Assembly: GCA_014730235.1 (NCBI GenBank) | Contig: WJIO01000381.1 | Coordinates: 1 to 35,915 of the forward strand | Direction: 5' to 3' | Length of the DNA: 35,915 bases | Source: Candidatus Poribacteria bacterium | Lineage (GTDB): Bacteria; Poribacteria; DTPJ01; WJIO01 | Shown: positions 1 to 35,915 of the stretch, piece by piece | Position numbering within the stretch: the stretch's first letter is position 1 | How the letters are laid out: the number at the start of each line of letters is the position of its first letter | Made by a program: the position numbers and the translations under genes | The notes under the pieces: generated by a model | Databases searched by the model: none | Told to the model about the DNA's origin: nothing | Seen by the model: the letters and a program-made list of their open reading frames with translations, nothing else

Positions 1-80
1 ACACCATGGATTTCTACATCGCCATCTCCAACTAATTCTCCCCCAACCAGTTCACTAATCTCTCTTAGCTTCTTAACCAT
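1..80 (-). CDS. lpxD: LpxD N-terminus (partial): UDP-3-O-acyl-glucosamine N-acyltransferase
   Basis: Only the first 26 codons are inside the window; the gene runs off the left edge. The visible residues (MVKKLREISELVGGELVGDG..) match the start of LpxD, which N-acylates UDP-3-O-acyl-glucosamine in lipid A synthesis in the cytoplasm; its N-terminal uridine-binding domain typically opens with this 'ELVGGELVGDGD' pattern. The ATG at 80-78 lies 29 bp after the stop of the Skp-like gene, and bamA-skp-lpxD is a well-known gene order, which supports the call more than the short sequence alone. It implies that the host makes lipopolysaccharide. Confidence 0.8.
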   Translation of the reverse strand, partial: MVKKLREISELVGGELVGDGDVEIHG

Positions 81-109
81 TTAATCTGTCCTCGTTTAAT
101 TCGTCAATA

Positions 110-727
110 TTAATTGGATTTTGTCTCTTCTTTCTGGGATTCTTTATCAGATGAATCAGAATCTTTTTGTGTTGTTGAAGCTTTACTTGAAGAATGTTGT
201 TTATATGCATCATCCAGCATGGAAGTAACTTTACTGGTTAAATCAAATTCAGGATTAAGATATAAAACTATCAGACGCTTCTCCAGAACAAGATCATATC
301 CTTCATCTATAGAAAGTTTCTTAATAGTGTTTTTCATTTCTTCCAATATAGGTTCCAGAATTTCTTGCTGTCTTTCTGATAATTGTGCATTTCCCTGCTG
401 AATGAGAAGCTCTCTGCCCTGTTTTTTATTAGCTATTTCGCTTTGTAATTCTTTTTCTTTTTCTGTATCTTCAAGAAAAGCCTTTTGCTTTGCCAGATTA
501 GCTTCAAGTTCAGCAATTTCATCATTTAAATCCTTAACTCTTTGTTCCCATGCATCCCTGTCTTTTTCCATCTCTTCAATAGCTTTTTTACCCCATATGG
601 AATCCTCAAGGGCTTTTTCGGTATCCACAGCCGCTATTTTTGGCTGGCTCTGGGCCAAGGTCGAAGTACATGTAATTATAACTAAAAAAGCCAATGTTAT
701 AAGGCAGAATGTCTTTTTCATGGTCAT
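110..727 (-). CDS. skp: OmpH/Skp-family periplasmic chaperone
   Basis: A 205-residue secreted protein. A signal peptide covers about residues 1-25 (KK, hydrophobic run, cleavage near LAQ-SQ). Residues about 45-130 are strongly charged and coiled-coil-like (repeated EE/EK/QK heptads), matching the tentacle helices of Skp/OmpH. These trimeric chaperones hold unfolded outer-membrane proteins in the periplasm and deliver them to BamA. The C-terminal 30 residues are a Ser/Asp/Lys-rich tail beyond the normal Skp fold. Two Met codons lie close together; AGGAGA is 5 nt from the first (727) and 11 nt from the second (721), so I keep the first. It sits 72 bp downstream of bamA and 29 bp before lpxD, so it is probably cotranscribed with both. 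Confidence 0.9.
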   Translation of the reverse strand: MTMKKTFCLITLAFLVIITCTSTLAQSQPKIAAVDTEKALEDSIWGKKAIEEMEKDRDAWEQRVKDLNDEIAELEANLAKQKAFLEDTEKEKELQSEIANKKQGRELLIQQGNAQLSERQQEILEPILEEMKNTIKKLSIDEGYDLVLEKRLIVLYLNPEFDLTSKVTSMLDDAYKQHSSSKASTTQKDSDSSDKESQKEETKSN

Positions 728-799
728 TAAATTCTCCTGTTACGTTGAGCAAATTCAAATAAACATATTGAATTCAATCTGGATATTAAGGAATTTCCC

Positions 800-3193
800 T
801 TAAAATGCCGGACCTATGTCAAATTCAATTTTACCACCCTTGATTTTATCACCTTCCATTGCCGGATCCAGAGGTATACCATATTCAATTCGCGCCAAAG
901 CACCCAAAAGGTCGATCCTCAGACCAATACCCACAGACTTTCTGGGTTTGAAGTTATCCCAGGGTAATATGTTATCAGCCCATGTTTGACCAGCGTCAAA
1001 GAATATTAAACCTCTTAACATGTCTGTTATAGGAAAACGATATTCCACATTAAGCAAAGCCATTTGATTACCACCATATTCTTCATAGCCATTTGACGGT
1101 CTGATGGAATAATTCTGGTAACCTCGTACTGTATCTATTCCACCAAGATAAAACCTCTCATACCTTAGATTCAGCAGGTTTGGATAATCGCCTGTAAAGT
1201 ATCCTGCTTGCATATGAAAAACTAATACAAGTTTCCACCATGTTGGAATAAATATACTGGATTCGACCATATATTTCTGGAAAACGTCACCACCCCAGCC
1301 CGAAAATTCCGAAGAAATACGGTTGTGAAGACCGCTGCTGGGATCAAACATACTTGTGATAAATTGACGGGAATCATGATCTAAAATAAGTTTTACACTC
1401 CGGGTTCTGCCTGCATACATCTCCTCCCAGACTTCACCCATAAGTTCTTTATATGATACATTTTCATTTCTAAGGCCTATGGAAAGGTCAATATTATTGG
1501 TTAAAGGGCGTCCTATAGTAATAGCTCCGCCAACGCTTTCATCCCTGTAAAGGGCTTCTTCATCTTCACCAGGATAATAAGTGGTGCTTCGACGTTTACT
1601 ATATAGGCTTGCAGCCAATGATATAGGGTTATTAAAAATCCAGGGAGTGCTGAAAACTATCTGACCTGTTCGTCTTTCTCGTGTACCTATTTCACCCCTG
1701 AGTTGCATTCTCCAGGCCCTGCCAAAGATGTTATCATCCCATATATCCAGAGCACCGAAAACCCCGCCATCTGAGCCATAACCACCGGCAATGCTGAACA
1801 TTCCCGATTGACGGGACTCTTCAATATCAAAATTGACAGTTACAAGCTGAGTACCGTCCTCTGACATAGATGAAACAGGCACAGCACGGGGTTGAGCACC
1901 TCTTATGAATGAACCAAGAGTTAATATTTTTCTACGGGCATCGGTGATGTTCTGGTATGAAAACACCTCACCTTTTTTGATGTCAAATCGCTCGAGTTCC
2001 CTTCTTATAACATATTCTTTGGTTTTATGCGGTTCTTCGTTAGTTTCTGATACCCAGTTAATAGGAACACTTTCGATATACGCGGGGCCGCCTTCAGCAA
2101 TATTCAGGGTTATATCCACAACTTCGTCTTCATTTTTATATTCTAATTCTTCATTTATCTGGATAGATACGCGGCCCTTGTCACCGTAAATTTTATTTAT
2201 TTTAGCCAGAGCCATCTGGAAGTTAATATGGCTGAATATATCCCCTTCTTCAAGTTCCGATTCTTCCAGAATTTCTTTTTCTGAGTAGATTTGGTCTTCG
2301 TCTTTAAAGGGTACCACGTTTACAGCTATAGAACCAATGCGAAATTGAGGTCCTTCTTCCAGTTCTATATTCACCACAAGCCCGGTCCTATCTTCATTAA
2401 AATCTTTATCGGCATTTATAATCCTGGCATTTATAAAGCCATTTTCATGATAATATTCTATTATGGCTTTTAAGTCACCTTCAAAATATTCGTCATCAAA
2501 CCGCTTTCCTTTTTTGGTTTTCATCTGTTTTCTGATATCCCGGTCTGATACTCTTCTATTTCCTACAATATCTATCTCTTCCACTTCAATTTTATTGCCT
2601 TCTTCGATATTGAACTTTACTGTAACGGCATCATCAGATTCCACTTTTTCAATATCAGTCTTAACTTCTGCCAGGTAGTAACCTTTATTTTGGTAAAGAG
2701 AAAGTATTTTTGCTCTATTCTCATGCAGTAATTTGCCGCTGGTGCTCCGACCGGAGCTTATAGTTAAAACGTCCTTTATTTTTCCATCATCTATTTCTTC
2801 ATTGCCGCTTATTATAACATCTTTTGTTTTGGGCCATTCTTCCAGTATAAATGTTAGATGTATACCATCAGGGCCGCCTGATGAATCAACCTGGATATTT
2901 GAAAACTGACCAAGTTTATATAGTTCCTTAACATCATCTCTTATGAGTTTAAGAGATACCTCTTCGCCAACTCTGGTCTGAAGTATACCCAGAATTGTGT
3001 CTGGAGGCATAGTTTCGCTGCCTTTTATCTCGATAGATCTTATAATAAAGGGATTATTTCCATCTGAAGATCCGATTTTAGTGGATGTATCATCAACTTC
3101 CTGAGCCGTTGAGAAGAATATAGCAGGCAATGAAAACATCAGTATAAATAAAACATAGGCCAACTTCCGATTCCTTGCCTTTTTACTTCGCAT
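800..3193 (-). CDS. bamA: BamA, outer-membrane protein assembly factor
   Basis: The 797-residue length is normal for BamA. A signal peptide (residues 1-30) is followed by five POTRA-like repeats (about 50-440; for example an 'IRSIEIKGSE..' opening at about 50 and 'EEIDIVGNRRVSDRDI' at about 205) and a C-terminal 16-strand barrel. The barrel carries the VRGY motif of loop 6 (about 689-692) and ends in Phe, the usual terminal aromatic residue of outer-membrane barrels. BamA folds and inserts barrel proteins into the outer membrane. Its start has a GGGGG Shine-Dalgarno-like tract 8 nt upstream. A 258-bp gap from clpC contains a possible own promoter, so it may be expressed both separately and by read-through. 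Confidence 0.97.
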   Translation of the reverse strand: MRSKKARNRKLAYVLFILMFSLPAIFFSTAQEVDDTSTKIGSSDGNNPFIIRSIEIKGSETMPPDTILGILQTRVGEEVSLKLIRDDVKELYKLGQFSNIQVDSSGGPDGIHLTFILEEWPKTKDVIISGNEEIDDGKIKDVLTISSGRSTSGKLLHENRAKILSLYQNKGYYLAEVKTDIEKVESDDAVTVKFNIEEGNKIEVEEIDIVGNRRVSDRDIRKQMKTKKGKRFDDEYFEGDLKAIIEYYHENGFINARIINADKDFNEDRTGLVVNIELEEGPQFRIGSIAVNVVPFKDEDQIYSEKEILEESELEEGDIFSHINFQMALAKINKIYGDKGRVSIQINEELEYKNEDEVVDITLNIAEGGPAYIESVPINWVSETNEEPHKTKEYVIRRELERFDIKKGEVFSYQNITDARRKILTLGSFIRGAQPRAVPVSSMSEDGTQLVTVNFDIEESRQSGMFSIAGGYGSDGGVFGALDIWDDNIFGRAWRMQLRGEIGTRERRTGQIVFSTPWIFNNPISLAASLYSKRRSTTYYPGEDEEALYRDESVGGAITIGRPLTNNIDLSIGLRNENVSYKELMGEVWEEMYAGRTRSVKLILDHDSRQFITSMFDPSSGLHNRISSEFSGWGGDVFQKYMVESSIFIPTWWKLVLVFHMQAGYFTGDYPNLLNLRYERFYLGGIDTVRGYQNYSIRPSNGYEEYGGNQMALLNVEYRFPITDMLRGLIFFDAGQTWADNILPWDNFKPRKSVGIGLRIDLLGALARIEYGIPLDPAMEGDKIKGGKIEFDIGPAF

Positions 3194-3238
3194 TACTTTA
3201 AACCCCCAGCAATGTATGAATGTGAATTTTGATAATTA

Positions 3239-3267
3239 ATTAAAACTTTGCGCAAGGGAATTTGCAA
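3239..3267 (-). promoter_or_regulatory. Possible bamA promoter
   Basis: On the minus strand TTGCAA (3262-3267) and TTTAAT (3239-3244) are separated by 17 bp and lie about 45 bp before the bamA start. Both boxes deviate from consensus, so this is a modest candidate. Confidence 0.4.
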
Positions 3268-3302
3268 AAACATTTATGGTAATATAAGAAACTTGTATAT
3301 GC

Positions 3303-3330
3303 TGTCATTCCTGCAAACGCAGGAATGACA
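3303..3330. repeat. Dispersed palindrome, copy 1 (bamA-clpC gap)
   Basis: A perfect 12-bp inverted repeat TGTCATTCCTGC / GCAGGAATGACA with a 4-base loop (AAAC). The same stem recurs at 8421-8447 with a different loop, so it is a dispersed intergenic element and not a one-off. There is no T-run after it on either strand, which argues against an intrinsic terminator. The rest of the 258-bp gap is AT-rich with no open gene. Confidence 0.75.
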
Positions 3331-3451
3331 ATTAATTGACATTCATTCTTTAATGATTACATTAGACAATTCAGTATTTGTGAATTACCAAATAATATCA
3401 GACATACTCTAAAATGCCTTAGAAATAAATTAATAAATCACCGATTGCAGA

Positions 3452-5896
3452 TTACGAACTTGCACAGGTTACAGGTTCACCTATATTGAATACGAGTTTT
3501 TCACCATCGAAGGAAACATATATGGTATTTTCTGTTGCACTTCCTTCGATCATCATATGAGCGATGGTATCTTCTATATTTCTCTGAATTTCCCTTCTAA
3601 GATGCCTTGCACCAAAATGCGGGTCATAACCCTTTTCGACAATAAAGTCTACAGCATCAGAAAGAACAACCAGATCAACCTGGTTCTCTTTAAGACGCTC
3701 TTTAACTTCATCCAGCATCAGTAATGTAATTTTGGAAATATGCTCTTTTGCCAGTGAATTAAAAACAATAACTTCATCTATTCTGTTAAGGAATTCGGGA
3801 TTGAAAACACGTTTCATTTCCGACATAACCCTGGAGCGCATATCCTCATAACTTTTGCTTTCACTCATGTGGCTGAAACCAAGACTTGATCCCTTTGCGA
3901 TTTCCCTTCCGCCTGCGTTGGATGTCATTATCAGAATAGTATTCCGGAAATCCACCGTATGACCAAGGTTATCGGTTAGGCGACCGCTGTCCAGAACCTG
4001 TAACAAAATATTAAATACATCAGGATGAGCTTTTTCTATTTCATCCAGCAAAATTACGGAGTAAGGTCGTCTCCTTACCCTCTCTGTAAGCTCTCCACCT
4101 TCTTGATAACCCACATATCCAGGAGGTGCTCCAACCAGTCTTGATACCGCGAATTTTTCCATAAATTCGGACATATCAATTCGAATAATTGCATCTTCTT
4201 CTCCGAACAGGAATTCAGCTAATACATTGGCCAAATAGCTTTTTCCAACACCTGTAGGCCCCATAAATATAAATGAACCAATTGGCTTGGTTGGATCTTT
4301 AAGACCTGCTCTGGAACGTCTTACGGCTTTGACCAGGGCAGAAATAGCCTGATCCTGACCTATTACCTGTTCACAAAGTGCATCCTCCATACGAAGCAGT
4401 TTTTCAGATTCTGTCTCTTCTAGTTTTGATATGGGAATACCTGTCCACTTGGATATTACCTCTGCAATATCTTCAATATCAACCTTTAGTTTTTCTCGTT
4501 TAGAGGCATGCCCTGATTGATTTAAGGAATCATCATCCCCGGGTTCCTGTCCGCCCATTACAAGGGAAGGTATTCTAATATTAGCCAGACTTGATGTAGC
4601 CAATTCATGATCCCTGTCCATTTCTACCTTTTTGGATTCATCAATATCTTCATTTAATATGGTTTTGGCTATTTGGCATTCTTCTTTGCCTGCTCTCATT
4701 CTAACCCGGGATCCAGCTTCATCAATCACATCTATGGCCTTATCGGGCAGGTAACGGTCTGAAATATATCTGGCAGAAAGTTTTGCTGCTTCGGAGAGTG
4801 ATTCTTTGGAATATTCAACACTGTGATGTTCTTCATATTTATCCTTGAGTCCATTAAGGATCATTATCGTATCTTTTACAGAAGGTTGAGCCACATTCAC
4901 AATCTGGAATCTTCTTTCTAGAGCACCATCTTTTTCAATATACTTACGATATTCATCAAGGGTAGTAGCTCCAATGCACTGAATCTCCCCCCGCGACAAA
5001 GCAGGTTTCAGCATATTAGCTGCATCTATTGCACCTTCAGCCGCCCCGGTACCCACCAGAGTATGAATTTCATCAATGAATAATATAATGTCTTTTGATT
5101 GTCGAATTTCATTCATTATATTCTTCAATCGTTCTTCAAACTGTCCCCTGTATTTCGTACCTGCCACCAATCCAGCCAGATCAAGAGTAACCAGACGTTT
5201 ATCCAGCAGAGAATCAGGAACACAACCTTCAATGATCTTCTGGGCCATACCTTCGGCAATAGCTGTCTTCCCTACACCAGGCTCACCAATAAGGACAGGA
5301 TTATTCTTTTTACGTCTTATGAGAATTTGCATAACCCTTTCCATTTCATTTTCCCGTCCTATAATTGGATCAAGCAAATTTTCCCTGGCAAGCTGTGTTA
5401 AATCACGGCTGTATTGGTCTACAGCTTTAGGTGATTTTTTAGGAGAGGGATTTGAAATAAATGGTCTTAGGGCTTTGCGCACCTTTTCTAATGTAATATC
5501 AAAGTTGGTAAGAGTTTGAGCCGCTATACCGTTTTTCTCCCGGATCAATCCTAATAGAATATGCTCTGTGCCTACGTGCTCATATTCAAGCCTTTGTGCT
5601 TCTTCCATAGAAAGCTGTAGAACTTGATTTGCTGCTCTGGTAAATACCAAAGGTCGTTTTATGGAATCTGTAGTCGGCGTACGAGATTTTCTAATCATAC
5701 GCTTCGCTTCCATTTCTAAACGCTCCAGGCTGACCCCTAAGTCCTGTAGAGCTTTGGCGGCTATACCCTCACCTTCACGAACTAAACCCAACAACAAATG
5801 TTCGGTATCCACCTGGCTGTGGTTTAGTCGTATGGCTTCATCATTTGCATAGTTAATTACCATACGTGCTCTTTCGGTAAACCTTGCCGGAAACAT
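3452..5896 (-). CDS. clpC: ClpC-type AAA+ unfoldase of the Clp protease
   Basis: An 814-residue Hsp100 protein. Two ClpN repeats (about 3-70 and 80-145) are followed by AAA-1 (Walker A GEPGVGKT 204-211, Walker B ILFIDE 271-276) and AAA-2 (Walker A GPTGVGKS 546-553, LLDEIEKAHPDVF Walker B). It unfolds proteins for ClpP; in Firmicutes it recognises phospho-arginine-tagged proteins through its N domain. The middle region (about 405-470) is odd. Its first part resembles the coiled-coil M-domain, but about 440-468 is a Gly/Asp/Ser-rich stretch where the second half of the coiled coil is expected. The ATG has GAGAGGT 6 nt upstream. It follows the McsAB gene by 35 bp, and the pairing fixes the identity as ClpC and not ClpB or ClpA. 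No clpP is in view. Confidence 0.95.
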   Translation of the reverse strand: MFPARFTERARMVINYANDEAIRLNHSQVDTEHLLLGLVREGEGIAAKALQDLGVSLERLEMEAKRMIRKSRTPTTDSIKRPLVFTRAANQVLQLSMEEAQRLEYEHVGTEHILLGLIREKNGIAAQTLTNFDITLEKVRKALRPFISNPSPKKSPKAVDQYSRDLTQLARENLLDPIIGRENEMERVMQILIRRKKNNPVLIGEPGVGKTAIAEGMAQKIIEGCVPDSLLDKRLVTLDLAGLVAGTKYRGQFEERLKNIMNEIRQSKDIILFIDEIHTLVGTGAAEGAIDAANMLKPALSRGEIQCIGATTLDEYRKYIEKDGALERRFQIVNVAQPSVKDTIMILNGLKDKYEEHHSVEYSKESLSEAAKLSARYISDRYLPDKAIDVIDEAGSRVRMRAGKEECQIAKTILNEDIDESKKVEMDRDHELATSSLANIRIPSLVMGGQEPGDDDSLNQSGHASKREKLKVDIEDIAEVISKWTGIPISKLEETESEKLLRMEDALCEQVIGQDQAISALVKAVRRSRAGLKDPTKPIGSFIFMGPTGVGKSYLANVLAEFLFGEEDAIIRIDMSEFMEKFAVSRLVGAPPGYVGYQEGGELTERVRRRPYSVILLDEIEKAHPDVFNILLQVLDSGRLTDNLGHTVDFRNTILIMTSNAGGREIAKGSSLGFSHMSESKSYEDMRSRVMSEMKRVFNPEFLNRIDEVIVFNSLAKEHISKITLLMLDEVKERLKENQVDLVVLSDAVDFIVEKGYDPHFGARHLRREIQRNIEDTIAHMMIEGSATENTIYVSFDGEKLVFNIGEPVTCASS

Positions 5897-5931
5897 GTTA
5901 TTACCTCTCTTGTATTCGTAGTTATTAAATA

Positions 5932-7437
5932 TTAATTATTGCTTAACACCTGACTCATGTTACCTTTCAATATTTTTCTTATAATTGCTGCTCTTTTTGT
6001 GTCCCGCTCAATTGCTTCGAGCCTTTTTCCTTCGTATTTTTGCAAATGTGCAGGACGTATAAGAAACATAAGACGTGCTATATCATTTCTATTCAGATCT
6101 GACAGAATTCCCAAATTTATCCCCAAACTTAACCAGGACAAATTTCCTAAGGCATCCTGACATGAGATCATCCTGGCGTTAGTCAGGATTCCATAAGCTC
6201 TGAATACTTTATCCTTTATCATCATTCGACTGTTATTTAACAATATTTCCCGTTCTTCTCGCTCATAATCTGCAATTTGAACAGCCACCTCATGAACACG
6301 ATCCAGGATATCCTCTTCTGATTGTCCCAGAGTAGCCTCATTTGAAATCTGGTAAAACGCTCCTCCATTGTAAGAACCTTCACCATACATACCCCTGATA
6401 GCATAACCCATATCAGACACAGACAGCAAAGCCTTTTTTCCTTCTCTGGTGGAAGCCAGAGCGGGAATATGAAACATAACTGAGACACGCAATCCTGTAC
6501 CTGCATTGGTAAGACAAGCTGTAAGATAGCCAAAATCCTGAGAAAAAGCGTAATCTACATATCGACTTAATTTATTATCTATAGAATCCATTATTTCCCA
6601 GGAATTTTTGATCTGCAAACCAGAATTCATAACCTGAAGACGTATATGATCTTCTTCATTTAGCATAATGCTGACAGTTTCATCTTCACCTATAATAACT
6701 CTGTATGGTGTTAATATTCCTGATTTATTTTCCTTTTCTTTATCATTTACTTTCTCTGATAAGTCATTGCTAATCACATGACGCTCAACCAGAAAATCCC
6801 TTTCCAGCTTGTCTAATCGCTCAAGTCTTATTACCGATGCGTTTCGCAATTCCGATTTTGCTTTATTGCTTATACTTTCTAATGCCTTTTCGGCAATTTC
6901 TGCGACTTTCTGTAGTTCAATTTTTTCTGCCTGATTACAAAAAGGAAAATCCATAAGATTACGTGCTAATCTTATCCTGGTACTTATTATAACATCACTA
7001 TCGGGTCCATCTCCCTGCATCCATCCGGAAGCCGTATATGCGGCACGGTTCATAAACCTGAAAGTCCTGTTTCGTCTTCTTGGCTTACTGCCTTTACCTG
7101 TAATATCCGGCGTTTTACCAACATGTATTACATCTCCATGTATGCGCCGGATAATAGGTTTTAATTCTTTTTTAAATTCTTTGTAACACCTGAAGCAGCC
7201 TAATAATTCCGGACAATTAAAAGAAGCCATATTTTCCAGAGCTGCTTTTGAATATTCCCGACCACAATGCTGGCATTTGAGCTTTATGTCAATTTCCCTT
7301 TCAGGATTATCAAAGTCATCACAGATACCTTTTTCCACAGCACATCCTTCACACAAATTCATGTATTTATTAACAGAGTCGCATGATATGCTTATGGTAA
7401 ATGATGCTCGATTTTTCTGACATCTTTCACACAGCAT
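5932..7437 (-). CDS. mcsB: McsA-McsB fusion: zinc-finger activator joined to protein arginine kinase
   Basis: One 501-residue reading frame carries both partners of the protein-arginine phosphorylation system. Residues 1-110 are McsA-like, with four CXXC zinc pairs (3/6, 29/32, 55/58, 81/84) and the conserved 'KPIIRRIHGDVIHVGKTP' tail. The Glu/Ala-rich UVR coiled coil that normally ends McsA is missing. After a basic linker (111-130), residues about 138-490 are McsB, a guanidino-kinase fold with STRIRLARN (152-160), NEEDH (260-264), a Cys-containing TNAGTG segment (308-315) and the phospho-arginine pocket signature RDxxRA (RDTKRA, 478-483). The enzyme phosphorylates arginines to mark proteins for ClpC. 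It sits 15 bp after ilvE and 35 bp before clpC. No CtsR repressor gene is next to it. A frameshift artefact is unlikely because both halves share one uninterrupted frame. Confidence 0.93.
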   Translation of the reverse strand: MLCERCQKNRASFTISISCDSVNKYMNLCEGCAVEKGICDDFDNPEREIDIKLKCQHCGREYSKAALENMASFNCPELLGCFRCYKEFKKELKPIIRRIHGDVIHVGKTPDITGKGSKPRRRNRTFRFMNRAAYTASGWMQGDGPDSDVIISTRIRLARNLMDFPFCNQAEKIELQKVAEIAEKALESISNKAKSELRNASVIRLERLDKLERDFLVERHVISNDLSEKVNDKEKENKSGILTPYRVIIGEDETVSIMLNEEDHIRLQVMNSGLQIKNSWEIMDSIDNKLSRYVDYAFSQDFGYLTACLTNAGTGLRVSVMFHIPALASTREGKKALLSVSDMGYAIRGMYGEGSYNGGAFYQISNEATLGQSEEDILDRVHEVAVQIADYEREEREILLNNSRMMIKDKVFRAYGILTNARMISCQDALGNLSWLSLGINLGILSDLNRNDIARLMFLIRPAHLQKYEGKRLEAIERDTKRAAIIRKILKGNMSQVLSNN

Positions 7438-7452
7438 TTTATTTCAACCTAT

Positions 7453-8331
7453 CTATTCATATATCGGTGTACCGGTAGTTTGAGTTAATACTTCAAATCT
7501 CTTCTTTAGTTCCTTGGATATTTCGCCTGGTTTTCCATCACCGATTATGCGCCCATCAACTTTTACAACAGGTATTACTTCCGCTGCTGTACCTGTAAGA
7601 AAGCATTCATCAGCCAGATAAACTTCATAGCGGTTAAACAAAGCTTCTATAACCTCTAAACCCATATCCCTGGCAAGCTCCATAGTAGCATTTCTTGTTA
7701 CACCCTCCAATGCGCCTATATAGGTGGGTGGTGTATAAAGCACACGATTCTTTATAATGAATATATTATCACCGGTGCATTCCACAACATGGCCGTCATT
7801 ACTGAGCATTATTGCCTCTATCACATTGGCGTTTTTTGCTTCAATTTTTGCCAGTATATTATTCAAATAATTAAGAGATTTTATCCGGGGGTTAAGGGCT
7901 TCTGCTATGTTTCTACGGGTTGGGGCAGTTACAACCTCCAATCCCTCCTGGTAATACTTATCAGGATAAAGAACTATAGAGGATGCGATAACAAATACGG
8001 AAGCTACAGAACATTTATCAGGATCTAATCCTAAGTCACCTACTCCTCTGGTAACAACGGCTCTTATGTAACCATAATGGAGATCATTGCGTCTTATGGT
8101 TTCAAGAATAGCCTGTTCCATCTCGTTAATGTCAAGAGGAATCTCTAACCTTATGGCCTTTGCAGAATCGTATAATCTCTGGAGATGTTCATCTAATCTG
8201 AATACCCGGTTATTGTAGAACCTTATTCCCTCAAAAACACCATCACCATATAGCAGGCCATGATCAAATACCGATATTTTTGCCTCTGATTCTGGAACAA
8301 ATTTACCATCCAGATATATAATTAAGCTCAT
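7453..8331 (-). CDS. ilvE: Branched-chain amino acid aminotransferase (fold-type IV PLP enzyme)
   Basis: The 292 residues are the usual length for class IV aminotransferases. The N-terminus has the 'DHGLLYGDGVFEGIR' signature, the PLP lysine lies in 'RIKSLNYLNN' (about residue 151), and the C-terminus has 'DECFLTGTAAEVIPV'. IlvE transfers amino groups between glutamate and Val/Leu/Ile keto acids; a D-amino acid aminotransferase or aminodeoxychorismate lyase is less likely given the full match to the EGIR and TGTAAE signatures. It is the first gene of ilvE-mcsAB-clpC, 168 bp downstream of lolD, with a G-rich Shine-Dalgarno tract before the ATG. Its link to arginine phosphorylation looks positional and not functional. 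Confidence 0.9.
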   Translation of the reverse strand: MSLIIYLDGKFVPESEAKISVFDHGLLYGDGVFEGIRFYNNRVFRLDEHLQRLYDSAKAIRLEIPLDINEMEQAILETIRRNDLHYGYIRAVVTRGVGDLGLDPDKCSVASVFVIASSIVLYPDKYYQEGLEVVTAPTRRNIAEALNPRIKSLNYLNNILAKIEAKNANVIEAIMLSNDGHVVECTGDNIFIIKNRVLYTPPTYIGALEGVTRNATMELARDMGLEVIEALFNRYEVYLADECFLTGTAAEVIPVVKVDGRIIGDGKPGEISKELKKRFEVLTQTTGTPIYE

Positions 8332-8419
8332 TGGATCCCCCCTGAAATCGCTTCTTAATATGTTAAATTTTAGGCTATTCCGAATTGAGTGTGGAAATAA
8401 TTTAAAAACTTTCTAAGCA

Positions 8420-8448
8420 TGTCATTCCTGCCGAAAGCAGGAATGACG
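8420..8448. repeat. Dispersed palindrome, copy 2 (ilvE-lolD gap)
   Basis: Inverted repeat GTCATTCCTGC / GCAGGAATGAC (8421-8431, 8437-8447), loop CGAAA, extendable by one T-G pair. It is the same stem as at 3303-3330 with a different loop, as expected if the stem is selected or the copies have diverged. Confidence 0.75.
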
Positions 8449-8499
8449 GCATAAAGAATTTTCTTATCTTTACCACACTAAACCCGGAAGAACCAAATT

Positions 8500-9207
8500 T
8501 TATTGCTGCTGTTGGGATATATCGTTTTTATAATCAACTGTAACTTCCGTCATATATCCATCAGCTAATTTTATTATTCTATCAGAACGTTGTGCTAAGT
8601 TCTGGTTGTGAGTTGCTATTATAAATGTCTGATTCAGTTTCTGATTCAGTTCCCACAAAAGGTCATGCACCTCTTCGCTGGTTTTCCTGTCCAGGTTACC
8701 GGTGGGTTCATCAGCTAAGATTACCTTAGGATTGTTCGCCAGTGCCCTGGCCACAGCTACTCTCTGTTGCTCGCCTCCTGATAACTTCCCTGGTTTGTGT
8801 TCTTCTCTTCCTTCAAGACCTACATTTTTTAAAAGCGACAAGGCTGAGTCATAGGCTTCTTTCCGGTCTTTATTGCCAATAAGTAAAGGCATCATAACAT
8901 TTTCCACTGCTGAAAATTCAGGCAGCAGATGATGAAATTGGAAGATAAATCCGATTTCCCGATTTCGGAAACTGGCTAACTCATTGTTAGAAAGTTCAAA
9001 AACGTCTTTATCATCATACAGTATCTTTCCATTAGTAGGACGATCAATAGTACCTAAGAGGTTTAAAAGAGTGCTTTTTCCTACACCGGAAGCCCCGACA
9101 ACAGCGATTATTTCACCTGCCTCAATTTTTAAATTAATACCTCTTAATACATGAATTTCCTCAGTTCCGCTGGGATACACTTTTTGAATTTCTATAGTTT
9201 CTATCAA
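8500..9207 (-). CDS. lolD: LolD-like ABC ATPase of lipoprotein release
   Basis: A 235-residue ATPase with Walker A GASGVGKST (38-46), signature LSGGEQQR (142-149) and Walker B VILADE (162-167) followed by PTGNLD, the MacB/LolD subfamily hallmark. LolD powers extraction of lipoproteins from the inner membrane for transfer to the outer membrane. It lies 26 bp downstream of the LolC-type permease and is clearly its partner. The start is a TTG at 9207, with AGGAAA about 10 nt upstream; no ATG or GTG fits the conserved N-terminus better. The C-terminal ~20 residues (ending QQQQ) extend slightly past the domain. Confidence 0.9.
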   Translation of the reverse strand: MIETIEIQKVYPSGTEEIHVLRGINLKIEAGEIIAVVGASGVGKSTLLNLLGTIDRPTNGKILYDDKDVFELSNNELASFRNREIGFIFQFHHLLPEFSAVENVMMPLLIGNKDRKEAYDSALSLLKNVGLEGREEHKPGKLSGGEQQRVAVARALANNPKVILADEPTGNLDRKTSEEVHDLLWELNQKLNQTFIIATHNQNLAQRSDRIIKLADGYMTEVTVDYKNDISQQQQ

Positions 9208-9233
9208 TAAACTTTTTCCTTTTAATTATTTCC

Positions 9234-10490
9234 TTATTCGTATCTCAGCGACTCCACAGGCTCCATAATGGAAGCGCGCCATGCAGGATATATAGTGGCA
9301 AGCCAGCAAATTATTAGTGAAGCCAGGTTCACAAACCCTACGAAAGACCATCTTACCTCAGCCGGAAGCCTGTCTATCTGATATATGCTGTTTGGTATCC
9401 TGATAGGTATCCATGTACGAAGAGACCAGCAAAGGAAAACACCCAGCAAAGTTCCAAGAATAGCACCCACAACACCTATTAAAGTTCCCTCAAAAGTAAA
9501 TATAAACCAGATGCTTTTCTTGGTAGACCCCATGGATTTAAGTATGCCAATCTCTTTGGTTTTATCCATGACCATCATGACAAGGGTACTGGCTATATTA
9601 AAGGCGGCTACGAATATTATTAATGCTTCTATGATGAAAGTAACTATCTTTTCTAGCTTTATAGCCGAAAATAAACTTTCATGTGCTTCCATCCATGTCA
9701 TTGTGGGATAGAATATTCCCAATTCCATCTGTATATCTTTTCTAATTTTATCAACCTTATATATATTGTCAACCTTAATCTCGATCCTGTCCACAGCGTC
9801 CAGGACATCATAAAGCTCCTGGCCGATATACAAATCTACAAAGGCCAGAATGTTGTCATAGCTGTACATTCCCGAATCGTAAATGTCGATGACAACGAAT
9901 GTTCTGATTACTGGTTGCAGACTCCCCGCTATATTCACCAGCCGGGATACCAGTCGAATTATATCACCTTTGCCAACCTGTAGCCTATTGGCTACACCTT
10001 TGCCCAGGATAATTCCACCGAAAATAGTATCTTCAGTTCTATCCTGGGCCAGTTCGATTAAAGGCGATTCAAAATCAACATCTTCCGATACATAATCGCT
10101 TATTCCTGTCACCTGAGTTTCCAGTTCCGGGTTTATGGCCTTAACCATTGCCCCCATTTGATTGGAACCATCCTCATTCTGAAGATAAGCCTGGCGCATA
10201 AGAACCGGAGCAGTAGCAACCACCCCTTCTACATTTTCGATTTTATCCATCAGCGTTCGATAGGTGCTGATTGGACGATCACCACTACCGAATATGAATA
10301 TATGTCCTTCCGATCTAAGCATTTTATCCCTTATCATGCTTTCCCAACCATTCATAACCGACAAAGCTACGATAACGGTTGCTACTCCAACGGCAACTCC
10401 GCCAACGGAGATAAGGGATATAAAAGAAAGGAAAAATTGTCCACTTCGGGATTTCAGATAACGCAGGGCAATGAAAATTTCGTATCGCAT
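9234..10490 (-). CDS. lolC: LolC/LolE-family lipoprotein-releasing permease
   Basis: A 418-residue inner-membrane protein with one N-terminal membrane helix (about 22-46), a periplasmic domain of about 220 residues and three C-terminal helices (about 280-300, 335-360, 380-400), the standard LolC/E architecture. The coupling motif 'DKTKEIGILKSMGST' follows the second helix. Only one such permease is here, so the complex is probably a homodimeric LolC2D2 (often called LolF type), unlike the LolCDE of E. coli. It lies between lysS (33 bp) and lolD (26 bp) on one strand, an order also known from delta-proteobacteria-like genomes. The Shine-Dalgarno is weak. Confidence 0.92.
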   Translation of the reverse strand: MRYEIFIALRYLKSRSGQFFLSFISLISVGGVAVGVATVIVALSVMNGWESMIRDKMLRSEGHIFIFGSGDRPISTYRTLMDKIENVEGVVATAPVLMRQAYLQNEDGSNQMGAMVKAINPELETQVTGISDYVSEDVDFESPLIELAQDRTEDTIFGGIILGKGVANRLQVGKGDIIRLVSRLVNIAGSLQPVIRTFVVIDIYDSGMYSYDNILAFVDLYIGQELYDVLDAVDRIEIKVDNIYKVDKIRKDIQMELGIFYPTMTWMEAHESLFSAIKLEKIVTFIIEALIIFVAAFNIASTLVMMVMDKTKEIGILKSMGSTKKSIWFIFTFEGTLIGVVGAILGTLLGVFLCWSLRTWIPIRIPNSIYQIDRLPAEVRWSFVGFVNLASLIICWLATIYPAWRASIMEPVESLRYE

Positions 10491-10523
10491 TTATTCAAAC
10501 CAACAGTTCGGAAAAATTTAAGT

Positions 10524-12005
10524 TTAGAGCCCTTCTTCAGGTCGCATTTGCGGGAAAAGTATTACATCGCGCAACGAAGGCATATCAGTAAGCAGCATAA
10601 CTAACCTTCCGATACCTATACCAAGCCCTCCAGTAGGCGGCATACCGTATTCCAAAGCCCTTAGGAAATCATCATCCATAACGTGGGCTTCTTCATCTCC
10701 AGCTTCCTTCTGCCGAACTTGGTCTATAAATCTCTCCCGTTGATCTATAGGATCATTCAACTCGCTGAAGGCGTTACCTATTTCCAATTTGCCAATAAAT
10801 ATCTCAAAGCGTTCCGTTAAAGTCTCATCATCCCGCTTCTTTTTTGCAAAGGGTGAAATTTCTATTGGATAATCAGTAATAAAAGTGGGCTGAGTCAGGT
10901 TTACCTCAACAAATTCTTCAAAAAATCTCTCGATAATCTTTCCTCTTGATATTCCTTCATCCAATTCTATATGATGTTCTGATGCCAGTTTCAACATATC
11001 CTCCCTGGACATGTCTTTAATATCAGCTCCTAAAGCATCTTTGATGCCATCCAGCATAGGAAGTCTGCGCCAGGGTGGTGACAAATCTATCTCTTCGCCT
11101 TGATAAGTTATTTTAGTTGTTCCATGTAGTTTTTCGGTCACACTGGATATCATTTCTTCAGTCAACTGCATTATATCTTCATAATCGCTGTAAGCCTGAT
11201 AAAGCTCCAGCATAGTAAACTCTGGATTATGGTCTCTGTCCATACCTTCGTTACGGAAGTCTTTTCCTATTTCATACACCCTGTCAATTCCACCTACGAT
11301 CAGACGTTTCAGATATAGTTCATCAGCTATTCTCAAATATAAATCCATCTCTAGAGCGTTATGACGGGTTACAAAAGGTCGCGCGGTCGCCCCTCCGTAT
11401 ATGGGTTGCAAAACCGGTGTGTCAACTTCCACAAAACCCCGATTATCCAGAAATGCCCTTATAGACTGGATTATTTTTGTCCTGGACAAAAATACTTTCT
11501 TAACTTCAGTATTTACTATAAGGTCAACATACCTCTGTCTGTATCTTGTTTCAACATCTTTTAATCCGTGCCATTTTTCCGGCAAAGGTCGCAGAGATTT
11601 GGTAAGTAGTGTGAGTTTTTCCACATGGACGGTCAATTCTCCGGTTCTTGTTCTGAATATCCAGCCTTCAACGCCGATTATATCACCAATATCCAGCCTT
11701 TTATAAATATTATCAAAATCTTCTTCACCGAGCTTATCTCTGCGTATATATAGCTGTATTCTTCCTGTTGAATCCTGAATATGGACAAAACCTACTTTAC
11801 CATGTCCTCGCATGGACATGATACGACCAGCCATCTTTACAGGAAATTCTTTTTCAGCAAATTCCTGTTTATCATCATATTTTTCTATGGCTTCGGCAGA
11901 CTGATGATCAACTGTAAAATTATAGGGATAAGGATCAATCCCAACTTCCCGAATTTCCTGGAGTTTGTTGATGCGTTGCTGTATCAGGTTACTGCTCTGT
12001 CCCAC
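10524..12005 (-). CDS. lysS: Lysyl-tRNA synthetase, class II
   Basis: The 493 residues are the typical length for LysRS-II. The N-terminal OB-fold anticodon-binding domain (about 55-150, 'VKMAGRIMSMRGHGKVGFVHIQD') is followed by the class II catalytic core with motif 2 ('FRNEGMDRDHNPEFTMLE') and motif 3 ('GLGIGIGRLVMLLT') at the C-terminus. It charges tRNA-Lys with lysine. The start is GTG at 12005, with AGAGGT 5 nt upstream. It is the first gene of lysS-lolC-lolD, driven by the consensus promoter at 12095-12123 with a leader of about 83 nt. Confidence 0.97.
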   Translation of the reverse strand: MGQSSNLIQQRINKLQEIREVGIDPYPYNFTVDHQSAEAIEKYDDKQEFAEKEFPVKMAGRIMSMRGHGKVGFVHIQDSTGRIQLYIRRDKLGEEDFDNIYKRLDIGDIIGVEGWIFRTRTGELTVHVEKLTLLTKSLRPLPEKWHGLKDVETRYRQRYVDLIVNTEVKKVFLSRTKIIQSIRAFLDNRGFVEVDTPVLQPIYGGATARPFVTRHNALEMDLYLRIADELYLKRLIVGGIDRVYEIGKDFRNEGMDRDHNPEFTMLELYQAYSDYEDIMQLTEEMISSVTEKLHGTTKITYQGEEIDLSPPWRRLPMLDGIKDALGADIKDMSREDMLKLASEHHIELDEGISRGKIIERFFEEFVEVNLTQPTFITDYPIEISPFAKKKRDDETLTERFEIFIGKLEIGNAFSELNDPIDQRERFIDQVRQKEAGDEEAHVMDDDFLRALEYGMPPTGGLGIGIGRLVMLLTDMPSLRDVILFPQMRPEEGL

Positions 12006-12094
12006 TGTGTACCTCTACTCTCATAAAGAATTAAAACTCAACACTAATAAAATCAAAGGATAAACAGATATTCCAGCCTTTCTGAGTCATGAAA

Positions 12095-12123
12095 ATTATA
12101 AGTCAAAAGAGCATATGTGTCAA
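12095..12123 (-). promoter_or_regulatory. Consensus sigma-70 promoter of lysS-lolC-lolD
   Basis: On the minus strand TTGACA (12118-12123), a 17-bp spacer and TATAAT (12095-12100) match the consensus exactly. Predicted start of transcription is near 12088. The remaining part of the 327-bp lysS-upstream gap holds AT-rich DNA (12124-12244) and the palindrome at 12245-12304. Confidence 0.88.
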
Positions 12124-12244
12124 GCAAAATTGGCTTATCAGCTAGTGTCATAATAGATTAATGCAAACCTTTATATTTTGTATAAATAAGGTTTTAACAA
12201 TTAAATCCTGCTTTATGGTAAACGTTGATAATGTCAATAAGGTT

Positions 12245-12304
12245 TATCCATAAACAAAAGGGCGAGGAATTAATATTAATTCCTCGCCCTTTTGTTTATG
12301 GATA
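12245..12304. terminator. 60-bp perfect palindrome, bidirectional intrinsic terminator
   Basis: Positions 12245-12274 are the exact reverse complement of 12275-12304 with no mismatch and no spacer. The core GGGCGAGGAATT / AATTCCTCGCCC is flanked by an A-rich arm on one side and TTTTGTTTAT on the other, so either strand gives a GC-rich hairpin followed by a U-rich tract. It lies 28 bp past the stop of the ABC ATPase gene and upstream of the lysS promoter, so its likely job is to end the ABC transcript. Confidence 0.88.
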
Positions 12305-12332
12305 TTATAATTGATTTTATACAATATCGGGT

Positions 12333-13082
12333 TTATAAATGACCAGATTCTTCCCCTTCTACACTTCCAATTTCGATTTCCAGTTCTGCCCTATTTTTAA
12401 TCTGCTCTACCATACCATCTCGGATGTATACCACCCTATCAGACACATCCAGCATCTTAAGATCGTGGGTTGCTGATATAATTGTAACATCCTCTTCTTC
12501 ATTCATCTCTTTCAGAAGATTTATAATATCTCGACCTGTCTTCAAATCCAGGTTTCCTGTAGGTTCATCAGCAAGTATAATGGCTGGACCATTTGCCAAT
12601 GCTCTGGCTATAGCAACTCTCTGCTGCTGGCCACCGGAAAGCTCTGTAGGCTTATGATCTGCTCTTTCACCAAGCCCTACCTTTGTAAGTAGTTCCATTG
12701 CCTTATCTCTACGTTCTGAAACAGGAACACCTGCAAAAATCATAGGCAGCGTAACGTTTTCCAGGGCACTCATAACCGGCAGCAGGTTAAAAGACTGGAA
12801 TATATATCCAATCTTCCAGCATCTGATCCATGCTATTTCAGCGGGACTCAATTCCAATAAATTTACGTCGTCTATGTAGACAACCCCGCTGGTTGGTTCG
12901 TCTAACGCACCGATCATATTAAACAGTGTGGATTTACCAGAACCGGAAGGCCCCATTATGGAGATATATTCACCTTTTTCTATACTTACATCTACACCTT
13001 TTAAAGCTTGAAGCACTGTGCCACCCATTCGATATTCTTTTATCACGCCTTCAGCTTTGACTGTAACACGTTTTTCTGACAT
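12333..13082 (-). CDS. MacB/LolD-type ABC transporter ATPase
   Basis: A 249-residue ATPase with Walker A GPSGSGKST (44-52), signature LSGGQQQR (148-155), Walker B IILADE (168-173) and PTGNLD. It belongs to the same subfamily as LolD at 8500 but is not the same gene: the N-terminus and the acidic C-terminal extension (about 225-249) differ. It should energise the permease encoded 51 bp upstream. A perfect AGGAGG lies 8 nt before the ATG. Substrate cannot be read from sequence; relatives move lipoproteins, peptides, antibiotics or act in cell-wall control by mechanotransmission. Confidence 0.9.
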   Translation of the reverse strand: MSEKRVTVKAEGVIKEYRMGGTVLQALKGVDVSIEKGEYISIMGPSGSGKSTLFNMIGALDEPTSGVVYIDDVNLLELSPAEIAWIRCWKIGYIFQSFNLLPVMSALENVTLPMIFAGVPVSERRDKAMELLTKVGLGERADHKPTELSGGQQQRVAIARALANGPAIILADEPTGNLDLKTGRDIINLLKEMNEEEDVTIISATHDLKMLDVSDRVVYIRDGMVEQIKNRAELEIEIGSVEGEESGHL

Positions 13083-13133
13083 CCTTGGAGCCTCCTGTAA
13101 TTACTATAATTGGATAGAAATAATATATATGAA

Positions 13134-13784
13134 TTAAAGATCAACTCTCATTGCATCTGCAGGTGGTAACTGGGCTGCTCTATAGGCAGGTCCCGCTGCT
13201 CCAATAACAGCTAAAACCATACCGAGAATACAGGCTATTCCTATATAAGCAAGAACTCCCAGTATATAATTGGGGAATTGTCTAAAAACATCCAGACCAT
13301 AATCTTTTAGACTAAGGAGCATTATACTTATAAAACCTATAATAGAACCCATAAGCGCACCACTCAGGCCCTGGAAACTTGATTCCAGAAGAAACAACTC
13401 GACCACAAATTTGTTTAATGCTCCCAGGCATTTCATTGTTCCTATTTCCCGGAACCTTTCTGTAACAGCCATCAACATAGAATTAGCTATACCCACAACG
13501 CACACTATAAGAGACATGACAACCAGCCATATCTGTTGAGCGGATACACCTTCCGATTGAGGGGCGTCTATAACTGTTCTAAGAGTTTCGCTCTTACTCA
13601 TGGATGCAGATATTACGTTTCCGGACAAAACAGCCACAAAAAATGCTATTCCCAGAAGTATACCTGCTGTAGTAATCATTGATCGCCAGAACCTTATTCT
13701 TAAACTCTGGAAACTGATCCTTACTGCTTCACTAAATGGTAGTTCGATTTGTTTTCGTACACCATCCTTCGATTGTTGAGCCAA
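13134..13784 (-). CDS. Minimal FtsX/MacB-like ABC permease lacking the periplasmic domain
   Basis: Four membrane helices (about 42-62, 89-109, 144-164, 178-202, counting from the ATG at 13799) with the FtsX-family coupling sequence 'TERFREIGTMKCLGA' after the second helix. The loop between helices 1 and 2, usually a ~200-residue MacB periplasmic domain, is only about 26 residues. I place the start at the TTG at 13784, giving 216 residues. The ATG at 13799 has no Shine-Dalgarno, and the sequence after it (GGAGGTGA, 13790-13797) is itself an ideal ribosome-binding site for that TTG. It pairs with the ATPase just downstream. Both are in one short operon with its own promoter at 13836-13863. Confidence 0.82.
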   Translation of the reverse strand: MAQQSKDGVRKQIELPFSEAVRISFQSLRIRFWRSMITTAGILLGIAFFVAVLSGNVISASMSKSETLRTVIDAPQSEGVSAQQIWLVVMSLIVCVVGIANSMLMAVTERFREIGTMKCLGALNKFVVELFLLESSFQGLSGALMGSIIGFISIMLLSLKDYGLDVFRQFPNYILGVLAYIGIACILGMVLAVIGAAGPAYRAAQLPPADAMRVDL

Positions 13785-13789
13785 ACCTT

Positions 13790-13797
13790 TCACCTCC
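13790..13797 (-). promoter_or_regulatory. Strong ribosome-binding site that decides the permease start
   Basis: GGAGGTGA, fully complementary to the 16S rRNA 3' end, overlaps codons 1-4 of the longest possible frame and sits 5 nt before the in-frame TTG at 13784. The ATG at 13799 has no comparable site upstream. Confidence 0.7.
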
Positions 13798-13835
13798 ATT
13801 AAAACTTAAAATGCTGTTCTCTTTTGTTTTCTTGG

Positions 13836-13863
13836 AATATAATACACAACAGCAAATCGTCAA
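13836..13863 (-). promoter_or_regulatory. Promoter of the ABC transporter operon
   Basis: Minus-strand TTGACG (13858-13863), 16-bp spacer, TATATT (13836-13841), about 37 bp before the ATG at 13799. A second candidate farther upstream is TTGACA (14037-14042), 18 bp, TAAAAT (14013-14018). The 375-bp gap 13800-14174 otherwise holds only the repeat fragment at 13898-13923 and the plus-strand promoter at 14091-14119. Confidence 0.65.
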
Positions 13864-13897
13864 ATATAATTAAGTAAATGACATATATACAAAGCTA

Positions 13898-13923
13898 TCA
13901 TTTTGAGCGGAGCGAAGAATCTC
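13898..13923 (+). repeat. Fragment of a dispersed repeat
   Basis: TCATTTTGAGCGGAGCGAAG and the bases after it resemble a short repeat seen between genes in many unrelated bacterial genomes (a 'TCATTCTGAGCGGAGCGAAG'-type element). Only one copy is in this window, so the repeat nature rests on recall and not on what is shown here. Confidence 0.45.
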
Positions 13924-14090
13924 ATCTCCCTCTTTCCTAAAGGGGATTTGTTAAATTTAACAAAATATTATTTTTTAAAGGTTTCAATATGTAGCAACGT
14001 CATACACTTACAATTTTAACTATCTTTTAACCTTGTTGTCAAGCACAAAATCCTGATTGTATTGTCTGCTTTAGCAGGTTGAAAAATATA

Positions 14091-14119
14091 TTAACAAAAA
14101 AACTATCTGATGCTATAAT
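14091..14119 (+). promoter_or_regulatory. Promoter of the URO-D-family gene
   Basis: TTAACA (14091-14096), 17-bp spacer, TATAAT (14114-14119), about 55 bp before the ATG at 14175. Confidence 0.7.
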
Positions 14120-14174
14120 CATCAATTAGTATATAAATTATAACCTTGATTTACCAAATCAAAAAGGAATAATA

Positions 14175-15257
14175 ATGGACAAAATATACATAAATACTGA
14201 TGTTAAAGATAGGATTTTGAAGTCAATAAATCACACTGAACCAGATATTGTGCCTATATGGGAAGCTCTGGAAAGTCCTGTTTTATACAATCATTTTGCA
14301 CCTGGAGAAAAGGATTTCCTTAAAGCCGGATCCATTGCCTGTGAAGCTCTGGGAATTGATATGACTTATGGCTGCATGAACCCTCCGCTTCCAGGAGAGG
14401 AATATGATACACCGGATACCCATATTTCATGTCAAACGTACTGGTCAAAGAAACCCCAGTTTTCCAGCGTGAACGATATAATTAACTACAAACCCAAAAC
14501 AGTCGAACGTACCCGGGAGTTTGAGGAAAACTATCTGGAGGATTTTTATAGTCTCAAAGAAGCTTACGCACCGCATACCATGTATGTCAGTCAATGGGCA
14601 GGTTTTGACTTTCTTGGTATTGCCCATGGCACAGGTATAGGATGGGAAGTTTTCACCACCATGCTTTACGAAGCACCACATGTTCTGGAAAAGATATGGG
14701 ATGAGCGCGTTGATCATGCTTTAATGAGGAATTCCATATATGCTGAACATAAATTGGGGCCTGTTATACAATTATGTGAAGACCTGGCCTATAAAAGTGG
14801 TCTGCTTATATCTCCTGAGCATATTCGGAAATACTTTATACCGAGATTAAAGAAGGTCATCCAGCCCATCAAAGATGCGGGGATCAAACTTATATTTCAC
14901 TGCGATGGAAATCTTATGGATATACTTGATGATCTTGTAGAAGCAGGGATTGACGGACTAAATCCTGTTGATCCATCAGCCGATATGGATATTGGTTTTA
15001 TCAAACAAAAATACGGTGATAAGCTTATCCTTGTGGGAAATGTAGACGGGGCCAGAATACTACCCTTTGGTACCCCCGATGAAGTAAGAGAAGAAGTGGC
15101 CTCATGTATAAGAAAGGCATCCCCCGGCGGGGGTCACTTGATACAATGTGGATGCGGGGAACTTATGCCCGATGTTCCCCTGGAAAATGCCCTGGCTTAC
15201 TTTAAAGCGGTTAAAGAATTTGGCAAGTATCCCATTAAACTCCCACAAAGGCTTTAA
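14175..15257 (+). CDS. Uroporphyrinogen decarboxylase-family protein (not HemE)
   Basis: A 360-residue TIM-barrel protein of the URO-D superfamily, which includes HemE and the zinc-dependent methyltransferases MtaA/CmuA. Family features are 'FHCDGN' (241-246), 'GLNPVDPSADMDI' (about 261-273), 'LVGNVDGARILPFGTPDEV' (about 286-304) and a Gly-rich C-terminal segment with Cys residues ('QCGCGEL'). The N-terminal arginine motifs of true HemE are not evident, so haem synthesis is unlikely. Such proteins are abundant in environmental lineages and mostly uncharacterised; methyl transfer or C-C/C-O chemistry on small carbon sources is the usual guess. AAGGAA precedes the ATG. It has its own promoter and converges on the next gene, overlapping it by 23 bp. 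Confidence 0.85.
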   Translation: MDKIYINTDVKDRILKSINHTEPDIVPIWEALESPVLYNHFAPGEKDFLKAGSIACEALGIDMTYGCMNPPLPGEEYDTPDTHISCQTYWSKKPQFSSVNDIINYKPKTVERTREFEENYLEDFYSLKEAYAPHTMYVSQWAGFDFLGIAHGTGIGWEVFTTMLYEAPHVLEKIWDERVDHALMRNSIYAEHKLGPVIQLCEDLAYKSGLLISPEHIRKYFIPRLKKVIQPIKDAGIKLIFHCDGNLMDILDDLVEAGIDGLNPVDPSADMDIGFIKQKYGDKLILVGNVDGARILPFGTPDEVREEVASCIRKASPGGGHLIQCGCGELMPDVPLENALAYFKAVKEFGKYPIKLPQRL

Positions 15258-16257
15258 AGCGATCCAGCAGGTTATCAGGCGGATCAAATGGCATATCTAC
15301 AGGTCGGGCTTCCACTGTGCTCATGTATCCAGCCAGGATAACCAGCCATTCATCCAGTGAGGTTTTCAGGTTTGTCGGACTTACTTGATTTTCATCTTCC
15401 AGCCAGTTAAATAACGAGTTAGTTAATCTTGCCTGACCCAGTATATCCTGATCTGCATAATCGTGCTCTGATCTCTTAATAACTAGATTGGGCACGGATT
15501 CCTCACAACCATACATCCACCAATGCCGAAAACCATGCGTACCGTATACAGCAATGCGCTTGTGTCCCCAGTTAGGTCGGGATTTATCAAATACAGGCGC
15601 GCCTTCCCCGGCCTGCAGGGCAGCCCGGATGCCGTTTTTGAATGTTATAAGGGTTTCAGCCGTCCTGGGGCTTGGGTGTGTGCCGTTAATGTCATCATAC
15701 CCCGATGATGCACCAAAGACAGTCTCCACCTCTGCATAATCTGAGAAAGCAAATATCAGGTCCAGCACATGAACACCCTGACCGGACATAGGAAGCACAG
15801 CCGACGCGTCAAGAAAGCGCACCTGGCCTATTTTACCCTTCTCCACATCTTTCAGAAACTTCAAGATCCTGGGATGATGACGCAGTTGATGATTTACTAT
15901 AAATTTCGTCTTTGTGTTCTGCTCCAGTTCCCTTAAGGCCTTATAATCATCTGCTCCTATGCATATGGGTTTTTCCACAATCGTACCCGACACACCTGCG
16001 TCAGATAACCTGGTCATTAGTTCAACTCTAAGGGTTGGCGGCGTAATCAGATGCACCACATCCGGCTTTTCTTTTTCCAGCATGGTGTCCAGATCTGTGT
16101 AGCGATGTGAAATGTCGTACTTTTCACCGTATGCGTTAAGACGATCTTCGTTTATATCACAACATGCTACCATCTTACCTCGATCTATATGTCTGTAAGC
16201 CTCTGCATGGCCCTGGGAACGGCCTCCACATCCAAGAACTGCGCATTTGTAGGTCAT
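15235..16257 (-). CDS. Gfo/Idh/MocA-family NAD(P)-dependent oxidoreductase
   Basis: A 340-residue sugar-dehydrogenase-like protein. It has an N-terminal Rossmann fold with GCGGRSQGH (9-17), the EKP signature (95-97, catalytic Lys) and the GVHVLD motif (161-166) corresponding to the family's GxHxxD catalytic site. Members oxidise or reduce sugars and cyclitols such as inositol, glucose-fructose or amino-sugar derivatives; the substrate cannot be told here. AGGAG stands 8 nt before the ATG. It is 19 bp downstream of the YCF48-repeat gene on the same strand, so probably cotranscribed with it, and its last 23 bp overlap the end of the opposing URO-D-family gene. Confidence 0.9.
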   Translation of the reverse strand: MTYKCAVLGCGGRSQGHAEAYRHIDRGKMVACCDINEDRLNAYGEKYDISHRYTDLDTMLEKEKPDVVHLITPPTLRVELMTRLSDAGVSGTIVEKPICIGADDYKALRELEQNTKTKFIVNHQLRHHPRILKFLKDVEKGKIGQVRFLDASAVLPMSGQGVHVLDLIFAFSDYAEVETVFGASSGYDDINGTHPSPRTAETLITFKNGIRAALQAGEGAPVFDKSRPNWGHKRIAVYGTHGFRHWWMYGCEESVPNLVIKRSEHDYADQDILGQARLTNSLFNWLEDENQVSPTNLKTSLDEWLVILAGYMSTVEARPVDMPFDPPDNLLDRFKAFVGV

Positions 16258-16276
16258 GATTTTTCTCCTGTAGTTT

Positions 16277-18124
16277 TCACATGCACTTCAGTACTATCCC
16301 CCATTTACCTATTACCCAACCTGTGTCACGATTGATAAAGTTTAACCCGGTCAACTCATTTTCCACAAGGCCTTTTTGCTGTTTCCACGTTTTCCCGCCG
16401 TTTGATGTATGCAGAATAGTTCCAAAGCCGCCTACCGTCCATCCATTGTCTTTATCGGCAAAGTATACCTCAGCAAGGCTGTTTTTGGTTCCGCTTTCCT
16501 GAACCGTCCACGTTTTCCCGCCATCGGATGTATAAAGAATAGTTCCGGCAACACCCACAGCCCAGCCTGTGTTCTTATCAACAAAGTATACATCATTTAG
16601 CAGGTTCATTGTACCACTATTTTGCCTGTTCCATGTCTCTCCGCCGTCGGATGTGTACAGAATTGAACCGATCATGCCTACAGCCCAACCGTTTTTAGGA
16701 TCAGTAAAGAACACCTGGGAGAGGTAGTCCCATGTATCAGTATTCTGTTTCCACCACGAAAGACCGCCGTCGCTGGTGTGAAGGACAATGCCGTTCATAC
16801 CCACAACCCAACCTTCGTCCCGGTCGATGAAATGGACACCTAACAGCACATCGTCTGTACCGCTGTTTTGCAGTTTCCAGGTTTTTCCACTGTCAGATGT
16901 GTGTAAAATTGCACCTCCTGTGCCTACAGTCCAGCCAAGTTTCGGTGTTGGGAAGTAAACCCTTGAAAGACATTCGTTTGTGCCGCTGTTTATGGACTTC
17001 CACGCTTGACCACCGTCGGTTGTATGCAATATCATACCCCGGTCGCCCACGATCCAGCCCTCCTTGTCGTTCACAAAAAACACACCGGACTGTAGTTCGC
17101 TGCTGCTGGATTGGGGAGACCACGTTTTACCGCCATCGCTTGTTGCTATAATAGTACCGTGTTCACCTACAGCCCAGCCAATGCTGGTATTGGCAAAGTC
17201 CACACCCAAAAGGACGTTGCTGGTTCCGCTGGTCTGGGTGTTCCATGTAGTGCCACCGTCGCTGGTATGGAATATCTGACCGTTCCAGCCCACAAGCCAT
17301 CCATATTTTTCATCCACAAAATCCAGGTCATAAAGTCCAAAATCACATTCCGTCTTATCCCTATTGATGCTGTAATTACCCAGAAGAGGACCGTTTGCCT
17401 GGGGAATCCATGTCTTTCCTGCGTCGTCTGTATGGACTATAAGATTACCTTCTCCCACAGCCCATCCCTTTTGACTACCGAGAAAATCCACTGAGCGTAT
17501 TTCACAGCCTTCCACATTTACCAACTGAGCATGAACTTCAGCTCTTGCATCCTGCCTGTTCCAGGTTTCGCCGCCGTCACTGGTATAAAGCATCAAGCCA
17601 TCCAGACCGCTGACCCAACCTTGTCTTTCATCAGAGAAATATACGGACAGATAAACACTGTTTTTGTCTTTCAACTGTGTCTTCCAAGTCTTACCACCGT
17701 CAAGAGTTTTCAGCAAAATATTATTTCCCGATGTAAACCCCATCATATTATCCAGAAAATACAGGTTATAAAGGGAATTTTCCGTATTACTTTCCTGTGG
17801 TTTCCAGTTATTTCCCCCATCATCGGTATGTATTATTATACCATTATCACCGGCGATCCATCCGTATTTATCATCAACAAAATATACAGTTCTTAGAAAT
17901 GTATCCGTGCCACTTTCACTTTTATGCCAGGACATACCTCCATCTTCTGTATATACAATCATACCTTCATCGCCCACAGCCCATACAACATTATCGCTCA
18001 GGGCAAAAACATCATGAAAATGAGTACTCCATGATGCCTCCCGAACTACGCTCCAATCGCTGTATGAGATAGATGAGAATAAAAACAGTATAATTATTGA
18101 ATAATTTATAAATTTTATATACAT
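16277..18124 (-). CDS. Exported YCF48-repeat (BNR-like) beta-propeller protein
   Basis: A 615-residue protein with a signal peptide (about 1-22, ending SISYS-DW) followed by tandem repeats of about 40 residues with the pattern GWAVG..GTILHTSDGGKTW..Q.SGT...L..V.F.D. I count 13 full repeats plus a C-terminal half repeat (GWVIGKWGIVLKC) whose missing part can be supplied by the N-terminal segment, giving 14 blades, that is two closed seven-bladed propellers. Ycf48 helps photosystem II assembly in phototrophs, but in heterotrophs the repeat is a general extracellular or periplasmic scaffold or binding fold; no enzymatic motif is visible. Blades 4 and 5 carry insertions of about 10-14 residues. 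The Shine-Dalgarno is weak. Confidence 0.9.
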   Translation of the reverse strand: MYIKFINYSIIILFLFSSISYSDWSVVREASWSTHFHDVFALSDNVVWAVGDEGMIVYTEDGGMSWHKSESGTDTFLRTVYFVDDKYGWIAGDNGIIIHTDDGGNNWKPQESNTENSLYNLYFLDNMMGFTSGNNILLKTLDGGKTWKTQLKDKNSVYLSVYFSDERQGWVSGLDGLMLYTSDGGETWNRQDARAEVHAQLVNVEGCEIRSVDFLGSQKGWAVGEGNLIVHTDDAGKTWIPQANGPLLGNYSINRDKTECDFGLYDLDFVDEKYGWLVGWNGQIFHTSDGGTTWNTQTSGTSNVLLGVDFANTSIGWAVGEHGTIIATSDGGKTWSPQSSSSELQSGVFFVNDKEGWIVGDRGMILHTTDGGQAWKSINSGTNECLSRVYFPTPKLGWTVGTGGAILHTSDSGKTWKLQNSGTDDVLLGVHFIDRDEGWVVGMNGIVLHTSDGGLSWWKQNTDTWDYLSQVFFTDPKNGWAVGMIGSILYTSDGGETWNRQNSGTMNLLNDVYFVDKNTGWAVGVAGTILYTSDGGKTWTVQESGTKNSLAEVYFADKDNGWTVGGFGTILHTSNGGKTWKQQKGLVENELTGLNFINRDTGWVIGKWGIVLKCM

Positions 18125-18311
18125 ATCAGTATCAATTCCCTGTTTGCGAAATTATAGTTATTAATTAAATTACTATCTATTAAATTCATTAGCAATATAC
18201 ATGCCCGTTATCACATATGTATTTTCCATGGTTTTATGCACTAATAATGATTAACAATGCACCATATAGGGCATAAATTCAATTTATCATTTGGATGATT
18301 TTGGATTTTAA

Positions 18312-18340
18312 TTGACTTCTTGATGTTAGTATGGTATATT
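18312..18340 (+). promoter_or_regulatory. Sigma-70 promoter of a candidate small RNA
   Basis: TTGACT (18312-18317), 17-bp spacer, TATATT (18335-18340). Predicted +1 near 18347, immediately before the hairpin; no plus-strand gene follows. The region 18125-18311 to its left is the AT-rich upstream region of the YCF48 gene, with TATAAT on the minus strand about 30 bp before its start but no clear -35. Confidence 0.65.
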
Positions 18341-18346
18341 TATATA

Positions 18347-18443
18347 GATAACTCATGTGGGTTTTAGGGTGGGACGCTCTGAATAATTCAAATTATTTTG
18401 GTTTCCCAGCCTCGTTTCACCCCGAAACCCGCATGGGTTTTTT
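18347..18443 (+). ncRNA. Candidate ~97-nt hairpin small RNA with built-in terminator
   Basis: Directly after a good promoter, 18350-18371 pairs with 18418-18439 to give a stem of about 22 bp with one A.C mismatch and a few G.U pairs; the A.C and G.U positions keep the helix intact. Inside are GGGA/TCCC and AATAAT/ATTATT sub-stems. The 3' arm runs into TTTTTT (18438-18443) and then GTTTTT, an intrinsic terminator on the plus strand only. I recognise no known family: it is too short for 6S RNA and lacks the SRP RNA GGAA motif. It could instead be a palindromic mobile remnant. Confidence 0.45.
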
Positions 18444-18671
18444 GTTTTTATGCCATTTAGAATCATCACGCATCTCAGATATATATTTCTGAACGTCACT
18501 TTGACTTTGCAGATTTGGATATTTATCGTCGCTCTGCGCAGCGAAAGTAAGTTCCCGACCCTGTCGGAAAACCATTCGCATAAGCTCCTCTCAATTGCTT
18601 CCTCAAGAAAAAAGCATCCTAATCTTCGAAAATGCGCCAAATGCGTATAATCCTTGTGCTATTAATCTATA
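18444..18671. other. Unassigned spacer with two small hairpins
   Basis: A stretch of 228 bp between the hairpin RNA and the end of the sulfatase-fold gene. It is less AT-rich around 18527-18570, where TCGCT..AGCGA (18529-18544) and TTCC(C)GAC..GTCGGAA (18552-18569) can form neighbouring hairpins. Short frames exist on both strands (66 and 95 residues) but have no Shine-Dalgarno, domain or plausible composition. Confidence 0.4.
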
Positions 18672-20024
18672 TTAATCAGGAAGCTGACTGCGTATTTCCA
18701 ATCGCTTCTGAGACGTTTTTACTTCTTTCAGCAAATCAAGATGAGCTTCATGCAACTTCTTTGCTATGGCCTTATTCCCTGCATATAGATTTTTTTGTTC
18801 TTTTGGATCTTCCTTGATATTGTAGAGTTCTGCTGGATGCTTTGCCCCCCGGTAGTGCAGAGTCCATTCTCCATCAGTGATACTGCTGCAAACACCTCTA
18901 TCAGGATTATCATTCAGGGCTGCCGATGTCACGGCTACAGGCCTTTCTCCTATGGATTTCCCCTTCATAGCAGGCAAAAGGGATTGGCTTTTTATGCCTT
19001 CAGGTATAGATGCTTCGCCCAATTCTAGGGCTGTGGTCATTACATCCACAGGCTGCATGAGGAAATCGCATCTTCCAGACATGCCATCAGGTGTATAGAG
19101 GAAGAACGGTATATGGGCCACTTCCTGGTAAAATGGCCAGGGGCCGTCGGTTCCGCTTCCGCTTTTGCCTATCCTGCCGTGATCGCCGATGTAGTGACCA
19201 TGATCCGCCATAAACATAATAGCTGTGTTGTTATAAAGTCCTAACGCTTCAATCTTATTCAACAACCGACCAACCCAGGTGTCAACAAGGGTTACTTCAC
19301 CGGCGTATAATGCCCTGGTGTGCCTTATTTCGTCGTCTGTAAGGTAATCGCAGTAGTTATATACAGGGTGGTCTATGACTTCGCCGGTATATCCAGGGTC
19401 ATACATATCAACATAATGCTGCGGTGGGTCCCAGGGTTCATGGGGATCGAAGGTGTCTATATATAAAAAGAATTTTTCGTGGGTATAGTTGCGTTCCAGC
19501 CAATCGCAGGCCCTCTGCATGGTACGGGCTACAAAAGTGTCCCGCTCGGTCTTCCAATTGACGGTTCGGTGTTTGTAATGGTTGTCCCTCATTCTCTCCG
19601 GCCCCCGGATTTTTTCCGGCGCGCAGGGGAGATCGACTTTGACGTTATCAGTTATTGATCTGTCGCCTTCCTGCCCCCGAATCCAGTCCCAGGCCGTAAA
19701 TCCCCGGTCAAAGCGATGTCCGTCCCGGACAAGGTGAGGAGTGTCGCAGATTAACATGCTGACATAGCCCATTTTGCCCAGTTCTTCCGAGAGGATAGTC
19801 TCTTTTTCGGGCAGAGGAGTCCAACCTCGAAATGGGAATGTATATTTTCCGGTAAACATGTCAGTCCTGGTAGGTATAGTAGGGAATGAAGCCTGATATG
19901 CGTTGTCAAAAACCATGCACTTTCTGGCAAAGGTGTCCAGGTTTGGTGTTCTAATCCAGTTATTGCCGTAGCAACCCAGGTGATCAAAGCGTAAGGTATC
20001 GGACATTATGATAATAATATTCAT
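18672..20024 (-). CDS. Sulfatase-fold hydrolase with Thr at the formylglycine position
   Basis: A 450-residue alkaline-phosphatase-superfamily protein. Metal-site motifs of sulfatases are present: 'MSDTLRFDHLGCYG' (7-20), 'DPHEPW' (193-198), 'ADHGHYIGDHG' (273-283) with Lys at 287. The catalytic signature C/S-x-P-x-R..TG appears here as T-I-P-T-R (49-53) followed four residues later by TG (58-59); codon ACT encodes Thr49. Without Cys or Ser it cannot be converted to formylglycine, so classical sulfate-ester hydrolysis is doubtful; Thr is the nucleophile in other superfamily members such as phosphodiesterases and phosphopentomutases. No signal peptide, hence cytoplasmic. Its ATG overlaps the GNAT stop (ATGA), with GGAG 8 nt upstream, so translation is coupled. 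Confidence 0.88.
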   Translation of the reverse strand: MNIIIIMSDTLRFDHLGCYGNNWIRTPNLDTFARKCMVFDNAYQASFPTIPTRTDMFTGKYTFPFRGWTPLPEKETILSEELGKMGYVSMLICDTPHLVRDGHRFDRGFTAWDWIRGQEGDRSITDNVKVDLPCAPEKIRGPERMRDNHYKHRTVNWKTERDTFVARTMQRACDWLERNYTHEKFFLYIDTFDPHEPWDPPQHYVDMYDPGYTGEVIDHPVYNYCDYLTDDEIRHTRALYAGEVTLVDTWVGRLLNKIEALGLYNNTAIMFMADHGHYIGDHGRIGKSGSGTDGPWPFYQEVAHIPFFLYTPDGMSGRCDFLMQPVDVMTTALELGEASIPEGIKSQSLLPAMKGKSIGERPVAVTSAALNDNPDRGVCSSITDGEWTLHYRGAKHPAELYNIKEDPKEQKNLYAGNKAIAKKLHEAHLDLLKEVKTSQKRLEIRSQLPD

Positions 20025-20788
20025 GTGATTTCTCCAATATTTGTTAAATGATTAATTTCCCTGGTCATTTCCACATAGGCAGGATCATCCTTCATAGGCC
20101 CAATAGTACGGGTACATCTAACAAAGCAATATATTATATTCCGCATCTCTTCTACTGAAAGATTCCGTTTGTTGCACCATTCCATACAATAAGGTAAAAG
20201 ATGCAGGGAAAGGTAATCAACAGGTGGCTCTCCTTCCCTGATGGATGGCTGAATGAAATTAAAATCCAGCTTTCGGTAACCCAGCTTTTTCCAGAGTTTT
20301 TCCCTCTTCCAGGGGTTCATGGTATCGTGTTTGATTTGCTGTGGAGACATTAAACCCGGATCGCTAACCTGAATTACCAGACCTTTAATATTTGAATTGA
20401 ATTTTTTAGCGTCGTTTTTCAGGATATTATCCCGAATTGATATAAGTTCAGAGCCTATGCCATTGCCCTGGAACTCTCTCTTTGTGGCCAGATATGATCC
20501 CATTCCTATACCGGTGTTTGCATTATAAAATTTATGTGAAAATCTGAAAAAGTAGAATGACACTCCGCCAACCACACAATCATTTTCAACTGCCAGAACC
20601 ATGTGGTATCGGCATATTTCGCCTTCGTCCTCCCAGCTTCCCTTCGATATATTGTAGCGTAGTATGTCCAAATCTTCCCGCTCAAAAGGGTCGGGAAAGG
20701 CTTCTTTCAGTATGTTATGAAACTGCTTTATCTTATCGCTTTTTGGATTATTTATCTCTATATACTTCATGATTTTATTCAAGATCAT
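20021..20788 (-). CDS. GNAT-family N-acetyltransferase
   Basis: A 255-residue protein with the acetyl-CoA-binding motif A 'REFQGNGIGSELI' (104-116; the family Q/RxxGxG/A pattern) after beta strands at about 64-82. The C-terminal ~100 residues extend past the acetyltransferase core and are unique. Substrate unknown. The ATG at 20788 overlaps the end of the preceding gene by 14 bp; a second in-frame ATG at 20770 would begin closer to the domain (KYIEIN..), and neither has a strong Shine-Dalgarno. It forms a coupled pair with the sulfatase-fold gene (4-bp overlap), which suggests that the two act in one process. Confidence 0.82.
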   Translation of the reverse strand: MILNKIMKYIEINNPKSDKIKQFHNILKEAFPDPFEREDLDILRYNISKGSWEDEGEICRYHMVLAVENDCVVGGVSFYFFRFSHKFYNANTGIGMGSYLATKREFQGNGIGSELISIRDNILKNDAKKFNSNIKGLVIQVSDPGLMSPQQIKHDTMNPWKREKLWKKLGYRKLDFNFIQPSIREGEPPVDYLSLHLLPYCMEWCNKRNLSVEEMRNIIYCFVRCTRTIGPMKDDPAYVEMTREINHLTNIGEIT

Positions 20789-21860
20789 ACTTCTGCTTTA
20801 AAATTTCAAAACGTCTGTTTCTTTCCTCAGCAATCTTCTGCCGATGCACCATGAGTTTTCCCTCTGTGATTACATTTTCCAGAACATGTTCCCCGATTTC
20901 ATCAACCACTGGAGAAGCGGGGATTATTGAGAACATATCCCGGAAGGTATCGTCAGAGAAAAGGCTGTCTATATCGGACAATATATAATCAAGGCTGCCC
21001 AGATACAAGGAGGAAATAAATAAGGCCCGGTAAGGGTCATTGCCGGTTTTTATAAATACTGGAACAAGCAGATTTTCCCCGTGCCCGGTGTTAAAATAAA
21101 TTTCATCTACTTTCCGTATGTATACATCACCATAAAAGTCAAAGTTAATAATATAAAATTCAGCTTCGTTTATTATACTTTTCAGCAAATCATCCGCAGC
21201 AGAAGTCAGACAATATCCATCTTCATTGTCAATCAAGCTCTGGGATATAAGGTCATCTATTATGGCATCCTCTTTTAATTCCGGCAGTTTACCAAACTTG
21301 TCCATTACATACAACAAGAAAATCTGCCTGAATTCCTTCAACATTATATCCTTCTGCTGCTGGCTAAGTAGATAAAAAGGATCCATCTTATCAGGAATTT
21401 CAATGACAAGATCAAGCAGATAATATGATCCAGCTTTAGAAAATTGAAGCTGTTGATGACGGGATATAGGGTCATCAGGAGAAATACGAGCTTGACCGTT
21501 ATTTATATAATAAGTCGCGTCCAGCTTCCCAGCCCTAATGAGAGTCAGAAGCTTAATCAGATTTTCGTATACCTCCAGTAGATCCGGGTTACCAATGTCT
21601 ATAAGTCTCTGTTTAACCTTGCGCTGATCTTTTTTATCATGACAAAGGAAATACCTTTCCAAAACTTCCCATACAGATAAATCTGAAGCTGAATCCGGCA
21701 AATCCATGTAAAAGCTATCTAACAAATCCATATTCCCAAGGGTTATACGCAGTATCAGCGGTATTCCTTCAAAATCTTCAGGAACTGGAGGAAATCCAAT
21801 AGCTCTATAAAATTTTTCTTCAAAAGAACCTGGTTCTATTGTTTTTTGATAAGATTCCAA
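20775..21860 (-). CDS. Protein of unknown function, cytoplasmic, in the SecA-linked cluster
   Basis: 361 residues, not recognised. It is acidic and mixed alpha/beta, with no signal peptide, membrane helix or cysteine cluster. A short segment at about 198-232 (DLISQSLIDNEDGYCLTS) resembles a winged-helix hairpin, but this is weak. The C-terminal 30 residues are a charged helix. The start is TTG at 21860, inside the 3' end of the lipoprotein gene (25-bp overlap), and the stop lies inside the GNAT gene (14-bp overlap), so its translation depends on its neighbours. No ATG occurs before residue 43, so if TTG is wrong the N-terminus is shorter. The overlaps argue that it is real and functionally tied to the lipoprotein and SecA. 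Confidence 0.75.
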   Translation of the reverse strand: MESYQKTIEPGSFEEKFYRAIGFPPVPEDFEGIPLILRITLGNMDLLDSFYMDLPDSASDLSVWEVLERYFLCHDKKDQRKVKQRLIDIGNPDLLEVYENLIKLLTLIRAGKLDATYYINNGQARISPDDPISRHQQLQFSKAGSYYLLDLVIEIPDKMDPFYLLSQQQKDIMLKEFRQIFLLYVMDKFGKLPELKEDAIIDDLISQSLIDNEDGYCLTSAADDLLKSIINEAEFYIINFDFYGDVYIRKVDEIYFNTGHGENLLVPVFIKTGNDPYRALFISSLYLGSLDYILSDIDSLFSDDTFRDMFSIIPASPVVDEIGEHVLENVITEGKLMVHRQKIAEERNRRFEILKQKYDLE

Positions 21861-22729
21861 TCTGATATAAATCCTATACCTGCGCCAGCAATTCCACCCC
21901 GAAAACCTCTACTGGAAGAACGGGATGATCTACTACCCCATCTGGATCTGGAACTACTGCTTTTTCTTGTAAATGTGCCTTTGGATCTTGCTGTTGCCTT
22001 TTTTAGATTAACCCCGGATCGGGTTGCCCATCTCTGTCTATTAGAACTGGGACTGGCTTTTTTATAACTGGTTCCATGTTTTGTAGACATCCTGGTCTGA
22101 TATCTTCTGTTGGTATCAATTTGCCGCCTGTAACTTGGAGTTTTGCGGTAGCTGTCCCGGTAATTCCTTATTACCGTTGCATCCCGAACGGTGGTATGAT
22201 ATACAGGGGCCATATATCGAGGTCGTGAAAGGGCATCAAATATTAACCATGTGGTCAATAGATTCATACCTGAGTATGAGTTGCGGTAATATGAATTTAC
22301 ACCATAACCCTGCATTTCGTATCGAGGTCTTTCACCCTCATACCATCTGCGGAATGTAAACAGCTTATCATCGCTGTTCTGATCAATCTCCAGATTGTTG
22401 TTGAGGTCAGCAAAGCCTGAAACCAGCTGCTCTTTTCCCTGGTTTCTGACCTCTATGAGAACCATCTCCTCACCCTGATAAATTTCATTTACGCGTTTTT
22501 CAAATTCGGACACGTTCTCCGATTTTTTCATGGCCTCTTCTACGGCTTCCAGGTTTATCTGTCCCGCTTTACCACTGGTTTCTGCCCACTGTTCCCGTCT
22601 GCTAGCACATGCACCTAAAGCCAATATACTTCCGCCGGCAATTACACCCGAAGCGGCAATGCTTCCGTATTTAAGCATTAACCCCTTTCGGTCTGGTTTG
22701 TATATATCCGGCTTAGAAAACTTTTCCAT
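21836..22729 (-). CDS. Putative lipoprotein with calcium-loop-like motif and Ser/Arg-rich tail
   Basis: 297 residues. A hydrophobic segment (about 24-40) ends in the lipobox LGAC (Cys41), so export and lipidation are likely; the basic N-region is unusually long (about 20 residues). Residues 108-116 (DLNNNLEID) resemble a calcium-binding EF-hand or dockerin-type loop. From about 185 to 280 the protein is rich in Ser, Arg and Lys, with alternating S/R at 256-274, then a Gly-rich end. The tail is reminiscent of YgiB/UPF0441-like lipoproteins, but I cannot confirm homology. A perfect AGGAGGT precedes the ATG, and the gene is 19 bp after the divergent secA, so it is a natural candidate for that translocase's substrate or partner. 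Confidence 0.8.
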   Translation of the reverse strand: MEKFSKPDIYKPDRKGLMLKYGSIAASGVIAGGSILALGACASRREQWAETSGKAGQINLEAVEEAMKKSENVSEFEKRVNEIYQGEEMVLIEVRNQGKEQLVSGFADLNNNLEIDQNSDDKLFTFRRWYEGERPRYEMQGYGVNSYYRNSYSGMNLLTTWLIFDALSRPRYMAPVYHTTVRDATVIRNYRDSYRKTPSYRRQIDTNRRYQTRMSTKHGTSYKKASPSSNRQRWATRSGVNLKKATARSKGTFTRKSSSSRSRWGSRSSRSSSRGFRGGIAGAGIGFISDWNLIKKQ

Positions 22730-22748
22730 TTTCTATACCTCCTGTGTA

Positions 22749-25430
22749 TTAAACTGATAACAAATTTTTCACATCATCAATTAATTCTCTATCCATCTTA
22801 TTACTAATCCTAACCCCCGGCAGGGGATAGGTGAAAATATCTTTCAAAGTTTCACGTCTAATGGAATTAATTAAATCTTCAAATATCTCTGCCGATTCCA
22901 ACCTGTATTTAGCAATGGTTTTGCCTCTCTCATCATGTCTCAGCATGAAAGATTTCTGTAGTTCGCCCTGGTATGATAGATAATCGGTCCAGGCTTCCTC
23001 TATGGTTTTTACTAATACAGCTTGAATAATCCTTGAACAGAAATCCTTACCGAAAATTTCTAACCGTTCCCAGTAAGTTTTTTCAAAAGCATTGCAGATA
23101 TTTTCTTTTGCTTCATCAGGTTCTGCATTTATATTAATATCAGGAATCTTTACGCCAAAATTATTAAAACAGTATTCCCGCAGATAATTCAAATCAAACT
23201 TTGTATCCACAAGATAAGAGACATATTCATCTATTATTATAGAACGCAATTCCTTAATTGTCCATTTACCTTTAATGGCTTCCTGCTTCAATTCGTGTAT
23301 TACTTCCCTCTGTTTATGGGTAACATTGTCGTATTCTAATAGATATTTTCTCGTTTCATAACCTGATTCTTCAGATTTGTACTGTGCCTGGAGAGTTAGT
23401 TTTTCCATAAGTTTGAAATTTGATTCATCCAGGGCTTTTGCCATTCTGGAAAATTCTTCCTGCCCGAAGATTCGGAACAGATCGTCTTCCAGGGATAAAT
23501 AAAATCGGGATGATCCGGGATCACCCTGTCGGCCGGCTCTGCCTATTAGCTGTTTATCAATACGCCTTGCCCTATGTCTCTCTGTTCCTATTACATGCAG
23601 ACCCAGCCGGGAATCACCTAAAATAATGTCAGTACCTCTTCCGGCCATGTTGGTAGCGATAGTTACGGCATAAGGTCTGCCAGCATCTTTGATAATCTCA
23701 GCCTCTTTAAAATGGTTTTTGGCATTCAATAGGTTATGGGGAATATCCATTTCAGACAGCATTTCGCTTAGCCTTTGGGATTTTTCTACTGATCTTGCAC
23801 CAATTAATACAGGTCTGCCAATTTTGTGATGCTCTATAACGTCATTTACTATGGCTTCCAATTTTTCTATTTCTGTTCTGTAGAATTTATCCGGTAAATC
23901 CACCCTTATTAATGGTTTGTTAGGAGGAATTCTTACAATATCCAGCTTATAAAGTCTTTTGAATTCCTGGGCTTCTGTATAGGCTGTGGCCGTCATTCCT
24001 GTCATATTTTCATATAAACGGAAATAGTTTGGCTGGGTAATCCTTCCTATAACACGATTTTCTTCGGTTATTTCGAGGTTTTCCTTACATTCTATAGCCT
24101 GGTGAAGACCTTCTTCGTATTTCTTACCAAAAGCAAGACGACCTGTATATTCATCCACGATTATAACATTTCCATTCTGAACAATATAATCTTCGTCTTT
24201 TTTATGCAGTATACAAGCCCTGAGCAACAGCAGGAGATTCCTTAAAGATAGGCTGTTCTCAAGAATTGCTTTATCCAGAATCTGCTCAACCTCATCATAT
24301 CCCTGGTCTGTCAGTTTGATAGTACGTTGGTTTTCATCCACCACATAAAACAGTCCGCGTTCCAGCTTATACTCAGACCTGGCTGAACGGAATTTACTCA
24401 GGATATTTTTCCTCTTTTCAGACAGATAACTATCTTTGCTTAATTCTTCCAGCAAAAGGTTATTCAATGGGTCAGCCTTTGATACCTGTATCATTTTCAC
24501 AGCTTTTAGATAATCATCTTTTTCATCTTTTGCTTCCACAAGTAATTTATGGACAATTTCCTGCTGTTTATTCAGAATATATTCGACAGCAGGCTTAAGT
24601 CTCCAGAAGGAATGAAAATCCTGGTATAAGCTGTCCGATTCATATTCTGATGAACCGGAAATTATCATAGGTGTTGTGGCCTCGTCCATTAAAATACTGT
24701 CTATCTCATCAATAATTACGTACTGTAGTTTATCCTGAACTTTCTTTTCAGGATCAGCTTTAACTTGATCCCGCAGGTAATCAAATCCTAACTCGTAGTT
24801 GCTGGCGTATACAATGTCACACAAGTAGGCTTCCCTGCGTTCTGTATCATCCATAAACTGAAGCACACAGCCCACGCTTAACCCCAGAAAACGGTAAACC
24901 GGGGCCATCCATTCATAATCCCGCAGAGCCAGGTAGTCGTTTACAGTGGCAATATGCACTTTTTTGCCAGATAAGGCCCACATACTGGTGGGAAATACAG
25001 CCGCCAGGGTTTTACCTTCTCCGGTTCCCATCTCAGCTATATTACCGTTATACATGGCCAATGCGCCTATTAGCTGCACGTCAAAGGGCCAGAACGTTAA
25101 ATCATCTTGAGATTTTCTCATTTCCTGAACCATCTGATAAAAATCCCCATCCAGATAAATATCCCAATCGTCAACAGATTTCCGAAGTTCTTCCACCTGC
25201 TCAGCCGATTTGCTAATCACAGAAGATTTTGAACACCAATCTTCCAGTAAATCGCTGTCAAAAAGCTTCCACATACCGATCCGTCTGCCGACTACCTCTC
25301 TAATGATGGCAAAGGTTCTGGTTACATCCCATGGATCTACTTGGCTTAACAACTCAACATCATCAAGATGTTTAAGCTCGAAAGATTTGATCTTATTAAT
25401 CAGTTTTCTATAACGCTTTATTGTAAACAT
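22749..25430 (-). CDS. secA: Divergent SecA (accessory SecA-like preprotein translocase ATPase)
   Basis: An 893-residue SecA with Walker A MGTGEGKT (134-141; about 30 residues later than in E. coli SecA), DEID (241-244), 'NMAGRGTDI' (594-602) and 'GRAGRQGDPGSS' (630-641). SecA drives preproteins through SecYEG from the cytoplasmic side. Differences from housekeeping SecA: a longer N-terminus; an insertion of about 70 charged residues in the preprotein-binding region (about 265-350); a two-helix-finger region (WTDYLSYQGELQKSF) that loses the usual HLxxMDxLRxGI pattern; DEATTP in place of DEARTP; and no C-terminal zinc-binding CxCGSGKK motif. These make an accessory or lineage-specific SecA likely, though it could be the only one. 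It overlaps the methyltransferase gene by 13 bp. Confidence 0.9.
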   Translation of the reverse strand: MFTIKRYRKLINKIKSFELKHLDDVELLSQVDPWDVTRTFAIIREVVGRRIGMWKLFDSDLLEDWCSKSSVISKSAEQVEELRKSVDDWDIYLDGDFYQMVQEMRKSQDDLTFWPFDVQLIGALAMYNGNIAEMGTGEGKTLAAVFPTSMWALSGKKVHIATVNDYLALRDYEWMAPVYRFLGLSVGCVLQFMDDTERREAYLCDIVYASNYELGFDYLRDQVKADPEKKVQDKLQYVIIDEIDSILMDEATTPMIISGSSEYESDSLYQDFHSFWRLKPAVEYILNKQQEIVHKLLVEAKDEKDDYLKAVKMIQVSKADPLNNLLLEELSKDSYLSEKRKNILSKFRSARSEYKLERGLFYVVDENQRTIKLTDQGYDEVEQILDKAILENSLSLRNLLLLLRACILHKKDEDYIVQNGNVIIVDEYTGRLAFGKKYEEGLHQAIECKENLEITEENRVIGRITQPNYFRLYENMTGMTATAYTEAQEFKRLYKLDIVRIPPNKPLIRVDLPDKFYRTEIEKLEAIVNDVIEHHKIGRPVLIGARSVEKSQRLSEMLSEMDIPHNLLNAKNHFKEAEIIKDAGRPYAVTIATNMAGRGTDIILGDSRLGLHVIGTERHRARRIDKQLIGRAGRQGDPGSSRFYLSLEDDLFRIFGQEEFSRMAKALDESNFKLMEKLTLQAQYKSEESGYETRKYLLEYDNVTHKQREVIHELKQEAIKGKWTIKELRSIIIDEYVSYLVDTKFDLNYLREYCFNNFGVKIPDININAEPDEAKENICNAFEKTYWERLEIFGKDFCSRIIQAVLVKTIEEAWTDYLSYQGELQKSFMLRHDERGKTIAKYRLESAEIFEDLINSIRRETLKDIFTYPLPGVRISNKMDRELIDDVKNLLSV

Positions 25431-26719
25431 AACAGGGCAATGGTTTCCAGATGATATGTCATGGGAAACATATCTATTAAAGCCAGTTTTGAAAGCTTAT
25501 AATAATTTTGAGTCAGTTTATTAATATCTCTAGATAAAGTTGTTGGATTGCAAGAAATATATATTATTCTACGGGGTTTTGCTTCTATCAAAGCTTTTAA
25601 ATCCCTCTTGCTGCAACCTTTCCGGGGTGGATCGAGAATTACCAAATCAATTTTATGTCCATTTAAGTCTTTTTGAAGTATGTATTCAGCAGTACCTTGA
25701 CGGAAACGGGTATTTTTAATACCGTTCATATCGGCGTTTATACTTGCCAAACAAACAGCTTCTCGAGATATATCCGTTCCCCAGATCGTTTTCCCTCTAT
25801 CAGCCAATTGCAGAGCAAAAGTGCCTACTCCGGAATGAGCGTCGAGAATTATTTTGTTACTATATCCGGCCATTTCCTTTACAACCCGGATCATCTGTTT
25901 CAAGCCATTTTTATTTACCTGGAAAAAACTCCTGGGGCCTATATAATAATCCAGACCGTTTACTGATTCAATAAGATTTGTATCACCATAAGCATGTATA
26001 ACCTGAGAATCAACTCTGTAATAAACAGATGAAACTTCCTGCAAACGGCTGAGTTCAGCAACATGATCATCCAGATTTTCTACCCCGTAATTGCAAAGAA
26101 GCATCAGTTTATTTGAGACACTGGAATTCCTGATACTGATCTCATTCAAAGAACCAATGCGGGATAATACCTCACCCCGGAATAACGGTGAAAGGGAATT
26201 TATTTTTTCTGAACTAACAAGGCATTTATTGATAGGAACAACATGATGGGTTCCCAGGGTTTTCAAGCCAAACTTCCTGCTGCTGTTGGCTGAAAATACC
26301 CGCAGCTTATTCCTGTAACCTGTGGGCGATTCCTGCGTATTTATTTTAATTTCAGGAATATTGTCCTGCTTACCTATACGATTCAACGCCTGTATCAGTA
26401 TCTCTCGCTTCCAGTATACCTGATGCTTATATTCGATCTGCTGCCACTGGCATCCACCACATCCCTCGGTAAAATGGACGCATGGAGGATTACATCGAAT
26501 GGGTGAAGCTTCCACTATATCAGCTATTTCGGCAACTGCGTAGTTTTTCTTTACATCTTCTATCCTGACAAGAACTTTATCACCGGGTACACCTCCGCTG
26601 ACAAATACCACAAAACCATCTAAACGACCTACCGCCTGATCCGAATAATTGAGGGATTCCAACTCCAGAGATACCAGATCACCTGCTGCCGGTTTTTTCC
26701 CTTTAACTCCCATACTCAA
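25418..26719 (-). CDS. rlmD: RlmD/RumA-like 23S rRNA uracil-C5 methyltransferase
   Basis: 433 residues. A TRAM RNA-binding domain (about 11-70) precedes the [4Fe-4S] cysteines C80, C87, C90 and one near 163 (KCLVSS), then an AdoMet-binding Rossmann fold with 'DAHSGVGTFALQLA' and 'ILDPPRKGC'. The catalytic Cys390 is in 'ISCNPTTLSRD'. It methylates a uridine in RNA via AdoMet; RlmD (U1939) or the dual RlmCD type cannot be separated by eye. The start is TTG at 26719, 5 nt after AGAGGT; an ATG two codons later is the alternative. It overlaps the kinase by 17 bp and secA by 13 bp. Confidence 0.9.
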   Translation of the reverse strand: MSMGVKGKKPAAGDLVSLELESLNYSDQAVGRLDGFVVFVSGGVPGDKVLVRIEDVKKNYAVAEIADIVEASPIRCNPPCVHFTEGCGGCQWQQIEYKHQVYWKREILIQALNRIGKQDNIPEIKINTQESPTGYRNKLRVFSANSSRKFGLKTLGTHHVVPINKCLVSSEKINSLSPLFRGEVLSRIGSLNEISIRNSSVSNKLMLLCNYGVENLDDHVAELSRLQEVSSVYYRVDSQVIHAYGDTNLIESVNGLDYYIGPRSFFQVNKNGLKQMIRVVKEMAGYSNKIILDAHSGVGTFALQLADRGKTIWGTDISREAVCLASINADMNGIKNTRFRQGTAEYILQKDLNGHKIDLVILDPPRKGCSKRDLKALIEAKPRRIIYISCNPTTLSRDINKLTQNYYKLSKLALIDMFPMTYHLETIALLCLQ

Positions 26720-28139
26720 TTAGTACCTCTGGATAAAATTCCTCCATACATGCATCAATGCGCCTGTATAAGCTGTATGACTTGTTATAAACTGTTACAA
26801 TATCTGGATCAGGCTTAATAATATGAGATATTTCCACCCATTTCTCCGCCCCTTTTTCCAGGCTATCTACAAAACCAGTTCCTACAGCCGTTATAATAGC
26901 CGCTCCCAGGGCTGTGGTTTCTTTCACTCTTGGTACATGCATATCCTTATTTAACACACTGGAGATTATTTTACACCACAACAGGCTTTTTGCCCCACCA
27001 CCTGCGGCTGTTATGGATCCTATACGATCAATGCCGTATTCTTCAATTATATGCCGGATAAGATAGGCGTTTCCCTCTAACACACTCCTGGTTATATGAT
27101 CCGAAGTGTGAGCTAAAGTCAGACCAAAAATAACACCTTTTGCATATGGGTTATGCTTCGGACCCCGTTCACCCATAAGATGAGGTATGAATATAATACC
27201 ATCAGAGGCAGGATTGATTTTTGAAGCTGCCTTATCTATATCAGAAAATGCTCTGCTGTCATTGCAAGTCTTTTTGCACCAGTTCAGGCTTGCTCCCCAT
27301 GTGGCTGTAGAACCTATCCAATCCCTTGATCCAGATTCAGGACATGTTACAATCCATGCGGCTGTGCCCATATACAGGCATGTCCGACCGGGGGTATACA
27401 TATTTATCCCGATAAATGTTCCCTGAACGTCTGAAGCACCAATAACTACCGGAGTTCCATCCCGCAGACCTGTTTCCCTGGATGCTTTCCCGGTAACAAA
27501 CCCGATAATATCAGCGGAATCCATTATGGGAAGCATTTTATCTTTGGAAATACCGATGAGATCCAGAACTTCATAAGACCATTGCTTTTTCTGGTCATCT
27601 AGTAAAGCTGTACCTCTGGCATCGGATATATCCGTTGCATATTCGCCGGTGAGTTTCATCCTGATGAAGTCCTTGCCGAACATGAATTTATATGTTTTGA
27701 CCAGTACATCCCGACGATTTTCCACAATCCATCTGAGCTTTGGAGCTGATACGGTGGTGCTGGGTTTGCGTCCTGTAATTCGTGATAATCGCCCTGCATG
27801 CTCCTGCAACCAGTCACACTGGGGCCTACAGCGCTGATCCATCCACAACATAACCCGATCCAGAGGTTTACCTTTTTCATCAACCGGCAGTAAAGCGTGC
27901 ATAAGCCCACACATACCAACGGCTGTTATAGAATTTGTATCTACTTCTTCCAGCACTTCTCTTATACACTCTACGGCCAGCTTCCACCAATCTCTGGCAT
28001 CGGCTTCAACCCAGTTGGGTTTTGGATGATATAAGGGTATAGATCTATGGGCCTGGCTGATTATCCTGCCGGATAGGTTAAACACAAAAACTTTACAGGC
28101 AGAAGTGCTTAAATCTATAACCAGAATATTATTTTCCAA
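26703..28139 (-). CDS. FGGY-family carbohydrate kinase, xylulokinase-like
   Basis: 478 residues with both FGGY actin-like domains. N-terminal 'VIDLSTSACKVFVF' binds phosphate, 'MDQRC' lies at about 100, the catalytic Asp237 is in GASDVQG, and the C-terminal 'SITAAGGGAKSLLW' with 'ETTALGAAIIT' binds ATP. It phosphorylates a sugar or polyol; closest in look to xylulokinases, but FGGY substrates are not predictable by eye. The start is TTG at 28139, 5 bp after the dehydrogenase stop, so the two are cotranscribed, suggesting oxidation of a polyol to a ketose followed by phosphorylation. Confidence 0.88.
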   Translation of the reverse strand: MENNILVIDLSTSACKVFVFNLSGRIISQAHRSIPLYHPKPNWVEADARDWWKLAVECIREVLEEVDTNSITAVGMCGLMHALLPVDEKGKPLDRVMLWMDQRCRPQCDWLQEHAGRLSRITGRKPSTTVSAPKLRWIVENRRDVLVKTYKFMFGKDFIRMKLTGEYATDISDARGTALLDDQKKQWSYEVLDLIGISKDKMLPIMDSADIIGFVTGKASRETGLRDGTPVVIGASDVQGTFIGINMYTPGRTCLYMGTAAWIVTCPESGSRDWIGSTATWGASLNWCKKTCNDSRAFSDIDKAASKINPASDGIIFIPHLMGERGPKHNPYAKGVIFGLTLAHTSDHITRSVLEGNAYLIRHIIEEYGIDRIGSITAAGGGAKSLLWCKIISSVLNKDMHVPRVKETTALGAAIITAVGTGFVDSLEKGAEKWVEISHIIKPDPDIVTVYNKSYSLYRRIDACMEEFYPEVLIEYGS

Positions 28140-28144
28140 CGGAT

Positions 28145-29170
28145 TTAATCCATTCTTATGATAACCTTAAGACCTTCACGATTTGCCACAATATCAAAAG
28201 CATCAGCGATTTCTTCCAAAGGCATGACGTGGCTTATAATAGACTTTACATCAACTATACCGAACTGTATCAGCTTTAAGGCTGTAGTAAAGTGATGAGG
28301 TGTAAAATCATGGCTTCCTGTGAGGTGAAGCTGTTTGTAATGAACCACGTTGGGATCCAGGGGAATATCTGCCGAAGGATATGTTCCAGCAAAGAAATTC
28401 ACAGAGCCGCATATACCGGCCATCTCAATCCCGGTCTTTGATGCCTCTGAATTGCCAATAGCCACTATTACAGCGTTAGCGCCCCGGCCTTCAGTAAGTT
28501 CTTTGACGCGCTCCACTGGATTTTCGCTGGTTGGATCTATAACATCATCTGCACCCAGTTCCTTTGCTTTTTGTCTTCTGCTCTCGATGAATTCGCTGAC
28601 TATTACCCTTGCTCCCTGGTATTTGGCTAACTGCACATGCTGAAGACCAATAGGTCCTGCACCTATTACAACCACATCATCCCCTACGCGTATTCCGCTC
28701 TCCTCGCTTCCGTTAAGACAGCAGGCAAGAGGTTCAGCAAAGGCAGCTTCTTCGTAGGACATGCCATCAGGTATAAGTCTCATATAACGGGCGGCGGCAT
28801 GACCGTAACCGTAAAACCCGCCGCTTACCTTATTGCGCTGTAGATTCTGGCAGTAATTGAAAATACCCCTGTGACAGTAATAGCATTGACCACAGATGGC
28901 CCGCCATTCAGGAGCAACCCGGTCTCCCACCTTGAAGCCCTTAAATTCACTCCCTACTTCCACGATTTCACCTACCCACTCGTGTCCTAATGTCCGGGGG
29001 AAATCGGAAACTTTCCTTTGTCCTGTGAATGACCTTACGTCAGTAGGACATATTCCACAGGCTTTGATTTTTATAAGGGCCTGATCCGGTTCTATTTCCT
29101 TTACTGGCACTTCTTCAATGCGCACATCCCGAACGCCGTATAAAAGCGCAGCCTTCATTTTTTCAACCAT
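28145..29170 (-). CDS. Zinc-dependent medium-chain alcohol/polyol dehydrogenase
   Basis: A 341-residue MDR enzyme. The catalytic zinc site uses Cys38 or Cys41 and His63-Glu64 (GHEW); the structural zinc is held by Cys93, 96, 99 and 107. The NAD(P) fold is GAGPIGLQHVQLAK (about 171-184). It resembles sorbitol and threonine dehydrogenases. GGGAGAA precedes the ATG. Together with the next gene (kinase) it forms an oxidise-then-phosphorylate pair; its upstream neighbour, the ADP-ribosylglycohydrolase, is 20 bp away. Confidence 0.9.
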   Translation of the reverse strand: MVEKMKAALLYGVRDVRIEEVPVKEIEPDQALIKIKACGICPTDVRSFTGQRKVSDFPRTLGHEWVGEIVEVGSEFKGFKVGDRVAPEWRAICGQCYYCHRGIFNYCQNLQRNKVSGGFYGYGHAAARYMRLIPDGMSYEEAAFAEPLACCLNGSEESGIRVGDDVVVIGAGPIGLQHVQLAKYQGARVIVSEFIESRRQKAKELGADDVIDPTSENPVERVKELTEGRGANAVIVAIGNSEASKTGIEMAGICGSVNFFAGTYPSADIPLDPNVVHYKQLHLTGSHDFTPHHFTTALKLIQFGIVDVKSIISHVMPLEEIADAFDIVANREGLKVIIRMD

Positions 29171-29190
29171 AAACTTCTCCCGTCAATACT

Positions 29191-30240
29191 TTATGTAAAA
29201 TTCAAAATCCAATCTTTAGCTTTATCAACTTTGGCCATCAAAGCCCTGTATAATCCGTCGGCAGTTTCTTTAAGGGTTCTCTGAGAATTGGTGTATATAT
29301 TCTGCTTAACGGCTTCATCCACCTGTTGAATCCATTTTTCCCGAAGTGCATCAACTCCTGAAAGGGCACCGGCTAATCCACCAGCAACAGCCGCCAGACA
29401 GTCCGTATCCCTGCCAAAGTTTACAGAACCTATTACAGCATCTTCAGCATTGCCTTTTGTAACTTTAAAAACAGCGAAGGCCTTGGATACAACTTCATTA
29501 GCCCATGAGTGGGCGTAGGCTATTCCCTTACCATCGTATACTTTATAAAACTCATCCCGCATGGATAATGCGTCGGAATATTTGTCAGCAAAGATCAAAG
29601 CTCTTTCCAGTTCCCATTTAACCCGTTGTTGTGCTGTTTGCAAGGCTGTATCAATAACAGAATCAACTGTCGCGTCAGACGAGAGGGCGTGAGCTATAGA
29701 AGCAGCTACCACAGAAGCCCATTTCAGACCATCCCCTATCTGCGTATTGTAAAGAAGCCCTACGTCATACATATCCCGAACAGCAGATTCCGGATCACAG
29801 GCGTTAATGATACCTATGCCATGACACGATCTGGAAACTGTAACCAGACCATCCCAGGGGCAGTATCTGCCTATATGTTGGGCTGGCATACCGGCTTTGG
29901 CCATATCCAGCAGTGTTTTCTCAAATGGCTCAGATACCATTCCGTTGGACTCAGGTTTTATATCCCGAAGCCATATTTTGACCACATCTTCGGCAGTAAT
30001 CCGATCCTGCTTTTCTATTATAGCAGTCAGCATCAGTTTCTGACGTTCAATACCATCTTCAGTAGTGCCCGGTGGTCTTTTCCATCCGTTGCCGTAGTGT
30101 TCGTAGGGTAATAGCTGGTCCAGTATACCATATTTTTCAATAATTCGGTCTTTATGCCATCCTTCCACAGCCGCACCCATAGACGATCCAATGTGGGAAG
30201 CGGCGATACAACCATATATTTTATCGTGCAGTGTTGCCAT
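29191..30240 (-). CDS. ADP-ribosylglycohydrolase-family protein (DraG/ARH)
   Basis: 349 residues, all-helical family with two metal-site motifs: 'PGTTEDG' (57-63) near the N-terminus and 'GRDTDC' (276-281) near the C-terminus, which together hold two metal ions over the ribosyl bond. Known members remove ADP-ribose from arginine or serine, but many bacterial relatives sit in sugar or nucleoside loci and probably split other N- or O-glycosidic bonds. Here the neighbours (dehydrogenase, sugar kinase) favour a small-molecule glycoside. GAGGGG precedes the ATG; 24 bp separate it from the PPC gene upstream. Confidence 0.9.
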   Translation of the reverse strand: MATLHDKIYGCIAASHIGSSMGAAVEGWHKDRIIEKYGILDQLLPYEHYGNGWKRPPGTTEDGIERQKLMLTAIIEKQDRITAEDVVKIWLRDIKPESNGMVSEPFEKTLLDMAKAGMPAQHIGRYCPWDGLVTVSRSCHGIGIINACDPESAVRDMYDVGLLYNTQIGDGLKWASVVAASIAHALSSDATVDSVIDTALQTAQQRVKWELERALIFADKYSDALSMRDEFYKVYDGKGIAYAHSWANEVVSKAFAVFKVTKGNAEDAVIGSVNFGRDTDCLAAVAGGLAGALSGVDALREKWIQQVDEAVKQNIYTNSQRTLKETADGLYRALMAKVDKAKDWILNFT

Positions 30241-30264
30241 AACAAACTTACCCCTCTGAAATAA

Positions 30265-30717
30265 TTATGAGAATACTAAACGCGGTCTTTTAACTGGTTT
30301 ACCATCAGTGTCTCTGGCAATATCCACAAATTCCCTCTTCATCTCAGGGCCTTCAAGCTCAACTATGCCTATTTCCACCAACACATAGCATATACAGCCT
30401 TCTTCCATGTGCCCCCCAAAAGCCCCGGCTGATGTGGAAGCGGTAAAGTGGATATGGGGTTCACCATCGACGATAATACCGTTCATGCTCATAAGCTCAA
30501 TCCCGCCTTCCCATTCATCATAATGATTTCCGGGAGGCCATTGGTTATGGATAACCCAGTGAAGACCGACTTTGGCAAAAGTTCCATACCCCATTACCAC
30601 CAGACCTTGTTTTATATTCTTTTCCTTTATAAATTTCTTCACACTTATGAGTACATCTTCCCCTGTATCAATTCTTATTACCCAATATTTTTTTCCCTCG
30701 AAGCTGTGTCCTTCCAT
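30265..30717 (-). CDS. PPC/DUF296 domain protein
   Basis: 150 residues forming one PPC (plants and prokaryotes conserved) domain. The metal-binding histidines are visible in GEPHIH (85-90) and GGHMEEGC (101-108). In plants the domain is joined to AT-hooks, but stand-alone prokaryotic forms are trimeric cytoplasmic proteins with no established reaction and no AT-hook here. It is the first gene after the promoter at 30767-30795 and heads the long minus-strand run of sugar and export genes. AGAAAGGA serves as Shine-Dalgarno. Confidence 0.85.
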   Translation of the reverse strand: MEGHSFEGKKYWVIRIDTGEDVLISVKKFIKEKNIKQGLVVMGYGTFAKVGLHWVIHNQWPPGNHYDEWEGGIELMSMNGIIVDGEPHIHFTASTSAGAFGGHMEEGCICYVLVEIGIVELEGPEMKREFVDIARDTDGKPVKRPRLVFS

Positions 30718-30766
30718 ATCGAATCCTTTCTTTAAATCGACTATCGGGGTATTGTATATTAAAACG

Positions 30767-30795
30767 AGAATAACATATCAGCATATAAGAGTCAA
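30767..30795 (-). promoter_or_regulatory. Promoter before the PPC gene
   Basis: Minus-strand TTGACT (30790-30795), 17-bp spacer, TATTCT (30767-30772), about 50 bp before the ATG. It is the only clear promoter I see for the run of ten genes to 18672; overlaps and gaps of at most 24 bp suggest that much of that run is one transcript. Confidence 0.65.
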
Positions 30796-30843
30796 GCATA
30801 ACTGGGTCAAAGCTGATCATGAAATTATATATTTCATAATACT

Positions 30844-31608
30844 TTACAATAACCCCAACTCTGAAAGCATCTCATCAGTTTTGGCAACCATACTATCTAT
30901 AATATCCTGAGTGACTTTTTTACCAAATTCCTCCAGATCATTATCCCTGGGATCTTCACCAAAGACGCCTATTGGCGGAATATTTTTATCTTCCGGCAAT
31001 ATATTAACATCCACCAAATCAGGTCTTAGGGTTTTCATTATAGCTGTTTCCCATTTACCAGCATGGTCTCCACCTTTGGGATACTTATCCCGCACAGGAT
31101 CGGCTTCGATCCCGGCATAGATTTTAATATCCGGGTTTTTCTTCATGAATTTCTCAGCGGCTTGATTTGCCAGTGGGCTTAAGGGATAATGTCCACACAG
31201 GACAAAGATTACCCTGAAACCAAGACTTTTTAACTGATAGAAGATATGAATTAATAGTTCCTTGTAAAAATCTCTTTCTTCATCAGCCGTTACACCTCCC
31301 ATGTATCCAGGAGCGAAATTTTCTTTGGGAAGTCCCATTTTTTCAGCCACTTTACCATCGGGATCATGATTAAATTCCAGCAGATTCCCTTCCCGGCTTT
31401 CTCCCCAGAATAACGCGGGCATGGCCAGACCGCCGCCTTTTTGTGCTGCTTTTATACATAACTCATGACCTTTTACCGTATCCAGTCCCACCGGATTATG
31501 TTCTCCATGCCATTCTACACCACCGATAGCAAGATAAGCTGCTGGCTTTTTGTTTCGGGCTTCAACTATCTCGTGTGGCTTCATCTCCTCATATCTGACT
31601 TTCTCCAT
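30844..31608 (-). CDS. Creatininase-family amidohydrolase
   Basis: 254 residues. The family's metal-site motif is seen as GGVEWHGEHNPVGLDT (29-44; Glu32, His34, His37, Asp43), with 'CGHYPLSP' (family consensus NGHGGN) and 'GGDHAGKWETA' later. These enzymes cleave cyclic amides (creatinine, formamide intermediates in flavin and related pathways). The NGHGGN site is changed to CGHYPLSP, so substrate is uncertain. AGGAG precedes the ATG, and the gene follows the URO-D-like gene by 20 bp, so they form a pair. It ends 126 bp before the PPC start, in a gap holding the promoter above. Confidence 0.85.
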   Translation of the reverse strand: MEKVRYEEMKPHEIVEARNKKPAAYLAIGGVEWHGEHNPVGLDTVKGHELCIKAAQKGGGLAMPALFWGESREGNLLEFNHDPDGKVAEKMGLPKENFAPGYMGGVTADEERDFYKELLIHIFYQLKSLGFRVIFVLCGHYPLSPLANQAAEKFMKKNPDIKIYAGIEADPVRDKYPKGGDHAGKWETAIMKTLRPDLVDVNILPEDKNIPPIGVFGEDPRDNDLEEFGKKVTQDIIDSMVAKTDEMLSELGLL

Positions 31609-31628
31609 TTTTTATCTCCTTGTATGTT

Positions 31629-32642
31629 TCATTTTGCCCAATAATCGGCATATTTGTCCATAGCTTTAACCACAGCTTCGATATTTTCAAAAGGCGTTGC
31701 GGGATATACACCCCATATCATACTCAATCCACCACCGGGTGAACCTAATGTTTTTATACAATCGAGTATATGGGCATCATTTTCTTCAGGCGTTCCAAAT
31801 ACGGTTATATTTTGACGATCCACATCCAGGTTTATAAAAACCTTTCCTTTAGCCAATCTTTTTATATTCTCAAGACCATTTACCAGATCCTGGGGGTTTA
31901 TGGTTGTTACACCGCACTCAATAAGATCAGGTATTATATCAACTATGTATCCGTCGCTGTGTAGCGATACATATACATCGTTATCCCGGCAGTAGGAGAA
32001 TATACGTTTGTAAGATGGTTTTATGTATTTCCTCCATGCTTCTGGACTCATGGGAAGGGCATGTTGAAGCCCCATATCGTCCCCAAAACCTATGGTATCC
32101 ACCCCGGCATCAACCCATCTTTTTACAACCTGAAACCAGTATTCCTCAATAATTGATATAATTTCAAAAGCCCTTGGGTCTTGAGAGCCAATGTCAAACA
32201 TAAAATTGTCAAAACCCCGAAGGTATGTTGAACGCAGAAATATAAAGCCGTGATCAGTTCCACCATGGGCCACACCATCGTTGGACTTTGTATTTTCTAT
32301 GTTCTTTCTGGCCTGTTCCCAATCGGTATGTTTTTCCGGGTCTGGCGGCTGGTAGTCTTTAAGCTTTGACCAGTCGTCAATGGCATGTTCCACGCATATA
32401 CCATCCAGGGATTCCAGGGGATATATCCAACGGCATCCCCAAATATCAGTTACTTCACTATAGGCTTCCCGACTTTTGGATCGTCCTATTCCCACAGATA
32501 CATGGGGTGATAATTCCTGTAACTTATCTAATTTTTCGCCATACTGCTTAAATACCGGATGTGTTATGGAAACATGGCAATGAACTACTGGATTACCTTT
32601 TAACGCCATATTATTAAAAAATCTCTCTCTCTGACTTGACAT
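31629..32642 (-). CDS. Uroporphyrinogen decarboxylase-family protein (second paralogue)
   Basis: 337 residues of the same superfamily as the gene at 14175 but clearly different in sequence. Visible are 'IGFGDDMGLQ', 'HSDGYIVDI' (corresponding to the HCDGN motif but with Ser in place of Cys), and 'PGGGLSMIWGVYPATP' near the C-terminus. The Cys-containing zinc site typical of MtaA/CmuA is thus absent here, so a methyltransferase reaction of that type is less likely. GGAGGT stands before the ATG. It is the first gene of a pair with the creatininase and lies divergent from the GH4 gene. Confidence 0.85.
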   Translation of the reverse strand: MSSQRERFFNNMALKGNPVVHCHVSITHPVFKQYGEKLDKLQELSPHVSVGIGRSKSREAYSEVTDIWGCRWIYPLESLDGICVEHAIDDWSKLKDYQPPDPEKHTDWEQARKNIENTKSNDGVAHGGTDHGFIFLRSTYLRGFDNFMFDIGSQDPRAFEIISIIEEYWFQVVKRWVDAGVDTIGFGDDMGLQHALPMSPEAWRKYIKPSYKRIFSYCRDNDVYVSLHSDGYIVDIIPDLIECGVTTINPQDLVNGLENIKRLAKGKVFINLDVDRQNITVFGTPEENDAHILDCIKTLGSPGGGLSMIWGVYPATPFENIEAVVKAMDKYADYWAK

Positions 32643-32685
32643 ATTTTACCTCCAATATATATGGTAAATCTCTTTATGTTTACCA

Positions 32686-32716
32686 AGTATAACATAGGGG
32701 AATAGGGATTAGTCAA
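32686..32716 (-). promoter_or_regulatory. Possible promoter of the URO-D/creatininase pair
   Basis: Minus-strand TTGACT (32711-32716) and TATACT (32686-32691) with a rather long 19-bp spacer, starting about 45 bp before the ATG. The repeat at 32694-32731 overlaps it. Confidence 0.4.
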
Positions 32717-32731
32717 TAGGGAATAGGGATT
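32694..32731 (+). repeat. Imperfect tandem ATAGGGAATAGGGATT repeat in the divergent promoter region
   Basis: ATAGGGGAATAGGGATT (32694-32710) and ATAGGGAATAGGGATT (32716-32731) are separated by 5 bp and each is itself made of two AATAGGG-like units. The rest of the 187-bp divergent gap (to 32829) is AT-rich, with a TATAAT-like box at 32762-32767 that could serve the GH4 gene but no clear -35. Confidence 0.6.
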
Positions 32732-32829
32732 TTGATCTTTCTTTTGAATAATGGTATATGATATAATCATCTTACTTTTTTGCGAATACTTGCTTTATAC
32801 GAGATCATAATGATTCATGGAGGATAGAA

Positions 32830-34197
32830 ATGCCAAAAATAACCATTGTTGGAGGTGGAGCATACGTTTTCCCGTTGACAGAGGTAAGGGATATTTTAAG
32901 CTTTCCCGCGCTTCATAATTCCACCATCTGCATGTATGATATAAATGAGAAAAGAAACAACCGAAATGCAGAAGCTGTTAAAAAACTTATTGACGGATAT
33001 GAATTACCCACAAAGCTCCAGGTTACAACGGACAGAAAAGAAGCCGTTAAGGATACAGATTTCTTTATTTGCACTTTCCAAGTTGGTGGAATCGAAGCCT
33101 ACGGTTATGATGTTAATATACCCCGTAAATATGGAATTGACCAGTGTGTTGGAGATACTTTCGGCCCTGGAGGTATATTCAGAGGTCTTCGTTCATTGGA
33201 AGCACTTAAAGAACTGGCTGAAGATATAAAACATTTTTGCCCGGAGTCTATATTCATTCAATATGCCAATCCTATGGCCATTAACTCTACAGGTATGAGT
33301 AGGCTGGGGGTTACTAACATCGGGCTTTGCCATTCGGTTCAGGGAACAAGTCATCTGCTGGCCAATGAAATGGGATTGCCATTTGAGGACTGTTCATTTA
33401 TTACCGCAGGTTTGAATCATCAGGCCTGGTTTATTGATTATCGTTACAAAGGCAAAGACGTTATGCCTTTATTGCGAAAGGTAATGATGGAAAAACACCT
33501 GAGTGGAAAAGATAAAGGTGAAGAAGGCGATGAACTTCATGCCGGAGGTAGCGAGCGAGTCCGTACAGAGATAATGCGTCTTACTGGATATTTCCATACA
33601 GAAAGTTCTCCCCACGCCAGTGAATATATGGCCTATTTTCGCAAAAATCCTGAGATGGTGCTGGATTATCTGCCTCATCGCTGGGATTATTATGAAATTT
33701 GCTGTAATCATGACGAGGAAGATCGAGTGGATAAATTTGTAGAACAGATCGGCCAGAGGGAACTTACCCCAAGCCATGAATACGGGGCTTTTATAATAGA
33801 ATCTGTAACTACAGGAACACTTCGACTGGTTCATGGTTCTGTGCCCAATACCGGATCTATTACAAATCTTCCAAAGGATATTTCGGTGGAAGTTCCTGTC
33901 TTTGTGGATAGAGAAGGTCTAAGACCCCAGGTTATAGGCGATTTACCGCCGGCCTGCGCTGCTGTTAGTATGCAGACGGCAAATCAGGTTATGCTGGCTG
34001 TGGAAGCATCATTTACCGGCGACAGAGATTTACTATATGCCGCAGTAGCTATGGACCCCCTGACCGGCGCGCTGTTGACATTACCTGAAATAAGAAAGAT
34101 GGTTGACGAAATGCTGGAGGCTGAAAAGCAATGGTTGCCGGCTTTTGAATCCAAAACTTTGATTACCGCCAGTAAAGAAGAATTGATTAAGGAATAA
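32830..34197 (+). CDS. GH4 glycosidase, alpha-galactosidase (MelA)-like
   Basis: 455 residues. Family 4 hydrolases use NAD+ and a divalent metal. Here the Rossmann opening is 'ITIVGGGAYVFP' (4-15), 'ANPMAINSTG' lies at about 146-155, and the metal ligands are Cys167 in 'GLCHSVQGT' and His197 in 'AGLNHQAWF', a pairing typical of MelA-type alpha-galactosidases; alpha-glucosidase or glucuronidase activity is possible. No signal peptide, so substrates must be imported. GGAGG lies before the ATG. It is the first gene of a plus-strand sugar locus continuing with GH32. Confidence 0.9.
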   Translation: MPKITIVGGGAYVFPLTEVRDILSFPALHNSTICMYDINEKRNNRNAEAVKKLIDGYELPTKLQVTTDRKEAVKDTDFFICTFQVGGIEAYGYDVNIPRKYGIDQCVGDTFGPGGIFRGLRSLEALKELAEDIKHFCPESIFIQYANPMAINSTGMSRLGVTNIGLCHSVQGTSHLLANEMGLPFEDCSFITAGLNHQAWFIDYRYKGKDVMPLLRKVMMEKHLSGKDKGEEGDELHAGGSERVRTEIMRLTGYFHTESSPHASEYMAYFRKNPEMVLDYLPHRWDYYEICCNHDEEDRVDKFVEQIGQRELTPSHEYGAFIIESVTTGTLRLVHGSVPNTGSITNLPKDISVEVPVFVDREGLRPQVIGDLPPACAAVSMQTANQVMLAVEASFTGDRDLLYAAVAMDPLTGALLTLPEIRKMVDEMLEAEKQWLPAFESKTLITASKEELIKE

Positions 34198-34203
34198 TTA
34201 AAT

Positions 34204-34249
34204 CATAACCTTTCGACATATTTTCGACATATTATGTCGAAAGGTTATG
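34204..34249. repeat. 17-bp perfect inverted repeat between GH4 and GH32 (operator or attenuator candidate)
   Basis: CATAACCTTTCGACATA (34204-34220) is the exact reverse complement of 34233-34249. The 12-base loop contains a second direct copy of TTTCGACATAT, so the element TTTCGACATAT occurs twice direct and once inverted. There is no T-run after it. It occupies the gap just upstream of the GH32 Shine-Dalgarno, suiting a repressor site or a mRNA-stabilising/attenuating hairpin. Confidence 0.7.
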
Positions 34250-34275
34250 TATTATCTAAGGTTGGGAGTATAAAA

Positions 34276-35805
34276 ATGGAAATAACCTTTGAAAAAAAAT
34301 ACCTGAATCTACCTGTAAAAAATGATGCCGAAAAGCGTATAATTAAAATCCTGATTGATGGAGAAATTACAAGGGAGTTTGAGATAGAATTGGCCGAAAC
34401 CGATCCTGATTTCTGGGTTTTTCTGGATATAAGCCAGTTCAAAGGCAAAAAGGCCGAGATAAAATCAGATACTCTGGACGGTGATTCAAAGGCTTTTGAT
34501 TTAATTCACCAGGCAGATATTATCAAGGGAACAGAAAATCTTTATAAAGAGAAACTTCGTCCTCAGTTTCATTTCTCTTCCCGACGAGGTTGGAATAATG
34601 ATCCAAACGGGTTGGTGTATTACAAAGGCGAATATCACCTTTATTACCAGCATAACCCCTACGGATGGAAGTGGGGAAATATGCACTGGGGACATGCTGT
34701 AAGCGAAGATCTGATTCACTGGGAAGAACTTCCTATAGCTATATATCCCTATAAATTTGGTGATTGGGTGTTTTCCGGCAGCGCGGCTGTTGACTGGAAC
34801 AACACTGGGAAATTCAAAACCGGTGATGAAGAAGTAATCATAGCAGCATATACAAGCACCGGGAGAGGAGAGGCAATCGCATACAGCAAAGACAGGGGAC
34901 GAACTTTTACTGATTATGAAGGTAATCCGGTAGTTAAACACCAGGGACGAGATCCCAAGATTATATGGTATGAACCAGGTCAGCATTGGGTCATGGCCGT
35001 ATATGATGAAATAGGTGACAATCGAGGAATAGCTTTCTATTCATCGTCAGATTTAAAAGAATGGAATCGGGAAAGCAGGATCCAGGGCTATTTTGAATGT
35101 CCGGAGATTTTTGAATTAGCTTTTGATGGTGATGATAATAACAAAAAATGGGTGGTCTATGCCGCCGATGGTGCCTATGCCATTGGTTCGTTTGATGGCA
35201 AAAAATTCACCGATGAATCGGGAAAGATAAAATTCAACTACGGCAACTGCTTCTACGCTTCCCAGACATACAGTGATATACCATCTGAGGATGGAAGAAG
35301 AATCCAGATTGCCTGGGGGCAGGTTGAAACACCGGGAATGCCCTTTAACCAGATGATGCTTTTCCCTGTGAAATTAACCTTAGGAACTACGGAAGACGGT
35401 ATACGCATGTTTGCCGAACCTGTAAAAGAAATAGAAAAATTGCATCATAAAACGTATTCATCCATAAACGAAAAAATCACCGGAGAGCTTTTTCATATAA
35501 AAGTCGAGTTTAATATGGAATCAGCCAATGAATGTGGATTGGTCATCCGGGATGTGCCGGTAATCTATAATTCTGTCCAACAAAAACTTACATGCCAGGG
35601 ATGCAATGCACCATTAACACCAAAAGATGATAGGATTAAACTAGAAATACTGGTGGATAGGACAACTGTTGAAATCTACGCCAATGATGGCAGGATTTAT
35701 ATGCCTGTAAGGGCTTTAATCGTTGATAATACCAAACAAATTGACAAAATAGGTGATGCGGAAATCATGTCACTGAATATTTATGAATTGAAGTCAATCT
35801 GGTAG
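34276..35805 (+). CDS. GH32 beta-fructosidase (levanase/invertase type)
   Basis: 509 residues from the ATG at 34276. This start has GGGAG 7 nt upstream; an in-frame ATG 14 codons earlier lies inside the inverted repeat with no such site. Residues about 1-95 form a beta-rich N-terminal domain like DUF4980 of bacterial levanases ('KKYLNLPVK', 'DFWVFLDIS'). The catalytic five-bladed propeller has the WNNDPNG nucleophile motif (Asp109), GRDPK (about 224-228) and ECPE with acid/base Glu274, then a beta-sandwich. It releases fructose from sucrose, fructans or raffinose. No signal peptide, so cytoplasmic. It is 78 bp downstream of GH4 on the same strand. Confidence 0.93.
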   Translation: MEITFEKKYLNLPVKNDAEKRIIKILIDGEITREFEIELAETDPDFWVFLDISQFKGKKAEIKSDTLDGDSKAFDLIHQADIIKGTENLYKEKLRPQFHFSSRRGWNNDPNGLVYYKGEYHLYYQHNPYGWKWGNMHWGHAVSEDLIHWEELPIAIYPYKFGDWVFSGSAAVDWNNTGKFKTGDEEVIIAAYTSTGRGEAIAYSKDRGRTFTDYEGNPVVKHQGRDPKIIWYEPGQHWVMAVYDEIGDNRGIAFYSSSDLKEWNRESRIQGYFECPEIFELAFDGDDNNKKWVVYAADGAYAIGSFDGKKFTDESGKIKFNYGNCFYASQTYSDIPSEDGRRIQIAWGQVETPGMPFNQMMLFPVKLTLGTTEDGIRMFAEPVKEIEKLHHKTYSSINEKITGELFHIKVEFNMESANECGLVIRDVPVIYNSVQQKLTCQGCNAPLTPKDDRIKLEILVDRTTVEIYANDGRIYMPVRALIVDNTKQIDKIGDAEIMSLNIYELKSIW

Positions 35806-35817
35806 ATTTTTTGAGCG

Positions 35818-35845
35818 TTGATTTTGACAAATAAATTCCTATAAT
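35818..35845 (+). promoter_or_regulatory. Candidate promoter for the gene at the right edge
   Basis: TTGATT (35818-35823), 16-bp spacer, TATAAT (35840-35845). A TTGACA also occurs at 35824-35829 but is too close to the -10. Confidence 0.55.
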
Positions 35846-35893
35846 GTAATCGTTAAAAATAATATCCACAAAGAGAACCAGGAGAGAATTTAA

Positions 35894-35915
35894 ATGCCAA
35901 TACCGCGTTTTTGGG
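35894..35915 (+). CDS. Start of a gene cut by the right edge
   Basis: GGAGAG, 7 nt spacing, then ATG at 35894 encodes MPIPRFW before the window ends. The good ribosome-binding site and promoter 50 bp upstream support a real gene; seven residues are not enough to name it. By position it may belong to the sugar locus. Confidence 0.55.

Follow-up and report, generated by a model that had tools for sequence, protein, structure and literature searches.

Can a protein-arginine kinase carry its zinc-domain activator in the same chain, and what would such an arrangement mean for the unfoldase encoded beside it? We addressed this question for a 35,915-nt stretch of Candidatus Poribacteria contig WJIO01000381.1 (here called the window), in which a sequence-only reading had proposed that McsA, the activator, and McsB, the kinase, share one reading frame. 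Our analysis confirms that the fusion is real: a single open frame holds both domains. The earlier reading had missed the neighboring ClpC, which has lost its M-domain and K85 while keeping its phosphoarginine (pArg) pockets, as well as the relatives that carry clpC without McsB; these findings say more about the system's mode of action than does the fusion by itself.

The fused frame

The frame, which we call mcsAB, opens with ATG, counts 501 uninterrupted codons, starts 15 nt past the ilvE stop, and is laid out as follows (window positions).

5932..7437, minus strand: mcsAB, McsA zinc modules fused to the McsB protein-arginine kinase, 501 aa (family models, structure matches, AlphaFold2)
7330..7437, minus strand: McsA zinc module 1, residues 1-36, with C3/C6 and C29/C32 (sequence, McsA alignment, pLDDT mostly 75-92)
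7102..7284, minus strand: McsA zinc module 2, residues 52-112, with C55/C58, C81/C84, LGCxxCYxxF, and HxGKxP (NF053706, 8gqd_E, 8wtb_B)
7030..7101, minus strand: short linker, predicted to be disordered, in place of the McsA UVR coiled coil, with Met129 (pLDDT <50 over residues 115-134)
5962..7029, minus strand: McsB kinase and dimerization domain, residues 137-492 (NF002194, Foldseek, conserved residues)
5992..6006, minus strand: pArg-receptor motif RDxxR, R478-R482 (alignment; equivalent to R337/D338 of B. subtilis McsB, role in PMC8370763)

The assembled frame has no stop or frameshift at residues 110-135, where one would have separated the two genes, and McsA is thus not a separate polypeptide here. 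Family models and the sequences of solved structures match the respective halves, McsB being hit by 6fh1 (E 1e-79) and McsA by 8wtb chain B and 8gqd chain E, which bears out the original one-frame claim. AlphaFold2, supplied with an input alignment of read-through McsA-McsB pairs from loci with both genes in one frame, returned a model with mean pLDDT 84.9 and pTM 0.80, in which the zinc modules and the kinase lie mostly at 75-98 and residues 115-134 fall below 50.

On the McsA side, the four CxxC pairs pointed out earlier are complete, all eight zinc cysteines being kept (C3/C6, C29/C32, C55/C58, C81/C84), and module 2 retains its invariant residues (C55 C58 G80 C81 Y85 F88 G107 K108) together with the LGCxxCYxxF and HxGKxP motifs. 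The McsA model NF053706 matches residues 51-122 (E 7.5e-12; 45.4 bits versus a cut-off of 210) over model positions 76-140 of 182, and since the alignment ends at position 140, the UVR end of McsA is missing. The loss of this coiled coil, likewise claimed before, holds in the DNA, the model, and the alignment: no UVR remnant can be read at the junction in any of the three forward frames at the DNA level, and a UVR is readable in 114 of 115 neighboring McsAs, the remaining one being cut by Ns. McsAB differs from these 115 proteins in two more respects: the conserved amphipathic F(S/G)xxDLLAGL segment, which in them lies between the two zinc modules, is gone, and eight residues are inserted in module 2 after its first cysteine pair. 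A separate UVR-bearing McsA was not found elsewhere in the assembly, where the other UVR matches belong to UvrB, UvrC, a short UvrC-like protein, and a weak ClpB match. As a side observation, contig C371 of G000 (L173) carries a second, short UvrC-like protein (GIY-YIG plus UVR, 373-aa frame) besides the full UvrC.

On the McsB side, the models cover residues 138-492, with PF00217 (E 2.3e-56; 190.9 bits, cut-off 22.4) and NF002194 (E 1.5e-115; 386 bits, cut-off 385) exceeding their thresholds and NF053707, a Bacillota-type McsB model, scoring 357.5 against a cut-off of 500. All catalytic residues checked (C308, E261, E262, H264, R266, R317, R348, and E353) are intact and are invariant in 119 other McsBs, and the RDxxRA phospho-arginine pocket first read from the letters is present by alignment (R478, D479, R482, A483). 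The kinase fold of the predicted model matches that of pArg-bound McsB 6fh3 (Foldseek TMt 0.91). Among 63 near-invariant columns (at least 95% conserved among the 119 other McsBs), 58 are kept (92%; the same measure in other McsBs has a median of 100% and a lowest value of 89%), and in the McsB tree McsAB sits on a long branch (1.89) without a close relative, two features that make relaxed selection possible. The position of the B. subtilis octamer residue R194 is lysine; we rejected this as a change specific to McsAB, as lysine is found in 51 of 78 non-Bacillota McsBs. Judged by these residues, mcsAB may encode a working protein-arginine kinase.

Distribution of the fusion

We directly read the sequences of about 160 further loci with mcsA and mcsB, from Bacillota, Omnitrophota, Planctomycetota, and other groups, and the two genes are split in all of them, including every Bacillota locus, as expected from the earlier statement that Firmicutes have separate genes. 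A scan of named genomes yielded 80 loci (Bacillota, Omnitrophota, Planctomycetota, Verrucomicrobiota, Auribacterota, Elusimicrobiota, and others), and a McsA domain inside the McsB frame was found in none of these 80 and in neither of two plasmid-borne loci. McsB-positive genomes numbered 711 (367 of 384 Omnitrophota, 203 of 216 Planctomycetota, and 141 of 149 Bacillota); among the matches listed for them (all for Bacillota, roughly the best 150 each for Omnitrophota and Planctomycetota), no match both begins in McsA zinc modules and is free of internal stops, save a few whose start lies no further back than about residue 90-107 and which proved to be split genes where read. Thirty more Omnitrophota loci and 51 long-frame suspects, read directly, are also all split. 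Three kinds of candidate relatives led to the same result: (i) the 510-590 aa frames reported for many McsB matches are not fusions, all 51 of those fetched being broken by a stop; (ii) the plasmid matches examined are ordinary split operons; and (iii) a viral contig scan with the McsAB protein returned no relatives. In this survey, which is a sample of public genomes, fused McsAB is seen only here, and a fusion elsewhere is possible.

In 37 of the split loci, mcsB continues the frame of mcsA after a single stop codon, so that fusion is mechanistically easy. Loci of this kind occur in many Bacillota and some Omnitrophota (e.g., L004, L006, L015, L120, and L147), and readthrough of the stop would give a McsA-McsB fusion there.

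The sequence-only reading had also pointed to an LPS-bearing host without an adjacent ctsR. This is no surprise, as Omnitrophota, Planctomycetota, and Chlamydia trachomatis have McsA and McsB too. Separate mcsA and mcsB beside clpC, downstream of ilvE, are the norm in Omnitrophota, and since that phylum shares the lysS-lolC-lolD and ilvE-mcsA-mcsB-clpC order, a ctsR-less operon is ordinary in outer-membrane bacteria. Our locus resembles those of Omnitrophota in its lysS-lolC-lolD-ilvE-...-clpC order and in the absence of ctsR from the gene run; in contrast, the genes of Omnitrophota, Planctomycetota, and other outer-membrane phyla are split in every locus read, with a UVR in McsA and an M-domain in ClpC. 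C. trachomatis likewise retains McsA and McsB together with ClpC in an LPS-bearing bacterium, but its genes are separate (mcsA, CT676; mcsB, CT675; PMC11708050). Compared to the McsA-McsB pairs of Bacillota (B. subtilis, S. aureus, and G. stearothermophilus; 6fh1-6fh3, 6tv6, 8gqd, 8wtb, 8wtc), the kinase fold, catalytic residues, pArg receptor, McsA zinc module 2, and a clpC directly downstream are alike, whereas McsAB is one chain with no UVR, no LLAGL helix, no CtsR, and lysine at the R194 position.

Gene neighborhood and regulation

The minus-strand gene run reads lysS-lolC-lolD-ilvE-mcsAB-clpC-bamA-ompH/skp. Apart from mcsAB and clpC, its features are as follows.

12095..12123, minus strand: putative sigma-70 promoter upstream of lysS, TTGACA-17-TATAAT (12/12 consensus match only)
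10524..12005, minus strand: lysS, head of the gene run
8500..10490, minus strand: lolD and lolC, for lipoprotein export (arranged as in phylum relatives and in Omnitrophota)
7453..8331, minus strand: ilvE-type aminotransferase, directly upstream of mcsAB with a 15-nt gap (family models)
110..3193, minus strand: bamA and ompH/skp (outer-membrane biogenesis), downstream of clpC

A PF05848 search found no CtsR gene adjacent to mcsAB, in agreement with the earlier reading, or elsewhere in the 5.53-Mb assembly, and neither a CIRCE element nor CtsR boxes above chance level occur in the 35,915-nt window. Combined with the sigma-70 consensus at lysS, these absences suggest that expression may be housekeeping and not stress-induced. 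As for controls, Lactococcus matched CtsR; B. subtilis, in which ctsR-mcsA-mcsB-clpC is known, gave no match to PF00217, NF053707, or PF05848 and is no positive test for the McsB and CtsR searches, the stretch seeming to be missing there. No YwlE-type eraser was found in the assembly (91.6% complete), whose sole LMW phosphatase found is ArsC-like and lies beside an arsenite permease. The assembly, a single MAG with a single fused sequence, consists of 451 contigs with 4.8% contamination.

Elsewhere in the window, 22749-25430 (minus strand) encodes a SecA-like ATPase of 893 aa. The two proteins beside it, 20775-21860 and 21836-22729, match nothing in Pfam, and one of the two resembles a lipoprotein and has a tail rich in Ser and Arg; the ATPase may be an accessory SecA of the SecA2 type that works with partners of its own. 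A 615-aa YCF48/BNR-repeat protein (16277-18124, minus strand) is also present in this heterotroph's contig.

The partner ClpC

The gene directly downstream of mcsAB encodes a ClpC with the following features.

3452..5896, minus strand: clpC, 814 aa, without M-domain (domain search, alignment, tree, model)
5456..5896, minus strand: ClpC N-terminal domain, with T7, R9, E32, and E111 (equivalent to E106) kept and N90 replacing K85 (alignment; residue roles in PMC12583610)
4493..4684, minus strand: degenerate M-domain region, residues 405-468 (UVR-type motif absent; pLDDT <50 over residues 431-466)

The N-terminal pArg-binding domain, two AAA modules, and the ClpP loop (SLGF, residues 671-674) are all present, and so is ClpP. 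Each of the 68 ClpCs of split loci has a coiled-coil M-domain that carries a UVR-type motif (usually Q(D/E)FExAAxxRD); in the ClpC beside mcsAB, the M-domain region has about the same number of residues and the motif is lost, with no remnant in other reading frames and with residues 431-466 unstructured in the predicted model. The K85 position, which is lysine in 67 of the 68, is asparagine here, and both pocket glutamates, E32 and E106, are retained.

In S. aureus and M. tuberculosis, the inactive resting state of ClpC depends on M-domains and on an anchor from K85 to AAA1, and ClpC becomes constitutively active once K85 or the M-domain phenylalanine (F436) is mutated (PMC12583610, PMC5699869). 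Activated forms are toxic to cells, as seen with M-domain mutants in both E. coli and B. subtilis (PMC5699869), so that an unlatched ClpC would need another restraint. If our inference holds, the ClpC beside mcsAB resembles the S. aureus F436A and K85A mutants (PMC5699869, PMC12583610) in having no resting state while its pArg pockets are present; unlike them, it is natural, belongs to a different phylum, and has the whole M-domain region replaced.

McsB-less relatives and the origin of the contig

Of 84 phylum genomes examined, the 83 others all lack McsB, an absence that rests on two independent searches and on synteny in six genomes. In five of these (G016, G039, G041, G042, and G043), clpC occupies the same place after ilvE and nothing of mcsAB is left; in G004, bamA comes straight after ilvE. 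In G016, the stretch between ilvE and clpC holds a 129-aa frame (L164, 6544-6930) that on visual inspection resembles an aspartyl protease of the retropepsin type. The ClpCs of the five McsB-less relatives are like the one beside mcsAB in their slot, in a lost or eroded M-domain, and in the loss of K85 (N or Q in its place); they differ in that mcsAB is absent and the pArg1 region is altered, by E106D and E8K in two and by R9S in three. The pArg-reading surface is thus intact where the writer remains and altered where it is absent, the latch being gone in both. As the five relatives and the mcsAB host form one clade, we regard this correlation as suggestive and not statistical.

In the ClpC tree, the mcsAB-linked protein joins the five phylum mates with a support of 99, those five forming their own clade at 100, and in the LysS tree the contig's LysS lies beside phylum members. 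The lysS-lolC-lolD-ilvE...bamA order is common to phylum mates, and ilvE is 70-71% identical to its counterparts in two of these genomes. Both trees and this synteny place the contig in its own phylum and reject a contaminant origin. The simplest reading is one ancestral operon from which relatives would have lost mcsAB. The only other genome of the order, G001, has no proper LysS match either, so that its lack of McsB is uninformative.

Discussion

The explanation we favor, at somewhat better than an even chance, is that mcsAB is a working kinase with its activator in the same chain, feeding pArg-tagged proteins to an unlatched ClpC-ClpP. In solved complexes, zinc module 2 is the part of McsA that touches and activates McsB; as a review describes for the S. 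aureus complex, this second zinc finger positions the catalytic cysteine loop of McsB (PMC12467219), and in B. subtilis oxidation of the McsA thiols releases McsB (PMC5506225). By analogy, zinc module 2, on its flexible linker, would be predicted to bind the kinase loop by which the catalytic cysteine is set in place, and with the finger tethered to the kinase, the pairing should be permanent. The zinc cysteines could still serve as an oxidation switch that turns the kinase off, and the UVR coiled coil and LLAGL helix, carried by a freely exchanging McsA, would have been dropped. A built-in activator, and with it the changed switch that the sequence-only reading envisaged, is a fair inference from the domain layout. 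The kinase would put phosphoarginine on proteins, and the downstream ClpC, with both pocket glutamates kept, would hand the tagged proteins to ClpP. Without M-domain and K85 anchor, this ClpC should not park itself and may be constitutively open, and substrate choice would then rest on the tag.

A one-chain kinase next to a latch-less ClpC suggests a shift of control to the arginine tag itself. Whether the whole amounts to a rewired degradation system, with the activator built in, an unfoldase without resting state, and phosphoarginine as the only gate, we hold tentatively, at a little under even chances. The retention of zinc module 2 alongside the loss of UVR and LLAGL points to such rewiring, and a pArg1 pocket kept here and altered in the McsB-less relatives is expected if a pArg writer still selects it. 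The model in which the tag is the gate fits the facts; a declining system fits them too.

The alternative that survives best, and that we regard as a serious though not quite probable one, is that ClpC lost its M-domain independently of the fusion, the loss being a phylum-wide ClpC change and the fusion a neutral joining of abutting genes, an easy step judging from the 37 same-frame loci. It is compatible with the explanation we favor and denies only the coupling. The five McsB-less mates, too, are without K85 and an intact M-domain, whose loss may therefore not be tied to the fusion. An M-domain is present in the ClpCs of mycobacteria, cyanobacteria, and plants, where McsA is lacking, and the two UVR elements thus need not go together. 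Yet all 68 split-locus ClpCs keep the M-domain, whereas none of the six ClpCs without a separate UVR-bearing McsA has an intact one, although these six are one clade.

It is unlikely, though well short of negligible, that the system is decaying, with the phylum losing arginine phosphorylation and mcsAB a late intermediate of little or no function: McsA would have shed UVR and LLAGL and fused, ClpC lost its latch, and other members lost mcsAB and mostly clpC as well. The 83 genomes without McsB, the five with clpC alone in its place, the direct ilvE-bamA junction of G004, the long McsB branch, and the failure to find a YwlE-type eraser in the assembly are all consistent with this course. However, the frame is intact, the checked catalytic residues and eight zinc cysteines are kept, and so is the pArg1 pocket that is altered in the McsB-less relatives.

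Considerably less probable is that the frame gives two products, full McsAB and a free McsB from Met129, with no strict one-to-one tie. Met129 is in frame, 8 residues ahead of the McsB core, and the junction has an AGGA 11 nt upstream; however, this spacing is longer than usual, Met129 is a candidate start only, and zinc modules and linker share the uninterrupted frame. An artifact, that is, a misassembled deletion joining mcsA and mcsB or a contaminant contig, is very improbable: the 451-contig MAG, its 4.8% contamination, its having the only McsB of its phylum, and the possibility that the stretch is simply missing from G001 would allow it, but the ClpC and LysS placements and the shared gene order and ilvE identity argue against it, and a random deletion would need to fall in frame on domain borders.

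If the explanation we favor is correct, the activator-fused single-chain kinase would also lend itself to structural studies as a reagent. The phylum offers a series of genomes with kinase and unfoldase, with unfoldase alone, and with neither, and thus a view of how bacteria lose arginine phosphorylation. The locus itself is a natural minimal version, a one-chain kinase with zinc modules only beside a ClpC that is expected to recognize pArg and has no M-domain for shutting itself down, and as such bears on which parts of McsA the activation of McsB needs and on whether ClpC needs its latch when the kinase itself is controlled.

Follow-up and report, generated by a model that had tools for sequence, protein, structure and literature searches.

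A divergent second SecA and a neighbouring lipoprotein gene pair in a genome of Candidatus Poribacteria

Second SecA proteins have been described in several settings, which differ in the partners of the motor. The SecA2-only systems of Gram-positive bacteria (e.g., C. difficile and M. tuberculosis SecA2) combine a second SecA with one SecY, while the SecA2-SecY2 systems are associated with serine-rich repeat adhesins. For GspB, glycines in the core of the signal peptide steer the substrate to the accessory Sec route (PMC5578698, in part). In PVC and other Gram-negative bacteria, secondary SecA_DEAD proteins are mainly those without SecA_SW, encoded beside HlyD/type I secretion-like genes (PMC4452313, in part). 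A different group of described genes is formed by the PspA/CesT-linked operons, which encode a spermine synthase and a lipoprotein named Ctha_1186 along with DUF350 and DUF4178 (PMC11237479); the role of this operon family in envelope stress is a prediction in the literature.

The window analyzed here is the whole 35,915-nucleotide stretch of contig WJIO01000381.1 (assembly GCA_014730235.1, Candidatus Poribacteria), in which a first-pass annotation had proposed a possible accessory export system of four minus-strand genes: a SecA (SecAx hereafter), a lipoprotein with a Ser/Arg-rich tail, a 361-aa protein and a GNAT acetyltransferase. All four reading frames were confirmed (Table 1). The overlaps of 14-25 bp said to join them exist between the lipoprotein and 361-aa genes (25 bp) and between the 361-aa and GNAT genes (14 bp), but the SecAx stop is separated from the lipoprotein start by a 19-bp gap with a good Shine-Dalgarno sequence. 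As genes on both sides overlap too (kinase/RlmD by 17 bp, RlmD/SecAx by 13 bp, GNAT/sulfatase by 4 bp), the four are not set apart by their overlaps. The stretch probably consists of two separable units within one co-directional gene run, namely SecAx and the lipoprotein-361 pair.

Table 1. Genes and protein features of the locus (positions in the window).
Feature	Position	Strand	Basis
RlmD-like 23S rRNA methyltransferase, upstream of SecAx	25418-26719	-	TIGR00479 above cut-off
SecAx, second, divergent SecA, 893 aa	22749-25430	-	Pfam SecA_DEAD/PP_bind/P-loop/SW; AF2 model
N-terminal extra stretch of SecAx (aa 53-113)	25092-25274	-	alignment; pLDDT <50 over most
Helical insert between NBD1 and preprotein domain of SecAx (aa about 262-353)	24372-24647	-	insert-only HMM; model
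Two-helix finger of SecAx (aa 795-867), tip changed	22830-23048	-	alignment; model helices 795-830, 835-867
Lipoprotein, 297 aa: LGAC lipobox signal peptide, conserved domain, Ser/Arg/Gly-rich tail	21836-22729	-	ORF; DUF350-operon lipoprotein relative
Lipoprotein signal peptide, low hydrophobicity, Gly/Ala/Ser-rich (aa 1-41)	22607-22729	-	composition
D-x-N-x-N-type loop of lipoprotein (aa 108-116)	22382-22408	-	D108, D116 invariant in 10/10 rows
361-aa protein: N-terminal domain + winged-helix/C-terminal half	20775-21860	-	profile match; AF2 model
GNAT acetyltransferase, 255 aa	20021-20788	-	PF00583
Sulfatase, downstream of GNAT	18672-20024	-	PF00884

SecAx has the complete SecA domain set (SecA_DEAD, PP_bind, P-loop and SecA_SW, the last matched over 5-198 of 200), and the best PDB matches of its AF2 model, predicted from 45 selected alignment rows (pLDDT 82, pTM 0.80), are all SecA. 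The ATPase motifs GEGKT, TNMAGRG and GR[AS]GRQGD are intact in all three SecAx proteins found in Poribacteria. The peculiarities listed by the first-pass annotation are borne out: the zinc tail (C-P-C-G-S-G type) is absent from 3/3 SecAx and present in 49 of the 56 other SecAs compared, and the [DNE]P motif of the finger loop, found in 56/56 other SecAs, occurs in no SecAx, with a different replacement in each of the three. An N-terminal FGSK-type motif is likewise missing from all three. At the site of the N-terminal extra stretch, the insert-bearing SecAs discussed below have 13 extra residues. Judged from its sequence, SecAx would thus combine a retained motor part with the loss of a finger-loop motif common to all 56 SecAs, which would make it a natural test of the role of the finger tip.

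What had been noted as an enlarged preprotein-binding region is an extra helical insert ahead of the preprotein domain, modeled as four helices (residues 274-349, pLDDT about 90-97). The segment between NBD1 and the preprotein domain measures 111 residues in SecAx versus 32-33 in 13/13 canonical poribacterial SecAs, although the contrast in segment length arises partly by selection, since the insert-bearing rows were the highest-scoring loci and the 18 "other" SecAs were hand-picked among matches whose start lies beyond the insert. An insert-only HMM provides an independent test, and it scores the three SecAx at 34.9 (the window's), 32.1 and 21.0 bits (0/200 shuffles each). The insert-bearing set comprised 27 loci, of which L079 and L083 were dropped (no ORF) to leave 25, with L099 cut by a contig end; the N-terminal insert of SecAx is placed as in 24 of these 25. 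With the insert left out, a tree of 49 of 59 rows (the G016 SecAx and nine insert-bearing rows omitted) groups SecAx with the insert-bearing type (SH-aLRT 92), but a clade with the canonical poribacterial SecA is not rejected by the AU test (p 0.282). SecAx scores 679 bits against NF009536 (PRK12901), which we take to be a Bacteroidota-like SecA type; this is below the cut-off of 1493, as are the four insert-bearing SecAs tested (1121-1282). The insert of SecAx is homologous to that of NF009536-type SecAs, and SecAx itself is read, with somewhat better than even confidence, as an insert-bearing SecA present as a second copy. Extra sequence ahead of PFDVQ, in two of the three SecAx, is a further likeness to this type; unlike it, SecAx is an additional SecA and not the housekeeping one, is without the zinc tail and has a changed finger tip. 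Our literature search found no paper on a SecA insert in Bacteroidetes/Chlorobi or on two SecAs in Bacteroidetes.

The canonical SecA that the first-pass annotation proposed to look for is present in the window's genome in two pieces, located at the ends of contigs C313 and C418, so SecAx is not the only SecA there. SecAx was detected in three of 84 Poribacteria genomes (the window's, G001 and G016) by a survey that scored no more than two candidates in each genome, and could thus miss a weaker second SecA; in 58 genomes all candidates were scored separately. The window's genome (G000), G001, G016 and G058, drafts of 76-95% completeness, have one SecY each and no second SecY, and a SecY2-type accessory Sec was rejected for these drafts. 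A second SecA with one SecY resembles the SecA2-only systems, as does the missing C-terminal tail, which SecA2s are also reported to lack (PMC7503281, in part). SecAx is, however, of a different lineage, and it falls below the cut-offs of all four curated NCBIfam SecA2 models (TIGR03714, TIGR04397, TIGR04221, NF012136). SecAx is thus a divergent second SecA that is SecA2-only-like at most, and the accessory export system as proposed is only partly supported. Like the SecA2-SecY2 systems, the locus has a second SecA close to an acetyltransferase and to an exported protein of low complexity, but the genome is without SecY2, a lipoprotein of 297 aa would have to be the substrate, and no Asp-like proteins, glycosyltransferases or serine-rich repeat substrate were recognized among the SecAx neighbours. 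The PVC-type proteins share with SecAx that they are second SecAs in Gram-negatives; this affiliation was rejected, as SecAx has a full SecA_SW and no HlyD/type I secretion-like neighbours. Gram-negative second SecAs with a full domain set are hardly documented, those in the cited account being mainly without the wing/scaffold (PMC4452313, in part).

The lipoprotein and 361-aa genes were found in four of the 84 Poribacteria and are adjacent in all four. Independent searches with the lipoprotein profile (leading to G272) and the 361-aa profile (leading to G304) reached the same lipoprotein/winged-helix pair. In profile comparisons, the lipoprotein matches the lipoproteins of DUF350 operons with an E-value of 1.2e-11 over 125 columns (an unrelated lipoprotein, as control, gave a probability of 0.6%), and residues 174-341 of the 361-aa protein match the winged-helix partner family with an E-value of 1e-11 over 176 columns. 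The winged-helix gene occurs in six other Poribacteria in which SecAx was undetected, with the lipoprotein alongside or elsewhere in 6/6, and in G272, G023 and G067 both relatives lie inside DUF350/DUF4178/spermidine-synthase operons. By these profile comparisons, the lipoprotein-361 pair is related to the lipoprotein/winged-helix pair of these operons (cf. PMC11237479), from which it differs in standing alone and in the added N-terminal domain of the 361-aa protein. No DUF350 was found on the window's contig; elsewhere in the genome, on contig C179, DUF350 adjoins a DUF4178-like gene. A lipoprotein and a winged-helix protein, neither of them annotated, would form a recurring pair across phyla, tied to a poorly understood polyamine/envelope-stress operon.

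The assignment of the 361-aa protein is limited to its winged-helix part and is based on sequence profiles, because a fold search with its poor AF2 model (pLDDT 61.6) returned nothing significant (best E-value 0.25). Run on the 361-aa proteins, the winged-helix profile recovers that of G016 weakly (E-value 0.008) and does not recover the window's own. PADLOC and PHROG matches were weak only, and a defence system was rejected; one of these matches, to AbiEi on residues 159-234 (E-value 0.0064), fits a winged helix. That the pair is of mobile or viral origin was also rejected, as no relative was found among viral contigs or plasmids. No known relative of the N-terminal domain was found, and PDB sequence searches gave no match for the 361-aa profile or the GNAT and a best E-value of 0.49 for the lipoprotein profile. 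The GNAT lies next to the pair in the window's genome and G001 only, the two being 52% identical.

True accessory export, in which SecAx would be a SecA2 with the Ser/Arg-rich lipoprotein as its substrate, the 361-aa protein a chaperone and the GNAT a modifying enzyme, is quite improbable. It could draw on the adjacency in the window, on the pair being carried by all three SecAx genomes, on the GNAT staying with the pair in G001, and on the signal peptides, as 4/4 361-type lipoproteins have a weakly hydrophobic, Gly/Ala/Ser-rich core, unlike five of six relatives, which recalls the routing of GspB (PMC5578698, in part). The neighbours nevertheless do not behave as a partner set of SecAx. SecAx adjoins the pair in the window's genome alone; in G001 and G016 they lie on separate contigs (7.6 kb of other genes lie upstream of the G001 pair, and the contig end lies 42 bp beyond the end of the G001 SecAx), SecAx was not found in G058, which has the pair, and related pairs occur in genomes without detected SecAx. 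Of the first-pass proposal, the second, divergent SecA stands; its neighbours as a dedicated set do not, given also the single SecY. As regards adjacency, relatives largely show SecAx without these neighbours, which that annotation had listed among the observations that would refute it, although SecAx and the 361-type pair do co-occur in three genomes. Since the genomes with both SecAx and the pair take basal positions in the tree of canonical poribacterial SecAs, shared ancestry can explain this co-occurrence.

It is also unlikely that SecAx has ceased to drive translocation, i.e., that a duplicated or acquired SecA has turned into another remodelling ATPase or is slowly decaying. The differing finger-loop replacements, the missing zinc tail and FGSK-type motif, and very long branches (3.08 changes per column for G016) would agree with such a fate, but the intact ATPase motifs, a predicted whole fold that includes the finger helices, reading frames unbroken over 2.6-2.8 kb in three genomes and 54% identity between two families argue against it. 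A minor possibility is that Tat, and neither SecA, exports the 361-type lipoprotein, while SecAx serves unrelated substrates. All four lipoproteins have a charged n-region followed by the weakly hydrophobic Gly/Ala-rich core, and the G016 signal peptide contains N-R-R-L-I-L-K-Y, by eye a putative Tat-type motif; twin arginines are present in only one of the four, however, and the window's lipoprotein has R-K. A bolder export reading, a Gram-negative SecA2-only route in which SecAx, its finger re-engineered, is specialized for glycine-rich signal-peptide cores and has the lipoprotein as main client, is very unlikely; if true, the signal peptide would have changed in step with SecAx, and a second export motor would be linked to an envelope-stress module. 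The unusually glycine-rich lipoprotein signal peptides of the pair-bearing genomes are a lead towards it.

In the reading that we prefer, of a second SecA and a separate gene pair, SecAx would still be an ATP-driven motor that works with the one housekeeping SecYEG; as in SecA2-only systems, it would serve few substrates or be used in special conditions. The lipoprotein would be anchored in the envelope, which it may sense or stabilize; the cytoplasmic 361-aa protein could couple this to the DUF350/DUF4178 proteins, whose genes lie elsewhere, and the GNAT would be an add-on. Among the genomes seen, only this one has these genes behind SecAx, and that placement does not count as evidence for SecAx as motor and the lipoprotein as its substrate. 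The neighbours of SecAx look like a separable envelope-stress pair, adjacent here by chance, and the case for a dedicated export system is not made.

A further match to the lipoprotein, in G346 (E-value 2e-17), was dropped as a relative, as no lipoprotein ORF was seen by eye around it and the matched stretch is antisense to ORFs of other kinds; it is taken as compositional. Within the lipoprotein itself, the D-x-N-x-N-type loop, read by eye, is possibly a calcium-binding site.

The divergent SecA encoded in the window (SecAx, 893 aa) is a real second SecA of its draft genome (G000; 5.53 Mb, 91.6% complete), in which the window is contig C326, and is of some interest. Whether a canonical SecA also existed there had been left to a check by the first-pass annotation; it does, broken into two pieces that lie at contig ends (C313 and C418); the second piece closes with a normal zinc tail. 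Split in this way, an intact SecA1 would be missed by a gene count on the draft.

Genes of the run, in order along the minus strand
Gene	Coordinates	Strand	Junction with next gene	Remark
Sugar kinase-like	26703-28139	-	overlap 17 bp	by eye
RlmD	25418-26719	-	overlap 13 bp	
SecA (SecAx)	22749-25430	-	gap 19 bp	
Lipoprotein	21836-22729	-	overlap 25 bp	
361-aa protein	20775-21860	-	overlap 14 bp	
GNAT	20021-20788	-	overlap 4 bp	
Sulfatase	18672-20024	-		

The SecA, lipoprotein, 361-aa protein and GNAT genes had been described as joined by overlaps of 14-25 bp. This is true on both sides of the 361-aa gene, but SecAx and the lipoprotein gene are separated by a gap, and a Shine-Dalgarno sequence of its own precedes the latter. 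Overlaps extend to the kinase-like, RlmD and sulfatase genes, and the four genes are therefore only part of a longer series transcribed in one direction. Promoter- and terminator-like matches across the region were no more frequent than in shuffled sequence. A 615-aa exported protein composed of Ycf48/BNR repeats is encoded at 16277-18124 (-).

Full SecAx-like matches were obtained (SecAx query against 58 relatives; profile against 386 genomes) only in G000, in G001 (54% identity to the window SecAx) and in G016 (45% in the best-matching stretch), that is, in 3 of 84 Poribacteria and 3 of 386 genomes. All three SecAx retain the ATPase motifs. The zinc tail, whose absence from the window's SecA had been noticed, is lacking in all of them (0/3, vs. 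49/56 in a comparison set of 13 canonical poribacterial, 25 insert-bearing and 18 other SecAs), and the finger, noticed as altered, lacks the [DNE]P loop motif (0/3 vs. 56/56). The enlarged preprotein-binding region is likewise present, but is not peculiar to SecAx: NBD1 and the preprotein domain are separated by 104-111 residues in SecAx, by 32-33 in the canonical poribacterial SecAs (13/13) and by 106-116 in the insert-bearing SecAs (25/25). An HMM built from the intervening segment of the latter gave 34.9, 32.1, and 21.0 bits for the SecAx inserts, while none of 200 shuffles per insert scored as high (top shuffle, 10.0). Extra sequence ahead of PFDVQ occurs in two of the three SecAx, where 24 of the 25 insert-bearing SecAs have 13 extra residues. 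An AlphaFold2 model of SecAx (45 rows; mean pLDDT 82.1, pTM 0.80) has the full SecA fold, with the insert as four helices (274-349) and both finger helices kept (795-830 and 835-867), joined by a short loop; its top PDB matches are SecA without exception, SecY-bound ones among them. The enlarged region is thus a lineage mark, and the truly odd feature of SecAx is the finger tip. The G016 SecAx (L042:8275-10893) has an additional insert of ~55 residues within NBD2, after MAGRGTDIKL, and is preceded by several response-regulator genes.

For each SecA or SecA2 model with a match to SecAx, the score stayed under the model's cut-off. The best NCBIfam match of the insert-bearing SecAs is NF009536 (4/4 tested), which we take to be the Bacteroidota type. 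When the insert columns are removed, the three SecAx form one group in the tree (SH-aLRT 99), separate from the canonical poribacterial SecAs (100). Omitting G016, whose branch is long, places SecAx on the insert-bearing side (SH-aLRT 92), but a clade with the canonical poribacterial SecAs is unrejected (AU p 0.282). The tree alone being indecisive, it is the inserts that argue for derivation of SecAx from the insert-bearing type, via transfer or old duplication.

The most likely reading of the neighbours is an envelope pair separable from SecAx. The 361-type lipoprotein was found in 4 of 84 Poribacteria (G000, G001, G016, and G058), and the 361-aa protein, searched for in 386 genomes, in these four again, with one further weak match; the two genes adjoin in all four, each of which has one SecY. 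A single set comprising SecAx, the pair and GNAT, as first proposed, is not borne out beyond G000, where alone SecAx adjoins the pair. In G001, 42 bp separate SecAx from a contig end (C66), and the pair lies within C64 with other genes preceding; in G016 they are on separate contigs. GNAT follows the pair in G000 and G001 (52% identity), its place in G016 being taken by a penicillin-binding protein (Transgly, Transpeptidase, BiPBP_C; L043:6771-9068). In G058 (76% complete), the search gave canonical SecA pieces alone and no SecAx.

A dedicated accessory export system, unlikely on the whole, draws on the signal peptides. The cores of the four 361-type lipoproteins are weakly hydrophobic (Kyte-Doolittle mean 1.06-1.44) and rich in Gly/Ala/Ser (55-65%); those of six related lipoproteins score 2.25-2.90 in five and 1.42 in one, with a Gly/Ala/Ser share of 7-42%. 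In GspB, substitution of core glycines diverts the protein out of the accessory route into general Sec (PMC5578698). However, this look is also compatible with Tat, and the G016 signal peptide has twin arginines; G058, in which no SecAx was found, shares the look. Some room is left for Tat export of the lipoprotein, and for SecAx having lost its export function. A D-x-N/D-x-N/D-type loop seen by eye in the lipoprotein (aa 108-116; 22382-22408, -), with D108 and D116 invariant in 10/10 rows, suggests putative calcium binding.

The lipoprotein-361 pair has relatives in other operons. The lipoprotein profile retrieved from G272 a lipoprotein of 272 aa (E 5e-5), and the 361 profile retrieved from G304 a protein of 276 aa (E 1e-5); directly upstream of the lipoprotein, G272 has a gene whose product shares 45% identity with the G304 protein, so that two independent searches converged on one pair. 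The G272 neighbourhood encodes TelA, DUF4178, DUF2617, the winged-helix protein, the lipoprotein, DUF350, spermidine synthase, and an ion channel. With more members, profile-profile comparison gave E 1.2e-11 across 125 columns for the lipoprotein and E 1e-11 across 176 columns for residues 174-341 of the 361-aa protein against the winged-helix family (unrelated lipoprotein control: probability 0.6%). In reverse, the winged-helix profile had matches in 14 of the 386 genomes at E 0.01. Eleven of these matches are strong and two weak, and the last is the 361-aa protein of G016 (E 0.008); that of the window was not retrieved. A Ser/Arg-tailed lipoprotein adjoins the winged-helix gene, or is one gene off, at 7 of the 11 strong loci; in G066 it is on a different contig, next to DUF350 and DUF4178-like genes, and none was seen within the stretches fetched for G304, G303, and G162. 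Six of the strong loci are poribacterial (G007, G023, G029, G059, G066, and G067), and SecAx was not found in any of these genomes. The operons of G023 (L144:3961-9369) and G067 (L146:4068-9629) combine the winged-helix protein and Ser/Arg-tailed lipoprotein, neither of which matched a Pfam family above cut-off in G023, with DUF4178, DUF350, DUF2617, and spermidine synthase. PMC11237479 describes PspA/CesT-linked operons that combine DUF350, DUF4178 and spermine synthase with a lipoprotein, Ctha_1186, which may correspond to the one studied here; a search for that name found no other paper. In G000 itself, contig C179 (3.5 kb) carries the gene for a 292-aa DUF350 protein next to one that is DUF4178-like, though below cut-off (E 9e-5), and DUF350 is present also in G001, G016, and G058.
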